Program-made: the position numbers and the translations under genes
Assembly (NCBI GenBank): GCA_000209815.1
Contig: FP929036.1
Coordinates: forward strand, 2,062,511 to 2,126,510
DNA from: Butyrivibrio fibrisolvens 16/4
GTDB taxonomy: Bacteria; Bacillota; Clostridia; Lachnospirales; Lachnospiraceae
Length of the DNA: 64,000 nt
Direction of reading: 5' to 3'
The notes under the pieces: generated by a model
Told to the model about the DNA's origin: nothing
Seen by the model: the letters and a program-made list of their open reading frames with translations, nothing else
Database searches by the model: none
In this document: piece after piece, positions 1 through 64,000 of the stretch
Numbering within the stretch: the stretch's first letter is position 1
How the letters are laid out: each line of letters begins with the position of its first letter

Positions 1-13
1 ATTTACAATCGAG

Positions 14-2044
14 TTACTCTGTTAAATCTGTCTCAATTTTAAACTTGGCAAGTTCATCATTAATTGCAAGTGCAGAATCTGAAACAGAATTAGCAACATT
101 CTCTACACCCTGGCTTTCTGATGCAATCTGATTTGCACTTTCAGCTAAGGCAGTAATTGTAGCTGAAATTTCTTCTGCACTAGCTGACTGCTCTTCTGAA
201 ATAGCTGCAACAGATGAAGCAATATCATTTACCTCACCCATCATATTAATCATTCGCGCCATAGTTTCAGCTGCCTGATTCAAATCATCATAAATCTTAT
301 TAAAACTTGTTCCCGCCTTTTCTACAGCTTCGCCACTTTCATTAATTGAATCTGTATTTCGCTGAGATTTATCAGCAAGATCTGATATAAGTCCTGTAAT
401 CTGCTTAATAATATCTCCAATTTCCTTAGCAGCATCCTGCGAATTCTGAGCAAGCTTTCCAATTTCATCAGCAACAACTGCAAAGCCCTTACCAGCCTCA
501 CCGGCACGAGCAGCTTCAATTGAAGCATTAAGTGAAAGAAGATTTGTCTGTTCAGCGATAGAATCAATCATCTGTACAATATCTGTAATCTGCTTTGCAG
601 ACTCACCAACAGTTGTAACAACCTCATTCATCTCACCCATAGATTCAGTAATACGTCCCATGTTATTCTGAACGGCTGACATATCTTGCTGTCCAATCTT
701 TGCCTGTTCAACTAAATCAAGCATTACTGTATTGGTTGAATTACCATTATCAGTCAAATCAGAAACTGCCTGAGCAAGACTTGTTGCGTTTTCAGCAAGT
801 TCACCAACTGCATTTGTTATGTCATCCATGGTCTCCTGAATCTGCCCCATAGATGTAGACTGATCCGATGCCTCTGAACTCATCTTTCCAGATGCACTCT
901 TAGAGGTTTCCGAATCCTCCTGAAGCTGCTCAGCCTTACCTTGAATTGAACTAATGGCTCCGTTCATTATTTGAACGAAACGAGTCATCTCATTACTGAT
1001 AAGACCAATTTCATCGCCTCTATCCCTTGGCATTTTTGCAGTAAAATCACCATCTGAAATCTTTAAAATACTATCTGAAAGGCTATTTACAGGCTTAGTA
1101 ATTATTCGGCTAACTGTAAGTTGAATTACGATTACTATAAGGAGTATAAGCAATACCATTACAAACAACGAAATGGTCATAAATCTATTTGCTTCCTTCA
1201 TTACATCATCCACTGAAACAGAAGAAATTAGTGTCCATGGTGTACCAGGAATTGCTGCAGCACTTACATAATAATCAATTCCTGTTGTTGGCTGATTAAT
1301 CTTAATAACCTCTGTAGAACCACTATCTATATAATTCTTACAATCTATTAAGAACTGGCTTCCAGACTCTTCTATTTTCATACCATTCTTATCTGTTTCG
1401 AAATAAGAAACAATATATTCTTTATCAAGAATAACTGAGCCACCAGTTTTCATAGGAGTAAGCTGAGAGACTTCATCTTGAAGCTGTGTTAAGAAAACAT
1501 CAACTCCAGCAACACCAAATTCACCATTATAGAAATCAACTGCTCTAACATATGTAACGCACATTTCACCTGAACCTGAATCAATATAAGGCTCTGTGGC
1601 TACGAATGTCTGATTATCTTTTCCCAAAGCATACCAACCGCGTTCAGTTGGCTTCCATGAAGCATCCTGTATAGTTCCATTTGCAAAGAAATATGAGTTA
1701 TCCGAGAATCCAACATAAATACCAGAGTTTGGAACAGGCTGATAGTTAACTGATGGTTCACAGTACTTTAAATATGTATTATGGTCTTCCATAGGAAGCT
1801 GTTCCATAGTGTCACAATACTCACCAAATTTTGCAGTCAACATCTTAAAGCCACTGCCAAGTATCTGTGCATTATCATTACCCTCTGCCTGCAAATCCAT
1901 CATTGCAATTTCGGTAATAATACTTCGTGCATTAAAAGAAATAAACAGAATGATACCTACAGTACCTATCAAAATAATAGGTACTAAACGAATCATTAAT
2001 GAAGCACCGATACTCTTCTTAACTCGTTTCGTCTTCTTAGCCAT
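14..2044 (-). CDS. Methyl-accepting chemotaxis protein with dCACHE sensor
   Basis: This is a membrane chemoreceptor of 676 aa that would sense a small ligand outside the cell and control CheA. A first membrane segment lies at about residues 14-36, followed by a large extracellular region with dCACHE character (about 40-285, including the FFANG and AGVDVFLT motifs). A second segment lies at about 289-311, then a HAMP domain, then a long cytoplasmic coiled coil. The conserved hairpin tip ([20 protein letters not shown]) is near residue 505. The poly-G-rich stretch GGGGGGG before the ATG is an unusual ribosome-binding region. No chemotaxis partner genes are nearby, so the ligand cannot be inferred. 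Confidence 0.95.
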
Positions 2045-2164
2045 TATTATCTACCCCCCCAATAATAAGTGGACACAATACGTCATAAAGTATTCTACAA
2101 CCAATTGAGTTTCGATTTATTTTTTCACACTTTTTTCGATATATTCACAGAATATTCTGATAGT

Positions 2165-3385
2165 TTATTTCTTGCTAAGTGCTCTGTAAAGGAATGTGAA
2201 TACTACACCTACTACAGAGATACATGCTGCAATAAGGAATGCCTGCTGGTATGTACCAGTAGAAGCTACTGTCTTGGCCATAATCTGTGGTCCGAAGTAT
2301 CCTGCAAGGGCAAAACCGATGAACATAATACCGTAGTTTACCGAGTTGTTCTTTGGTCCAAACTGATCAGCTGTAAATCCAGGGTAAACACCCATAAATG
2401 AACCAAAGCTGATACCTACAACAGAAAGTCCTACGAAGAACTGAGCTGTTGAGCCCACACCTGTAAAGTAAAGGCAAATAAGACCTGCTGCACCAAGAAC
2501 ACAAGCTAAGCAAAGTGTATTGATTCTACCAATCTTATCTGAAAGTGTACCTGCTACAATTCTTCCAAAAGCATTGAAAAGTGCAAGAACCGAAACTGCA
2601 AGGGCTGCTGATGCCTCACCAATCAAAAGATTAGCAACTGGCTTAGCCTGAGAAATAACCATCATTCCTGAGAATGCACCACATGTAAGGAGAAGGAGCA
2701 TTACATAGAATACTGGTGTAGAAAGCATTCCCTTCCAATCAAGATTCTTAGGAGCTGCTCCACCGGCCTGAGCTGCTGGCTCCCAGCCTGCTGGTTTGTA
2801 ACCTTCAGGACACTGTTCAAGGAAAAGACATGATACTGCAATAAGTACAAGGAATACTACACCTACTGCCTTAAAGGCAAATGTTACATCTGAGTTTTTC
2901 ATAACAACTGTAACAATTGGAGGAAGGATAACTGAGCTTAATCCATATACTGCAGTTGTGATTCCACCAATAAGTCCTCTCTTATCTGGGAAGAACTTAA
3001 CACAGGTAGAAATTGTGCTACCGTATGCCATACCAAGTCCAAGGCCACCGATAATACCATAGGCAAAAATAAGGAATCCAATGCTTGTTGCGAAGCCTGA
3101 AAGAAACATTCCAAGGCCCCACATAATACCACCTACAAGGATAACCTTCTTTGGACCAAACTTATCGTTAAACCAACCACCTGAAATCATAGTGATAGGT
3201 CCTACAGAATTTGCAATAGTATATACGATTGCAAGATCTCCAGGTGTAAGCTGCTTTCCTGTAATTCCACTAAGATAAGCTGCCATCTCAGGTGAAAATA
3301 CGCTCCAAGCATAAATTGAACCTAAGCATATGTTAATAAAACATGCTGCGATTAAAATAATCCATCTTTTTTTATCTAAATTCAT
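2165..3385 (-). CDS. MFS transporter, oxalate/formate antiporter (OFA) family
   Basis: A 406-aa major-facilitator protein with about twelve hydrophobic segments and the OFA-type N-terminal motif GSIYAWSVF near residue 18. I place the start at the ATG at 3385 because GGAG sits directly upstream with eight-base spacing and the membrane domain begins there; a longer open frame upstream overlaps the preceding gene. It lies 46 bp behind the Old-Yellow-Enzyme reductase on the same strand, so it probably imports or exchanges the substrate or product of that enzyme, likely a monocarboxylate. The actual substrate is not determinable from sequence. Confidence 0.9.
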   Translation of the reverse strand: MNLDKKRWIILIAACFINICLGSIYAWSVFSPEMAAYLSGITGKQLTPGDLAIVYTIANSVGPITMISGGWFNDKFGPKKVILVGGIMWGLGMFLSGFATSIGFLIFAYGIIGGLGLGMAYGSTISTCVKFFPDKRGLIGGITTAVYGLSSVILPPIVTVVMKNSDVTFAFKAVGVVFLVLIAVSCLFLEQCPEGYKPAGWEPAAQAGGAAPKNLDWKGMLSTPVFYVMLLLLTCGAFSGMMVISQAKPVANLLIGEASAALAVSVLALFNAFGRIVAGTLSDKIGRINTLCLACVLGAAGLICLYFTGVGSTAQFFVGLSVVGISFGSFMGVYPGFTADQFGPKNNSVNYGIMFIGFALAGYFGPQIMAKTVASTGTYQQAFLIAACISVVGVVFTFLYRALSKK

Positions 3386-3431
3386 TTTTTTCTCCATTCC
3401 GCAAATGTTGCAACTACATTTGCTAGTTGTA

Positions 3432-5375
3432 CTAAATATCCAATGCTGCGTGATAGCCCCAGTATACTGCATTTGTAATTGTTGATACTTTAGCTGCATC
3501 ACCGATAACACGTACAAATGGAGCTGCATCGCGAAGCTCATCTACAACGTTGCTACGTGAGCGCTGGCCAAGAGCACAAATTACGCTTGAGCCTTCAACC
3601 ATAACTTCCTTGCCATCCTTATCCTCACATACAACGCCATCAGCTGTAACCTTAACTGCCTTAAGTCCAGTATGAACATCTACGTACTTATCAATTTCCT
3701 TAAGAAGAAGTGGACGATGACGTACATTAGCATCTGGTGCAAGAGCATCTCTCATCTCGATGATAGATACCTTCTTGCCTTCCTGTCCAAGGTGAACAGC
3801 ACACTCGCAACCTGCAAGTCCGCCACCCATAACTACTACATTATCGCCTACCTTGTCTTTTTCCTTGTAATAGTTGTTAACTACTACTACATTATCTCCA
3901 TCAAGACCTGGGATAGGTGGTACAAGAGGTGTAGAACCTACAGCAATAATCAGTGCATCTGCATTTTCTTTCTCTGCATATTCCTTGGTAGCCTCTGTAT
4001 TAAGACGAATCTCTACTCCAGCCTTTCTAGCAAGCTTCTCGTATGTTCCAGTAAGCTGATACATCTCATACTTAAATGGAATTGCCTGCTCACTCTTAAG
4101 GATACCGCCAAGCTCAGCTTCCTTCTCGCAAAGGATAACTTCATGACCACGGCGAGCTGCTGTATAGGCTGCATAAAGTCCACCAGGACCACCACCAGCT
4201 ACAAGTACCTTTTTCTTAACAGGAGCTGGCTGCACCTCATCACCTTCAATTTCACGTCCAATGAGAGGATTAACTGTACAACGACGTGTAGATGTAGCTG
4301 CACGCTCTGCCATACATGTAAAGCATCTTAAGCAACGTACAATTTCGTCATCACGATTCTCTGTAACCTTCTGTGGTAAATAAGGATCTGCAAGAAGTGC
4401 ACGACCCATATATACAATGTCTGCCTTTCCTGAAGCAATAATCTCTTCCATCTGCTCTGGATCATTGAGACCACCAAGTGTAGCTACTGGAACCTTTACA
4501 TGCTTTTTAATCTCTGCTGCAAGGAATACGTTACGTCCATGCTCTTCAAACATAGAAGGGTGTGTAATTCCAAATGTCTTCTGATATGTACCAGCAGATA
4601 CGTGAAGAATATCAACATAATCCTCAAGCTGCTTTGCAATTTCAATACCATCTTCAAGTCCATAACCACCCTCACAGAACTCAGAACCACTCATTCTAAA
4701 TTCGATTGGGAAACGAGGACCTACAGCCTCACGAATAGATGTAAGAATTTCCTTTGCAAGTCTGCAACGGTTCTCAAGGCTTCCACCATACTCATCAGTT
4801 CTCTGATTGAAAAGTGGTGAAAGAAACTGGTTAATAAGCCATCCATGTCCACCATGAACCATAATCATCTCAAAGCCAGCTCTCTTTGCCATAGCAGCAA
4901 CATCGCCATATGCTTTAACGATTTCATCAATCATTTCCTTTGTCATACCCTGTACTTCTACGCCATCAGGTCTGACTGTGTCCATTGGTCCCCACTGCTT
5001 GAGACTCTTCTGCTTTGTTTTATCTGTCATATATGTACCTGCGAACATACCTGAGTGAGAAAGCTCAAGTGAAGGCATTCCACCGTGACGTCTAATTGCG
5101 TCAGCTGTGTATGTTGCACAAGCAAGTGAATTTAAGATTGCTGGATTAAGTCGGTAAGCGTGGCTTCCGTCTGATTCGTGAACCATGCACTCTGATACTG
5201 TAACAGCACCAGCGCCACCCTTAGAACGAAGCTCATAGAATGCAGTAGACTTAGGTCCGATACAACCATCATTTGTAATGTCTGTTCCTCCCATAGGTGC
5301 TGAGAACATTCTGTTTCTGAATGTTACACCTGCAACTGTGATTGGACTGGTAAGATGTGGATACTTTCTAACCAT
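3432..5375 (-). CDS. NADH:flavin oxidoreductase / 2-enoate-reductase-like (OYE + FAD/NAD domains)
   Basis: A 647-aa enzyme of the FadH/BaiCD/enoate-reductase class, which reduces an alpha,beta-unsaturated acid or CoA ester using FMN, a 4Fe-4S cluster and FAD. Residues 1-330 form the TIM barrel, with the family motif FNQRTDEYGGSLENR. Four cysteines for the cluster follow near residues 344-362, spaced CX2CX2CX11C; E. coli FadH has CX2CX3CX11C as I recall it. Two dinucleotide-binding motifs (AGGGPGGLYAA and GGGLAGCE) mark the C-terminal half. The start is preceded by AGGAGG. It sits between a LysR regulator and an OFA transporter, which suggests anaerobic disposal or respiration of an unsaturated carboxylate such as a plant phenylacrylate. 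The substrate is inference. Confidence 0.9.
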   Translation of the reverse strand: MVRKYPHLTSPITVAGVTFRNRMFSAPMGGTDITNDGCIGPKSTAFYELRSKGGAGAVTVSECMVHESDGSHAYRLNPAILNSLACATYTADAIRRHGGMPSLELSHSGMFAGTYMTDKTKQKSLKQWGPMDTVRPDGVEVQGMTKEMIDEIVKAYGDVAAMAKRAGFEMIMVHGGHGWLINQFLSPLFNQRTDEYGGSLENRCRLAKEILTSIREAVGPRFPIEFRMSGSEFCEGGYGLEDGIEIAKQLEDYVDILHVSAGTYQKTFGITHPSMFEEHGRNVFLAAEIKKHVKVPVATLGGLNDPEQMEEIIASGKADIVYMGRALLADPYLPQKVTENRDDEIVRCLRCFTCMAERAATSTRRCTVNPLIGREIEGDEVQPAPVKKKVLVAGGGPGGLYAAYTAARRGHEVILCEKEAELGGILKSEQAIPFKYEMYQLTGTYEKLARKAGVEIRLNTEATKEYAEKENADALIIAVGSTPLVPPIPGLDGDNVVVVNNYYKEKDKVGDNVVVMGGGLAGCECAVHLGQEGKKVSIIEMRDALAPDANVRHRPLLLKEIDKYVDVHTGLKAVKVTADGVVCEDKDGKEVMVEGSSVICALGQRSRSNVVDELRDAAPFVRVIGDAAKVSTITNAVYWGYHAALDI

Positions 5376-5470
5376 CGTGTAATTTCCTCCTTTTACTTAG
5401 AGTCTGTTAAAGAATTAACATTCTCATTTGTTAATATCTTAACACTTTGCCCCATTTCTCTTCTATCAAC

Positions 5471-5508
5471 AAAAAAATAGAAGGTGCAAACCAAATGTTT
5501 ACACCTTC
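5471..5508 (-). terminator. Intrinsic terminator after the LysR gene
   Basis: A 12-bp stem (GAAGGTGTAAAC / GTTTGCACCTTC, one G-T type mismatch) at 5480-5508 is followed on the minus strand by a run of seven T. It separates the LysR gene from the reductase gene, so the reductase should have its own promoter in 5376-5470. Confidence 0.8.
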
Positions 5509-5513
5509 AAATA

Positions 5514-6379
5514 TTAACTAAAAAAAGTTTCCAAAAAGTGTTTTAATAGCAAGCTTTGTTGCCCCTCCATACTGTAAGCCACATAGACAGCCCAAGGTAT
5601 TCCATCTGTAATAGGAATAAGCTTTATATCCTTGTACATGCTACTTTTGTTATGAATATCCACATCTATACCTATTCCAAGTCCTTCTCTTACGAATTCG
5701 TATATCATAGCCGCCTCCATAGTCTTGGCTCTGATATTTGGATAAAAGCCTGCACGCTCGCAAGTGTTAATCAAATTAGTATAGGACTGGTATTTTTCAT
5801 TTAATGAAATAAGCTGCTCATCCTTTAAATCCACACTTTCTATGGACTCCTTATCGTAAAGCCTATGCCCCACAGGCACCACTGCACACATATTTTTGCT
5901 GGAAACCTCTATTTCAACATAATCTGTTGCGGCGATTCTCCCTATCACAAGAGCTACATCCAATTGGCCCTTTACAAGCTTATCCTTAACATCCTGATTG
6001 GAAGCTTCCTCCCATATAATGTCTGTTCCCAGAATAGATTCCTGAAACTGTTCCATCTTTTTCATAGGAAGCATACGTATCAACCCACAGGAGTAACCTA
6101 CGTGAAAGGCCTTTTTCTTGTTACGAATCAGTTCTAATCCCTGTTCCAGCTCTTGAGTGTCTCTGATAAGCTTCTGGCTTTTATCGTATAAAAAACTCCT
6201 GCCTCTGTTGGGACAAGCCCCTGCTTTGTTCTATCGAACAGCTGAATCCTAAGCTCATGCTCCAGCCTGTCTAGTAGCTTCCCAAGGCCTTGTGGACTAA
6301 TATATAAAGACTTGGCAGCCTTATTTATACTTCTTGTTTCATAGCATTCCATAAAGGAACGAATGTCTTTAACATCCAT
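5514..6379 (-). CDS. LysR-family transcriptional regulator (frame broken at one A/T run)
   Basis: Residues 1-60 carry the LysR winged helix-turn-helix (SINKAAKSLYISPQGLGKLL) and the rest forms the periplasmic-binding-protein-like effector domain (QLDVALVIGR). The reading frame breaks at 6190-6195, where the coding strand has six T. Seven T joins both parts into one 288-aa protein of normal LysR length, and the linker then reads VFLYDKSQKLIRD. It starts 11 bp after the SLOG-like gene with AAGAGG before ATG. It lies just ahead of the enoate-reductase/transporter pair, its likely target, and the effector may be the same unsaturated acid. Confidence 0.85.
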
Positions 6380-6390
6380 AAATGCCTCTT

Positions 6391-7054
6391 TTATCCCAGT
6401 TCGAAACTACTTTCAAGTTTCTTGATAATATCAACCAGCTTGTTCTCACTATCAAATGAATAAACATATCCATGCAAAGATTTTGCCTTCTGCATAAGAT
6501 TCTTTGAATTAGCCCATACAAAGATGGCTGATTTACCTTTGCCATTCTTTGCCTCCTGAATAAGATTTGTAGCAGCACTATTTCCATCAAATGCAACTAC
6601 AGCTGATGGGCGACGCTCAAAAATCTCATAGTTAAAGCTCTTATAGATTCCCATTCCCTGGGACTCGGTAGAAACTCGTACCTTCACATCAGCCTTTTTA
6701 TTTTTCTGCCTCACGCTTGGTAATAACTGCTGGTACAAATGAATAAATCCTAAATCCCTTTGTATTGTGATCCAACAGATATTTCTCATAACCTGATAGC
6801 TTATGTCCGATTACGAAGCATACCTCTTCTGGGTCGCAGTGCTCCATAAGCTCATCAATCTGTTTGGTAGCATTAGCACTAAGCTTTGTAGCACGGTTTT
6901 CAGTATTAAAGCTTCCTCCCAGTAAAACAACAGGGAATCTGTCCCAGGTGATTTCCGAAATCTGCTCCTTTAATTCTGTGTTGGCATCAAGTACTGCCTC
7001 TCCCTTGGATTTCTTATTTGAAATCTTTACGGTCTGCATCTTCTCAAGGAGCAC
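6391..7054 (-). CDS. SLOG-like nucleotide-binding protein (or C-terminal domain of the adjacent deaminase); frame broken
   Basis: I do not recognise this with certainty. The sequence looks like a Rossmann-like SLOG/LSDAT domain: VVLLGGSFNTENRATKL early, then an alternating strand-helix pattern and a late FDGNSAATNLIQEAKN segment. The frame breaks at the A5 run at 6701-6705; either four or seven A restores a protein of about 220 aa. If separate, the best start is ATG 7039, with GGAGG somewhat far upstream. The alternative is a fusion: one extra T in the T4 run near 7063-7066 converts the deaminase stop into continuous coding (RGFLEEVLLEK), giving about 820 aa. SLOG domains bind NAD- or ADP-ribose-type ligands in known families. 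Confidence 0.6.
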
Positions 7055-7059
7055 CTCCT

Positions 7060-8850
7060 CTAAAATCCCCTGTCTCCTAACAGCTTTGCAAAAGCGGCCT
7101 TTTTATCAGAATATGACTTTTGTCCCTCTTCGATTATCTTTGATTCTGCATTCTTCATAAGCTGAAGTTCTTCGTCAGATAATCCAAGCATTCTTTCAAG
7201 GGAAAGCTCCTCTTCTATAGCATCAGTTCCATAGAGGGCAGCACCATCTGTACCCTGTACACAGGAAATACCCTGTTTTAGATACTGCTTTAATGGATGA
7301 TTATCAAGAGAATTAAGGTTATTAAGTCGCACGTTACTTGTAATCTGGAATTCCAAAACAACGTTGTTATCCTTTAGCTGCTTTAGTGCCTCTTTTCCCT
7401 TTTTACTGTTTAGACTATAGGTATAAAGACCATGACCTAAGCGCATCTTAGGCATAGGCTGCCCTGGAGCCAGCGAATCTCTAACGCACTCAATAGAATG
7501 AGCAATATTATCCTTCTGACTATCGTTTTCACCTGCGTGAACTCTAATGACAAACGAAGGATCAGCTGCTGCAATTTTAACCAGTTCTTTAAATGCTGGC
7601 TTTAATTCGATAATGTCATTTATTTCCTCACCGACGAAATCACATCCTGCAACATATGGATCTAAAGCTGTAGCTTTAAGAACCGCAAGATTCTGCTCCA
7701 GATAGTTCTCTGGTGTAACAGCATCTTTAATAATTGTAAGAGGAATACGACGCATTGCAGCAAGGAAACGAATCATAACCCCAGTTTCCTGATAGATATG
7801 AGGCATAACTTCGTGAACCTGTCTTAACATTTCAAGTGACTCGTATTTTTTAACAAGTGTGGTATCACTTATCTCTGCATAATAAGTACCCTGCTTCTTA
7901 TAGCTTCTGGCAATCCACAAAAGCTTATCCTGGAAAATAGTGTTATGACAATAAACAGGATTTTCCTTATCTCGAATCATCTGCTGAAGTGCTTTTTTTA
8001 CATCTTCATCAGGAATCATTTCCACTTTAGAAAGATTAATCTTTTCCTCGCTCTCCTTGCCTTTACAAAATACATAGCGATATAGATATACCTTTTCCAA
8101 ATTGGTAAATACGGCCTGTCCATCCTTAATTACAGCAAGAGAACCTCTGATTTTGACAATGTTGTCCTCTGCATTATCCATGTTATTAAGGATAAGGTCT
8201 GCGAAGTTGATAAAAGTATTATCATCAATTCTTCTATCTAAGTATTTACCTTGAAGTCCAGATGAAACAAACTGTCTTGCAACCTTTTCACGCTGCTCAT
8301 TTAATCTGCTCCACTGGATATCTGTAAGCTGCAAATTAAGCTTCTTCACGTAATACAGTGGATATCTGATTTGATGAGAAACGCCAAGAGCTATAAGCAC
8401 ATCACCTGAAAGATTACCGTTCATATGGGTATGTAAATCGGCTCTAAATTTAAGTTCTCTTCGTATATACGTTTTAAAGATAGTCTTGCCTACTGGTAAA
8501 TCAAAGTTTTTTGTCTGACTCATAAGAGTCTTTGCGATTGCAGGGATGGTAGCCTTTACATCAACAGTACCATCAGGACTTATAATAGCTACCTCTGTAT
8601 CTCTAAGCTTAAAAACATAGCTTTCCTTATTATTACCATCAATAAAACAAGGTATTTCATCCTTAATTACAAGCATATCATTTTCATCTTTTGATAAAGA
8701 TAGTTTACATGTTTTTGCTATGTTCCTAATCAAATTACCCGTTCCATGATTAGGTGTCTTTAGAACATAAAACATCTTATCCAAGTCCTTGTAAAGATTT
8801 ACAATAATATCCTTTTCTTTATCTAAGAAAAAGCAGGTGAAATATGTCAT
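7060..8850 (-). CDS. Adenosine-deaminase-superfamily protein with N-terminal extension
   Basis: A 596-aa amidohydrolase-fold protein. Zinc-site and catalytic motifs of adenosine/AMP deaminases are present: DLHTHMNG near 139-146, IRVHAGEND near 434-442, LGHG after it, and QGTDGAALYG near 535-545. The first 130 residues are an extension absent from ordinary adenosine deaminases, and a long insertion separates the first motif from the rest. It starts at ATG 8850 behind an AGG-type site, 22 bp after a SpoU methyltransferase. It is directly followed by, or fused to, a SLOG-like domain. Size and architecture argue against a simple salvage enzyme; a deaminase acting on a nucleotide signal or in defence is possible but unproven. 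Confidence 0.8.
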   Translation of the reverse strand: MTYFTCFFLDKEKDIIVNLYKDLDKMFYVLKTPNHGTGNLIRNIAKTCKLSLSKDENDMLVIKDEIPCFIDGNNKESYVFKLRDTEVAIISPDGTVDVKATIPAIAKTLMSQTKNFDLPVGKTIFKTYIRRELKFRADLHTHMNGNLSGDVLIALGVSHQIRYPLYYVKKLNLQLTDIQWSRLNEQREKVARQFVSSGLQGKYLDRRIDDNTFINFADLILNNMDNAEDNIVKIRGSLAVIKDGQAVFTNLEKVYLYRYVFCKGKESEEKINLSKVEMIPDEDVKKALQQMIRDKENPVYCHNTIFQDKLLWIARSYKKQGTYYAEISDTTLVKKYESLEMLRQVHEVMPHIYQETGVMIRFLAAMRRIPLTIIKDAVTPENYLEQNLAVLKATALDPYVAGCDFVGEEINDIIELKPAFKELVKIAAADPSFVIRVHAGENDSQKDNIAHSIECVRDSLAPGQPMPKMRLGHGLYTYSLNSKKGKEALKQLKDNNVVLEFQITSNVRLNNLNSLDNHPLKQYLKQGISCVQGTDGAALYGTDAIEEELSLERMLGLSDEELQLMKNAESKIIEEGQKSYSDKKAAFAKLLGDRGF

Positions 8851-8872
8851 TTATATACCTCGTTTTAATCTA

Positions 8873-9691
8873 TTATTTCTTGCTGCAAAGTTCCCAGAAT
8901 GTAACTGCGCTGGCAGCGGCTACATTAAGAGAATCCACTTCGTTGTACATAGGAATGATTGTAACATAATCTGATTTCGAAATTGTGTCGTCTTTGATTC
9001 CTGTACTTTCTGTGCCAAATACTATGGCTAGCTTATCCTGATTTTTTAATTCAGGTGCCGAAAGTGGAATAGCATTTTCTTTTAATGCCATAGACACTAC
9101 CTTAAATCCGGCCTGATGTAAAGCCCCAATATAATCTGAGTCCTTATAAAAATATGTCCAAGGCACCTGAAATACTGTTCCCATTGAAACTCTGGCTGCC
9201 CTTCTGTAAAAAGGATCTGCGCTTGGATGAGTAAGAAACACTGCTTCTACACCAAGAGCTGCTGCAGACCTGAAAATTGCTCCAACATTTGTCGGATTCA
9301 TTACATCTTCGAGTATTGCAATCCTTTTTGTGTTTGCTAAAAGCTCTTTAGGGTCTGGAAGGGCTGGTCTTCTGCAGGCTGCTAAAACTCCACGGGTAAG
9401 ATTAAAACCTGTGATATTATTAATAACATTGAGTGCCGCCACAAAGACCGTCGTATCATCATCTAAATCAACTAAAAGTTCCCGAACCACATCAGTATCA
9501 TATGCCTTTGCCTCCACAAGAAAAGCTAATGCCTTTGCCCCACGGTTTAAAGCTCTTTTAATTACTTCTGGAGTTTCTGCAATAAATACTCCACCATTTG
9601 GTTCAAAATAATGATAGAGCTGTGCCTCATTATATTTGGTAAACAGCTCTACTCTATCATCATTTATATCTTCTATTCTAATAACTTCCAT
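8873..9691 (-). CDS. SpoU/TrmH-family RNA 2'-O-methyltransferase
   Basis: A 272-aa SPOUT methyltransferase. An N-terminal substrate-binding region (about 1-100) precedes the knotted catalytic domain. The three SpoU motifs are visible: NPTNVGAIFRSAAALG, IVFGTESTGI and IPMYNEVDSLNVAAASAV. It should transfer a methyl group from S-adenosylmethionine to a ribose in tRNA or rRNA; the target nucleotide cannot be read from sequence. Start ATG 9691 follows AAAGGA; a TTG one codon upstream is less likely. It is 12 bp after the kinase gene and 22 bp before the deaminase, in an operon-like run. Confidence 0.9.
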   Translation of the reverse strand: MEVIRIEDINDDRVELFTKYNEAQLYHYFEPNGGVFIAETPEVIKRALNRGAKALAFLVEAKAYDTDVVRELLVDLDDDTTVFVAALNVINNITGFNLTRGVLAACRRPALPDPKELLANTKRIAILEDVMNPTNVGAIFRSAAALGVEAVFLTHPSADPFYRRAARVSMGTVFQVPWTYFYKDSDYIGALHQAGFKVVSMALKENAIPLSAPELKNQDKLAIVFGTESTGIKDDTISKSDYVTIIPMYNEVDSLNVAAASAVTFWELCSKK

Positions 9692-9703
9692 CAAATATTC
9701 CTT

Positions 9704-10458
9704 TTATTTCACAACCTTATAATCACAGATGCCATCTTCTGCGTTAAAAATTCTTAGTGTTAAATCTGCTCTGGCTGACTTGTTTAGGCAAGTCCTTACA
9801 TTCACCATATCGCTATAATCCACAAATGCTGTGGCATCCTCTATAGTATTTCCACTAAGTGCCTTTCTAGCGATGAGCCTATCCCTTAGCATATTTTCAT
9901 CTGCTGTAATAGAAATTGTAAAATCTGCATAGTCTTTAAGCTTATTCCAGCCTGGCTCATTTAGGAGGAGATAATTCCCCTCTAAAATAACAATATCCTT
10001 TGTTACATTAATAGCATTATCCACTGGATTATGAAGAGTCCTGTCATAAACAGGCCAGCCGCACTCCTTTTTGCTGAGGCATTTTTTATTTGCTCTGTAA
10101 ATAGTTCTAAATCAAATGTCTCGGGAGCGCCTTTAATCTTTACCATAGGGATTACTTCACCATCCCTTACAGTGGTATGGCAGGTGAGATATTCCTGTCT
10201 ACGGTGAAAACCATCCATGCCTATTGTTTGAATTTCTGCCACGTCCTCAGTTTCCTGAGATAGCTTTTCTAAAAAACTTACCAGTGTGCTTTTGCCAGCC
10301 CCCGGAGGAGCTGCAAGCATCACAAGAATCCTACGTTTCTTATCCTGCTGCAGCTTAGTCAGCTTTCTAAGAAGTGGAATGAAAATATTATCTACAGTAT
10401 CTTCACTGTAATTTGCTTTTACATCAAGTCCATTTATATTTACATTGTAATCAATCAT
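9704..10458 (-). CDS. P-loop kinase, uridine/pantothenate-kinase-like (YggC/FrcK type); frame broken
   Basis: A Walker A motif (APPGAGKSTL) near residue 52 and the phrase GMDGFHRRQEYL identify the phosphoribulokinase/uridine-kinase-like superfamily, which phosphorylates small alcohols, sugars or nucleosides. The later GNYLLLNEPGW segment is typical of the YggC/FrcK branch. The frame breaks at 10068-10072 (five A on the coding strand); six A restores a 251-aa protein with AKKECGWPVYDRTLHNP across the join. It follows the alpha-galactosidase stop by one base, so a sugar substrate is a reasonable inference. Confidence 0.85.
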
Positions 10459-10459
10459 A

Positions 10460-11749
10460 TTATTTAAATGCCTTTACACCATGTGGTGGTATAGTAACCT
10501 TTAAGATACTTCCTGACTCAATATAAGCCTTTGTCCAGATTTCCTTGAAGTGGTAGGTTTCTCTGCTATCCTCTAATATGGTATTCAAATCTATTTCATA
10601 ATCTCTGTACTCATCTGAAAGATTAAATACAGCAAATACTGTTTTTTCCAAAGATTTGTTCTTTGACTTCCAAATAGCATAAGCATCGTCTCGATACACC
10701 TGAGATGCCTTCCAGCCTTCCTTTAAGAACTCAAGAAGATCCTCATTAACAAGAACTGATAAATCCTCCTCTGTCATCTTTGTAAGCTCGCCGCCAATCA
10801 TAAGAGGTGAGCGGAACATACACCAGAGTGTCATCATAGTTCTTAGCTCTTCAAGATTAAAGTTAGATAAGCGCTCTTCCCTAAAGCCTGCACCAACAGT
10901 GCCTACAGGAAGCATATCGCAATCTGGGAAGCAGCCTGCCTTTACAATATCCTGCCACATTTCACAGCGCCAGAACATATTCTTAAGAAGCTCCCATTTG
11001 TCCCAGAAATCATCTGTAATTCGCCACATATTAGCGTTTTCACAATAATGAAAGGCCTTGTCGATATGAGCTGGTCCAGGAGAAAGACTTAAGACTATTT
11101 CTCTTCCAGATTTCATAATGGCTTCGTGAAGCATTCTTGTCTCGTGCCAGCCGCTAAAATCCTCTGGCTTGTACATCCAGGAATCGCAAATATCATCACA
11201 CTTAATAAAATCCACACCCCAATCAGCGTACATCTGAATAAGTGAATCATAATATGCCTGGCCTTCAATAACATTTCTCACGCCATACATATCTGGATTC
11301 CATCCACAAATACTGCTAGGATTTGCAATGTCAGCTGCTGTTACGTTTGTACCAAATACTGGTAAATGACGCTCTGCGGCAGTACGAGGGATTCCTCGCA
11401 TAATATGGATTCCAAACTTGAGGCCCAAATTATGACAATAATCTGCCAAAGGCTTAAAGCCTGCTCCATTTTTAGATGAAGGAAATCTTGATGGGCTTGG
11501 AATGAATCTCCCATACTCATCAATCTCATCATCTCCAAATGGGATATACTGATGCTCATATCTTTTGGTACCAGCATCGTTTGAATACCACTCTATATCT
11601 ACTACGATATACTCATAACCAAACTTCTTTAAATGCTTGGCCATGTAATCAGCATTTGCCTTTACCTGTTCTTCATTAACAGTAGTATCATAGTAATCAT
11701 AGCTATTCCATCCCATTGGTGGAGTAACTGCAAAATCATTTTTATTCAT
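10460..11749 (-). CDS. Alpha-galactosidase-like glycoside hydrolase, family GH27
   Basis: A 429-aa GH27 enzyme. TPPMGWNSYD near residue 9 is the family hallmark, followed by DIEWY (the usual DDCW position), and FIKCDDIC near residue 182 contains the expected nucleophile Asp. The C-terminal part is a beta-sandwich. No signal peptide is visible, so it would act in the cytoplasm on imported alpha-galactosides. The gene is first in a run with a P-loop kinase, 1 bp apart. Related clades include N-acetylgalactosaminidases, so substrate choice is uncertain. Confidence 0.88.
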   Translation of the reverse strand: MNKNDFAVTPPMGWNSYDYYDTTVNEEQVKANADYMAKHLKKFGYEYIVVDIEWYSNDAGTKRYEHQYIPFGDDEIDEYGRFIPSPSRFPSSKNGAGFKPLADYCHNLGLKFGIHIMRGIPRTAAERHLPVFGTNVTAADIANPSSICGWNPDMYGVRNVIEGQAYYDSLIQMYADWGVDFIKCDDICDSWMYKPEDFSGWHETRMLHEAIMKSGREIVLSLSPGPAHIDKAFHYCENANMWRITDDFWDKWELLKNMFWRCEMWQDIVKAGCFPDCDMLPVGTVGAGFREERLSNFNLEELRTMMTLWCMFRSPLMIGGELTKMTEEDLSVLVNEDLLEFLKEGWKASQVYRDDAYAIWKSKNKSLEKTVFAVFNLSDEYRDYEIDLNTILEDSRETYHFKEIWTKAYIESGSILKVTIPPHGVKAFK

Positions 11750-11805
11750 TACCTTACCTCTCCTTGTTGTGTCTCAATAATATGCTAAAACCCTCTTTAT
11801 ATTAA

Positions 11806-11834
11806 CAAAAAGGATGACAAAATATCACCCTTTT
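11806..11834 (-). terminator. Intrinsic terminator after lrgB
   Basis: A hairpin AAAAGGGTGA/TCATCCTTTT (one mismatch) followed by TTTTT-G-TT on the minus strand lies 16 bp past the lrgB stop. Confidence 0.7.
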
Positions 11835-11849
11835 CGTAAAAAAACTATA

Positions 11850-12542
11850 TTAATATAATCCTGCAAAAACTGTAGCCAAAATAACTGTAAGTATACCTGC
11901 AACAGCTATTGAAAGTGAACTCATGGCTCCTTCAACATCTCCAAGCTCCATAGCCTTTGCTGTACCTATGGCATGGGCTGCTGTTCCAAGGGCAAGTCCC
12001 TTGGATATAGGCTCGTGAATTCTAAAAATCTTACAGATAAACTCTCCCAAGATATTACCAATGACGCCTGTTATAACGATAACTGCAACCGTGATAGTAA
12101 CATATCCACCAAGCTCCTCAGATACGCCCATTCCGATGGCTGTGGTAATTGACTTTGGAAGAAGTGTAACGTAGTTTTCGTGGTCAAGTCCCATACATCT
12201 TGCTAACACAAGTACTGTAGCAAGGCTTGTAATAACACCTGCTGTAACACCAAGCACTACTGCGCTTGCGTTATTTTTAAGAAGCTCCCATTCCTCGTAA
12301 AGTGGAATGGCAAGACATACTGTGGCTGGAGTTAAAAACCAGCTAAGGTATTTAGCACCCTCGTTGTAAGTCTCATAATCTATATTACATCCAACTAGAA
12401 ATAAAATAGTTACGGCGATAGAAATAAGCAGTGGATTGAAAAATCCGAATCCAAATTTTTTCTTTAGCCAAGCTCCTAATGCATATGACACAAGGCTGAT
12501 TGTAACTCCAGCGTATACGCTGTTTTGCATAAATTCACTCAT
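11850..12542 (-). CDS. lrgB: LrgB/CidB-family membrane protein
   Basis: A 230-aa multi-pass membrane protein of the LrgB family. The family segment PKSITTAIGMGVSEELGG near residue 128 and the terminal glycine-rich helices (TAAHAIGTAKAMELGDVEGAMSSL as separate motifs) are clear. With LrgA it forms a membrane pair associated with murein hydrolase control, and in several bacteria with pyruvate or glycolate export. The ATG overlaps the lrgA stop (TAATG), indicating translational coupling. No LytSR-type regulator is adjacent. Confidence 0.92.
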   Translation of the reverse strand: MSEFMQNSVYAGVTISLVSYALGAWLKKKFGFGFFNPLLISIAVTILFLVGCNIDYETYNEGAKYLSWFLTPATVCLAIPLYEEWELLKNNASAVVLGVTAGVITSLATVLVLARCMGLDHENYVTLLPKSITTAIGMGVSEELGGYVTITVAVIVITGVIGNILGEFICKIFRIHEPISKGLALGTAAHAIGTAKAMELGDVEGAMSSLSIAVAGILTVILATVFAGLY

Positions 12543-12901
12543 TATTTTGTCTCCCCCTTACTATGTTTGATAATCATCTGGGAAACAATTCCTGTTGCAC
12601 CCATAACTGTAAATATCGTAATTACGGTAATAACTGAAACTGGTAATAATACTGGCTCTAACACCTTCCAAGATGACATAAGGCCAACACCTGCAGGAAT
12701 AAACATAACAGGCATAATCTCTATTAAAAACCTGCCTACATCTCTAACCTGCTCAAGCTTTAATACTCCAGTAAGAAGTAAAACAAACAAAATCACCATT
12801 CCATATATACTAGCTGGAACTGGTAATGGCAACACGCTTTTAAGTATTTCACCTATAAGTGAGATTGCCAAAATAATCAAAAACTGCTTCAAATATTTCA
12901 T
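12542..12901 (-). CDS. lrgA: LrgA/CidA-family holin-like protein
   Basis: A 119-aa protein with four hydrophobic helices and the LrgA motifs PLPVPASIYGMVILF and VRDVGRFLIEIMPVMFIPAGVG. It is the partner of the following lrgB and shares one base with it. Start ATG follows AGAGGTGA. A terminator lies upstream at 12927-12956, so lrgAB is a separate two-gene operon with its promoter in the short gap before 12927. Confidence 0.93.
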   Translation of the reverse strand: MKYLKQFLIILAISLIGEILKSVLPLPVPASIYGMVILFVLLLTGVLKLEQVRDVGRFLIEIMPVMFIPAGVGLMSSWKVLEPVLLPVSVITVITIFTVMGATGIVSQMIIKHSKGETK

Positions 12902-12926
12902 TACCTTAAATCACCTCTAAATAAAA

Positions 12927-12956
12927 TTAGGGCTAAGATTTCCCCCTTAGCCCTAA
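12927..12956 (-). terminator. Intrinsic terminator ending the jet-fic-cobI-unknown run
   Basis: An 11-bp perfect stem TTAGGGCTAAG/CTTAGCCCTAA with an 8-base loop is followed on the minus strand by TTTTATTT. It closes transcription arriving from the unknown gene at 12970. Confidence 0.85.
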
Positions 12957-12969
12957 ATCATTATACTAC

Positions 12970-13460
12970 TTATTTTTGAACAAATTGTCCTTTTTCAAGT
13001 ACTATCCGCTTCATTCGTTCATCAAGCTCGTGATAAACCGGTGCAAGTGGCCAAGGTAAGAGCATTATATACTCTTTATCTCCTGGCTCTAGTTTTCTAT
13101 AAAAGCTCTAAACTCTTCGGTATTTTTATATTTATCCTTGCCAAATTCACACCTTACATATTCTTTATCAGAATTATCCACAGTTTCTGTGACTCTTCTA
13201 AAGCTTATTCGCCCGAATTCATCCTGCTCCTTAATAAATGATGCTTTTTCGTGGATAGGCTTAGGCTCCTCCAAAGAAATCTTTCCAATGTTGAGAAAAT
13301 GTTCCCACATATACTTAGCAATATGTTCCTTGGATATGGGATAGTTTATTTCATCCGAGATTTTGCTAATGGAATATCCCAAATCTGCAAGATGGCGCAC
13401 AGCACCACCTGCTGCCGCATCATTTATGAAATTGCCTAGAGCCTTATTGAATTCCTTCAA
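12970..13460 (-). CDS. Unknown protein linked to CobI (frame broken)
   Basis: I do not recognise this gene. The N-terminal part (GAVRHLADLGYSISKISDEI) looks helical and could hold a helix-turn-helix. The frame breaks near the A4 run at 13101-13104; one added base joins it to a well-formed C-terminal tail (RKLEPGDKEYIMLLPWPLAP) that ends at a TAA just before the terminator, giving 163 aa. It begins 3 bp after the CobI stop, so the two are surely co-transcribed. A role in cobalamin or corrinoid metabolism is suggested only by position. Confidence 0.65.
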
Positions 13461-13463
13461 TTT

Positions 13464-14161
13464 TTACACCTTATCCTTAATAATGATTGTCATCATATAT
13501 TTAGAATCATCAGGAATCATCATTGCGCCATTAAAGATCTGCTCTGTCTCCATGCCACAGTCTACTACCGCATATACAGATATTTTATCAGCCTGTTCCA
13601 ATTCAAGAAGACGTTCTTTAATACTGGCCACATTTCTACCGCTTTTCATAATTATTTTTGTGCCAGAGATTTTAAGTTCTTCCTCAAGATTTCCCTGACC
13701 AGAAATTATATGAATATTCTCATCCCGCTCACTAAGAAGGATCCCTGCTGCTGCAGCAGACCCACAGAAAGAAGTGATACCATTAATAATCTCTACTTCT
13801 ATGCCATCCTTCTTTGCAAGCTTCATTATATAACCAAATGTTGAATAAACTGTGGGGTCTCCAATGGTAAGAAACGCAAGGTTGTAGCCATCCATAATAA
13901 GCTGCCTGTACTTATCGTAAAATTCTGCATGCATCTTCGCAAGAGCCTCTTCATCCCTTGTCATCTCAAAATCAAAGCTTATTGTTTTTTATATTTAAGT
14001 TCTGGCACTGCAGGAAGTGCTATCTGAAAAGCACGACACTCATACTTATCTGCCTTTGGAAGACAAATAACATCCGCCTCTTTTATTGCCCTGACTGCCC
14101 TAAGAGTAAGCATCTCAGGATCACCTGGTCCTACACCTATTCCATACAATATTCCCGCCAT
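13464..14161 (-). CDS. cobI: Precorrin-2/cobalt-factor-II C20-methyltransferase (frame broken)
   Basis: Tetrapyrrole methylase. The N-terminal GIGVGPGDPEMLTLRAVRAI is the family signature; TIGDPTVYSTFGYIM and the GITSFCGSAAAAG segment are typical of the CobI/CbiL branch that methylates C20 in corrin-ring synthesis. The frame breaks at 13985-13990 (six A on the coding strand); seven A gives a 232-aa protein, the normal length. No other cobalamin gene is in this window. It follows the fic gene by 26 bp with AAGGAG before ATG. Alternative name: cbiL. Confidence 0.88.
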
Positions 14162-14187
14162 AGGATACTCCTTAATTTATTTCAATG

Positions 14188-15365
14188 TTATTCGTCTTTT
14201 AGTTTAAATCTGTATTTTCCTTTACCCTTCCCTTTAACAGGTATGATAATCTCCAAGCTTTTCAATAAATTAATTATTTCACTCGCTCTAAAAGACTTCA
14301 CATTAATTGCCTGCTCCACATCAGATCTTCCAAAATATTCTTTTTGCCTAATTCTTTATATAATATTTGTATTTGCTTTTTTGAAATCTCAGAAACAGCA
14401 TCTAATTGCTCTATATCAATAATACCTACTAGATTATCTCGACCAATGTTTGTTTTTACCTTCAATGTTTGGTTTTTCACCTCCAATGTTTGGTTTTTCA
14501 CCTCCAATGTTTGGTTTTTCGCCTCCAATGTTTGGTTTTCTCTTAAAAGTATACCTTCCACTAATGTGCATTTCTCTATTATGAAGTTCATTATTTTCAT
14601 CAAGTAAAAGATTTCTAAGGAAAATCTCAACATATTCTGTAGTCTCATGAATGCCTTTTTGCAGATTAGAATAATTAGCTCTTACTAATGCATTTCTAAA
14701 ATACCAAGCATTTTCAGCAAATATATCATTAGTAGCTTCGAATCCCAAAGTTCTTAAATATTTAATAAAAACACTGCAGTCGTTCTCGTGTTTCCTTCTT
14801 TAAAAACATGAATCTGCCAAAGATTGGATACAAACCTAGCTAAATGTTTTATTACCTCATCAATATCTAGACCTTTATAAGAAAACTCACGCTCAACTGA
14901 TAAATCATATTCCAAGGTTTCCTTCAAGTCTAAAGCACTTCCATAAGTAACAGTATCTCCATCTAAAACCCACTCTTTTTTTGTAACATTATAATCTCTA
15001 ATAGTACCAGCATGGTCAAATATCCCATTAAATAATCTCTTATGAATTGACAGATATTGGTTAGGAGTAAATGTAAATGCTTTTTCTGACAACACCGCAG
15101 CTATTCTAGCAGAAACTTTATCAGCTTCCTCAGTCCTATTATCATCTTTTTCAGGTTTATGCTCATAATATGTATTTAATAACTCTTGTGCCTCTTCAAA
15201 AGATATTTCACCCTCAATATTTCTAATAGCTGTATCTTTCAAATATTCAGATGTTTTCAAACCATCAACAGCTTGTAATCCAATAGCTGTATTCCATGCA
15301 TTGCCTTTTTCTCTTTTACTAGGCTCTAGCTGCCTATAATATTCTTCAAATGGATCTCGTTCCAT
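14188..15365 (-). CDS. Fic/DOC-family protein with tandem heptapeptide repeats (three frame breaks)
   Basis: A Fic protein that would transfer AMP or another nucleotide moiety to a target protein. The catalytic loop IHVFKEGNTRTTAV near residue 195 matches HxFx(E/D)GN-R, and the flap-side phrase TIRDYNV lies before it. Start ATG 15365 has GGAGG seven bases upstream. Three frame breaks, at 14767-14771, within or beside the repeats (14453-14457 or upstream) and at 14341-14345, must be corrected to give about 392 aa. The C-terminus is then a winged-helix-like domain (SKKQIQILYKEL, ASEIINLLKSLEI) typical of Fic proteins. It lies 36 bp after jetD and probably belongs to the same defence transcript. 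Confidence 0.85.
14461..14539 (-). repeat. 21-bp tandem repeat inside fic
   Basis: Three full and one partial copies of a 21-bp unit (coding core CCAAACATTGGAGGTGAAAA) occur within the fic C-terminal linker. The unit is open in two frames, giving either KPNIGGE or NQTLEVK heptads. Copy number could vary between strains by slippage. Confidence 0.9.
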
Positions 15366-15401
15366 GAAAACCTCCAAACATATAATATAATCACCTTTTC
15401 T

Positions 15402-16639
15402 TTATATCTCAGTTATTTCTTCTAAACTTATTATCTCTTGCTCTAACTTACAATTGTTTTCAAGCATATACTCTAGAACTTCTTTGTATTTACCGCTTTC
15501 TATTAAGTTTTTAGCTTTAACTTTATCATTTTCCGCAAGTTCTTTTCTGTATTGCTTATATTTTTTAAGATATTCAGCATTCATAAACTTTGATTCAAAA
15601 TCAATATTTGTAGTCATTTTTAAATGCTCTAATATATAAAATCCATCCGGATCTAAATCGCCAAAATGATACCAATTCTTCCGCTGATTATGTTGATTAA
15701 TCAATTTTAAGAAATTTGTCTTAGCCGAATTATGATAACCTGCAAGATACATACTAAAGGTATTTTGAGCAAAATACCTATTAAATGAAGTAAGATTCTC
15801 GATTGTTACAATATTATCATCATAAATTTCTATGTTCTTGATATCACCTATAGCATCTGATATTAATCCTATAGAAATATCATTTTTAAACTGATTTGAT
15901 GTCCGTCCTGAAACACAATTTTTCCATTCCCCTTAAAATAAATATATGAAGGGTTAGCAAAAATCTTGTACTCTTCTAAAATAATATGTTCAACTTCACT
16001 TTTAACATCAATACCTTCAAGTCGCTCCTCGTAATTACCGTATTTACGAAGAATAGCACATACCTTACTTTTATATTTATTTTCAAATACTTTACTGTCA
16101 CCAAACTTTAAAATAGAGAGTTCCCTTTCAAGTAATGTAGTCTTGTTACCTATTATTGTTTCCATTAACTCAACAATAATCTTTAATTCATCAAAACTAT
16201 ATAATGGCTTTTTCCCCTGATATAATCTTTGTAACTGTTCATCACAAAACATCAAAATAACATCGTCTTTATTGATGCGAATCACATCTTCAAGATATGC
16301 TTTTTGTTCAACTATAGTTTGATTCTTAGTAACTCTACCTAAAAGGCTATAATACGTATCCCACTTTTCAGGTAACGCAAGAATTTTCTTAACCACTAAA
16401 TTCTTATCATACAAAATGTTTATCAATCCATTTTCGAATAACTCTCGAAGTTCGTCTTCAAACTGCTTCACCTTATCAATATCAGCAAAATCACTATCAT
16501 AATCGGTAAAGACATCAGTGGGCAACAATTGTATATGTCGATTAACTTTACAATCTCCATCATACATTTTGCTTCGCTCATATTTATCTATTAACTTATT
16601 TAAAACAGTCTTTTGACTTTTAGATAATTTATCCTGCAT
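15402..16639 (-). CDS. jetD: Wadjet protein JetD, Toprim-type nuclease subunit (frame broken)
   Basis: JetD is the topoisomerase-VI/Toprim-like nuclease of the Wadjet anti-plasmid complex. The N-terminal half (DUF3322-type) is helical; the C-terminal half (DUF2220) carries the Toprim signature, with a conserved Glu in TIENLTSFNRYF and the acidic motif HFGDLDPDGFYI. The frame breaks at 15883-15887 (five A on the coding strand); six A gives 412 aa, matching JetD family length. The start overlaps the jetC stop by 11 bp. Position as the last jet gene agrees with known Wadjet order A-B-C-D. Confidence 0.92.
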
Positions 16640-19600
16640 AATGTCCCTCTATTGCATAAGAATAATTTCCTTTAGGATACAATGAAACAGTTGTTGTTAT
16701 AAATTGACCTATACTAGCAATCTTTTCTGGTGGTGCGGCATATATAACTTGAAAATCATGCTCTTCAAAATACTTAACCATTTGTTCAATACGTTCTCTT
16801 GATAATGCAGCAAAAGCCTCATCAATAAATGCTAATCTAGCACAGCATTTATTCTTCGGATAACATTGCATTAAACTAGCAGCCAAAATGATAAAATATG
16901 GAGTCTGCTTTTCACCATTGCTTGCAGAACCCTGCTTTTTTGATAAATCAGATGTTACTAATTTATTATCAATCGTTCTGGCGATTTCCATATCATAAGT
17001 AAAATATCTTCTATAATCTGTATACTCTAGCTCATCTTCTTCGTCTAAAATAGTATCCATGAACTGTTTAATGTCATGCTCCATTTCTTCATCATCGGCT
17101 CCACTAGCTAAGTAAAAATCGGCTCCCGCATATTCTGATAGCTTACTGCTAATCCTAAAAAATATAGCTCTATCAGCCTTTTCTTTCATTTTGAACTGAT
17201 AAGTATCCTGTCCAAATGGTATCTGCTTTAACTCTTTATTAATAGCTCCAATTTCATCTTTTGCCAACCTTATAGCTTCATTTATTTCACCAATGAAATC
17301 ATGCATGAATGCACTCTGAAGATTTTTCTCCTGATCATGCATTTTATTTTTTGCCTCTTCAAGCTTCACATTTGATAAATTACTAAGCTCTGCTCTATAG
17401 AATGGAATATATGCTACTCCACGCTTACTATTGTCGGTTTCGGCAATCTTACAGTAATCCAGCTGTTTGTCTTCTAATACCTTAGCAGCCTTGTCCACGT
17501 CAGTGGCTAGATTTTTAACATAGTTCTCTGTTACAACCTTTATAGTACCCCTTGATTCAAAAGCCCTGCCATATTCAGCTTCTGCATCAAAAACTATTTC
17601 TGGATTATTCTTTTTCTTATCATCATATAGCTCAGCTGCTTTTGATAACTCCTCGGTTAACCTAGCCTCATCTGCATTGCATTGATTAATACTTCCCTCT
17701 AAGCGTCCTATATCCTGCTGTAACTTATCGTATTTTTATTAGCTTCATCCTTCAATTGTTTTGATTTTTCTTGTTCTATTAGAATACGTGCAAAATCAGG
17801 ATTTTGTTCATATTCTCTTATATCTGATTCTATCTCTGCTTTTCTTAACTTACTATTAGATAACAAAGAAGGCGCATCAAATCTATAGTTATCAATATTG
17901 GTATCTAGTTTTTCAAGTGAAGCAATTTTAAGCTTGCAATCATTTTCAACTAATACACAATTATCAATCTCCTCTTTTAGCTTTTTACGCATATTCTCAG
18001 CATGTCGCTTTTGCAATTTGATAGCATCACTACCAAGACACATCTCTGTTTTCTTTAAATTTAAGCATGAAATAGCGTAGCTCTTTGATAACATACCATC
18101 CCTTGTTAGTCCGCCCAATGGATATTCATGAAGCTCATCTATGTTTTCACACAAATGAATTCCATTCAAAAGATAGTTAGCATATCTTCTAGCAAAAATA
18201 TTTGGAATGCTTAGTATCTCAGCTGCTGAGCCTTTAACAATATCACTTTCTGGTAATTTGTCGGTCACTACAACATTAACATCGTATAGCTTCCTATTAT
18301 GCACAATTTTAATCACATTTTTACAGTATTTTGCATCTACAATAAGATTATATCTCTTCCTGCCTAAGAAAGTTTCTATTGCAGCTCTAAAACCGTCATC
18401 TTCAATTTTTGCTACCAATTCTGCAAAGGTTCTTACTTCAGTTTTTATACCTTGCTCTAACAATTCAGTTTGAATAATATCCTTTGCTTTTCTAACACTA
18501 GGAGGAAGATGTAGTATATTGGCATCCAATTTTTTTATTATTTGCTCCTGCTCGTTAAGTTTTTCTTTTAAATCTTCTCTCTCAACTTCATTTTTATATT
18601 TAATTTTTGAATATTTATTGAATGTATTTTTTGAGCATCGACAAGCTTAATAAATAATTCGCTTTTCTGGCTACCAGCTACATTTTCGGATAGATAATTG
18701 CAAAAAGTACCAATTTCACTTTTTAGTTCATCTTCATCAGCTATCAACCACTCCAAATCTGTATCTATTAGACTTTGTAATTGTCTAAGCTTTTCTACAT
18801 CCTTTTCCTGCGAACATATTTCTCTATCAAGTTCTTCTAATTGCCTATTAAGATTATCTATCGATTTCGTAAAGTTCTGAAAGTCCGTGTTATTTGTAGC
18901 GGCATTATATCTTTCGTCAGCGAGCTTTCTTTCATTTTCAACTGCGTCTATTTTTGAAGTTAGTTCTTTTAATTCCTGCTTATATTGAATTATTCTTAAA
19001 TTCATTTTCTTTAATTCTTCTTCGCATAATTTTACTCGCTGTAAATCTAAAAGCATATCTTTGACCATAAAATTATGTTGCTTCTTTTCATAATCAGATG
19101 AAAATCTCTCAATCTCTTCAAGAAGCACCTTCGACTCTAGTAAGTTTTCATACATATTTCTTACTTTTTCAAATAATTCTTTTTGCTCTCTCAGCTGATT
19201 AAGGGATTCGATAGGATTAGCATCTAACACGCATTCTGAGATAAATTGATCTATATTATTTTCAGGATTAAATGCCATCATCTTAAGAAGCTTCTTTTTA
19301 TACATTGCTGAATCACATCGCATACCAAGACATCTTATTATTTGATCTTTTGCTTTATCACGACCGATGAAATCATTTCTATTTAATTTTTGTTTTTCAC
19401 CAATAATCTATTTTTAGGATAGACACTACGAATGCCTTCTTTTGTCTCGCAAAATTGAATATTTTCAATTTTTGTATCACGCAAAATAAACCAGCTTGAG
19501 CTGGCATCATTTTCACTTGAAGATTCTATTTCTACACCGATAACCATATATGCATTTTCATCTGGAGAGAAAAATTCCATTGCTATATAACTTACAACAT

Positions 19601-19874
19601 CACCTTCTCTTAAAAATCTGTTTGATTCGTTACTCTTGGTATCTCCTCTTACATAGGCTTTTACATTTCGATCCTTATCCTTTGCTGCAGTATTAAACTG
19701 TGTATTTCCTGTAAGTAAATAAGTCATGGCATCAAGTACTGTAGATTTTCCACTTCCATTTACACCAGTAAAAAGAGTTGAGCCGTCCAAACTTATATTT
19801 TCATATTGAAACCTAGACCAATTAATAAGTAACAATCTAGTAGCAGACTTTCTATTGTTATTCATCGAACTCAT
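16629..19874 (-). CDS. jetC: Wadjet SMC-like ATPase JetC (three frame breaks)
   Basis: JetC is the SMC/MukB-like motor that extrudes and senses small circular DNA. The N-terminal Walker A is FTGVNGSGKSTVLDAMTY near residue 36. A long coiled coil follows (about 230-900, dense in E, K, L) with a hinge-like centre. The C-terminal head has the signature-like ASNGEKQTPYF and Walker B LAFIDEAFAALS. The frame breaks at about 19387-19397, 18604-18608 and 17733-17737, each five A on the coding strand; one A added at each gives 1,082 aa, the expected size. The gene overlaps jetB and jetD, showing a coupled operon. Confidence 0.93.
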
Positions 19875-20513
19875 CTATTTCTTCCTCTTCAAATCCATCA
19901 TCTTCATCAGCATATTTAAATCGTTCAGTAGCTTTTTCAACAAATTGCCTAAACTCTTCTCCATTTAATGCAAATTGTATGGAAGGATATATTCTTATAC
20001 TACAATCAACCTCGCCTATTTTTCCAATAACATCGACCAAATTATATTTCTTAAAAGTATCAATAGTGTTTATCATTAATGTTTTATTATCAATCTGATC
20101 TTTTAATCCGTATTTCTCTAATTCAAATCGCAAATCTGTAATTCCTATAATAATATCTCGCTTAAGAGAGCCCTTAGAAATTCTATCAACATATATTGTC
20201 CATAAGCAGCATAATACAATGCTTTCAAATTTTTTAACTGAATTCGATTTGCCTGTATTCTTCTAGTCTCGCTAACACTCCTGTCATTTTGAAGCATAAC
20301 CACGCCATTTTCTCTATCTACAACAATGTCAAAGCCAATGTACTTAAAGTACTCGCTAAAAGGGTCCGGTCTCTTAGCTATAAAAAAATATATTTTTCGA
20401 CTATCATCATCTTTATCTCTAACTATAAAAGTATTCTTTAGTAATCGTCTGGCCGCACGTTGAAACTGCTCCTTTTCTGACGAAGTATAATTATCCCAAT
20501 GTTCTTCTATCAT
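19858..20513 (-). CDS. jetB: Wadjet protein JetB, kleisin-interacting MksE/DUF4194-like subunit (frame broken)
   Basis: JetB is the winged-helix KITE-type subunit that binds JetA in the Wadjet complex. The N-terminus SEKEQFQRAARRLLKNTFIVR and the central PFSEYFKYIGFDIVVD match the DUF4194 pattern. The frame breaks at 20230-20235, where six A on the coding strand should be seven; the join then reads KKFESIVLCCLWTIYVDRIS, a conserved helix of this family. The corrected protein has 218 aa and a very acidic C-terminus. Start overlaps the jetA stop. Confidence 0.9.
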
Positions 20514-21911
20514 TTACTATTCCTTCTTATTTCAAAATCCTTGATGATTAAATCATTACTTTCAACATAACCGTCTTTTGTTATTATCGTATATCCGTTA
20601 TCCATTGAATACGCAACCGCTGATAAACTAACTAGCATATCATCCTTTGATATGAGCGGTAATTCAGCTGCGCTAACAACTACTTTGTTCTCCATTTGTT
20701 CATCTAAGAAATTCTTCATGCGCTCTTTGGAATATGGATTAAATGCGCTTTTTCTTTGTGCTTCCATAGCCTTTAATTTATCTTCATCAGTAAGAACTTC
20801 ATACTGTTGTTTAATATTCTTCTTAATGGCCTTTTGCTTAGCAGGGTAGCGAATTGAATTCAAATCAATAAATTCATTTTTCTGAAGAGAAAATAAATCC
20901 ATATAATCCTCGGGCATATCATCTTTTAGACCTAATTCATCCATCTCTTCAACAATATATTTAATAGTCTGTTCAACACTGCCTCTGATATCTGCACCTT
21001 TATTCCTTAAAAATCGTCCTCGCCCGACAGCAATTTGCAGATAAATATTAATCTTATGCTTAATATCTGCCATAATTGCATCATACTCATTTTCAAGGAA
21101 ATGTTTGGTCTTTTGAATCATATCTAAGACCTTATCTTGGGCCTCTTCTTTTGAAATATTGTTTTCAACCGAACAACCTTCCAGTATTTTTTCAAACAAT
21201 TCCTGATTATTCTCAAACTCTTTGATACTATTAATAATCGAGCTTCTGTAAATATGAATGTTTTGCCTTTTTGTTAATCTAGAATACTCCTTTATAAAAT
21301 CTCCATCGCAATAAGAAATAATATTCTCCGTAAGGCTTTCGAAAGAATTTTCATTCATCATTTCTTCAATTATTTTTCTAATAAATGTAGCTAGTTTCTT
21401 CAGAGCTTTTGATAAATTTCTACTATTCTTATAAACGCTTAATAGACAAAGCGCATATGGATTTTCCTCCCATTGTTCATGACTTCTAAGAATGTTATAA
21501 ATATTAAAAATATAACTGGAGAATTCTTCTTTTTCAGGAACCTTCAGTCTTTCCAAAAATTCGGCAAGCATGATTCCTTGTTCAGTCATAATTATCTGTT
21601 TTTCAAAAGTCGCCTCATCATTGTCTTCTTCAAGCCAACCCACATCAGCATCTGCAAATTTTCTTATAATAGCCGATGCCATTTCAGAATAATTTTTCTC
21701 AATTTCGCCATCATCAAGTATTAAATCTGAATGAATTTCATTTAGATAGAATGCAACTGCATCTCTGATTTGGTTACGCGATAATCTATATGATATTTCA
21801 TTTTCATATTCACCATAAATAATTAACAAACATTCTGCGTATATTCTATTGTTACTTCCGCTTCCCAGATAATTAAAAATTATTCGGAACCACATCAAAT
21901 AGCTTTACCAT
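20510..21911 (-). CDS. jetA: Wadjet protein JetA, kleisin-like subunit (frame broken near N-terminus)
   Basis: JetA is the MukF/kleisin-like subunit. The sequence resembles the JetA family formerly named DUF5716 (IYAECLLIIYGEYENEISY near the N-terminus; FNPYSKERMKNFLDEQM near the C-terminus). This would place it in a type other than the DUF3375-bearing type I; the exact type needs a profile search. The true start is ATG 21911 with AAGGA upstream, reading MVKLFDVVPNNF. The frame then breaks in the T5 run (21875-21879) and needs four or seven T, giving 466-467 aa. It is the first gene of jetABCD and follows a terminator. Confidence 0.9.
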
Positions 21912-21982
21912 TTAATATATCCTTCTCTTTATTTCCATCTCACTTAAATACAATCCACAAAATACAAAGCGGATTGCATATA

Positions 21983-22023
21983 AAAACCTCGTAGCTTCAT
22001 TTTAAATGAGACTACGAGGTTTT
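21983..22023. terminator. Strong hairpin terminator between the esterase gene and jetA
   Basis: Stem AAAACCTCGTAG/CTACGAGGTTTT (12 bp) plus an inner TCATTT/AAATGA stem, with T-rich flanks on both sides. It ends the esterase transcript and isolates the jet operon. Confidence 0.85.
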
Positions 22024-22097
22024 ACAATAACTCCTCAAGCTATATAGTTTCAAGTAATCTATAGACTGAGCTAAATTAATATTATATTAATCAGTTT

Positions 22098-22838
22098 TTA
22101 GTCTAGCTCTCTAACAAAATCCTGAACAGCCTTTACCACTAAATCCAAATGGCTACCATAACAATGGTCATCGCCTTTTATTAACTCTAATTTACAATTA
22201 GAGAACTTTTTTGCTGCTTCAATACTGCCCTGCACTGGCACAGCCTCGTCTGCATCTCCGTGTACGATTAAAACTGGTCCTTTAAATTTCTTTATAGCTG
22301 CATCTAAATCAATTGACTGAGCTACTCTAATATAGTTTCCGCTAAGGGTTCTGTCATCCCATGAAATCAGCTGATCTGGGATGTTCTCTGGATCAAATGG
22401 CTGTCCTAATAATTCACCCTCTTTTGCACCCTTGATTATAACGTAAGCAGGTGAAAGTGGGATAAGAGCTTTCACTGTATCTCTTAACATGGCAGCTGCA
22501 AGTGTTACAGCAAGTCCTCCCTGTGAGTGTCCGCAGATGTACATATCAGTAACAAAATCTAATTTCTTAGCATAATCTACTACAGCCAAAATATTATTGA
22601 GCCACTTGTAAAGATTGTGCTCCCTGAATTCTCCATCACTATTTCCATGGCCATATAAATCCACTCTAAGTGTAGCAACACCGATTTCATTTAATCCCTT
22701 TGCCACTGCAACAATATGGTCTTCCTCAATGTGACCTGTAAATCCGTGAAACACAAGGCAAAGTGGACATTTCTTTACATTCCCTGCAGGCATATCAAGC
22801 TTTGCATTTAGTTTGATTCCATCATCATTAATATACAT
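22098..22838 (-). CDS. Feruloyl/cinnamoyl esterase, Est1E-like alpha/beta hydrolase
   Basis: A 246-aa cytoplasmic alpha/beta hydrolase. GHSQGG near residue 105 holds the nucleophile Ser, VHGDADEAVP the Asp, and DDHCYGSH the His; HGFTGH forms the oxyanion region. From memory the sequence aligns over its whole length with Est1E of Butyrivibrio proteoclasticus (shared phrases FTGH, ILAVVDYAKKLDFVTD, FDPENIPD), an enzyme that releases ferulate from plant hemicellulose. It fits a rumen fibre degrader and could supply phenylacrylates to the reductase cluster at 3-6 kb. It is a single gene closed by its own terminator. Confidence 0.9.
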   Translation of the reverse strand: MYINDDGIKLNAKLDMPAGNVKKCPLCLVFHGFTGHIEEDHIVAVAKGLNEIGVATLRVDLYGHGNSDGEFREHNLYKWLNNILAVVDYAKKLDFVTDMYICGHSQGGLAVTLAAAMLRDTVKALIPLSPAYVIIKGAKEGELLGQPFDPENIPDQLISWDDRTLSGNYIRVAQSIDLDAAIKKFKGPVLIVHGDADEAVPVQGSIEAAKKFSNCKLELIKGDDHCYGSHLDLVVKAVQDFVRELD

Positions 22839-22934
22839 TATTATTCTCCTCTTTTTAAGATGTTATTATAATATCACATCTTTTTCTATTGCATACGTAA
22901 TAAAATGTCCTGCTCTATTCCAATTTTTGTCAGA

Positions 22935-22963
22935 TTGTTTTTATATATCAAAACTTTTATAAT
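22935..22963 (+). promoter_or_regulatory. Sigma-A-type promoter of the aldo/keto reductase gene
   Basis: TTGTTT, 17-bp spacer, TATAAT, 30 bp before the ATG at 22994. Confidence 0.65.
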
Positions 22964-22993
22964 CTAGAAAAAGACTAGAAAAGGGGGATTTTA

Positions 22994-23848
22994 ATGGACT
23001 CACTTACAACGAGAATAAAGCTAAACAACGGTACCTCTATCCCAATGTTCGGGTACGGCACATACAAAATCAAAGATTCTAATGAAGCTTACGAATCTGT
23101 GAAGCTTGCTTTAAAGAATGGCTACCGTCACATTGACACAGCAGCCTTCTATGAAAATGAGAAATATGTAGCAAATGCTATCAAAGATTTTATGTCCGAA
23201 ACTGGCACAAAGCGTGAAGATATTTTTGTTACAAGCAAGGTCTGGAAGACCGAGCTTGGCTACGAGAAAACTCTAAAGGCATTTGAAAAAACCATGGATG
23301 AAATGCAAATGGATTATCTGGATTTGTATCTTGTTCACTGGCCTGCATCCTACGCTTTTGATGATGATTGGAAAAACACTAACCGTGAAACCTGGAAAGC
23401 TATGACCGAAATCTGCAAATCAGGCCGTGTAAAGGCAATTGGTGTTTCAAACTTCCTTACACATCACTTAGATACAATCATAGATATGGAAGTAAAACCA
23501 GCAGTAGACCAGATTGAAGTTAACCCTGGCTTCCTACAAAAGGAAACCGTAGATTATTGCCATGAAAAAGGCATCGTAGTTGAGGCTTGGAGTCCACTTG
23601 GTAGAGGAAAATCTCTGGCACATCCACTCTTAGAAGAATTAGCTGATAAATATGGTAAAACTGTAGCGCAAATCATTCTTAGATGGGAGGTTCAGCATAA
23701 TATTGTTCCTCTTCCAAAATCAGTTAACGAAAGCCGTATAATTGAAAATTCACAAGTATTTGATTTTGAATTATCAGATGATGACCTAAGCTCAATCGAT
23801 GAAATTCCACCATATGGAAACAGTGGCCATAGCCCAGATCAACCATAA
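22994..23848 (+). CDS. Aldo/keto reductase
   Basis: A 284-aa (beta/alpha)8 NAD(P)H-dependent reductase, one of only two convincing plus-strand protein genes here. The AKR signatures are present: GYRHIDTAAFYENE near 42-55 (Asp and Tyr of the tetrad), VTSKVW (Lys), YLVHWP (His), IGVSNF, and the C-terminal IPLPKS-like VPLPKSVNESRI that contacts the phosphate of NADPH. It should reduce a small aldehyde or ketone, such as a 2,5-diketogluconate or methylglyoxal type. AAGGGGG precedes the ATG. It is monocistronic, with a promoter and a bidirectional terminator visible. Confidence 0.94.
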   Translation: MDSLTTRIKLNNGTSIPMFGYGTYKIKDSNEAYESVKLALKNGYRHIDTAAFYENEKYVANAIKDFMSETGTKREDIFVTSKVWKTELGYEKTLKAFEKTMDEMQMDYLDLYLVHWPASYAFDDDWKNTNRETWKAMTEICKSGRVKAIGVSNFLTHHLDTIIDMEVKPAVDQIEVNPGFLQKETVDYCHEKGIVVEAWSPLGRGKSLAHPLLEELADKYGKTVAQIILRWEVQHNIVPLPKSVNESRIIENSQVFDFELSDDDLSSIDEIPPYGNSGHSPDQP

Positions 23849-23853
23849 AAAAT

Positions 23854-23899
23854 AATCCCAATACCGCTCTAGATAAAAATCTATGAGGGTATTGGGATT
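23854..23899. terminator. Bidirectional terminator
   Basis: AATCCCAATACC/GGTATTGGGATT stem with a second inner stem; poly-T follows on the plus strand, and A-rich sequence gives T on the minus strand. It serves both the aldo/keto reductase and the convergent monooxygenase gene. Confidence 0.88.
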
Positions 23900-23903
23900 T
23901 TTA

Positions 23904-24230
23904 TTACTTTCTAATAAATGACTGGTCATGGTCTGGAAGTTCATCTGATACGAATCTTTCCACAGTCATATGTAAATCATACTTTTCTCTAAGTTCTGCA
24001 ATCTTTGCCATCATTGGAGATGCGTGATGCACATCTATAGCTTCCTGACTTTCCCAGCTATCAATAAGAAGTACAGTCTCTGGGTCATCAAATGGTGTAT
24101 AATACTCATAACGAAGATTGCCTTCCTCTTCTCTAATCTTTTGAACAGTACCGCTACTAATCATTTCCTGAGCAAATTTCTTTGCTGCTCCATTTTCACC
24201 CTTGTATCTAAGGTTAACTACAATACTCAT
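23904..24230 (-). CDS. Antibiotic-biosynthesis-monooxygenase (ABM/YgiN-like) domain protein
   Basis: A 108-aa ferredoxin-like-fold protein. The pattern RYEYYTPFDDPETVLLIDSWESQEAIDVHHASPMM, cited here by its key words YEYY, DSWES and HHASP, is that of YgiN-type quinol monooxygenases and related small dimeric oxidoreductases. It lies 27 bp after the free-methionine-sulfoxide reductase and may share its redox-stress role. Substrate unknown. Confidence 0.85.
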   Translation of the reverse strand: MSIVVNLRYKGENGAAKKFAQEMISSGTVQKIREEEGNLRYEYYTPFDDPETVLLIDSWESQEAIDVHHASPMMAKIAELREKYDLHMTVERFVSDELPDHDQSFIRK

Positions 24231-24257
24231 TATTTATCCCTCTCAATCGTATATTTA

Positions 24258-24713
24258 TTATTCAAAACTAATAACTTCTTCTAAAGCTTTTACAAACTTC
24301 TCCAGCCCCAGCTTATCTTCCTCTGAAAATCTATTAAGATTTGGGCTGTCGATATCAAGTACACCTACAACCTCACCGTCCTTATGAATAGGCACTACTA
24401 TCTCAGAATTAGAAGCGCTATCGCAGGCAATATGTCCTGGAAACTCATGTACATTTGGAACTACAAGAGTCTCATCATTTTCTGCTGCAGTTCCACACAC
24501 GCCCTTGCCAAGCGCTATTCTGATACAAGCCACCTTACCCTGGAATGGTCCAAGTAAAAGTGAGCCTTTGTTCATTAAATAAAACCCCGCCCAGTTCAAA
24601 TCATACATAGCATCATAAAGAATCGCTGATGCATTTGAAAGCACTGGAATGTAGTATGGCTCGTCCTCTGCCAGGGATTTAATCTGTTCTGCTAGTAAAT
24701 TATAATCTGTCAT
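24258..24713 (-). CDS. msrC: GAF-domain free methionine-(R)-sulfoxide reductase
   Basis: A 151-aa single GAF domain. It reduces the R-form of free methionine sulfoxide. Three cysteines expected of the fRMsr family are visible: VACIRIALGKGVCGTA (two) and HIACDSASNSEIVVP (one). LNWAGFYL near residue 40 and GVLDIDSP are further family phrases. It is grouped with a small cysteine-containing gene upstream and an ABM gene downstream on the same strand, which looks like an oxidative-stress cluster in an anaerobe. Confidence 0.93.
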   Translation of the reverse strand: MTDYNLLAEQIKSLAEDEPYYIPVLSNASAILYDAMYDLNWAGFYLMNKGSLLLGPFQGKVACIRIALGKGVCGTAAENDETLVVPNVHEFPGHIACDSASNSEIVVPIHKDGEVVGVLDIDSPNLNRFSEEDKLGLEKFVKALEEVISFE

Positions 24714-24749
24714 AAATCATTCTCCTAAAACTATTATATTAATGAAAGC

Positions 24750-24980
24750 CTACATTACACAGCTTCTGCCATCTCGACCTTCCATATTGTCATCCTTTAC
24801 ATATCTGGCATTGAACTCCATATTAATCTCGCGAAGCTCCTTTTTGCCCTCAATGTAATCCTCGTACATTTCAGCAAGACCTGCCATGCATCCATCACAA
24901 TTAGCCTCAATATTACCAAGAGATTCCTTTACAATCTGCTCTCTTTCTTCTTTTGTTGTGTCTTTAATTAAATATGACAT
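24750..24980 (-). CDS. Small cysteine-containing protein of unknown function
   Basis: I do not recognise a family. The product has 76 aa, mostly helical and charged, with a CDGC pair near residues 28-31 and a further Cys two residues from the C-terminus (RSCVM). The CxxC pair could bind metal or act as a redox thiol. It is 36 bp upstream of msrC and probably co-transcribed with it. Coding quality is supported by a clean start (ATG after AGATTAGG-like purines) and balanced amino-acid use. Confidence 0.65.
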   Translation of the reverse strand: MSYLIKDTTKEEREQIVKESLGNIEANCDGCMAGLAEMYEDYIEGKKELREINMEFNARYVKDDNMEGRDGRSCVM

Positions 24981-25033
24981 ACCTAATCTCCATTACTTAA
25001 TCTAGATTTTGCACAATTATACATCATCTAACT

Positions 25034-25066
25034 AAAAAGAGCCAGAGGATATAATTCCTCTGACTC
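25034..25066 (-). terminator. Terminator of the merR-ybjQ pair
   Basis: GAGTCAGAGGA/TCCTCTGGCTC stem (one mismatch), then TTTTT on the minus strand, 7 bp after the YbjQ stop. Confidence 0.82.
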
Positions 25067-25073
25067 TAAATAA

Positions 25074-25385
25074 CTATATGAACTTTACGGCTGTTCCAAA
25101 GGCAAGCACCTCTGCTGCTCCCTGCATCACAGAAGATGATGCATATCTCACACCAACAATGGCATCAGCTCCAAGCTGCTCTGCCTCATCCACCATTCTC
25201 TTGGTGGCAATCTGTCGTGCCTCTACCAGCATATCTGTGTATCCTTTAATTTCTCCACCTACAAGTGTCTTCATGCCTGCCATGAAATCCTTACCAAAAT
25301 TCTTAGACTGTACGATGGTTCCTTTTACTACTCCAATTACCTCAAAATTCTGTCCTGGAATTGTTTCAATACTTACGAGCTTCAT
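25074..25385 (-). CDS. YbjQ/UPF0145 family protein
   Basis: A 103-aa protein of the YbjQ family (annotated as a heavy-metal-binding domain, function not firmly known). Signature phrases are IPGQNFEVIGVVKGTIVQSKN at the N-terminus (cited in part) and EAEQLGADAIVGVRYASS. It forms a homo-oligomeric shell in solved homologues. Its start overlaps the upstream MerR regulator by 20 bp, so the two are translationally coupled, and it is the probable effector of that regulator's stress response. Confidence 0.9.
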   Translation of the reverse strand: MKLVSIETIPGQNFEVIGVVKGTIVQSKNFGKDFMAGMKTLVGGEIKGYTDMLVEARQIATKRMVDEAEQLGADAIVGVRYASSSVMQGAAEVLAFGTAVKFI

Positions 25386-26010
25386 TAATCTCTCCTCCTT
25401 CTATTTCCTTTAATCTTTGTTTAAGTGCAACAATCGTTCCAACAATCATTGCAATAAATAGCAGTATTACAATTGCGATAAATCCCATAGGTGTTTCTGG
25501 GTCACTTGAAGCTGTCCAGCATATTACAATAATCATTGCTATGAAAAAAATAATGCTAACACCTGCTGCAATAATAGGACCCCTTTTTGACTTTTTTATA
25601 TCAGTCTTATTAACATCCATAAATCTAACGCCTCCCTTCTCCAGCTTTTTCATGTCCTCAAGATAAGAGTCAGCTTTTAGATCATCAAATTGAACATTTG
25701 CTTCTATGATTTCCTTGCACAGTTCCTTCATTACATCAATTTCCTGTTGTTTGTGGGTGAAATGAGAAATGTGCCTATCCAGACAATCTGCCATAGAGAC
25801 TTCCCCTATTTCAAGCTTTCGTATTTCTTCAATAGGAACATCCAGCCTTCTTAAAAGCTTTATTTTGTTTAGTAGCTCTACATCCTTCAAGGAGTATTCT
25901 CTATAACCATTGTCCTTGTTTCTCTCAGGATTGATTAGACCCTGCTCCTCATAAAAACGAATATTCTTTTTTGTAATTCCAACCAGCTCTTCTACTTGAT
26001 TGATTTTCAT
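25366..26010 (-). CDS. MerR-family regulator with C-terminal membrane segments
   Basis: A 214-aa regulator. The MerR winged helix-turn-helix covers residues 1-70 (IRFYEEQGLINPERN, YSLKDVELLNKIKLLRRL), followed by a dimerisation coil. Two hydrophobic segments near 147-168 and 177-197 make this a membrane-anchored MerR, an uncommon design that suggests sensing of envelope or membrane-soluble signals. No effector cysteine motif is evident. Its own promoter at 26103-26133 has the 19-bp spacer and palindrome typical of MerR operators, so it is autoregulated. Confidence 0.9.
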   Translation of the reverse strand: MKINQVEELVGITKKNIRFYEEQGLINPERNKDNGYREYSLKDVELLNKIKLLRRLDVPIEEIRKLEIGEVSMADCLDRHISHFTHKQQEIDVMKELCKEIIEANVQFDDLKADSYLEDMKKLEKGGVRFMDVNKTDIKKSKRGPIIAAGVSIIFFIAMIIVICWTASSDPETPMGFIAIVILLFIAMIVGTIVALKQRLKEIEGGEINEARKY

Positions 26011-26102
26011 TGATGACTCCCTTTCAGTCTTGATAGCACTTTCTTATTCAATCTCTAGGAAATCAAATATTATTGCTAAGACTTGGCCTTGTCTTTATGG
26101 AA

Positions 26103-26133
26103 AATATAAACCTTCCACAAGGTGGAAGGTCAA
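26103..26133 (-). promoter_or_regulatory. MerR-type promoter with 19-bp spacer and operator
   Basis: On the minus strand TTGACC, a 19-bp spacer and TATATT. The perfect inverted repeat ACCTTCCAC-N3-GTGGAAGGT (26110-26130) fills the spacer. This is the geometry that MerR proteins untwist to activate. Confidence 0.88.
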
Positions 26134-26279
26134 CACCTTTTTTAAAATTTACAAATATTCCACAATTATTTTAGAGTATACCATAATCCATGTGGTAATA
26201 TGAACACATATAGTACCTTTATACAAACAAAAATGTTTGTTTCAAATCTTTAGTTTAAAGTAATCTATGAGGAAACAAT

Positions 26280-27665
26280 ATGTACACTAATTCAGATATC
26301 AAAAAAATAGTCGATTCACAAAGAGCTTTCTTTCTATCAGGAACAACCTTGGACATAAACTGGCGTCTTGAAAAATTAAAAAGACTAAAAATGGCTGTCA
26401 TATGTAATAGAGAAAAATTAGAGCAGGCACTTTTTGAAGATTTAGGCCGTGCTCCAATGGAAGCTTATTTTTGCGATATTGGAAGTCTTATATTAGAAAT
26501 AAATGAAACTATTAAGGGATTAAAAAAATGGGCGAAACCTGAAACCCATTTTAGTGGAATCCATTGTTTTCCAAGCATTATTACTAAGGTATACAAAGTT
26601 CCATACGGAGTTTCTTTAATTATAAGTCCATTTAATTTTCCTGTTATACTTTCTCTTGGTGTACTGACTGCCGCTATAGCTGGAGGAAATACCGCTATCA
26701 TTAAGGCAAGTTCAAAATCTCCTGCCTGCACAAAAGCTTTAAAAGAAATAATAAGTGAAACTTTTTCAGAGGAATACATCACTCTCATAGATGGAGGCCA
26801 TGATGTTGCTGATATGTGTCTAGCTCAGCGTTTTGACAAAATATTTTACACTGGCTCTCCTAGAGTTGGTGTCCATGTACTTCAGGAAGCTGCTAAAAAT
26901 CTTACTTCCACCGCTCTTGAGCTTGGTGGTGAAACTGGAAACTGGTGCATTATCAGAAAAGATGCCAATCTGAAGGATGCCGCCAGAAAGATTGCCTTTT
27001 TCAAAGCTCTTAACAGTGGACAAATCTGTATCAATATAAATCAGATCGCTGTGGCAAATGAGGTGGCTGAAGAGTTCATAGAAGAATTAAAGCAGGCATT
27101 CATAAATCAGCTTGGTGAAAATGCTACATTAAATGAAGAGTATCCACATCTTATTAATGAGGCTGCATATGATAAATGTGCAAAAAGCGCTGATAATTAC
27201 AAAGAAAAGATAGTATTTGGAGGTTTCGGGGATAGAGGAACTTTAAAATTCTCCCCTACTATTTTATATCCAATAGACATTAATGAAGAAATTGTTAGGC
27301 GGGAACTGTTTTGCCCTCTTCTTCCTATAGTACCTTTCACAGATTCCCAGATAGATGAACTGCTAGATACTATTTCAAAAAGAGAAAAAGGCCTGTCCCT
27401 CTACGTATTTACGAAGGACATAGCCTGGGCAAAAAATGTGATGCAAAAAATCCAATTTGGTGGTGGCTGTATAAACGAAGTATGCCTTCATATGATGGTA
27501 AAGGGCGTACCATTTAATGGCGTGGGACATTCTGGAATAGGTGCTTACCACGGTAAATGGGGCTTTATGGAATTTACCCATCCTCAGACCGTCCTGATTG
27601 GTTCCACCATATTTAATCTGTCTATGAGAGAGCATCCTTACTCTCATAGAAAAATAAGCTTGTAG
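26280..27665 (+). CDS. Aldehyde dehydrogenase (class-3 / coniferyl-aldehyde type)
   Basis: A 461-aa NAD(P)-dependent aldehyde dehydrogenase. Motifs: SPFNFPVILSLGVL near 117-130, IIKASSKSP for the cofactor, FYTGSPRVG, LELGGETGNW (the usual GGKSP region is altered) with the general-base Glu, and the catalytic Cys in SGQICIN near residue 247. The length and FYTGS phrase fit the class-3/coniferyl-aldehyde branch; GETGNW in place of GKSPVF is a departure from the commonest form. GAGGAAACAAT precedes ATG. It is monocistronic and divergent from the merR promoter. Confidence 0.92.
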   Translation: MYTNSDIKKIVDSQRAFFLSGTTLDINWRLEKLKRLKMAVICNREKLEQALFEDLGRAPMEAYFCDIGSLILEINETIKGLKKWAKPETHFSGIHCFPSIITKVYKVPYGVSLIISPFNFPVILSLGVLTAAIAGGNTAIIKASSKSPACTKALKEIISETFSEEYITLIDGGHDVADMCLAQRFDKIFYTGSPRVGVHVLQEAAKNLTSTALELGGETGNWCIIRKDANLKDAARKIAFFKALNSGQICININQIAVANEVAEEFIEELKQAFINQLGENATLNEEYPHLINEAAYDKCAKSADNYKEKIVFGGFGDRGTLKFSPTILYPIDINEEIVRRELFCPLLPIVPFTDSQIDELLDTISKREKGLSLYVFTKDIAWAKNVMQKIQFGGGCINEVCLHMMVKGVPFNGVGHSGIGAYHGKWGFMEFTHPQTVLIGSTIFNLSMREHPYSHRKISL

Positions 27666-27729
27666 AGTTTTTTGAAAGATAAAAAAAATATATATGCCAA
27701 ATTCCCATTATGACAATGCAAAAAATATC

Positions 27730-27751
27730 CCGCCAGCATATGCTAGCGGGA
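27730..27751. terminator. Bidirectional terminator between aldehyde dehydrogenase and carB
   Basis: CCCGC-CAGCA-TA-TGCT-AGCGGG hairpin flanked by T-rich sequence on the plus side and six A (T on minus) on the other; it serves both convergent genes. Confidence 0.88.
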
Positions 27752-27760
27752 TTTCTTCTT

Positions 27761-30700
27761 TTATATCTTTGCTACATCAACAAGTGTGTACTCTGTTGTA
27801 GCACTTTCAAGTGAAGTTGCAAGAGCCACTGCAGTATCCATTGCTGTGATACAATTGATACCTGTTTCTATAGCATTTCTTCTGATTAAGAATCCATCTC
27901 TTGTCTTATCACCGTGGCCCTGAGTTGGTGTGTCGATTACAAGATCAATCTTGTGACCAAGGATTAAGTCCATAACGTTTGGAGATTCCTGAGTAATCTT
28001 GTTAACCTGGCGACATTCAACTCCACCATTCTGTAAATACTTAGCTGTAGAACGTGTAGCATAGATTGTGTAACCAAGCTTCTCAAATCTCTTTGCCACC
28101 TCAAGCGCCTCTGGCTTATCGGCATCCTTTACAGTGATAATCATCTGCTTGTGTTTTGGAAGTACTACACCAGCGCCTAAGAATGCTTTGTAAAGAGCCT
28201 CCTCGAAGGTCTTTGCAATACCAAGACACTCACCAGTAGATTTCATTTCTGGTCCAAGTGAAATTTCAGCACCTCTTAGCTTTTCAAATGAGAACACTGG
28301 CATCTTGATTGCGATATAGTCTGCCTCAGGCTGAAGTCCTGGCTTATAGCCCATATCAGTAATCTTGTGACCAAGTATTGCCTTTGCTGCAAGGTCTACA
28401 ATTGGAATACCAGTTACCTTACTGATGTATGGAACTGTACGAGAGCTTCGAGGGTTTACCTCGATTACATACACCTCTCCATCCATTGCAATAAACTGGA
28501 TGTTAATCATACCAAGTACGTGAAGTGCCTTTGCAAGGCGTTCTGTATAATCTACAATCTTGTCCTTAATATCCTGGCTGATTGTGTGAGCAGGATATAC
28601 TGAGATACTATCACCTGAGTGGATACCAGTACGCTCAATATGCTCCATAATACCAGGGATTAAGATATTCTCTCCATCACAGATGGCATCAACCTCAATC
28701 TCCTTACCCTGTAAGTATTTATCTACAAGAATTGGATGATCCTGTGCAATCTGATTGATGATATCCATAAACTTTTCGATTTCATCATCGTTAAAGGCAA
28801 TCTGCATACCCTGACCGCCAAGTACGTATGAAGGACGAACCAAAACTGGGTAGCCAAGTCTGTTTGCAACTTCCTTTGCTTCCTCTGCTGTGAAAACTGT
28901 ACCGCCTGCTGCACGAGGAATCTGTGTCTTTTCAAGAATCTCATCAAAGAGCTCTCTATCCTCTGCTGCATCTACATCCTCTGCCTTTGTACCAAGGATT
29001 GGCACTCCAATTTTCATAAGATGCTCAGTAAGCTTGATAGCAGTCTGACCACCGAACTGTACGATGGCTCCATCAGGCTTTTCAAGATTTACGATTGATT
29101 CAACGTCCTCATTTGTAAGAGGCTCAAAGTAGAGCTTGTCTGCTATATCAAAGTCTGTTGAAACTGTCTCCGGATTGTTGTTTACAATGACTGTCTCCCA
29201 GCCTTCCTTAGCAAATGCCCAAGTAGCGTGAACTGAACAGTAATCGAACTCCACACCTTGTCCAATACGGATTGGACCAGAGCCAAGTACAAGTACTTTC
29301 TTTCTACCAGTAGTCTGAACTGCCTCATTTTCACTACCGTATACACTATAGTAGTAAGGAGTCATTGCATCAAACTCTGCTGCACAGGTATCTACCATCT
29401 TGTATGAAGCTACGATGCCGTTATCGTAACGCATCTTCCTAACTTCTTCCTCAGTCATCTTTCCATTCAAATGAGCGATGACATTATCTGGGAACTCGAT
29501 TCTCTTTGCTTCTTTAAGAAGTTCAACTGTAAGCTCTTCCTGCTGAAGTCTAAGCTCCATTTCTACAAGAATCTTAATCTTATCAATGAACCACATATCA
29601 ATCTTTGTGATATTGTGAATGGTTTCATATGAAGCTCCACGTCTAAGTGCCTCTGCAATACAGTATATTCTTCTATCGTCTACTACTGTAAGTGCTTCTT
29701 CCAGCTCCTCATCTGTCATATCGCAGAAATCGTAGCTTAAAAGTGAATCTACATGCTGCTCCAATGAGCGGATGGCCTTCATAAGAGCACCCTCGAAATT
29801 GTTGCAGATAGACATTACCTCGCCGGTAGCCTTCATCTGAGTTGTAAGAGCTCTTGTTGCGGTGATGAACTTATCAAATGGCAATCTAGGTATCTTTACA
29901 ACACAGTAATCAAGCATTGGTTCGAAGCTGGCGAAGGTCTTCTTTGTGATTGCATTTGGAATCTCATCAAGTGTGTAGCCAAGAGCAATCTTTGCAGCAA
30001 CCTTTGCGATTGGGTAACCAGTTGCCTTTGATGCAAGAGCAGATGAACGAGACACACGTGGGTTTACCTCGATAACACAGTACTCGAAGCTCTCAGGATG
30101 AAGAGCATATTGTACGTTACATCCACCAGTAATTCCAAGCTCGTCGATAATACGAAGTGCAGATGTACGAAGCATCTGATATTCCTTATCACCAAGTGTC
30201 TGTGAAGGAGCAACTACGATTGAATCACCTGTGTGCACACCAACTGGGTCGATGTTTTCCATATTACAAACTGTGATGCAGTTGCCATTGGCATCGCGCA
30301 TTACCTCGTACTCGATTTCCTTCCAGCCAGCGATACATCTTTCTACAAGGACCTCGTGTACACGAGAAAGGCGAAGACCGTTTGTAAGAATTTCTACAAG
30401 CTCTGTCTGGTTGTGAGCGATACCACCGCCTGAACCGCCAAGTGTGTAAGCTGGTCTTAAAACTACTGGGTATCCGATAGTATTAGTAAACTTGATTCCA
30501 TCTTCTACTGTATTTACAACGAGTGAAGCTGCAACAGGCTCACCAAGCTTTTCCATAGTGTCCTTGAATGCCTGTCTATCCTCAGCTCTAAAGATTGTCT
30601 CTGCTGTTGTACCGATGAGCTTAACTCCCTGCTCCTCTAAGAAGCCTGATTCTGCAAGCTCCATACCAAGGTTAAGTCCAGCCTGACCTCCAAGTGTTGG

Positions 30701-30961
30701 AAGGAGTGAATCTGGCTTTTCCTTAATAATAATCTGCTTTAAAACATCTACTGTAAGAGGCTCGATGTATACCTGATCTGCAATTTCCTTGTCAGTCATA
30801 ATGGTAGCTGGATTTGAATTTACCAGACATACCTCCATGCCCTCTTCCTTAAGTGAACGGCAGGCCTGTGTTCCAGCGTAGTCAAACTCCGCAGCCTGTC
30901 CAATGACGATAGGACCAGAGCCAATCACCATTACTTTCTTAATGTCACTTCTCTTTGGCAT
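27761..30961 (-). CDS. carB: Carbamoyl-phosphate synthase large subunit
   Basis: A 1,066-aa subunit, full length and uninterrupted. It joins bicarbonate, ammonia and two ATP into carbamoyl phosphate for pyrimidine and arginine synthesis. Two homologous ATP-grasp halves are visible (GSGPIVIGQAAEFDYAGTQ near residue 12; GSGPIRIGQGVEFDYCS near 560), each followed by its ENxDPxGxHTGDS or ERTGIHSGDS segment. A methylglyoxal-synthase-like allosteric domain at the C-terminus (about 935-1066) includes TPTQGHGDKTRDG. Its ATG overlaps the carA stop by one base. Confidence 0.99.
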   Translation of the reverse strand: MPKRSDIKKVMVIGSGPIVIGQAAEFDYAGTQACRSLKEEGMEVCLVNSNPATIMTDKEIADQVYIEPLTVDVLKQIIIKEKPDSLLPTLGGQAGLNLGMELAESGFLEEQGVKLIGTTAETIFRAEDRQAFKDTMEKLGEPVAASLVVNTVEDGIKFTNTIGYPVVLRPAYTLGGSGGGIAHNQTELVEILTNGLRLSRVHEVLVERCIAGWKEIEYEVMRDANGNCITVCNMENIDPVGVHTGDSIVVAPSQTLGDKEYQMLRTSALRIIDELGITGGCNVQYALHPESFEYCVIEVNPRVSRSSALASKATGYPIAKVAAKIALGYTLDEIPNAITKKTFASFEPMLDYCVVKIPRLPFDKFITATRALTTQMKATGEVMSICNNFEGALMKAIRSLEQHVDSLLSYDFCDMTDEELEEALTVVDDRRIYCIAEALRRGASYETIHNITKIDMWFIDKIKILVEMELRLQQEELTVELLKEAKRIEFPDNVIAHLNGKMTEEEVRKMRYDNGIVASYKMVDTCAAEFDAMTPYYYSVYGSENEAVQTTGRKKVLVLGSGPIRIGQGVEFDYCSVHATWAFAKEGWETVIVNNNPETVSTDFDIADKLYFEPLTNEDVESIVNLEKPDGAIVQFGGQTAIKLTEHLMKIGVPILGTKAEDVDAAEDRELFDEILEKTQIPRAAGGTVFTAEEAKEVANRLGYPVLVRPSYVLGGQGMQIAFNDDEIEKFMDIINQIAQDHPILVDKYLQGKEIEVDAICDGENILIPGIMEHIERTGIHSGDSISVYPAHTISQDIKDKIVDYTERLAKALHVLGMINIQFIAMDGEVYVIEVNPRSSRTVPYISKVTGIPIVDLAAKAILGHKITDMGYKPGLQPEADYIAIKMPVFSFEKLRGAEISLGPEMKSTGECLGIAKTFEEALYKAFLGAGVVLPKHKQMIITVKDADKPEALEVAKRFEKLGYTIYATRSTAKYLQNGGVECRQVNKITQESPNVMDLILGHKIDLVIDTPTQGHGDKTRDGFLIRRNAIETGINCITAMDTAVALATSLESATTEYTLVDVAKI

Positions 30962-32031
30962 TACTGCTCTCCTCCCATCATCTTAATAAATCTATCAAAT
31001 AAGTATCCGCTGTCCTGTGGTCCTGGGCAAGCCTCAGGATGGAACTGAACAGTGAAGATATTCTTTCCTGTGTATTTAAGCCCTTCATTTGTACCGTCGT
31101 TTACATTTACAAATGCAGGAACTGCAATCTTTTCATCCAGTCCATCTGTATCTACTACGTAGCCGTGGTTCTGCGATGAAATGTAAACCTTGCCAGTCTC
31201 CAAATCCTTAACAGGATGATTTCCGCCTCTGTGGCCGTACTTAAGCTTATGTGTATCAAGTCCATTTGCAAGAGCCATCAGCTGATGGCCAAGACAGATT
31301 GCAAAGATAGGCACCTCACTGTCATAAAGCTTTTTAACCTCATCAATGATAGGTCCACAATCCTTTGGATCTCCAGGTCCGTTTGAAAGCATAATTCCGT
31401 CTGGATTTCCTGCTAAGATTTCCTTAGCTGTTGTGTGAGCAGGATAAATTGTAACCTCACAGCCTCTATCATTAAGTGATTTTGCAATATTTTTCTTTGC
31501 ACCAAAATCTAAAAGTGCAACCTTCTTACCATTACCCTTCATTACCGATTTTTCACGACAGGTAACCTTAGATACTACATCGCCAGTTGCGTATGCTGTA
31601 AGCTTTGGTTTGATTTCTTCGAAATTATAATTTTCGTTTGTAGTAATCATTCCATTCATAGTTCCGCGGTCACGCAATATCTTTGTAAGGGCACGTGTAT
31701 CAATACCTGAGATACCAGTGATGTTGTGCTTTACTAAAAAGTCCTGAATGGTTCCTTTACAGCGGAAGTTTGAAGGAATTCTGCTAAGCTCTCTCACGAT
31801 AAATCCATCTGGCCAAGGACGTGAGCTTTCCATATCATCAGTAATACCGTAATTACCAATAAGTGGATAAGTCATACATACTGCCTGACCTGCGTAAGAA
31901 GGATCAGTAAGAACCTCAAGGTAGCCTGTCATAGAAGTATTGAATACTATTTCGCTGACAACCTCTCTTGTGGAACCGATGCTTGTTCCCTCAAAAACTG
32001 TACCATCTTCCAAAATTAAAAATGCTTTCAT
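30961..32031 (-). CDS. carA: Carbamoyl-phosphate synthase small (glutaminase) subunit
   Basis: A 356-aa glutamine-hydrolysing subunit. The N-terminal carA domain has FNTSMTGYLEVLTDPSY; the class-I amidotransferase domain has ICLGHQLMALANG with the nucleophile Cys near residue 242 and HPEACPGPQDS with the His/Glu pair. It is coupled to carB (TAATG). Between purL and carA lie a candidate 34-aa gene and a 21-bp hairpin that could influence its expression. Confidence 0.98.
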   Translation of the reverse strand: MKAFLILEDGTVFEGTSIGSTREVVSEIVFNTSMTGYLEVLTDPSYAGQAVCMTYPLIGNYGITDDMESSRPWPDGFIVRELSRIPSNFRCKGTIQDFLVKHNITGISGIDTRALTKILRDRGTMNGMITTNENYNFEEIKPKLTAYATGDVVSKVTCREKSVMKGNGKKVALLDFGAKKNIAKSLNDRGCEVTIYPAHTTAKEILAGNPDGIMLSNGPGDPKDCGPIIDEVKKLYDSEVPIFAICLGHQLMALANGLDTHKLKYGHRGGNHPVKDLETGKVYISSQNHGYVVDTDGLDEKIAVPAFVNVNDGTNEGLKYTGKNIFTVQFHPEACPGPQDSGYLFDRFIKMMGGEQ

Positions 32032-32060
32032 CTTTCCTCTTTTCTACCCTTTAGAATAAT

Positions 32061-32165
32061 TTAATCCGCTTCCTCAGAAACTTCTAATTCTATTCCAATA
32101 TCGTTTTCACTATATTCATTGGAATAGAAAGAAGTTTCTTGAGTAAGCTCATTTAAAGTTTTCAC
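32061..32165 (-). CDS. Candidate 34-aa acidic small protein
   Basis: An open frame from GTG 32165 to TAA 32061 encodes an acidic peptide beginning MKTLNELTQETSFY and ending EVSEEAD. GGAG lies ten bases before the GTG, inside the right arm of the purL terminator hairpin. It sits 29 bp ahead of carA. Composition looks protein-like, but there is no family support, and a large hairpin falls inside it. Confidence 0.4.
   Translation of the reverse strand: MKTLNELTQETSFYSNEYSENDIGIELEVSEEAD
32077..32138 (-). other. Long imperfect hairpin upstream of carA
   Basis: GAAACTTCT plus TTCTATTCCAAT pair with ATTGGAATAGAA plus AGAAGTTTC: 21 bp with a two-base bulge and an 18-base loop. No T-run follows on the minus strand, so it is not a simple terminator; it may be regulatory RNA in the carA leader or chance structure inside a small gene. 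Confidence 0.7.
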
Positions 32166-32172
32166 TTTATTA

Positions 32173-32205
32173 AAACTCCAAGGTATAAAGTTTACCTTGG
32201 AGTTT
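32173..32205 (-). terminator. Hairpin terminator after purL
   Basis: A 13-bp perfect stem AAACTCCAAGGTA/TACCTTGGAGTTT with a 7-base loop lies 6 bp beyond the purL stop, followed on the minus strand by TTTTAATAAAG. The weak T-run suggests partial read-through to carA. Confidence 0.75.
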
Positions 32206-32210
32206 ACGAT

Positions 32211-35200
32211 TTAGCGGAAGTAATCTACACCAGATTCGAACAATTTCATATCCTGATTTCCGTAGATATTGAGAGCTACGCCATCACCGATACGCTCAGC
32301 GTGACACATCTTACCGAATACTCTACCATCTGGGCTAGTAATACCCTCAATCGCACAGTAGCTTCCGTTGATGTTCCATTCCTCATCCATTGTAGGATTT
32401 CCATTTTCATCTACGTACTGTGTAGCAACCTGGCCATTTTCAAAGAGCTTCTTGATCCACTCTTCTGAGGCAACGAAACGTCCCTCGCCGTGAGAAGCTG
32501 GTGCACAATATGTCTCACCTAAATGAGCACCTGCAAGCCATGGTGACTTGTTGCTGACTACCTTCGTATATGCGATTTTTGAAATATGACGTCCGATTGT
32601 GTTGTATGTAAGTGTAGGAGCATCAGCCTTCTGTGTATGAATCTCTCCATATGGTACAAGACCAAGCTTGATAAGAGCCTGGAAACCATTACAAATACCA
32701 AGCATAAGACCATCTCTATTATCAAGAAGACCCTGAATAGCTTCCTTCATCTTTTCATTTCTAAATGCTGTTGCAAAGAACTTTGCAGAACCCTCTGGCT
32801 CATCACCTGCTGAGAATCCGCCTGGGAACATAACAATCTGTGACTGAGCAATTGCTCTTGAGAACTCGTCAACTGATTCTCTAATGTCCTCTGCTGTCTG
32901 ATTCTTAAATACCTTTACATTGGTGATTGCGCCAGCCTTCTCAAAGGCTCTTGCTGAATCGTACTCACAGTTTGTTCCTGGGAATACTGGAATAAATACT
33001 CTAGGCTTAGCAATCTTGTTCTTGCAGATGTAGAAGTTGTTAGCCTCATAAACACCTGTATCTACAAGGGATGCATCCTCATAGCTGCGTGTCTTAAATA
33101 CCTTCTCAAGTGTACCTGTCCAAGCTGCGATAGCTTCATCTACAGAAATCTTTGCATCTTTATATGTGAATGTAGAATCCTCTGTAACCTCACCAACTTC
33201 AAATCCACAATCTGAAAGGCCACGCTTTTCAAGCTCATTAATGATTGCAAGAGCTCCGTCCTCTGAAACTTCTACTACGATATCACCGATGACACAGCCA
33301 AAGAGCAATACTGACTGGCACTTCTCATTAAGCTTTACACCAAACTTGTTACCAAATGCCATCTTTGAAACAGCTGGAACAAGTCCGTATGCATCAAGTG
33401 CATATGCAGCCTTAATATTTCCAAGCTCAACCATATTTCTTACTACTTCAAATATAGCCTTAGCCTGGCTGTAATTTGGCTGATCATAATTATCACGAAG
33501 AATTCTAAGTAAGAAGAGCTTATCTCCTGCTTCCTTAAGTTCTGGTGTAACAATATCCTGTTGCTTTGCAACATCTACTGCAAAGGAAACAAGTGTAGGT
33601 GGAACATCGATTTCGTTGAAAGTTCCTGACATCGAATCCTTTCCACCGATTGATGGAAGTCCAAACTCCATCTGTGCTTTATATGCACCAAGAAGCGCTG
33701 CAAATGGCTGGCTCCATCTCTTTGGATCCTCGCTCATTCTGCGGAAGTACTCCTGGAATGTAAATCTAATCTTCTTGTAATCACCACCAGTTGCAACGAT
33801 TCTTGAGATAGATTCAAGAACTGCAAGCTGTGAACCGTGATATGGTGACCAAGAGCTGACATAAGGATTAAAGCCATATGCCATCATTGTAACAGCGTCT
33901 GTTTTGCCATCAGCTACTGGCACCTTTGCCACCATTGCCTGTGTCTCTGTAAGCTGATATTTTCCACCGAATGGCATAAGTGTTGATGCTGCACCGATTG
34001 AACCATCGAACATCTCAACAAGTCCCTTCTGTGAGCAAACATTTAAATCTGCAAGACAATCCAGCCATGCTGCCTTAAAGTCGCCCTTAGCAACATCCTC
34101 TGCTACCTTTTCAATACCAATCTTATCTATATATTTATCATTATTATCTGGAAGCTCTACATAAACATCTGTCTCCTGATGAGCACCGTTTGTATCAAGG
34201 AAAGCTCTTGAAAGGTTAACAATCTCCTTGCCTCTCCAGTTAAGTACAAGACGTGGCTCCTCTGTAACAACAGCCACCTCAATAGCCTCAAGATTTTCCT
34301 CTGCTGCATACTGAAGGAACTTATTTACATCAGCAGGTGCAACAACTACTGCCATACGCTCCTGTGACTCAGAAATGGCAAGCTCTGTTCCATCAAGACC
34401 TGCGTACTTCTTTGGAACCTTATCAAGATCTACCACAAGACCAGGTGCAAGCTCTCCGATTGCAACTGATACACCACCGGCACCAAAGTCATTACACTTC
34501 TTTATAATGTAAGAAACCTCTTCTCTTCTGAAAAGTCGCTGAATCTTTCTCTCTGTAGGTGGATTACCCTTCTGAACCTCTGCGCCACAAACTGCAGTAG
34601 ACTCTGTATTGTGTGCCTTCGAAGAACCAGTAGCACCACCGATACCATCACGACCTGTACGTCCGCCAAGAAGAATAATCTTATCTCCTGGATCAGAATT
34701 AAGACGCTGAACAGCACGTCTTGGAGCAGCACCCATAACAGCACCAATCTCCATACGTTTTGCAACATAATCTGGGTGATAGATTTCCTTTACGTAGCCT
34801 GTAGCAAGACCAATCTGATTACCATATGAGCTGTAGCCGTGAGCAGCCTCACGAACCAGCTTCTTCTGTGGAAGCTTTCCTTCGATTGTATCCTTTACAG
34901 AAACTGTAGGGTCTGCTGCGCCAGTTACGCGCATTGCCTGATATACATAAGTACGTCCTGAAAGTGGATCGCGGATTGCACCACCAAGACAAGTAGCAGC
35001 GCCACCAAATGGCTCTATTTCTGTAGGATGATTGTGTGTCTCATTTTTAAAATTGATAAGCCACTCTTCCTCTGTTCCATCTACATTAATAGGTACAACA
35101 ATTGAGCAAGCATTAATCTCATCAGATTCTTCCTGATCTGCAAGCTTTCCATCTGCCTTAAGGCGCTTCATTGCAAGAAGTGCAAGGTCCATAAGACATA

Positions 35201-36010
35201 CGAATTTATCATCTCTATCCTTATAGAGAATCTTGAAATTATCAAGATAGTCATTAAAAGTATCCTGGATAGGCGCTTTGTAATAGCCATCCTCAATAGT
35301 AACGTTTTTAAGTTCTGTAGAGAAAGTTGTATGTCTACAGTGATCAGACCAATAAGTATCTAAAACTCTGATTTCTGTAACAGTTGGATCTCTGTGTTCT
35401 TCATTGGAAAAATAGTTTTGAATATGTAAGAAATCCTTAAAAGTCATAGCTAAATTTAAGGAATCATATAAAGTGCGTAAATCTTTTTCAGCCATAGAAG
35501 TGAAACCGTCAAATGTATTGACGTCGGCTGGTTCATCGAAATTATTAGATAGAGACTCTGGCTTATCAAGTGAAGTCTCTCTAGAATCAACTGGATTAAT
35601 ACAATGCTTCTTAATAGCATTAAATTCATCATCAGATATGCTACCCTCGATTACATAAGTAGTAGCTGTGTGAATAGTTGGATTTTCATTTTCGTTCAAT
35701 AATTTGAGACACTGCTCCGCAGAATCTGCACGCTGGTCGAACTGACCTGGTAAAAATTCAACAGAAAAACACGACCGTCGTATTCAAACGACTCTTCGTA
35801 AACATCATCAACAGGAGGTTCAGAGAACACTGTCTTGACCGCTTTCCTAAAAACATCGTCAGAAACATCCTGAATATCATAACGAACCAGAACTCTGACT
35901 CCCGTAACACCCTTGATGCCTAAGTAACTTCCTATTTCAGAAAACAGTGACTTGGCAGATACTGCAAATTGTGGCTTTTTCTCAACGTAAACTCTTCTTA
36001 CTTTGCCCAC
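32211..36010 (-). CDS. purL: Phosphoribosylformylglycinamidine synthase, fused form (frame broken near N-terminus)
   Basis: The large single-chain FGAM synthase that converts FGAR, glutamine and ATP to FGAM in purine synthesis. A PurS-like N-terminal domain (VRRVYVEKKPQFAVSAK) is followed by the two PurM-like ATPase halves (SDHCRHTTF, FNPYVSSWSPYHGSQ) and a C-terminal class-I amidotransferase (FPGGFSAGDEPEGSAK, LGICNGFQALIKLG with Cys, SHGEGRF). The frame breaks at 35765-35769, five T on the coding strand; six T restores VFSVEFLPGQFDQRADSAEQC and a 1,266-aa protein. Start is GTG 36010 with GGAGG upstream. An essential-type gene being broken strongly suggests a sequence error. Confidence 0.96.
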
Positions 36011-36039
36011 ATTACACCTCCGTGATATTTACTTGAATC

Positions 36040-36109
36040 TGTGAGACAAGACCCCTGCTATATATAAATTGGGCTAAAAAAACTAGTAAAAATAGCAGGT
36101 AGCCTCACA
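36040..36109 (-). promoter_or_regulatory. Structured RNA leader ahead of purL, unassigned
   Basis: Two stacked stems, TGTGAG/CTCACA and CCTGCTA/TAGCAGG, separated by an asymmetric internal loop and closed by a 32-base loop with a T7 run, lie 30 bp before the purL start. It does not match the purine, PRPP or ZTP riboswitch consensus I know. Confidence 0.5.
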
Positions 36110-36155
36110 GTTAAAATGAATATAACACAAAAAATTCACAACTCCTAATAATTTT

Positions 36156-38561
36156 TTAGTCTTTTTTCAACCAGAAATTTGTCACTTTTAACGAAACATC
36201 ATCCACTGATGTAAATTCAGCGTCGTTCCATTCTCTAGGAAAAGTTTTTCTGTAACTTCCAAAGCGAAATCTTTCATCAAGCAATGCTATAACTCCAACA
36301 TCATCCTTTGTTCGTATCAATCGCCCTGCCGCCTGTATTACCTTATTCATTCCAGGATATAAATACGCATATTCGAATCCATTTTTTCCCTGCTCATCAA
36401 AGAAATCACTCATAAGCTTTCGCTGATTTCCAACCTGAGGTAAACCTGCTCCAAGAATAATAGAACCTATTAGCTTTCCCCCAACCAAATCTATTCCTTC
36501 TGAAAAGATTCCACCTAAGGTACAGAAAGCTACCATTGATTTATCTCGTTTAGTTTCAAACTCTAATAGAAAATCTTCTCGCTCCTGCTCTGTCATATTC
36601 TGCTGTTGGATAAGAATATCCACATCATCACCAAAGGCCTGATACTCAGTTACTATATCCTCTAAAAATTTATAAGATGGACCAAATACCATGTAATTAC
36701 CTTGCTTCGCATTTACGATAGTTTGAATATATTTTGCAAATTTTATATATTCATCTTGACCGCGTCTTGTATATTTACTGGTAACATCAGTCCCAAGCAT
36801 TAAGAGTCTATTCTTCTGATCAAAAACCGAATCTACATATATGGCATAAACATCACTTATGTTGCAAAGCAAATCCTTGTAATAATCTATTGGTAAAAGG
36901 GTTGCACTAAAGTACACTGTCGCTCTGGCCATATTGAGTCGTTGTTGTAGCTGTTCCGAAGGGTCTATACAATACAGATGAAGATTAAAGTTTTTGTCAT
37001 CATCAAAATCACAATAAATCCTATAATGATCCCTGTCATATTGATATGCCAAGGCGGTGAAATTTCTTAATCTAAAATAGAAATCCAAAACTTCGTCCTG
37101 GTATATACCAAACTTTATCTCCTTCTTAAACAGCTGTTCAAATATCATTTGTAGATTATCGCAAGCTGAAAGAAGCATATCGATATCATCTAAAACTGTA
37201 ATCTCCCTATCGCATAATCGCTTGTACTCCAACATTATGCGATTACATTTTTCCAATGCATTAGTCAGCTTTTTGCTGATTGTTTTTGCATATCTTTTAA
37301 TAGAGAGAATCTCTTCTTTTATAAGAGTTTCGGAATACATCTCCCTGGCTCTATCCACCATATTATGGGCCTCATCTATAAGGAAGATGTGCTCGCCAGT
37401 TCTTCCCTCTGCAAAAAATCTTTTTAAATAAACATTAGGATCAAAAACGTAATTATAATCGCAAATAATTCCTTCGCACCATGTACTGACATCAAGTGCC
37501 AGTTCAAAAGGACATACCACATATTCCTGAGCATAGTTTAAAACCACATCACGTGTTATAACCGATTCTTTCGTAATGATTTCATAGATTACGTCATTTA
37601 CTCTATCGAAATGTCCTCTCGCGTAAGGACAATTATCCGGATTACAATCAGATTCGTCGCAAAGACACATCTTTTCCTTTGCTGTAAGCATAATGGTCTT
37701 GCCTTCATAACCATTTTGAACAAGCAGGCTATAGGCATCCCTGGCAGCTAATGCTGTAGCAGTCTTTGCAGTAAGATAAAAAACTCTTTCAGCCAGATTC
37801 TGTCCCAAAGCCATCACTGCTGGAAAAACATTTGCAATGGTCTTTCCTGTGCCGGTAGGTGCCTGCATAAATAAAATCTTTCTTCTATATATACTGCGGT
37901 ATACATCTGAAACCAGTTTCTTTTGACCATCTCTATAATCATAAGGGAACTCCAATCCCTGGACAGATTCTAACAGCTCTAGCTTGTGGTAGTATTGAAA
38001 ATCAGACCATTTTTTGAAAATACCAATAATAGTCAAAAACCATTCTTCTATTTCTTTAAATGAATAAGTTGTATTGAAATGTTTTATTTCCTCTGTCTCC
38101 AAACTAACATATGTCATTTGAACTTCTATTTCATCAAGCTCATACTCGGAAGCAATCATATATGCATAACATTTTGCCTGAGCCTCGTGGACCAGCACCG
38201 GCTTTTCAAATGTCATTACATCCATATACATGCCTTTTATTTCATCTACAGTAGCTGACCAAACTGTACCATCCTCATCCATATCAAGGACCACACCGTC
38301 TGCCCTTCCCTCCAGACCAAGAGTATAATCTTCATACTCTACTGAAAATTTAAGTGGAACTTCTGCACGATAAAAAGGACCCATAGAGTTTTGAATCTTT
38401 CTATGAATCCTGCTTCCTGCCTGCATTGCTTCAAAAGGATCAACCGAGCCTTTACGGTCATCAATATCACCCTCCCTAAGCAAAAACTCAACCAGGTTTC
38501 TAACAGATATATTTATTTGGGCCTTTTCTCCCTCTGGAGTAACTAATCTAGATACTTTCAT
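36156..38561 (-). CDS. Rad3/XPD-like DNA helicase with N-terminal PD-(D/E)XK nuclease
   Basis: An 801-aa helicase-nuclease. Residues 1-190 hold a RecB/Cas4-like nuclease core (ADGVVLDMDEDG, then VDEIKG with the E-x-K, and a QAKCYAYMIA helix). Walker A APTGTGKT lies near residue 236 and the DEAH box LIDEAHNMVDRARE near 398. Four cysteines for a 4Fe-4S cluster are visible (EKMC, SDCN, DNCPYARG, YVVCPFE). The C-terminal domain has GKNGFEYAYLYPGMNKVIQAAGRLIRT. It should unwind and process damaged or branched DNA. It is probably a single gene; its upstream neighbour HPr has its own terminator. Confidence 0.93.
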   Translation of the reverse strand: MKVSRLVTPEGEKAQINISVRNLVEFLLREGDIDDRKGSVDPFEAMQAGSRIHRKIQNSMGPFYRAEVPLKFSVEYEDYTLGLEGRADGVVLDMDEDGTVWSATVDEIKGMYMDVMTFEKPVLVHEAQAKCYAYMIASEYELDEIEVQMTYVSLETEEIKHFNTTYSFKEIEEWFLTIIGIFKKWSDFQYYHKLELLESVQGLEFPYDYRDGQKKLVSDVYRSIYRRKILFMQAPTGTGKTIANVFPAVMALGQNLAERVFYLTAKTATALAARDAYSLLVQNGYEGKTIMLTAKEKMCLCDESDCNPDNCPYARGHFDRVNDVIYEIITKESVITRDVVLNYAQEYVVCPFELALDVSTWCEGIICDYNYVFDPNVYLKRFFAEGRTGEHIFLIDEAHNMVDRAREMYSETLIKEEILSIKRYAKTISKKLTNALEKCNRIMLEYKRLCDREITVLDDIDMLLSACDNLQMIFEQLFKKEIKFGIYQDEVLDFYFRLRNFTALAYQYDRDHYRIYCDFDDDKNFNLHLYCIDPSEQLQQRLNMARATVYFSATLLPIDYYKDLLCNISDVYAIYVDSVFDQKNRLLMLGTDVTSKYTRRGQDEYIKFAKYIQTIVNAKQGNYMVFGPSYKFLEDIVTEYQAFGDDVDILIQQQNMTEQEREDFLLEFETKRDKSMVAFCTLGGIFSEGIDLVGGKLIGSIILGAGLPQVGNQRKLMSDFFDEQGKNGFEYAYLYPGMNKVIQAAGRLIRTKDDVGVIALLDERFRFGSYRKTFPREWNDAEFTSVDDVSLKVTNFWLKKD

Positions 38562-38588
38562 ATAAATCCTTAATTTTAGGCATAATAA

Positions 38589-38611
38589 AAGCCTGTGTAT
38601 TCCACAGGCTT
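38589..38611 (-). terminator. Terminator after the HPr-like gene
   Basis: AAGCCTGTG/CACAGGCTT stem with a 5-base loop, followed by TTATTATG on the minus strand. Confidence 0.75.
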
Positions 38612-38630
38612 AATTATACATTATTCGATT

Positions 38631-38855
38631 TTATGCAACAACGAACTTTTCGACCGCATTCTTAAACATTGAATCTTCTGGATTATTAAGAGTAACTGAC
38701 ATTTCTCTTTTAATACCCATTGCAAGAACTCCTAAAAGTGACTTTCCATCAATGTAAACAACACCACTATGTAAGTCTACATCACCGCCACACTGTACTG
38801 CTGCCTTAACAAACTCTTCTGCCTCAGCTGGATTCTCTAATCTAATTTTAAACAT
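38631..38855 (-). CDS. HPr-like protein lacking the phospho-histidine
   Basis: A 74-aa HPr-fold protein. The Ser-46 region is clear (DGKSLLGVLAMGI), as are the surrounding strands. The segment where HPr carries its active His (GIHARPA) reads NPAEAEEFVKAA here, with no His. It therefore cannot carry sugar-PTS phosphate in the normal way; like Crh it could act only through serine phosphorylation as a carbon-control cofactor. It is monocistronic, with a strong promoter at 38906-38934 and its own terminator. Confidence 0.85.
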   Translation of the reverse strand: MFKIRLENPAEAEEFVKAAVQCGGDVDLHSGVVYIDGKSLLGVLAMGIKREMSVTLNNPEDSMFKNAVEKFVVA

Positions 38856-38905
38856 TTCTATAACTCCTATTACAAAAACAAATAACTAACAAATCAACTG
38901 TGTAA

Positions 38906-38934
38906 TTTATAACATCATTTTTTTGGCATGTCAA
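38906..38934 (-). promoter_or_regulatory. Consensus promoter of the HPr-like gene
   Basis: TTGACA, 17-bp spacer, TATAAA on the minus strand, about 50 bp before the ATG at 38855. Confidence 0.82.
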
Positions 38935-39160
38935 TGCTATAAATAATCGCAGAAAATCAACACATGTGTATTAGAAAACAACTATTAGAAATTGCGCAGT
39001 TTTGTTTTATATAAAAAGGATTATAGTTTCCTTTAAAACCTTTATTTTAAAGGATTTATGTTCTAGTGACTTTTTCAGTTTCCGAGAGTATATATTAGGA
39101 AGCCTTATAAAACCCAGCAATAATTAGCAATCAAAATATTGTATTATTTCAAATACAAAA
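38935..39160. other. AT-rich intergenic stretch, no gene seen
   Basis: Neither strand has a convincing open frame or ribosome-binding site. Only short imperfect inverted repeats around CCTTTAAAACC were seen. Confidence 0.6.
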
Positions 39161-39183
39161 CCTCGGATATATATAATCCGAGG
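39161..39183 (-). terminator. Terminator after the HDOD gene
   Basis: CCTCGGAT/ATCCGAGG perfect 8-bp stem, 7-base loop, then TTTTGTATTTG on the minus strand. Confidence 0.85.
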
Positions 39184-39225
39184 CTTGTGACTCACTATCA
39201 TATGACTGTTTTTGATTATCTTTGA

Positions 39226-40449
39226 TTACTCATTAAACATATCTCCATACCATTTCAATGCCTCTACATAAGAATCATATACCAAGTGCATCTCAATGTT
39301 ATGTAGCACCATAAGTCGTGATACTTCCTGCCAATCTCCAGCTTCATAGCTTAGTATAAATTCTAACTGTGGTGAGAAAATACCATCATCATTAACAAGA
39401 GCTTTCTTAATCTCGGCGCTAACACCGACCTGATCTAGCGCATCCGCCATAGGCATATCCAAAATAAGATTTAAAAGTGAGAACAGGCCCATAAGGAACA
39501 GCTCATCTTTTCTCATAGCATAGTCAAATGCAGGAGCTAAATTCTCTGCAAATCTGGCTCTTATTAGAGAAAGTCTTGTTATTTCATTTGGTTTTCCTGC
39601 TGCAAGCTCATTAAATAAAGTAGCATTAAGCCAACGACGAATTTCCTTCTGCCCTAATAGTGCTGTAGCCTGATTTATAGAGCGAATATTTGAATTAATA
39701 GTAAGCTTGTTTGCTATTTTCAAAAGTTCAATTGATAAAGCAGGATCCTGGGCAACAACATTTGCCACTTCCTCCAAATCAAAATCAGACTGATTAATAA
39801 CTGTCATAAGCTTCATATAGTTTATCTTGATTGGAGTAACTTCTGTATCCGAGGTATTAATAGGAACTCTAAAGAAGGTTCCTTCGAAAATCTTAAAATA
39901 ACCAGACTCTCTAGCCTTATCGAATTCCTCTTTACTATGAAGATTCTCTGCACACAAAACCATATTAGGCATTATTTTTCTAAATTCTAATGCCTGCTCC
40001 ACAACATCGCCAGAATCTGCATTAATTAGGAATAAATCAAAATCATCCAGCATAAATTTATACTGTTCTATTTCCTTAAGAGGAAGATCTTTAATTGCAA
40101 GCTTAAATCCCTTGCTCTTCAAATCTAACAAACGCTTATTGTAAGACTCTTCAGGTTTAATAGACTGATCCATCATAAGAATGATTCTTCCATCAAAGCC
40201 TTGTAACTGCTGTTCAATGTTTGCAAAAAGAGAAATATTATTAATAGGAATAATAATATTACAATTTGCTACTAAATCGTCCTCTGAAATACTCTCAAAA
40301 ACCTCGATACCTACAATGGAACCTGCCCCGTCGTATTTTCCAGCAGCAAGTAGATGTGGATTTTCAAACATGTTCTCCTTTTGCGCATAAAGACAATAAG
40401 AAGCTACAGACATGTCCTCATAAAATAGTGGTACTAATGTTGCAAGCAT
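39226..40449 (-). CDS. HDOD signalling protein with degenerate EAL-like N-terminus
   Basis: A 407-aa protein of the YuxH/CdgJ type. Residues 1-195 resemble an EAL barrel but lack the EAL/DDFGTG catalytic signature, so cyclic-di-GMP hydrolysis is unlikely. Residues 200-390 are an HDOD domain (VAQDPALSIELLKIAN, LLGQKEIRRWLNATLF, ELFLMGLFSLLNLIL). Such proteins act as non-catalytic partners in motility or signalling networks. AGAAGGG precedes the ATG. It stands alone with its own terminator. Confidence 0.9.
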   Translation of the reverse strand: MLATLVPLFYEDMSVASYCLYAQKENMFENPHLLAAGKYDGAGSIVGIEVFESISEDDLVANCNIIIPINNISLFANIEQQLQGFDGRIILMMDQSIKPEESYNKRLLDLKSKGFKLAIKDLPLKEIEQYKFMLDDFDLFLINADSGDVVEQALEFRKIMPNMVLCAENLHSKEEFDKARESGYFKIFEGTFFRVPINTSDTEVTPIKINYMKLMTVINQSDFDLEEVANVVAQDPALSIELLKIANKLTINSNIRSINQATALLGQKEIRRWLNATLFNELAAGKPNEITRLSLIRARFAENLAPAFDYAMRKDELFLMGLFSLLNLILDMPMADALDQVGVSAEIKKALVNDDGIFSPQLEFILSYEAGDWQEVSRLMVLHNIEMHLVYDSYVEALKWYGDMFNE

Positions 40450-40576
40450 AACCCTTCTCCTTTGTATAAGCCTCGTATTATTGAATTATTTAAACCCCAT
40501 TGGTATTCTGACAGAATAGTCTGAATATTTTAAGATAATTATATCACTCTATATTTACGGATTCAATTAATTGAGT

Positions 40577-40618
40577 AAAAAAATAGGCCAAAGACTTATA
40601 TAAAATAAGCCTTTGGCC
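40577..40618 (-). terminator. Terminator of the tre operon
   Basis: GGCCAAAG-GCTTA / TAAGT-CTTTGGCC stem with one mismatch, followed by seven T on the minus strand, 18 bp after treC. Confidence 0.9.
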
Positions 40619-40635
40619 CTTATAGTTTTATGCAT

Positions 40636-42318
<1,683 letters not shown>

Positions 42319-42328
42319 TTACCTGCTG

Positions 42329-44143
42329 CTAAAATTGCTTTTTACTAAATCTAAGTAAAGGCTGACCTTCCGTTACCTTTTGCTCTTTTTCTACAAGGTA
42401 TTCAAAGCCTTCACCATTCATCTGAACTGTGTCAATACCTACGTGAATCAATGCATCCGCACCATTATCTAGTTTAAGTCCAATGGCATGCTTACTATCG
42501 TCCATTGTCACCTTTACCACACCATTAGCAGGCGCATATATTGTTTCATCAGATGGAATAATTCCAATTCCATCTCCCATAAGTTTTTTTGAGAATACAG
42601 CGTCCTCTACTTTTTCAATAGCGATTGGTGTGCCTGCTACAACCTTTGTCAAATCAACTCCGTTTACTACTGAATGCATCTCTGGCTCTACTGCTTGTGT
42701 AGTATCCTCTTCGTCCTCAGCTTCGCCATATAAATCCTCTGTTGAAAGTCTATTCTTTCCAACAATTGTAGTAAGTACAAATGGAACTACAATGGCTACA
42801 AGCATTGAAAGCGCAAACACACCCATAAATCTTGTCTGAATAGAAAGAATACCAGGTATACCACCTACACCAATAGAATTTGCCATAACACCACTTGCTA
42901 CTGAAATTACAGCTGCGATACATGAACCTATCATAGCACTAAAGAATGGAAAACCATACTTTAAGTTAACACCAAACATTGCTGGCTCTGTTACACCAAG
43001 ATAACAAGAAATACAAGCTGGAATAGAAACTTCCTGAGTCTTAGCATTCTTTTTCTGTAAGAAAATCATACCAAGAACTGCTGAACCCTGAGCAATATTT
43101 GAAAGTGCAATCATTGGCCAAAGAATTGTTCCACCAAAGTCTGCAACAAGCTGTGTATCAATAGCATTTGTCATATGATGAAGTCCTGTAATTACAAGTG
43201 GTGCATAGAACATACCAAATACACCTGCAAATAACCAATTAACAGAACTTGTAAGCCCAGCGTGAACACCTGCTGAAATCCAAGAACCAATCTTCCAACC
43301 GATAGGTCCAAGGATAAAGTGAGACGCCATTACTGCAAGTACAAGTGAGAAGAAAGGAACAACAATCATTGAAATTACCTTTGGACAAATCTTATTGAAA
43401 AATCTCTCAAGGAATACTAAACAGAAGCCTGCAAGGATTGCTGGAATTACCTGAGCCTGATAACCAATCATATTAACCTGAGCAAATCCAAAATCCCACT
43501 TAGGAATAGCATCAGCAGCTGCACCTGCAACACCATATGCATTAAGGAGCTGTCCTGATACAAGTGTACAACCAAGAACTATACCAAGGATCTGAGTAGT
43601 TCCCATCTTCTTTGTAATAGACCAGCAAATACCTACTGGAAGCATATGGAATATAGCTTCACCAATCAGCCACAAGAAGCTATGAACACCTGCCCAAAAC
43701 TGAGACTGAGAAACAATTGTACCATTTCCAAAATCAATTTCTCCAATAACATTTCTAAAACCTAAAATCAAACCTCCCACAACAAGTGCTGGAATAATAG
43801 GTGCAAATATTTCAGCAATAGCTGACATAATTTTCTGAAGCTGATTCTGATTCTGTTTTGCAGCCTTTTTAACCTGGTCTTTAGAAACACCTTCTACACC
43901 AGATACTGCTGTGAAATCATTGTAAAACTCCTGTACTTCCTGTCCAATAATAACCTGAAACTGTCCAGCCTGTGTAAAAGTTCCCTTTACACCTTTAATC
44001 TTTTCGATTGCTGGTACATCTGCCTTTGAAGGATCATTGAGAACGAATCTCATACGTGTAACACAATGTGATACCGCTGCTATGTTACTCTTTCCCCCAA
44101 CTAGTTCAAGCAATTGTTTACTTTGCTCGGTAAATTTTCCCAT
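42329..44143 (-). CDS. treP: PTS trehalose-type EIIBCA permease
   Basis: A 604-aa sugar permease that imports and phosphorylates trehalose. The EIIB domain (1-85) has the phosphorylated Cys in AVSHCVTRMRFVL; the EIIC domain (about 105-455) has about ten membrane helices and HSFLWLIGEAIFHMLPVGI; the C-terminal EIIA(Glc-type) domain (about 480-604) has DGIGIIPSDETIYAP and the active His in ALIHVGIDTVQMNG. Trehalose specificity is inferred from the neighbouring treC and treR. AAGGAG precedes the ATG. Expression should be repressed by TreR at two operators just upstream. Confidence 0.92.
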   Translation of the reverse strand: MGKFTEQSKQLLELVGGKSNIAAVSHCVTRMRFVLNDPSKADVPAIEKIKGVKGTFTQAGQFQVIIGQEVQEFYNDFTAVSGVEGVSKDQVKKAAKQNQNQLQKIMSAIAEIFAPIIPALVVGGLILGFRNVIGEIDFGNGTIVSQSQFWAGVHSFLWLIGEAIFHMLPVGICWSITKKMGTTQILGIVLGCTLVSGQLLNAYGVAGAAADAIPKWDFGFAQVNMIGYQAQVIPAILAGFCLVFLERFFNKICPKVISMIVVPFFSLVLAVMASHFILGPIGWKIGSWISAGVHAGLTSSVNWLFAGVFGMFYAPLVITGLHHMTNAIDTQLVADFGGTILWPMIALSNIAQGSAVLGMIFLQKKNAKTQEVSIPACISCYLGVTEPAMFGVNLKYGFPFFSAMIGSCIAAVISVASGVMANSIGVGGIPGILSIQTRFMGVFALSMLVAIVVPFVLTTIVGKNRLSTEDLYGEAEDEEDTTQAVEPEMHSVVNGVDLTKVVAGTPIAIEKVEDAVFSKKLMGDGIGIIPSDETIYAPANGVVKVTMDDSKHAIGLKLDNGADALIHVGIDTVQMNGEGFEYLVEKEQKVTEGQPLLRFSKKQF

Positions 44144-44178
44144 GATAATCTCCTTTTTCTAACAACACATTTTTCCAT

Positions 44179-44194
44179 ACCTGTTTAAACAGGT
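44179..44194. promoter_or_regulatory. TreR operator 1
   Basis: Perfect palindrome ACCTGTTTAAACAGGT, located downstream of the -10 box of the treP promoter, where bound repressor would block elongation. Confidence 0.88.
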
Positions 44195-44203
44195 CTTAAT
44201 TAA

Positions 44204-44232
44204 TATATAACATACCTGTTCAAACAGGTCAA
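44204..44232 (-). promoter_or_regulatory. treP promoter with embedded TreR operator 2
   Basis: TTGACC, 17-bp spacer, TATATA on the minus strand. The palindrome ACCTGTT(C/T)AAACAGGT at 44214-44229 covers the -35 edge and most of the spacer, so repressor and polymerase exclude each other. Confidence 0.86.
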
Positions 44233-44252
44233 CATATTTTTTTATTTTATAT

Positions 44253-44286
44253 AAAAAAAGTACCTAGTATATAAATACTAGATACT
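44253..44286 (-). terminator. Terminator after treR
   Basis: AGTATCTAGTAT/ATACTAGGTACT stem (one mismatch), then seven T on the minus strand, 62 bp after the treR stop. Confidence 0.82.
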
Positions 44287-44347
44287 TTCAAATAATATTG
44301 ATTCGTTTAGAGTTTACCTGTAAGGCCCCCACAAGAAGCTTAATTAA

Positions 44348-45073
44348 CTATCTTCCTTGCCGAACAGCTGTATCCATAAAACAAAAATACTCTGGCAAAT
44401 GACGAGACTGAGTATATTCAAACATAATACCCATTTTATTAAATGTCTGGCTGGTAACAACAGCTAAGCAATTATAATCACCAAGTGCAAGATGCATCTC
44501 ATCCATTTCGGTAACCTTTTCTACTGTCATCTTACGTTTGCTCATACTAATCTCCATGTTTAGATCATTTTCTATATAGTCATAAATGGATTTATTAGCA
44601 ATCTCTTCGGTTATCCCAGGAACAATAGATTTATCAAACATATTAATATCTAAAATACAAGGCTTTCCATCCAATAAACGGAGCCTTTGAATAAAATAAA
44701 GCTCAGTCCCCTCTACAAACCCAGTCTTTTTTGCAAGTCTTTTATCAGCAACTATTTCTGCAAACAGCACAACCTTTGTAACACTATTTAGCATGTTTCT
44801 CGCAGCTGACTCCTTAAAAGTTTCTATACCTCCAATAACAAAACTAGCCTTCCCTATTGGTTGATAAATCACTCTGACGCCTACACCATTTATTGCCTGA
44901 ACATATCCTAAATCTGCCAGTTGAGAAAGTGCTCGTCTTACAGTGTTTCTAGAACAATCATACACACCAACAAGCGTATTTTCTGATGGAAGAATAGATT
45001 GATATTCATACTCCTCTGACTCAATCTTTTCTTTCAAATCTTTGAAAATTTTTTCATATTTTGTTTTTGCCAT
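44348..45073 (-). CDS. treR: GntR-family trehalose operon repressor
   Basis: A 241-aa regulator. The GntR winged helix is at the N-terminus (SILPSENTLVGVYDCSRNTV, RRALSQLADLGYVQAI) and the UTRA ligand domain fills the rest (LRLLDGKPCILDINMFDKS, MFEYTQSRHLPEYF). The effector in homologues is trehalose 6-phosphate. I choose ATG 45073 because GAGAGGGG lies at good spacing and the family starts there; a longer frame upstream would read through the operator at 45093-45108. It probably represses both itself and treP-treC. Confidence 0.93.
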   Translation of the reverse strand: MAKTKYEKIFKDLKEKIESEEYEYQSILPSENTLVGVYDCSRNTVRRALSQLADLGYVQAINGVGVRVIYQPIGKASFVIGGIETFKESAARNMLNSVTKVVLFAEIVADKRLAKKTGFVEGTELYFIQRLRLLDGKPCILDINMFDKSIVPGITEEIANKSIYDYIENDLNMEISMSKRKMTVEKVTEMDEMHLALGDYNCLAVVTSQTFNKMGIMFEYTQSRHLPEYFCFMDTAVRQGR

Positions 45074-45092
45074 TACTACTTTGCCCCTCTCT

Positions 45093-45108
45093 ACTTGTTT
45101 AAACAAGT
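45093..45108. promoter_or_regulatory. TreR operator 3 (autoregulation)
   Basis: Perfect palindrome ACTTGTTTAAACAAGT, 19 bp before the treR ATG; same pattern as the two treP operators with A/G swapped in the outer arm. Confidence 0.85.
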
Positions 45109-45204
45109 ACAATAAAAGGGTATCACATTCATTTATTTCTGACTAGTGACTTTTCGACATGATTGTATAGTAAAGTTAAACATATCTAATATATTCAGCT
45201 TTAT

Positions 45205-45303
45205 TTATGCTACATAATCATAGTAATCGTCTTCTGTGGCAAATAATTCGTATTTTCCATCAACTAAACCCATATATCCTTCTGAAACAACATATCCTTT
45301 CAT
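45205..45303 (-). CDS. Small 32-aa protein, unknown function
   Basis: A short gene with an excellent ribosome-binding site: AAGGAGGT, six bases, then ATG at 45303. The product (MKGYVVSEGYMGLVDGKYEL...DDYYDYVA) is rich in Tyr, Gly and Asp and has no membrane segment. Its tyrosine-rich acidic tail is unusual. It lies between tRNA-Trp and treR. The near-ideal Shine-Dalgarno site and clean codon use support a real gene; no function can be given. Confidence 0.7.
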   Translation of the reverse strand: MKGYVVSEGYMGLVDGKYELFATEDDYYDYVA

Positions 45304-45392
45304 AAAAATACCTCCTTAAACTATTACGTACCAATTAACTAAGTACATAATAATCTACGGAGGTGTCCATAAATATTCCCATAAAAATAGGT

Positions 45393-45439
45393 AAAAAATA
45401 AGTGCTTATAAACATCGAAATACAATGTTTACAGCACTT
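45393..45439 (-). terminator. Terminator of the tRNA-Trp transcript
   Basis: AAGTGCT-G-TAAACAT / ATGTTTA-T-AAGCACTT stem of about 14 bp with one mismatch, ending in T6 on the minus strand, 7 bp after the tRNA. Confidence 0.88.
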
Positions 45440-45446
45440 TGTCAAA

Positions 45447-45518
45447 CAGGGGACGAGAGAATCGAACTCCCACCAAAGGTTTTTGGAGACCCCTATCATA
45501 CCATTTGACCAGTCCCCT
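45447..45518 (-). tRNA. tRNA-Trp (anticodon CCA)
   Basis: A 72-nt cloverleaf: acceptor AGGGGAC/GTCCCCT, D-stem GTCA/TGAT, anticodon stem GGGGT/ACCTT with loop CTCCAAA (anticodon CCA), T-arm GGGAG-TTCGATT-CTCTC, discriminator G. The 3' CCA is not encoded. It has its own promoter (45576-45604) and terminator. Confidence 0.95.
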
Positions 45519-45575
45519 AAATCGTAAGCGAAAAACCCAAAATTGATTTGAGTCCCTCACCCACGCGACTATGAT

Positions 45576-45604
45576 ATAGTAACACAATATCTAGCCGCTT
45601 TCAA
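45576..45604 (-). promoter_or_regulatory. Promoter of tRNA-Trp
   Basis: TTGAAA, 17-bp spacer, TACTAT on the minus strand, about 58 bp before the tRNA. Confidence 0.75.
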
Positions 45605-45671
45605 TAGAAAAACACAAAAACTTCACATTTTTTCTAAATTTTTTTCATAGTTGAATTAACAACTATGGCAT

Positions 45672-45801
45672 AAAAATAGCAAGCTAAAATGCTTGCTACC
45701 ACTACTAAAATTAAAAACTGTATTAATTCAAGGTTTGTTTCACTGTTCAGTTATCAATCTTCATTTTGTTTTGCTCTGTGTGACTTGCTGTCCCTCAGTG
45801 C
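45672..45801 (-). ncRNA. Candidate small RNA / orphan rRNA-type leader
   Basis: A transcript of about 130 nt is predicted between a consensus promoter (45808-45836) and an intrinsic terminator (TAGCAAG/CTTGCTA at 45677-45698, then TTTTT). It contains no ribosome-binding site or useful open frame. The phrase GATTGATAACTGAACAGTG resembles the leader or spacer sequences of Firmicute rRNA operons, so it may be an rRNA leader remnant or a stand-alone small RNA. Confidence 0.5.
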
Positions 45802-45807
45802 TCGATT

Positions 45808-45836
45808 ATAGTATCATCCAAAGCACTCGGTGTCAA
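45808..45836 (-). promoter_or_regulatory. Consensus promoter of the candidate small RNA
   Basis: TTGACA, 17-bp spacer, TACTAT on the minus strand; no protein gene follows before a terminator. Confidence 0.8.
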
Positions 45837-45985
45837 CGCATTTTTCCATATTTTATTAAAGTAAATCTATAGCGCGAAACTCGAGTTATTGCGCGAATTA
45901 TGTTAATTATTTAGACAATTATCCATCAACCTCTTATTAGTGCAAATATAACCCCTCCGTACTGGAGGTCAAAGACGGTAGATCT

Positions 45986-46915
45986 TTAAGAATTGATTAA
46001 GAATCTCTCACACAGGTAAATAAATGCTGGTAAGGTCAAAAGCATGATAATCGTATTTTGCATAATTGTTGTAGTAGCATATTTTACATCTGCATCATAC
46101 TTGCGTCCTATGATTACATTAAGTGAGCCTGATGGCATTGCTGTCAACAGAACCATTGTCATAGCAAATGACTTTTCCACATGTAAAAAGAACAAAACCA
46201 CAAGTGTAATAGCTGGCACCAAAATCATTCTAAAGAAGGATGTAATGTAAGCCACCTTATCTTTTAGTACTTCGTCAGGCTTAATAGTATAAAGCTCCGC
46301 ACCAATAATCATCATTGAAACAGGAAGCATACATCCGCCTAACACATCTACTGTCTCTGTTAAAACCACTGGGAAACGATATGGAATCACATAAAGAATA
46401 ATTGCAGCGATAGCAATCCATATGATTACATTCTTCATAATTGCATAGATGGAAATCTTTTCCTTCTCGCTCTGCAATAGCATTACGCCTATAGAAAAAT
46501 ACACTACATCAAAAATGCAATTATATACTGCTGCATATAAAAGACCTGAGCCAGCCACAGTTTCTCTAATAATAGACATGCCAATAAAGCCAGTATTGGC
46601 AAATGCGATAAGCAAAGAAAACATTCCGCTCTTGGTCTTATCCTTAAAGAAAGGGCGACTGCCTAAATAACATAATGAAATAACAATAGCATAGTACACT
46701 AACGTAAATACGATAGTATTACCAATTCCTATCATCTGCCTGATAGAAAAATCTGCCTGCGATGATACAAACAAATTAGCTGGAAGAAAGATGTATATCA
46801 ACATTTCTGATAATCCTTTCTTCACAGCCTCATCCATAATTTTAAAATGTGCAGCAAAAAATCCTGCCGCCATCAAAACAAAAATTTTTAATGTAATTGA
46901 AACTAATACACTCAT
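45986..46915 (-). CDS. AEC-family (auxin efflux carrier-like) transporter
   Basis: A 309-aa membrane protein with about ten hydrophobic helices in two inverted halves. Family features: FANTGFIGMSIIRE near residue 105 and LTAMPSGSLNVIIGRKYD near 262 around the crossover helices. AEC proteins move organic acids or amino-acid derivatives across the membrane. It follows the 2-hydroxyacid dehydrogenase by 1 bp, so it may export a hydroxy or keto acid made by the upstream enzymes. A short GC-rich hairpin near 45953-45967 follows its stop. Confidence 0.92.
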   Translation of the reverse strand: MSVLVSITLKIFVLMAAGFFAAHFKIMDEAVKKGLSEMLIYIFLPANLFVSSQADFSIRQMIGIGNTIVFTLVYYAIVISLCYLGSRPFFKDKTKSGMFSLLIAFANTGFIGMSIIRETVAGSGLLYAAVYNCIFDVVYFSIGVMLLQSEKEKISIYAIMKNVIIWIAIAAIILYVIPYRFPVVLTETVDVLGGCMLPVSMMIIGAELYTIKPDEVLKDKVAYITSFFRMILVPAITLVVLFFLHVEKSFAMTMVLLTAMPSGSLNVIIGRKYDADVKYATTTIMQNTIIMLLTLPAFIYLCERFLINS

Positions 46916-46916
46916 C

Positions 46917-47894
46917 TTACCTAACTAATTCAGTAATCTCCTCATTTTTCCCAGCGAGGAAATATCCGAGATTCGCCCCACTGATTCTTTGTAGTTTCTC
47001 GATAGACTCCTGACTGTAGAACGCACTGTGAGGTGTTATGATTACATTTTTTCGGTGAAGCAAACTACAAATATTTAAATCTGGATTCTCTTCTTCAAGA
47101 ACATCTATGCCCGCGCCTCTAATCAATCCCCTATTCAGAGCAGTTACAAGAGCCTGTTCATCAACGCTGCCTCCACGCCCTACATTAATAAATATCGGTC
47201 TACGCTTCATTTTAACAAAAGCATCCTCATTAAAAAAGTGTCTGTTTTCCTCGGTAAGATTCATATGATTAGTAATAATGTCAGCTCTGGAGAATGCCTC
47301 CTTTTTGTTCACAAACTCCACTCCAGCCACATCATACTCACTGGCAGCGTATGGATCCACAGCCAAAACCTTCATTCCAAGGGCAATAGCTATTGTTGCC
47401 ACACGTCTGCCAATTTTCCCAAATCCAAATATAGCCAGTGTCTGACTGCATAAATTGGGATTTCCATCTATGGAATAATACTTCCACTCCCTCTTATCAT
47501 TGATTTGTCTGTCATAGAATTTCAGATTACGATTCAGGGCACACATCAGTGCAATGGCATGTTCTGCCACCTCCTGCGTACAATATTCCTGAATATGGCA
47601 CACTGCCACATTGTTCTGCTTAGCGCTCTCAAGATTGATATTTGAATATCCCACGCCACTAACTGAAATACATTTTAAACTTGGGCAGGCATCAAGTATC
47701 TCTTCATCAGTCTCAATAAATCCAGTAACCAGCCCATCTGCATCCTGCAATACCTTGATAAAATCATCCTTATCCTTATAGGCATGCACTACCGTATCAA
47801 CTGGCTCTCCAAGTGCCTCTTCAATGCTTTCAATTGTGATGGAATAATCCTCTTCCAGTGCGCTTTCATAATCCGCAATTACGATTTTTTTCAA
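46917..47894 (-). CDS. D-2-hydroxyacid dehydrogenase (PGDH/CtBP-like)
   Basis: A 325-aa NAD-dependent enzyme that interconverts a 2-keto acid and a D-2-hydroxy acid. The Rossmann motif FGFGKIGRRVA lies near residue 153; catalytic Arg is in FINVGRGGSVDE, Glu in AGIDVLEEENPD and His in ITPHSAFYS. The start is TTG 47894, overlapping the aminotransferase stop (TTGA) with GGAGG upstream. Coupling to an aminotransferase suggests a transaminate-then-reduce sequence on one amino acid, followed by export through the AEC protein. Confidence 0.92.
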   Translation of the reverse strand: MKKIVIADYESALEEDYSITIESIEEALGEPVDTVVHAYKDKDDFIKVLQDADGLVTGFIETDEEILDACPSLKCISVSGVGYSNINLESAKQNNVAVCHIQEYCTQEVAEHAIALMCALNRNLKFYDRQINDKREWKYYSIDGNPNLCSQTLAIFGFGKIGRRVATIAIALGMKVLAVDPYAASEYDVAGVEFVNKKEAFSRADIITNHMNLTEENRHFFNEDAFVKMKRRPIFINVGRGGSVDEQALVTALNRGLIRGAGIDVLEEENPDLNICSLLHRKNVIITPHSAFYSQESIEKLQRISGANLGYFLAGKNEEITELVR

Positions 47895-48960
47895 ACCTTT
47901 ACCTCCGCTAAAATCTCCTTGATTGCAATCAGTACAACAGCCATTTCCTGTTCTGTTCCAATGGTGATTCGAAGATATTTATCTAGTTTTTATCAGCAAA
48001 GTGACGAGTGAGAATCCCTTCTTCTTTCAGCTTCTCACAAAGCTCCGATGAAGAAATTGCATCATGATAACAAAATACAAAGTTTGCCTTTGATGGAATA
48101 ACATGAAATCCCAGCTTCTCCAAATCTGATTTGAACTGTTCTCGATTAGTTACAATTCTGTTAATACATTTATCCAGATAATAGGTATCCTTAACTGCTG
48201 CAATTCCAGCTGCCATAGTAACAGAATTAAGATTAAATGGATTAAAAGAAAACTTTATGCTATTCATATCTGCAATAATTTCTTTTGACGCAATGGCAAA
48301 TCCGATATGAGTTCCCGCCATATTTCTAGATTTTGAGAAGGTACGAACAACAACAAGATTTGGATATTTTGTAGCGAGCGGCAAACATGTCTCACCCCAA
48401 TAATCAGCATAAGCCTCATCCACTATTACCATTCTCTTAGGATTCTTTTTAACAAGCTTTTCAATATCCGCTATTGGAATTGCTTTTCCCGTAGGATTAT
48501 TAGGGTTTGCAAAAATAATATCCCCTTCCAAATCCATATAATCATTTATGTCGATTGAAAAATCATCCTTTACAGGAATCTCTTCCATATCAAGTCCGTA
48601 TGTCTTAGCGTATGTGCGATAGAAGCCATAAGTAATATCTGGAAAATAGATCTTCATTCCTCTTCTGAAGAAACTCATTAATACAAAGGAAAGAACCTCG
48701 TCTGCTCCATTTCCAACAAAAACCTCTTCCTCTGTTACTCCATATACAGTTGCAACTGCCTTACGAAACTCGTGACAATGTGGATCAGCATAATAGCTCA
48801 TATTCCAAATTTCACTTTTTGAAATTGCCTCAAATACCTTTGGTGATGGTGGAAGAGAGGTCTCGTTTGCATTTAATTTGATGTACAGCTTATCCTTTGG
48901 CTGCTCTCCTGGAACATAAGGCTCCATCTCTTTATATTCATCTACTAAAAAAATACTCAT
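47891..48960 (-). CDS. Histidinol-phosphate-aminotransferase-like class-II aminotransferase (frame broken)
   Basis: A pyridoxal-phosphate enzyme of the HisC branch. KLNANETSLPPSP near residue 25, GNGADEVLSFV, NPNNPTGKAIP, VIVDEAYADYWG and the Schiff-base Lys in RTFSKSRNMAG are all visible. The frame breaks at 47987-47991 (five A on the coding strand); six A extends the C-terminus through DKYLRITIGTEQEM to 356 aa, the normal HisC length. Start ATG 48960 has GAAGGGA upstream. No other his genes are near, so it probably acts on another amino acid here. It is coupled to the dehydrogenase. Confidence 0.9.
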
Positions 48961-48981
48961 TATATAGTGTCCCTTCATTAT

Positions 48982-49818
48982 TTATACACGTACAAGTGGA
49001 AATGTCATGCAATGTGGTCCGCCGCCTGCCTTTAAAATCTCGGTAATATCCATCTCTATTACCTTCATTCCTCGCTTTACCAATTCCTCATTAACCTTTT
49101 TATTCTGCTTAAGCGAAAGCACTGTATGATTTCCAAGAGCCTGTAAATTACAGCCATGTAAGAAGATTGCTTCCTCTGGAACAGGAATTAATTCCACTCC
49201 TCTTTCTTTCAAAAGCTTCTTGAAATCCTCTGGCAAACCGTCTACATATGCCACAGCCAAATGATCATCCACCAAGTTAAAACACATATCTAAATGTAAA
49301 TATTCTTTCTTCAAAGGAACCCCTGTAACTTCATATCCAAGTGGCTCCAATATAGCTTTCAGCTCCTTTAGACCTTCCTCATCAGTTCTGTCAGCCATGC
49401 CAACTGCCACCCATTTTTCATTCATAAACATGAAGTCGCCCCCCTCAAAGAGTCCCTTCTTCACTTCTCCTATTTTGGGAATACCAAGCTCAGCCATACG
49501 CTTTTCATAATCAACATGCTCCTTGTAGCGCATGTCCAGCTTGAAGTTTCCAAGGATATATCCTTCCTTTACACACCCACCAAAGTCTCTTGCAAAAACT
49601 GAGTTTGGACGCTCTTCATCTGCATCTAAAAACTCCACTTCAACACCAGCATCCTCATAGCTTTTTACAAACTCCTCATGTTCACGAAGCATAACCTCCA
49701 CATCCATAGTTGTATCCTTCCACTTTTTTGCTATCTCATTTATTGGCGCTGGCTTTAAATATTCAGGTCTTGAAACCAAAACCTTTTTTAATTTCCCCGT
49801 ACCATTTTTAACAAACAT
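48982..49818 (-). CDS. Amidinohydrolase of the arginine deiminase/DDAH superfamily
   Basis: A 278-aa guanidine-group-modifying enzyme. The pentein-fold residues are present: FARDFGG, EGGDFMFM (Glu/Asp), HLDMCFNLV (catalytic His) and GGGPHCMTFPL (nucleophile Cys near residue 270). It is shorter than arginine deiminase ArcA and closer to DDAH or the N-omega-hydrolysing branch. It would convert arginine or a methyl- or hydroxy-arginine to citrulline. Its start overlaps the RocB-like gene by 11 bp, which supports an arginine-type substrate. Confidence 0.9.
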   Translation of the reverse strand: MFVKNGTGKLKKVLVSRPEYLKPAPINEIAKKWKDTTMDVEVMLREHEEFVKSYEDAGVEVEFLDADEERPNSVFARDFGGCVKEGYILGNFKLDMRYKEHVDYEKRMAELGIPKIGEVKKGLFEGGDFMFMNEKWVAVGMADRTDEEGLKELKAILEPLGYEVTGVPLKKEYLHLDMCFNLVDDHLAVAYVDGLPEDFKKLLKERGVELIPVPEEAIFLHGCNLQALGNHTVLSLKQNKKVNEELVKRGMKVIEMDITEILKAGGGPHCMTFPLVRV

Positions 49819-51444
49819 TTAAAAATACCTCCGTAGTTTTCATAATAAGCTTTGGTAACACACCAACGCTGTATGGTATCTGTAATCTTTCTGTGCTTTT
49901 GTGTGCGTCCTTTCCATAGACTCCAAAATTGACTGCCTTAATGTTTAACTTTTTAATCTGCTCCAATGGCAGTGGATATAGCTGCTGCATCTGTGGGAAG
50001 TTATGCTTAAGTGTCTCTATAGATTCCATGGAATCATCCAGTGATAAATAGCTGCTATCTGACAAACTCGGGAAAAATCCATCCATCTTATATGTGATGT
50101 TATATTCTTTTTCCACAGTCTTAAGAATTTCTCCAAGCTTATCCACTGTTTCATCATCCTTTTTCAAGGTATTATGTGGACAATAAGGAGTTGCATAGTA
50201 AAGCACTACAACTGGATGATAAATATTTGCCCTTGCAAGCAAAATTCGTATATACGATACAGGAATCTCCCTTTTATCCACTCCAGCCTCCTGTAGCTTT
50301 ACAGTCTCCTCAGCAAGAATTTTATCTATGGATTCATCCTGATTCTTTACCATCTGATATAAATCTTCATATGACATAACAGACCAGCTGTTTTTTATCT
50401 GCTGAAAATCTTTTCCCGACTTTTCACAATAGGCTTTGTACTTAATATTCAAATCTACTGTAGCTCTTCTAACAGCCTTATCACCAACAGTCACAAGCTT
50501 TTTAGTTATGTCACGAACATCTGAATTCAAAACAAAATAATTAAAATATACCAAAGCTTCCTTGGCTGTCTGCACGTTATACCAGCCCTTCAAATCCTTA
50601 CTTTTCAAAAGTGTAGGAGGCAGAGCATATTCCCCCTCGTAGGAATCCGAATACTCAGGATTCAAATTTAATTCCTTTATTAACTCCGCCATTACTGTGG
50701 TAGGATCATAACCTTCGAAGCACTGTCCCACATGTGTTTCACGTCCCTGAATATAAAAGCAGGGAAGAAGCTTTCCGCCTACACCAGTGTATATATAATG
50801 ATGCTTGTCCCCTGGATACATAGGGCAAGTGTAGTCATTATTTATCGCCAATACGTACTCTAAGTCATATTCTTTTTCAGATTTTCAATTACTTCTATTC
50901 CTTCAATAATTCCCGTATGAAGATTCTCCTCAACAGGATTCAAGGAAAGAAGAATATTACCAGACAAATTATCTACATGCTCAGATAGTTCCTTAAGCAA
51001 AATCATGAATACTGCATCACCGCTTTTCATGTCACAGGCACCGCGACCAAATAAATATTCACCTGACTCCAAATCCTTTTTGACTTCTTCTGACAATTCA
51101 ATCTGCTTTAACTGTTCTGCCAAACCATCACAATCAAAGGCATATCCAGAAAGCGCTCCATAATCTTCCACCCCAACGGTATCTGTGTGACCATGGAAAA
51201 TTATGGTTTGACTATTTTTATCCTTCTGGCCAAGCAACAGTGCAAACACGTTTCTTCGCTCCAATTTATCATTCTTAAGTGTCTGCACAATAACCTGATT
51301 AGGATGTTCATTAAAATATGGTATAGCTCTTAAATAATCTTCAATGAAGAGCCCTATATCCTTTTCTCCCTTTGTAGTATTTACGCTGCTTACAGCCACC
51401 ATATCTTTTGTCAGCTGCAACATTTCTTCATTTATTTTCAACAT
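49808..51444 (-). CDS. RocB-like M20-family peptidase/deacylase (frame broken)
   Basis: A zinc-dependent M20 hydrolase of the RocB (arginine utilisation) branch. TIIFHGHTDTVGVEDYG carries the first metal ligands, FGRGACDMKSGDAVF the second set and LNPVEENLHTGII the Glu ligand pair; the C-terminal part is the long RocB extension. The frame breaks at 50873-50877 (five A on the coding strand), six A joining both halves as LKKEYDLEYVLAINND. Start ATG 51444 is preferred since upstream sequence forms a terminator hairpin; corrected length 545 aa. It probably releases an amino acid from an acyl or peptidyl conjugate for the next enzymes. Confidence 0.88.
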
Positions 51445-51457
51445 TTTCCCAAAATAA

Positions 51458-51493
51458 AAAGGCACTACATCACCAAGAATGTAAAGCGCCTTT
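51458..51493 (-). terminator. Intra-operon terminator between the ABC transporter and the rocB-like gene
   Basis: AAAGGC-GCTTTACAT... pairs with ...ATGTAGT-GCCTTT, then TTTTATTTT on the minus strand. It would let the transporter be made in excess over the enzymes. Confidence 0.65.
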
Positions 51494-51501
51494 GCTTTCT
51501 C

Positions 51502-52245
51502 CTATATTACTTTGTCTAAAAATGTTTTAAGTCTTTCTGACTGTGGATGCTCAAAAATCTGCTCTGGTGTTCCCTGCTCAATCAACTGGCCTGCATCCAT
51601 GAAGATTACCTTGTCTGCCACTTCCCTTGCAAAGCCCATCTCATGGGTAACAACCACCATGCTCATTCCCTGGGATGCCAGTTCTTTCATTACATCTAAA
51701 ACTTCTCCTACCATCTCTGGATCCAAAGCTGATGTGGGCTCATCAAACAACATAATCTTAGGATTCATGCAAAGGGCTCTGACAATTGCAATACGCTGTT
51801 TTTGACCACCTGAAAGCTGACTAGGATAAGCCGCCGCCCTATCCGCCAAACCAACTCTCTCTAAAAGCTCCATTGCATATTCTGTAGCTTCATCCTTTGA
51901 CTTTCCTAAAAGTCTGGTTGGTGCGATAGTGAGATTTTTCAAAATGTTCATGTTAGGAAACAGATTGAAGTGTTGGAATACCATTCCCATTTTCTGACGA
52001 TGCTTATTTATGTCCGTCTTTGGATCTGTAATTAAAACATCATCTACAAATATATTTCCCTCTGTTGGAATCCCTAAGAGGTTCAGCGAGCGTAAAAGTG
52101 TTGATTTTCCCGAACCAGAAGGTCCAATAATTACAACAACCTCCCCCTCATCTACATTTATGGAAATATTATCCAGAGCCTTGATTGTTCCCCCTTTATA
52201 ATATTTCTTCAGGTTTTCCACTCGAATTATTTTGTTATCTTTCAT
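51502..52245 (-). CDS. Amino-acid ABC transporter ATP-binding protein
   Basis: A 247-aa ATPase of the polar-amino-acid (GlnQ/ArtP/HisP) type. Walker [15 protein letters not shown] is near residue 37, the Q-loop [11 protein letters not shown] follows, then the signature [11 protein letters not shown] and Walker [13 protein letters not shown]. Start ATG 52245 has AAGGAGG and overlaps the permease stop by 11 bp. It powers the importer formed with the permease and the binding protein upstream. Confidence 0.96.
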
Positions 52246-52965
52246 TAGCTCGTAACCTCCTTTCCAATTTTCCAACGAGATATGTTAATACAAGTACCAA
52301 AAGAAGGTAGATAGCTGCCACACCAAACAGTGGAAGAAATGCTGAAAATGTACGTCCGCGAATTAAATCTCCTGCCTTTGTTAAATCAGTAATTCCGATA
52401 TAACCTGCAATTGATGTTTCCTTTATAAGCACAATGAACTCATTACAAAGAGCAGGTAAAACATTCTTTACCATCTGCGGAATGATTATATGAAACATTG
52501 TCTGAATATAATTAAATCCAAGTGAGCGACCTGCCTCAAACTGTCCCTCTGGCACTGCCATAATTCCTGCTCGAATTATTTCTGCCACATATGCACCTGA
52601 GTTAATACCAAAGGCAAATACCGCAATTTGAACATCATTGTTTGATGTAGCAAATACAATGAAATAAGCTATTAACAGTTGTACTACAGTTGGTGTTCCT
52701 CTAATTACTGTTAGATATATTTTGCAAATTACATTGCAAACACATAATACGTAGTATCCTAAATTTTTCTTTTCTTCAGACTTTCAATGTTCTTATCATA
52801 GGTTGAACGGATGGATGCCACTACAGTACCAAGAGCTATACCAATCAATACTGCAAACAATGTAATCTCCAATGTTACAAATAATCCTTCGATGATTAGC
52901 TTATATCGTTCACTCTCTAAAAAAACAAATTTGAAATCTGAAATAAAATTACTGAGCCACATCAT
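52235..52965 (-). CDS. Amino-acid ABC transporter permease (frame broken)
   Basis: A HisM/GlnP-type permease. Membrane helices lie at about 24-48, 60-95 and 190-225, and the EAA-like loop reads [19 protein letters not shown]. The frame breaks at 52764-52768 (five A on the coding strand); six A makes [14 protein letters not shown] continuous and gives 243 aa, a typical length. Without correction the N-terminal third is separated. It lies 2 bp after the binding-protein gene. Confidence 0.92.
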
Positions 52966-52967
52966 CT

Positions 52968-53741
52968 TTAATCCTCAGCAGAAATATATTTGCTAACAAT
53001 CTCATCTATAGTTCCATCTGATTTAAGCTTAGTCAAAGCTGTATTAATCTTTTCAAGAAGCTCATCGTTTCCCTTTGCTACACAGATTGCATACTCCTCC
53101 TCTGCATATGCTGAATCAAGTAATTCAAGTCCATCATTTGCTGCCACATAAGCCTTTGCTGGCTCCTTATCGATGATTACGCAATCAACTTTGCCTGACG
53201 CCAAAGCCTGAACGGCATCTGGACCTGCCTTGTAACGAACAATTGCTTCATCGCCATAATCCTCTGTAGCATAGATATCACCTGTTGTATCCTGCTGCAC
53301 ACCAATCTTTGTATCAGCTGAAATATCATCAATGGATTTGATATCAGAACCTGCTGGAACTATAACTGACTGAACTGCTACTGCATATGTCTCAGAAAAG
53401 TTTACGCTCTCTTTTCTCTCATCTGTGACTGTCATTCCAGCCATTCCCATATCGTATTTACCACTCTCGACACCTGCTATGATAGAACCAAACTCCACGT
53501 CCTCAATAACAAGCTCAAGATTTAATTCCTCTGCTATCTTTCCTGCTATTTCAACATCTATTCCCTCATACTCACCATTCTCAACAAACTCGTATGGAGG
53601 GAATGTCGCGTTAGTAGCCATAATCAGCTCTCCCTCATATTCTCCTTTTTTTGAGCTTGAGCTGGCACCACAACCTGTAATCATAGCCATGGCAACAACC
53701 ATTGTCATAATAAATGCTACTAATTTTTTTCGTTCCATCAT
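52968..53741 (-). CDS. Amino-acid ABC transporter substrate-binding lipoprotein
   Basis: A 257-aa family-3 solute-binding protein. The N-terminus has a lipoprotein signal (hydrophobic core, then MITGCGASS with the lipid-attachment Cys). The mature part has TNATFPPYEFVENGEYEGID and KIGVQQDTTGD, typical for polar or basic amino acids. The start is ATG 53741 with GGAAGG seven bases upstream; a longer upstream frame runs through the attenuator hairpin and is not used. It is the first gene of the transporter/enzyme operon, so the ligand is probably the operon's substrate. Confidence 0.95.
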   Translation of the reverse strand: MMERKKLVAFIMTMVVAMAMITGCGASSSSKKGEYEGELIMATNATFPPYEFVENGEYEGIDVEIAGKIAEELNLELVIEDVEFGSIIAGVESGKYDMGMAGMTVTDERKESVNFSETYAVAVQSVIVPAGSDIKSIDDISADTKIGVQQDTTGDIYATEDYGDEAIVRYKAGPDAVQALASGKVDCVIIDKEPAKAYVAANDGLELLDSAYAEEEYAICVAKGNDELLEKINTALTKLKSDGTIDEIVSKYISAED

Positions 53742-53789
53742 ACCATTACCTTCCTTTTCCTTTATTATCGTAAATGCGTTTTTGAATAT

Positions 53790-53855
53790 AAAAAAAGAGG
53801 CACATGTCAATCGACATATGCCCCTTTGCACATTCACGCTTTATTTATGTGCAAA
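53790..53855 (-). promoter_or_regulatory. Attenuator-like leader of the amino-acid uptake operon
   Basis: Directly downstream of a consensus promoter: hairpin 1 TTTGCACAT/ATGTGCAAA (53825-53855), then a terminator hairpin (53796-53825) with TTTTTTT. The ATGTGC element occurs both in hairpin 1 and in the terminator's second arm, so the first GCACAT could pair with either. That allows mutually exclusive structures. Confidence 0.7.
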
Positions 53856-53885
53856 ATTATATCTATCCTTTATTTTGTTTGTCAA
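53856..53885 (-). promoter_or_regulatory. Consensus promoter of the amino-acid uptake operon
   Basis: TTGACA, 18-bp spacer, TATAAT on the minus strand. A perfect 12-bp palindrome ACACAATTGTGT (53900-53911) lies 15 bp upstream of the -35 box and may be an activator or repressor site. Confidence 0.85.
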
Positions 53886-53961
53886 CAAGAATGTTTATAA
53901 CACAATTGTGTATATTTATACTGCGTTAGAAATAGATTTTATTGTTAATTCTTAAAGCAAA

Positions 53962-56520
53962 TTATCCTTTCTTTTTCATATCATTACACAGCATAAATCC
54001 CATATTACTTACATCGTATATACGAATTATCTCCTTGAGACTATCATACTTTGAATCAAACTCCTCGAGAATATTTTTACAATCCTTCAAAAGCTCCATG
54101 TTGAAAATCTTAGTCTTATCATTTTCAAAAATAGCATTATAAAGAATTCCTGACTCCACCAAATCCTGGAAGAAATGACTGCCATATGAAAGTTCAGGAT
54201 TGTACCCTGCCTCAGAATTTGCAATCTCGCAGATGGCTTCAAATTCACTGATATCTGCAAAGGATGTAGGCACGCCAAGCTCTGGTGAAGTGGTACCAAT
54301 GCGCCCCGGCACCATAAGAAGCATCTTCTTGCCGGAATCTCTCATCTTCCAGTTAATAGTGCCTATGGCATTTGCAATGGTGTATTTATCCTTGTAGTCC
54401 ATGTTGTAGTAATTTACAGGGTCTACATATACAATCATATCCAGCTTCTCCGAACGGGAAAGTCCCATGGCTGACTTTTCGCATTCAAACAATACTTTTT
54501 CTGAGGCAATCACATCTGGCATTTCAAAGTCTCCCGAATCCTCGAAAACCTGTAGTGGTCTGCACTGCAGAATGTTTATTACATAGTCTCCATCCTCGGC
54601 AAAATTAATGGTAAACTCAGTATCCACAGGGTAGTCGTATTCCTTCTGAATTGTCCCCAAAATATCCTTCATCTGAGCCATAATTTCCTGTTTTTCCACA
54701 ATACCCTGACAGGATATAAACTGAATATCGCGGTTATGTCCCTGCTCCCTGAACAGTCTCTCCACATCAAAATCATGCTCCAGCAAAAGTCGCTGAAGAT
54801 AATATGGCATAAATGGCTTAATAACACCCAGCTCCACCTGCTGCAATTTACCTTCACCTCTGTTTATCAGTTCCAGCTTCTTCTGTGAATATTTATGCTT
54901 CTCCCCACAGTCTCTTGAAGTGGTAGCCTTTGGATTATCCAAACTTACAAGTCTTGGATAGGAGCCTTCCGTTCTTTCTACTGCAGATGTTCCAAGTCCC
55001 ATTACAAGACGCAGCATACCTGCCTCAGGATCAAGGCTTTCCATAAATCTGTATGGACTGTAGGAATAGCCAACACCTGCTGCGCAAGGCATATAATATT
55101 CCCCATAATAAGAGCCTGAAACTCTCTGAATCAAAAGTGCCATCTGCTCATCACGAGCCTGAAGACCACGTCTATTTCTGTAATCCAATGCAGACTTACT
55201 CATTGTGCTGGCATAGACTGTTCTGATGGCATCCTCCAGCTCCTTTAACCTTTGGTCCATATCACCTGCATTTGGACAAAAAACAGATTCGTATTTTCCA
55301 GCAAAGGCATTTCCAAAGCCATCCTCAAGAATAGAGCTGGATCTGACTATGATAGGATCTTGACCATAATACTCCAATAACTTAACTAATTCTTCCTCCA
55401 TATCTCTAGAGAATTTTCCATCTAACAATCTCTGGGCAAATTCATCGGCCAGTGTAAAATATTCTTCTGGCTTTCTCTGACGCACTCTGATATCCCAAAA
55501 ATGATTTTCCACAATAAAGGTATAGAACACATCAGAGCCTACATAAAAAGAATCATGGGGCTCGAACTTTTCAAATATATCAGGCCTGTTATTTTCTATT
55601 ATCTTTCTTGCCAGAAGCATTCCACAGGCTTTACCACCAATCATTCCTGTGCCTATCATCCTCTTTTTTACATGAAGATAATCCTCTGGTTTGAAATTCT
55701 CCATAATCATGATACGCATACGTTCATCTCTGGTCATCATGATATTACACATCCTGCTGCACTGTTCGGTCACATCAATGCCATTTTCATTCATGGTTGC
55801 AGTCATGTCGAAAAATCTATCCCAGCTGTCTTTGTTATCCCTGTCGGCACTGTTTGCTTCTTTTTCCAAAAGCTGATAAAAATGGCTGGCTCTCACACCG
55901 TCAAGCATCGGTGCAAACAGCCCTGCCTCTGGCTCATAAACGTGTGGTAAAAACATTGTTTCAGAATAACGGTTCCACACCTTATCAGGTCTTACAAATA
56001 CATTGTTCTTATCAGTATAAACATCTAAAAATAGTTGAGTTGTATCACGAATTTTTGCAATAGCTTTAAAAGAATGTTTTCCACGAATCAGAGGGAAGAA
56101 TGCAACTGTATCCAGTTGGAAAAGATATGGGCAGGTCACCTGGAAGAAATTACCCATCATAAGATCTGTGGCCCACGCAGTCTGCAACTCAGAAAGGCAG
56201 TCGAATACATAGAAGGCGTCGAAGCCTTCCTTTTCAATTATCTCATGTATATCCACAGTAAAGGTTTCAAAACGATGTGACAGCTCCACATTTACAATCT
56301 TCAATCCTTCCTGTGGTTCAAACAGCGGTTCATGGCTGGCAAACCTGATATAAATCAGGTTTCTTCCATCCTCTATTGCCTGCTGCACATACGGCTCAGC
56401 AAACAGCTTGAAATCCTCCAGCTTATCCACACGCCAAACCACGTTATCCCCCAGTCGAATATTATCAAACTGTTCATCCATCTGTGGAATTCCGGAACAA
56501 ACTCTATCAAACGCTGCCAT
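53962..56520 (-). CDS. PPDK-type ATP-grasp protein with RecA/KaiC-like N-terminus, no phosphohistidine or PEP domain
   Basis: An 852-aa protein. Residues 1-190 look like a KaiC/RecA-type fold (CSGIPQMDEQFDNIRLGDNV...) but without a usable Walker A. About residues 300-660 match the ATP-grasp (PPDK_N) domain of PEP synthase and pyruvate phosphate dikinase: GTGMIGGKACGMLLA, IIVRSSSILEDGFGNAFAGKYESVF and ILQCRPLQ. The swivelling phosphohistidine domain (GGxTSH) and PEP-binding barrel are absent; the last 190 residues are unfamiliar. It is therefore not a PEP synthase and more likely phosphorylates or ligates another substrate. It is the last gene of the nine-gene operon. Start ATG 56520 follows GGGGGAGG. 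Confidence 0.85.
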   Translation of the reverse strand: MAAFDRVCSGIPQMDEQFDNIRLGDNVVWRVDKLEDFKLFAEPYVQQAIEDGRNLIYIRFASHEPLFEPQEGLKIVNVELSHRFETFTVDIHEIIEKEGFDAFYVFDCLSELQTAWATDLMMGNFFQVTCPYLFQLDTVAFFPLIRGKHSFKAIAKIRDTTQLFLDVYTDKNNVFVRPDKVWNRYSETMFLPHVYEPEAGLFAPMLDGVRASHFYQLLEKEANSADRDNKDSWDRFFDMTATMNENGIDVTEQCSRMCNIMMTRDERMRIMIMENFKPEDYLHVKKRMIGTGMIGGKACGMLLARKIIENNRPDIFEKFEPHDSFYVGSDVFYTFIVENHFWDIRVRQRKPEEYFTLADEFAQRLLDGKFSRDMEEELVKLLEYYGQDPIIVRSSSILEDGFGNAFAGKYESVFCPNAGDMDQRLKELEDAIRTVYASTMSKSALDYRNRRGLQARDEQMALLIQRVSGSYYGEYYMPCAAGVGYSYSPYRFMESLDPEAGMLRLVMGLGTSAVERTEGSYPRLVSLDNPKATTSRDCGEKHKYSQKKLELINRGEGKLQQVELGVIKPFMPYYLQRLLLEHDFDVERLFREQGHNRDIQFISCQGIVEKQEIMAQMKDILGTIQKEYDYPVDTEFTINFAEDGDYVINILQCRPLQVFEDSGDFEMPDVIASEKVLFECEKSAMGLSRSEKLDMIVYVDPVNYYNMDYKDKYTIANAIGTINWKMRDSGKKMLLMVPGRIGTTSPELGVPTSFADISEFEAICEIANSEAGYNPELSYGSHFFQDLVESGILYNAIFENDKTKIFNMELLKDCKNILEEFDSKYDSLKEIIRIYDVSNMGFMLCNDMKKKG

Positions 56521-56543
56521 AAAAACCTCCCCCAAAATCTATC

Positions 56544-57050
56544 CTAAAATCCCCATATATTAACCAGCACACCAATAGCGATACCTATGACAGTATCTAA
56601 AAATCTATTGCAGGCAAATAAATAAGGGTTTGAATCCCCAATATGATTCACAACAATACTCAAAAACACTACACATGAAAAATATGAAGCCTGCTTTTTC
56701 TTAATAAATACTGATGTGTAAATTACAAGCACAATCATCCCCGATATTATCACTGAGCCCACATAATCATATCCACTTGCCTTTGGCAAAACGAGCTGCT
56801 TAATAACAATATAAAGGAAACCATAAAAGGTTCCTATAAAGGTTCCTATCATTCTCTGCTTGGCATTTTTAATTGTGCTTTCCCTGGTGGCCTGCATGCA
56901 CCAGAGAGCAGAAAGCTGTGAGTAAAACACAATTCCTGCTCCATTTCTAAAATAATCCACTACAAAGCAGAGTAGAACTGCTATAGCTGATTTTATTATC
57001 CGCATTCCAATTCTTGGAAACTCTAGGTTTAATTCTTTAAGCTTCTTCAA
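56544..57050 (-). CDS. FUSC / aromatic-acid-exporter-like membrane protein, short form
   Basis: A 168-aa protein with about five hydrophobic helices and the ArAE/FUSC features QATRESTIKNAKQRMIGTFIG and NRFLDTVIGIAIGVLVNIW. It corresponds to the membrane half only; the cytoplasmic half of full ArAE proteins is missing, as in other short clostridial members. It may export a product of the operon. It begins 5 bp after the RelA/SpoT-like gene and precedes the ATP-grasp gene by 23 bp. Confidence 0.85.
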   Translation of the reverse strand: MKKLKELNLEFPRIGMRIIKSAIAVLLCFVVDYFRNGAGIVFYSQLSALWCMQATRESTIKNAKQRMIGTFIGTFYGFLYIVIKQLVLPKASGYDYVGSVIISGMIVLVIYTSVFIKKKQASYFSCVVFLSIVVNHIGDSNPYLFACNRFLDTVIGIAIGVLVNIWGF

Positions 57051-57055
57051 TTCTT

Positions 57056-58045
57056 CTAGTCCACCAATCCATTTTGAAATCTTGATAAATGTTCAAATGG
57101 TAAAATCTGTCGTCCCCTAAATAACCCACAGCCATCATTTATTAAGCTATTATTTACTGCTGTAAACATATTTACATCAAGTTTTGCCAAATCTAAATTT
57201 TCCAAGGATACAACCCTCTCATAAGCCTCATCAAAGAATACACATTCCCCTTCCGGTATCTCTAATCTTCTGTTTTTCTGCTGCTCCTGAGACTCCACAT
57301 ATCTCAGATGATTAGTCTCTCCAATTTCAGCACTATCATCCATAGATTTCGTTCTAAGCTGCACCTCAACGTGGCACCTTGCCTGATCATCAAACAAGGT
57401 TAAATGTAAGGATCTATATCCAACACTGGTTGGCTTATGAACATAATCTCTATAGGTATCCCACAAACTTTTATCCAACAATTCCGAGCATTCACGCCCT
57501 TCCAAATTTGCCTTAACAACTGTAAACCCCTGGGATTCCAAGAACACAGGCATTTTATTTGCTATTTCATATAAAAGCTTAATCTCTTCCTCTTCTAAAT
57601 CCTGTCCCTTTTTTAAATGACACTTAGGTAAAGAGATAACGATTCGATAGGCGAGTACATCCCTAAAACAGCTTAATTTTTCCTTTATCTCCTGGGTTGC
57701 TGGGAAATGATGGTACTTCTGATAGTATTCATATATGAAGTCCACAATGTATCTATTAAACTTTTCTTCCGCCCGGATAATAGATTTAATTCGCCCCTTA
57801 AAGGTGAATGCCAAATATGGATATGCTACTACCATATATTTATAGAACTCACGAATTCTTTGAGACTGAGAGGTTAAAAATTCGTTGTGCTCTAAAATCT
57901 CATATATAGTGTCAAGAAATGCGCAGTGCACTAAGTCCACCTGATTATGGGTTGCTAATGCATTTTCCTCCAAGTCATCTATATATTTTTGTAATATCCT
58001 AAAAATAGTTTCACCATCATATAAATAATCGTTAAGTTTAATCAT
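57056..58045 (-). CDS. RelA/SpoT-domain nucleotidyl pyrophosphotransferase-like protein
   Basis: A 329-aa stand-alone synthetase-type protein. The RelA/SpoT fold is shown by KGRIKSIIRAEEKFNRYI, CFRDVLAYRIVIS, a GYRSLHLTLFDDQ strand and the VEVQLRTKSMDDSAEIG segment containing the catalytic Glu-x-Gln. There is no HD hydrolase or TGS domain. The helical N-terminal 90 residues and an extra C-terminal tail make it longer than RelQ/RelP. It may make (p)ppGpp or modify another acceptor. Start ATG 58045 has GGGAGAG; an in-frame ATG 30 bp upstream overlaps the previous gene. Its position inside a peptide/amide operon is unusual. Confidence 0.87.
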   Translation of the reverse strand: MIKLNDYLYDGETIFRILQKYIDDLEENALATHNQVDLVHCAFLDTIYEILEHNEFLTSQSQRIREFYKYMVVAYPYLAFTFKGRIKSIIRAEEKFNRYIVDFIYEYYQKYHHFPATQEIKEKLSCFRDVLAYRIVISLPKCHLKKGQDLEEEEIKLLYEIANKMPVFLESQGFTVVKANLEGRECSELLDKSLWDTYRDYVHKPTSVGYRSLHLTLFDDQARCHVEVQLRTKSMDDSAEIGETNHLRYVESQEQQKNRRLEIPEGECVFFDEAYERVVSLENLDLAKLDVNMFTAVNNSLINDGCGLFRGRQILPFEHLSRFQNGLVD

Positions 58046-58061
58046 GTTGTCTCTCCCAATA

Positions 58062-58762
58062 CTATTTACATTCATTCACAAAAGCAGTTACAAGCTTTAT
58101 ACTGTCCTCATTATTTTCATAAGAAAATTCTGGATGCCATTGAACTGCAACGGCGAATTTTTGGTTCCTCACTTCTATAGCCTCAATTAGTCCATCTTCA
58201 GAAACTGCCATCTTTTTCACTTCATGAGATAGCTCCTTTATAGCTTGATGATGATAACTGTTGACTTCATGCATACCCGCGCCTAGTATTTCAGCCAGCT
58301 TGGTGTATGGAAGTATTTCCACTTTATGTGCAGGTCTGTCATATGGCGGTTCCATGTGATGTTCCACTTTACATTCATATTCTGTTGGAAGATCCTGATA
58401 CAGTGTTCCTCCTATATACGCATTTACGAATTGAATTCCTCTACATATTCCCAGGAAAGGCTTGTTATCTGCAAGACATTCCTTCAAAATATATCCTTCC
58501 ATAGCATCTCTCATGTCACAGCTTATACCACAGGTGCTTCTTTTTCTTCACCATATACCACAGGCGACACGTCATGTCCTCCAGTAAAAAGAATTCCATC
58601 ACAAAGGTTGTATGCCTGCTCAAGCTCCTCCTGATCTGTAGTTAACGGAAGCATTATGGGCAAACCTCCACATTTTTCTATCACCCTCATATAACCTGGA
58701 AGCATCCAGTAGCTTTCTTTTTCATCATCATATAAAGGTATCAATCCAATAACCGGTTTCAT
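58062..58762 (-). CDS. Class-I glutamine-amidotransferase-like hydrolase, peptidase C26/PuuD type (frame broken)
   Basis: A gamma-glutamyl hydrolase of the PuuD family, which cleaves gamma-glutamyl amides. The N-terminus has KPVIGLIPL and DGILFTGGHDVSP; the nucleophile elbow is FLGICRGIQFVNAYIGG with Cys; HHQAIKELS and VQWHPEF give the His/Glu. The frame breaks at 58541-58545 (five A on the coding strand); six A yields EEKRSTCGISCDMRDAME and 233 aa, matching the family. Start ATG 58762 follows GGAGG. In the operon it could remove a gamma-glutamyl protecting group or degrade the ligase product. Confidence 0.9.
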
Positions 58763-58785
58763 TTTTTCCTCCAAAAACCTGGCCT

Positions 58786-59714
58786 TCAAACTAAAGGTAT
58801 AAGCTTAAAAGCCGCTGTGTTCTGATACACTATCGGGCTATCATATTCAAAGGCTATGATGCCATCCTCCGGTGCTGTCACAGTCTGGATGATATCACCT
58901 GTTAGTGGCTCTGTGACATGTGCCATTACCTGTCCCCTGATAACCACATCTCCTGCCTGAACCAGCGATTCCATAAAGCCTGCCGAACTGGTTCTGACAC
59001 TAATAAAATTATTACTGTCAATCACTTTAGACTGACATCCCTGACTGTTTTCATAATCTATTATTTTTCTTTTTCCAGGAATGCAAGGACTGCATCCACT
59101 CCCTGTCTGGCGCTTTTCCTTTTTATCTTTTCCGTACTGGATGTATAAATAGAGAAGGCCTCGGTGTCCCAAATTTGCCAATTGTAGTTTAGGGTTGCTG
59201 TATCAAAGGGTCTTGGGTTGTGAAGTACCACAAATGGTAATCCGAACTCCTTCGCCATCTCCACGTTTTCATTTCCAGTTTTCATGATTCTTACCTGGGG
59301 CACAAAATGCCCTGGCATATAAAAGGATGCAAACTGAATTCCATATCTGTAATCCTTTATCTGGTTAAATATTCCTGCAGCGATTCTCTGTGTGGTCTCG
59401 CCTTTATCATATCCTGGAAACATCCTGTTTATATCTGTATTGTCAATGCTCCAGAATCGTTTCTTGATATTTACAGAATATGGATTTCCGCAGGAAACTA
59501 CCATGATTGATTTGCCCTGCCTAATCTTTCCCGCTTCTTCAAGCTTCTTTAGTTCCTTTATCAACAAGCTGCACACATATATCTGCTGGTATTCGTTACC
59601 TCTCAGACTTCCAACGATGCAGACTGATTTTTCACCTTCTCCAAATTTAAAGCCCTTCACCCGGAAGCTGTCTCTGTATAATCCGTTAAACGAATAAATA
59701 GTTTCTTCCTTCAT
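58786..59714 (-). CDS. Succinylglutamate desuccinylase/aspartoacylase-like M14 metallohydrolase, copy 1 (frame broken)
   Basis: An AstE/aspartoacylase-type zinc hydrolase. NPYSVNIKKRFWSIDNTDINRMFPGYDKGE carries the family's substrate-binding core (cited by key words NRMFPG and DINR). SLRGNEYQQ stands where GxHGDE normally supplies zinc ligands, so the first His is missing in this copy. The C-terminal beta-barrel domain (GFMESLVQAGDVVIRGQVMAHV) is lipoyl-like. The frame breaks at 59064-59068 or the neighbouring run 59070-59074; six A restores AFLEKEKIIDYEN and 309 aa. Its ATG overlaps the stop of copy 2 (ATGA). Confidence 0.87.
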
Positions 59715-60688
59715 ACCTGATTCTCCAATAATACTTTTTCTTTGAGAATTCGTCCCATCAAAGAACCTTCTTCAACTACTGGGTATTCCCTGACTGTAAA
59801 AATCATCCCCTTCTCGGGAGCCGTTATTTCTGCCAATACAGCCCCACTTAATGGATTAATAATTTTGCCTACAGATTCTCCTTTTTTCACCCTGCTTCCA
59901 TGGTCCTTTTCCTTCATGTAAATTCCGGAACAAGGAGCATTGAGATAGCATACATCTTCTCCATCGGCGTCATATGCTACTATAGCATTTCTTATTTCAG
60001 GCACCTCTCCAGTCCATATTCCCAGTTCGCTCATAAGAGAAAAAATACCGTCTGTAAGCTGATTTCCATATTCTTCTGTGATTCTCATTCCCACACCCAT
60101 CTCCACAACAAGTGTATTCGTTCCTTTGCTGTTAAGAGAATATGCAAGTGTAGACTCAAGAACTGTGCTTGCTCCATGTACCCAAATCAAATCCATGTTT
60201 GCTCTTTTGGCAATTGGAACAAGCACATCTGCATTCAATTCGTTTATACGAATTTGTGGAACTTCCGTCAGGAAAATATTGCTGGCATGAATATCAATTA
60301 CAAGGTCTGCTCCCTCCAGTTCCTCGATGATTCTTGATGCCACATACTCATTCATATCTCCCTCGAAATTTCCTGGAAATATCCTGTTCATATCAAGATC
60401 AAAAGCTGGAATTCCTCTGGTTATAGAATCAATTCCAAAGGGATTCATGGCAGGATATATGTCTACTATGCCGTTTAAGCTGCTTACACATCCTCTAATA
60501 CGCCTTGACAGCTCATAGCAGACATATTGTCCCTCAAGTTCATCTCCATGAATTCCGGTCACTATACAAATTCGTCTGAGTCCTTCCTTTTTAGATGACA
60601 TCAGCCTGTGCTTCGTAATTACGAATTCTTCATCCACTGGAAGGAAAAGTCGTACCACATCTTCAATTGATTCTATTATTCCATTCAT
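59711..60688 (-). CDS. Succinylglutamate desuccinylase/aspartoacylase-like M14 metallohydrolase, copy 2
   Basis: A 325-aa intact paralogue of the following gene. Zinc-site residues are present: VTGIHGDELEGQYV (His and Glu) near residue 41 and DLVIDIHASNIFL (His). FDLDMNRIFPGN matches the shared core, and the C-terminal lipoyl-like domain has GIYMKEKDHGSRVKKGESVGKI. It should cleave an N-acyl or amide bond. Compared with copy 1 it keeps the metal ligands, so the pair may be an active and a degenerate subunit. Start ATG 60688 follows GAGG and overlaps the transglutaminase gene. Confidence 0.88.
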   Translation of the reverse strand: MNGIIESIEDVVRLFLPVDEEFVITKHRLMSSKKEGLRRICIVTGIHGDELEGQYVCYELSRRIRGCVSSLNGIVDIYPAMNPFGIDSITRGIPAFDLDMNRIFPGNFEGDMNEYVASRIIEELEGADLVIDIHASNIFLTEVPQIRINELNADVLVPIAKRANMDLIWVHGASTVLESTLAYSLNSKGTNTLVVEMGVGMRITEEYGNQLTDGIFSLMSELGIWTGEVPEIRNAIVAYDADGEDVCYLNAPCSGIYMKEKDHGSRVKKGESVGKIINPLSGAVLAEITAPEKGMIFTVREYPVVEEGSLMGRILKEKVLLENQV

Positions 60689-61475
60689 CAAAAACCTCTT
60701 CTACCACAACATTAATTTCCTGAATCTGACTGACATTTCCCGTGAATATACCCTGATTTACGAGACAATCCTCCGAATCCCGTCCGTTGGAAATCTTGAT
60801 ATACTCATCATTTACAAGCTTATGATTTGTAGGGTCATAGCCAATCCATCTGCCTTCATTCCATATTTCCACCCATGCATGGGATAATCCTTCTCCCATC
60901 ATCATTCCCGCCACATATCGACAAGGAATCCTTTCCATCCTGCATAATGAAAGCATAATGTGGGCATAATCCTGACATACTCCACATCCACCTGCGAATG
61001 CTTCCTCCGCAGTGGTTTCCATATCTGTAATTCCCTGAACATACTTAAAAGACTCTGCAAGTCCGTCCATGATTGCTGACGCTTTTCCCGTGGCACAAGC
61101 AAAGTTTTTCAAATCCAGCTTCTGATAAAACCCCGATATTCTAAGACCGGGCTTGGTCTTTGGAGACTGATATTTAAACATACCTATCTTATGAAGTTCA
61201 TCGGCCTTCTCATACTCTTCCCTGCCAGTTACTGCAATGCCCTTTACATCAAATCTGAAACTGTCGTGCAACTCATTTGTATACCCGAATAAAGTGATGT
61301 TTCCGTAGGAATCCTCATCCTCACTGGTAATATTATCCGGGTATACTTCCACTGTCATATTTTCGATTTTTTGCAAATCTGTATCATGGGGAACACACTT
61401 AAGTGAAAATCTGTGGTTCTTCACGTAATCACTAAAAGTGAGCTTCATATGATAACCAAACTGCAGCTTTTTCAA
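60663..61475 (-). CDS. Transglutaminase-like cysteine protease-fold protein
   Basis: A 270-aa protein. An N-terminal beta domain (bacterial transglutaminase-like N) is followed by the catalytic core: AGGCGVCQDYAHIMLSLCR with Cys near residue 159, GLSHAWVEIWNEGRWIGYDPTN with His and Asp. Members hydrolyse or form isopeptide bonds. With the alpha-E and circularly permuted ATP-grasp genes it forms the widespread three-gene core described by comparative genomics for peptide tagging or amide synthesis. Start is probably TTG 61475 overlapping the alpha-E stop; ATG 61448 is the alternative. Confidence 0.9.
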   Translation of the reverse strand: MKKLQFGYHMKLTFSDYVKNHRFSLKCVPHDTDLQKIENMTVEVYPDNITSEDEDSYGNITLFGYTNELHDSFRFDVKGIAVTGREEYEKADELHKIGMFKYQSPKTKPGLRISGFYQKLDLKNFACATGKASAIMDGLAESFKYVQGITDMETTAEEAFAGGCGVCQDYAHIMLSLCRMERIPCRYVAGMMMGEGLSHAWVEIWNEGRWIGYDPTNHKLVNDEYIKISNGRDSEDCLVNQGIFTGNVSQIQEINVVVEEVFDEWNNRIN

Positions 61476-62146
61476 AGCTCATCACCTACCAATTTTTCGA
61501 TTTCCTCAGTCAATGTCTCAAAAGGAATATCATCTAACTGAACAAGATAGTTTACATGTGCCATCCGCTTATGGTCGTACCGCATGGTGCTTTTATCTAT
61601 ACGATTAGTAAGTCTTCTTGTCTCTTTTCGAACCCGTTCTGGAAACACCTTGAGTCTGGAATATAAATCGATTCGTTCTACAAGCTTTCCGACTCTTATC
61701 ATATTTCTTATAGATGATTCCTCTATATCATCATCTGTCATTCCCCAAAAAGCAGCTATGTTGTCCGTCACGTGCTGTAAACCGATAAGTGGAGACCTGC
61801 CCAGTGATGCCTGATTCATTGCATATACTGCCAACTGAATGTAGGAAAGGGACTCGCTTCCGATTTCTTCTCTGAGGACAATTGCATTGTCATAAGCTCT
61901 CATTAGATTTGAGATAATAGAGTTTTCATCCTCCAACGAGAAACAATATCGCGCAACAAAATCCTCTTTGCTTTTATAAATATTAGGAATATCCTGGCTT
62001 ACACAAAACTTTTCGTACTCCAGATCATCAATATCAATCATTGAATCAAAGCGAGACTCAAAGACTTTTATTGTTGTGTAAACCCGTTCTGTGTATCTGC
62101 CCAGCCAGTATAATCTGTCTGTGTTCTCTACTGAGATAATACCCAT
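61472..62146 (-). CDS. Alpha-E domain protein (DUF403)
   Basis: A 224-aa all-helical protein. The family start ISVENTDRLYWLGRYTERVYTTI and the inner RSPLIGLQHVTDNIAAFWG segment are diagnostic. Alpha-E proteins always accompany circularly permuted ATP-grasp enzymes and transglutaminases, but their biochemical role is unknown; they may bind the substrate or carrier. It overlaps the ATP-grasp gene by 19 bp and the transglutaminase gene by 4 bp. Confidence 0.93.
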   Translation of the reverse strand: MGIISVENTDRLYWLGRYTERVYTTIKVFESRFDSMIDIDDLEYEKFCVSQDIPNIYKSKEDFVARYCFSLEDENSIISNLMRAYDNAIVLREEIGSESLSYIQLAVYAMNQASLGRSPLIGLQHVTDNIAAFWGMTDDDIEESSIRNMIRVGKLVERIDLYSRLKVFPERVRKETRRLTNRIDKSTMRYDHKRMAHVNYLVQLDDIPFETLTEEIEKLVGDEL

Positions 62147-63485
62147 GTATCTTTAAATCCTCCTCCCTGCGAAGAATTAACAATAAATGAATCTGGATTT
62201 CTGGAAAATCTGGTCAATCCACTTTTCCATACCATTGGTTCATCCCCCATAAGTACAAAGGCTCTCAAGTCCGCTTTTCTTGGAAGAAGCTCGCATTTTT
62301 CCATGATATCGATATCCAGAAAATCTATAACCTCCTGTGCAATAAATCTTCGTGGTTCATTCTTCAACATTGTCTTAAAGTTTTCCTTTTCCTCTGAAGT
62401 CATCTTGTTGCCGAATACAACTCCATATCCTCCAGCCTCAGCCACATCCTTTAAAACAAGATTGTCAAAGTTCTCAAGCACATACTTCATATCCTCTTTG
62501 TAATATGGTAAATAGGTTGGTGCATTCTGTAATATTGGTTCCTCTCCCAAATAATACTTCACCATCTTTGGCACAAAATAATAAATTCCCTTATCATCAG
62601 CCACTCCATTTCCTGGTGCATTGATAAGTGCAACATTTCCTTTTCTGTAAATATCAAAAATGTGAGGAATGCCAATTACTGAATCCTTCCTAAAGGTCAT
62701 TGGGTCAAGATATTCATCTGATATACGTCTGTATACAGCTCCTACTCTCTCTTTACGTCCAGAATAATCAATAAAATACAAGTGATCATTTTCAACTATC
62801 AGCTCGTGTCCAGAAGCCAAATGCGCACCTGTCTTTTCTGCAAGATATGAGTGTTCAAAATAAGCTGCATTATATCTGCCTGGAGTCAAGATGACCGTGT
62901 GTCCTCCCACATTCACATGGTCCATAGTACGACGTAGCATAGCGGCATAGTTTCTGTTGTCTTCAACATGTTTCCCTGTAAAAAGATCTGGTGAGCTTCT
63001 TCTGGAAATCATTCGCGCAATCATTGGGTAAGATGCGCCTGAAGGAATTCTTAGGTTATCCTCCAGAACATACCAGTCTCCATCCTTCGCCTGAACTAAA
63101 TCAATACCTGCTATGTGGGCATATATTCCCTTGGGTGGTTTGATTCCATCGCACTGAGGCAGGTAACCGCTACCGGCGTATATAAATTCCTCCGGTATGA
63201 TGCCGTCTTTCACAATTTGCTTTTCGCCATAGATGTCGTTAATAAAACAATTTAGAGCAACAACTCTTTGCTTCAATCCTTTTTCAAGGTAGGTAAACTC
63301 ATCCTTATCAATGATTCTTGGAATCATATCAAAAGGGAAAAGCTGCTCTTTGAATTCATTGTTTTTATAAATCCCGAATTTAACACCATACCTGGCCAGC
63401 TGCTCGTTAACGGCTCCGGAACCTGCATAGATTTCCATATCCTCGACCCGTTCTTTTTACTAAAAATGTCTGCGTATGTTGTCAT
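62128..63485 (-). CDS. Circularly permuted ATP-grasp protein (DUF404/DUF407; frame broken near start)
   Basis: A predicted amide or peptide ligase. NLRIPSGASYPMIARMI, LTPGRYNAAYFEHSYLAEKTG, NAPGNGVADDKGIY and KDVAEAGGYGVVFG are family landmarks, and the end GGGFKDTWVL is the normal C-terminus. The frame breaks at 63454-63458 (five A on the coding strand); six A joins MTTYADIFSKKERVEDMEIYA to the rest, giving 452 aa with ATG 63485 as start. It opens the nine-gene operon, just after a terminator that closes nadE. Confidence 0.92.
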
Positions 63486-63511
63486 GCTCTCTCTCCTCCT
63501 TTCTGTAAAAT

Positions 63512-63553
63512 AAAAAGGCGCCTCAAGCCACAATTGTGACTCAAAACGCCTTT
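63512..63553 (-). terminator. Terminator after nadE
   Basis: AAAGGCG/CGCCTTT outer stem enclosing the palindrome CACAATTGTG; TTTTTATTTT follows on the minus strand. Confidence 0.75.
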
Positions 63554-63601
63554 GTTTGATTAAAGTATACGGAAATTCAAAGAATATGCAACCGTTTTCT
63601 A

Positions 63602-64000
63602 TTAAATTATCTCAATTTCTTTCATCCAAAGATTTACTGCTGCATCACTTGGCATTCTAAAATCTCCTCTTGGAGATAAGGTTACTGTACCAACCTTTGG
63701 GCCATCTGGCATACAGCTTCTCTTGAACTGCTGAGTGAAGAATCTCCAGTAGAACTTCTTCAACCATTTAAGGATTTCTTCACGACTGTAGTCACCATCA
63801 AAGGATTTTTGTGCAAGCCTGAAAATCTTTGATGGTGAAAATCCAAAGCGAAGCATGTAATACAAGAAGTAATCATGAAGCTCGTATGGTCCCACCAAGT
63901 CTTCTGTCTTCTGTGAAATCTTTCCATCTTCATCTGGTGGAAGAAGCTCTGGGCTGACTGGTGTATCCGGTTATACCTAATTCTGGGAAACAGATAATCT
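63602..64000 (-). CDS. nadE: Glutamine-dependent NAD+ synthetase, C-terminal part (cut by window edge)
   Basis: The 3' portion of the long NadE that amidates deamido-NAD. [55 protein letters not shown] and [12 protein letters not shown] are strongly conserved in the ammonia-dependent synthetase domain. Only about the last 130 codons lie inside the window. The frame appears to break near 63983 (GGTATAACCGG), where a stop interrupts the expected sequence, probably another sequence error. It is transcribed toward the nine-gene operon but closed by its own terminator. Confidence 0.9.

What the first reader, a model, noticed from the sequence alone, without database searches (positions are those of the whole stretch)
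15402..21911. Complete Wadjet (JetABCD) anti-plasmid system
All four subunits are identifiable in canonical order with overlapping starts: kleisin-like JetA, KITE-like JetB, SMC-like JetC with Walker A and B, and Toprim nuclease JetD with E and DxD motifs. JetA looks like the former DUF5716 family, implying a non-type-I variant. Frame breaks would make automatic annotation split it into about nine hypothetical fragments and miss the system.
Basis: partly seen in the sequence, partly recalled or inferred. Interest (0 to 1): 0.75.

Follow-up and report, generated by a model that had tools for sequence, protein, structure and literature searches.

The report
Wadjet type I cassette plus Fic
This is an ordinary bacterial anti-plasmid defence system (type I Wadjet) in a rumen bacterium; its genes look broken, most likely because the assembly loses bases in runs of A or T, and related species carry intact copies.

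Summary
jetA, jetB, jetC and jetD lie in order with overlapping ends at 15402-21911, split into nine open frames. Each fragment's best PADLOC hit is a type I model. PADLOC's JetA1 models are the DUF5716 ones, so "non-type-I" is wrong.

Four of 28 other same-genus genomes carry the locus, three with complete 467/218/1082/412-aa genes. Against these three, the window shows six small base losses in jet coding, no insertions, no in-frame stop in 2168 comparable codons and dN/dS about 0.15. Conserved genes elsewhere in this genome break too: 7 of 48, reverse control 1 of 53. Assembly error is much likelier than decay, though breaks are denser here than in the genome sample.

The jet+Fic block is 82-100% identical to relatives, against 66-81% on its hydrolase side, so it was probably exchanged between species as one cassette. 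Fic is not a general Wadjet partner (2 of 34 other loci).

New member of a known kind; low interest.

The parts
20510..21911 (-). jetA (kleisin-like, DUF5716 / Pfam JetA); one frame break close to the start codon, the rest open as one frame 20510-21898
   Evidence: PADLOC JetA1 1.5e-66; Pfam JetA PF18982 4.2e-97; intact 467-aa copies in three relatives
19858..20513 (-). jetB (KITE-like, DUF4194/MukE-like); one frame break
   Evidence: PADLOC JetB1 4.7e-30 and 7.3e-20 for its two pieces; intact 218-aa copies in four relatives
16629..19874 (-). jetC (SMC ATPase, Walker A, hinge, Walker B); three frame breaks
   Evidence: PADLOC JetC1 best in all four pieces, 1.1e-17 to 1.6e-52; AAA_29 and SbcC_Walker_B; breaks by alignment
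15402..16639 (-). jetD (Toprim nuclease); one frame break; Toprim acidic motifs present downstream of the break
   Evidence: PADLOC JetD1 1.1e-54 and 2.2e-46; Pfam JetD_C; predicted fold of a relative's 412-aa JetD matches topoisomerase VI A, MksG and JetD structures
14191..15377 (-). fic (Fic-domain protein, PADLOC candidate PDC-S72), fifth gene of the co-transferred block; one clear frame break near the end of the Fic domain, later part also disturbed
   Evidence: PADLOC PDC-S72 2.5e-113 and Pfam Fic 3.7e-11 on the first piece; intact 410/417-aa copies in two relatives; extent and break
14443..14539 (.). 21-bp tandem repeat, 4.7 copies, encoding a repeated 7-residue linker between the Fic domain and the C-terminal part of fic; copy number differs between the two intact relatives
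   Evidence: alignment of two intact relatives

Best explanation
A type I Wadjet operon (jetABCD) of a Pseudobutyrivibrio species, exchanged between species as one block with a downstream fic gene. Its frame breaks are most likely artefacts of an assembly that drops bases in A/T homopolymers. Mechanism, inferred from the family: two JetABC SMC motors load on DNA and extrude loops; on a small circular plasmid they complete the circle and collide, which releases the JetD Toprim nuclease to cut it, while the large chromosome is spared. Shown here: gene content, order, motifs, a predicted JetD fold, purifying selection, intact relatives, sharp block edges. Inferred: activity, circle sensing, cutting, and that the real chromosome has open frames.
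For: Type I profiles for all subunits; Pfam. JetC of an intact relative hits the solved JetC chains 8dk1 (4.4e-8) and 8dk2/8dk3 (4.5e-7) over its N-terminal 12-131. Model of a relative's JetD (pLDDT 84.6, pTM 0.53): best Foldseek match C. glutamicum nuclease 8b7f, E 1.1e-10, TM 0.27; VIA-align 1d3y_B topoisomerase VI A Z 17.6, rmsd 2.8, 180 aligned; 8b7f_A Z 13.7, rmsd 13.8, 327 aligned; JetD 7til_B Z 13.1, rmsd 20.7, 337 aligned. Intact 467/218/1082/412-aa genes in three same-genus genomes. Six small gaps in window jet coding, all losses; none among the three relatives. 0 in-frame stops in 2168 comparable codons, dN/dS 0.146-0.152, against 0.136-0.162 among the relatives. Cleanly alignable A/T runs: window shorter in 5 of 50, 6 of 52 and 6 of 50, never longer; control pair of relatives 0 of 63 changed. 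Elsewhere 7 of 48 conserved genes broken, reverse control 1 of 53; a purL-like gene and an aminotransferase in this window broken. Mechanism: passages of the review PMC10586767.
Against: Break density is above the genome sample. By alignment there are 7 breaks in 7.46 kb of the cassette (six jet, one fic) against 8 in 51.9 kb, Poisson P 2e-4; counted by the same tblastn method as the sample, 5 to 6 breaks show, depending on the relative chosen per gene, P 0.0065 to 0.0012. Against G014, A/T runs of 6 or more are shorter in 6 of 10 in the cassette and 3 of 18 elsewhere in the window, Fisher P 0.035. Low GC (0.315) and more long A/T runs may explain part. Real slippage could give the same kind of change. 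The jetD loss is not a clean run-length difference against G014. Whole-length JetD superpositions have high rmsd and low TM, so the match is firm for the Toprim part rather than the domain arrangement. No reads were available. Function was not tested.
Confidence: 0.87

Rival explanations
1. A recently decayed Wadjet locus: the frame breaks are real slippage mutations at A/T runs and the strain no longer makes JetABCD.
For: Breaks and shortened A/T runs are denser in the cassette than in the samples from elsewhere. In two of the four same-genus relatives the neighbouring fic is broken or truncated (L009, L012), so this region does decay.
Against: Six losses and no gains in jet coding, no stop in 2168 comparable codons, dN/dS as low as among intact relatives. 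Conserved genes, a purL-like gene among them, break in the same assembly. The assembly is poor in A/T runs of 8 or more (0.014 against 0.0925 per kb in G003, the one genome compared).
Confidence: 0.1
2. A five-gene defence unit in which Fic is a working partner of Wadjet, for example a toxin released when JetABCD is blocked.
For: fic starts 24 bp after jetD in the window and in two relatives, lies in the same high-identity transferred block, and is present, whole or broken, beside jetD in 4 of 4 same-genus relatives.
Against: A fic homologue lies within 4 kb of jet in only 2 of 34 other loci of the order, upstream of jetA in both; some of these contigs are short. Of 59 genomes of the order matched by this PADLOC Fic model, 46 have no JetA match. 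fic is broken in 2 of 4 relatives while jetABCD stays open in one of them (L009) and jetBCD in the other (L012, whose jetA is cut by the contig end).
Confidence: 0.07
3. A condensin-like JetABC (MksBEF-like) with a chromosome role rather than defence.
For: In the order, 11 of 34 JetA loci have a whole JetABC without JetD beside it, so JetABC can exist without the nuclease.
Against: This locus has JetD with its Toprim motif and a relative's JetD has the expected fold. JetA is found in only 4 of 28 other same-genus genomes, unlike a core condensin.
Confidence: 0.03

Closest known systems
Wadjet type I (JetABCD; MksBEFG of Corynebacterium glutamicum)
   Same: Four genes in the same order; JetA DUF5716, JetB DUF4194, JetC SMC and JetD Toprim profiles; predicted JetD fold of a relative matches MksG 8b7f and P. 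aeruginosa JetD 7til.
   Different: Only weak sequence similarity to the solved proteins: JetC of a relative 4.4e-8 to 8dk1; its JetD found no PDB chain by sequence at E up to 0.1. Reading frames are broken in this assembly. A fic gene follows jetD.
Native Wadjet of Clostridium cellulovorans (PMC12287153)
   Same: Chromosomal jetABCD in a Bacillota host. Abstract and passages seen: deletion raised conjugative plasmid uptake about five orders of magnitude.
   Different: Not compared by sequence here.
Fic-domain defence candidates (PADLOC PDC-S72; SoFic)
   Same: An intact relative's Fic hits PDC-S72 at 2.8e-184 and SoFic only weakly at 2.6e-6; motif HVFKEGNTR fits the Fic motif, which I recall as HxFx(D/E)GNxR.
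   Different: Carries a variable 7-residue repeat linker and sits behind jetD; no defence role shown.

Membership tests
Wadjet type I | jetA, jetB, jetC, jetD adjacent, same strand, in this order | tested here: met
Wadjet type I | Each subunit matches type I (JetX1) models better than type II or III | tested here: met
   Best hits JetA1, JetB1, JetC1, JetD1 for the nine window pieces and for an intact relative; where type II/III models appear they are weaker by many orders
Wadjet type I | JetC is an SMC ATPase with Walker A and B | tested here: met
   AAA_29 3.7e-18 and SbcC_Walker_B 4.4e-17 on window pieces
Wadjet type I | JetD has a Toprim nuclease domain related to topoisomerase VI A / MksG | tested here: met
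   JetD_C in the window; model of a relative's JetD matches 8b7f 1.1e-10, 1d3y_B Z 17.6, rmsd 2.8, 180 aligned; E281 and GDxDPDG invariant in 6 of 6 aligned JetDs
Wadjet type I | All four reading frames intact | tested here: inconclusive
   Six breaks in this assembly, but the pattern points to assembly error; intact in three same-genus relatives
Wadjet type I | Restricts small circular plasmids | not testable with these tools
   needs a bench test
Wadjet type II or III | Type II/III subunit profiles as best match | tested here: not met
Conserved five-gene Wadjet-Fic system | fic beside jetABCD across distant hosts | tested here: not met
   fic homologue within 4 kb in 2 of 34 order-level loci, upstream of jetA in both

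The most novel reading that the evidence does not exclude
jetABCD and fic form one transferable two-layer defence cassette in Pseudobutyrivibrio: JetABCD cuts small plasmids, and Fic, tuned by its variable repeat linker, modifies host targets when an invader blocks Wadjet. The cassette is swapped between species by recombination, often at the same site next to a hydrolase gene.
Probability: 0.06. Interest if true: 0.55.

Novelty: new member of a known kind. Interest (0 to 1): 0.2.

Why it matters
It adds a clear type I Wadjet to a rumen genus, with a practical meaning: strains carrying it should resist small plasmids used as genetic tools. It is also an example of a defence system likely to be hidden from automatic annotation by homopolymer errors, and of a defence cassette exchanged between species with much more diverged chromosomes. 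Nothing about the mechanism is new.

Tried and rejected
Non-type-I reading: rejected on profiles. Fic as a general Wadjet partner: rejected by survey. JetA fold: model too poor to use (mean pLDDT 45.6), so not searched. Sequence search of a relative's JetD against solved structures found nothing at E up to 0.1, and of its JetA only two weak hits that look unrelated; JetD was then tested by fold. The lipoprotein-like 549-aa gene between hydrolase and jetA in relatives has no Pfam match and is missing at this place in the window. Rfam and tRNA scans of the window found only a tRNA-Trp at 45.4 kb. Literature: Wadjet with rumen (2 papers), at least two of Wadjet, JetABCD, Fic (19 listed), Pseudobutyrivibrio with defense system (15 of 23 listed), at least two of Fic domain, defense island, Wadjet (10 of 48 listed), and Wadjet, type I, JetD, plasmid (18 listed): by titles and abstract starts none is about a Wadjet-Fic cassette or Wadjet in Pseudobutyrivibrio; I did not read these papers apart from passages of PMC10586767, PMC12287153 and PMC10123090. 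My ORF filter missed JetD in L236, which located; I count L236 as having JetD. The single hit of the reverse control involves the same gene pair (L132/L153) as one of the seven forward hits, so that pair is ambiguous.
Full report
OBSERVATION. The listed ORFs show nine minus-strand frames between 15402 and 21898; the jetA start codon is at 21911. Each piece hits PADLOC Jet models of the expected subunit in the expected order, always best on the type I set. Pfam agrees for JetA, JetB (DUF4194), the JetC ATPase halves and the JetD C-terminus; the N-terminal JetD piece has no Pfam match. An intact relative (G023) scores JetA1 1.4e-72, JetB1 7.6e-65, JetC1 2.8e-170 and JetD1 1.5e-117, with type II JetC models at 7e-14 or worse.

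INTACT COPIES. A search of 60 relatives plus the own genome with the JetA frame found it in 6 of 61: the own genome, 4 of 28 same-genus genomes, and a weak partial 26% match in one same-family genome. Three of the four same-genus loci hold full 467/218/1082/412-aa genes; the fourth (G018) holds whole jetB, jetC and jetD, with pieces of jetA on two contigs. That the window genome is Pseudobutyrivibrio follows from 'same genus' plus these titles.

BREAKS: ERROR OR DECAY? Aligned to the three intact relatives, the window has six small gaps in jet coding (jetA 1, jetB 1, jetC 3, jetD 1), all losses of one or two bases; the relatives have none among themselves. Each adjoins an A/T run of 5 or 6 in the window (shown against G014), while such runs and their edges cover 6.7% of the cassette. 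In the relatives' frame 2168 codons can be compared (codons with gaps left out): no stop, and dN/dS 0.152, 0.146 and 0.150 against G014, G023 and G006, like the 0.136-0.162 among the relatives. At cleanly alignable A/T runs of 5 or more the window is shorter in 6 of 50, 6 of 52 and 5 of 50 against G014, G023 and G006, never longer; a control pair of relatives differs in 0 of 63. Elsewhere in the window, against G014, it is shorter in 0 of 11, 1 of 11 and 3 of 37, never longer. In 1.2 Mb of the same genome, 7 of 48 conserved genes matched by G003 queries (of 272 queries) carry 8 frame breaks in 51.9 kb; in the reverse test 1 of 53 does (of 897 queries). The reverse test is not a perfect mirror, since broken query genes drop out, and its one hit is the same gene pair as one of the seven. 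In this window a purL-like gene at 32214-36010 (GATase_5, AIRS_C, FGAR-AT linker) and an aminotransferase at 47894-48960 break at 97% and 99% identity to relatives. A/T runs of 8 or more are rare (0.014 per kb against 0.0925 in G003).

Against the error reading: the cassette has more breaks than the genome sample predicts. By alignment 7 in 7.46 kb, expected 1.15, Poisson P 2e-4; by the tblastn method used for the sample 5 to 6, P 0.0065 to 0.0012. A/T runs of 6 or more are shorter in 6 of 10 in the cassette and 3 of 18 elsewhere in the window against G014, Fisher P 0.035. Lower GC (0.315 against 0.377 for the window) and somewhat more long A/T runs explain at most part of that. Uneven coverage of an accessory block would do it, but that is a guess. 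I put error at about 0.88, decay at about 0.1.

HORIZONTAL EXCHANGE. In 300-base bins the block from about 14400 to 21900 is 82-100% identical to the relatives, falling to 66-81% on the hydrolase side; below 14400 the alignment falls under 65%, where the neighbours differ. Synonymous divergence is about 0.2 in jetABCD but 1.8-2.0 in the hydrolase next door, saturated in the aldo-keto reductase, 1.5 in the gene beside lrgA and 0.5-0.8 in carB/carA. Divergence also differs between jet genes for one pair (jetA 0.38, jetC 0.13 against G023), which suggests repeated recombination. The hydrolase-side neighbour is the same in the window and in G014, G023 and G006, so the block was probably swapped at a shared site there; in the G018 contig pieces no ORF like the hydrolase is listed near jetA, so that copy may sit elsewhere. 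An extra 549-553-aa gene stands between hydrolase and jetA in the three relatives and is missing at this place in the window.

FIC. The block includes fic (14191-15377), a PADLOC PDC-S72 match. Intact copies have 410 and 417 aa and differ in the number of a 7-residue repeat (21-bp repeat in the window). It is broken or truncated in L009 and L012. In 34 other JetA loci of the order a fic homologue appears within 4 kb in 2 (L225, L236), and in 1 of 3 further loci (L030, two genes downstream of jetD). The model PDC-S72 matches 59 of 344 genomes of the order, of which 13, the own genome included, also match JetA. So co-transfer is a feature of this genus, not evidence for a general Wadjet-Fic system.

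MECHANISM. From the review PMC10586767 (passages): type I JetABC is a dimer of SMC dimers, JetD a Toprim nuclease, circular DNA under about 50-100 kb is restricted, and total loop extrusion is the proposed sensing step. From PMC10123090 (passages): mutating two acidic Toprim residues of MksG drastically impairs its nuclease activity. Here the JetD model of a relative (pLDDT 84.6, low pTM 0.53) finds C. glutamicum nuclease 8b7f as best Foldseek match (E 1.1e-10, TM 0.27); its C-terminal part superposes on topoisomerase VI A (1d3y_B Z 17.6, rmsd 2.8, 180 aligned), whereas the whole-length matches to 8b7f and 7til have rmsd 13.8 and 20.7. So the Toprim domain is firm and the domain arrangement is not. 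The acidic E and D-x-D are invariant in six JetDs, and the window carries both. That these are the catalytic residues here is inferred. Activity is inferred from the family; PMC12287153 (abstract and passages) reports about five orders of magnitude for a native Bacillota Wadjet.

VERDICT. A standard type I Wadjet; none of the searches listed under Tried and rejected showed one reported for this genus. Probably intact in life, with a hitch-hiking fic. New member of a known kind.

Noticed in passing
L213, L214, L215, L216, L217, L218, L242, L243, L244, L245, L246: In 11 of 34 JetA loci of the order a whole type I-like JetABC has no JetD beside it (2 more loci, L224 and L241, are cut or broken). 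In 9 of these 11 genomes no JetD_C match exists anywhere at E 0.01; a very divergent nuclease is not excluded. L213's operon sits near a uvrA gene, L245's near dnaX and ybaB. These may be nuclease-free condensins that tools would label Wadjet.
   Followed up: partly
window 45966-53933: About 8 kb is 96% identical to G014 with synonymous divergence 0.04-0.07 in three of four genes tested and 0.28 in the fourth, below most other genes tested: a second recent exchange between species.
   Followed up: partly
window 32214-36010, 47894-48960, 49811-51465, 52238-52965, 13470-14161, 58065-58774: Other genes with frame breaks against relatives, the first four at up to 97-99% identity, a purL-like gene among them: annotation of this genome should allow for frame errors.
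   Followed up: yes
L010:7373-9022, L009:8595-10244, L011:8153-9814, L013:1333-2994: A lipoprotein-like 549-553-aa gene without Pfam match (one copy tested) lies just upstream of jetA in relatives and is missing between hydrolase and jetA in the window.
   Followed up: no
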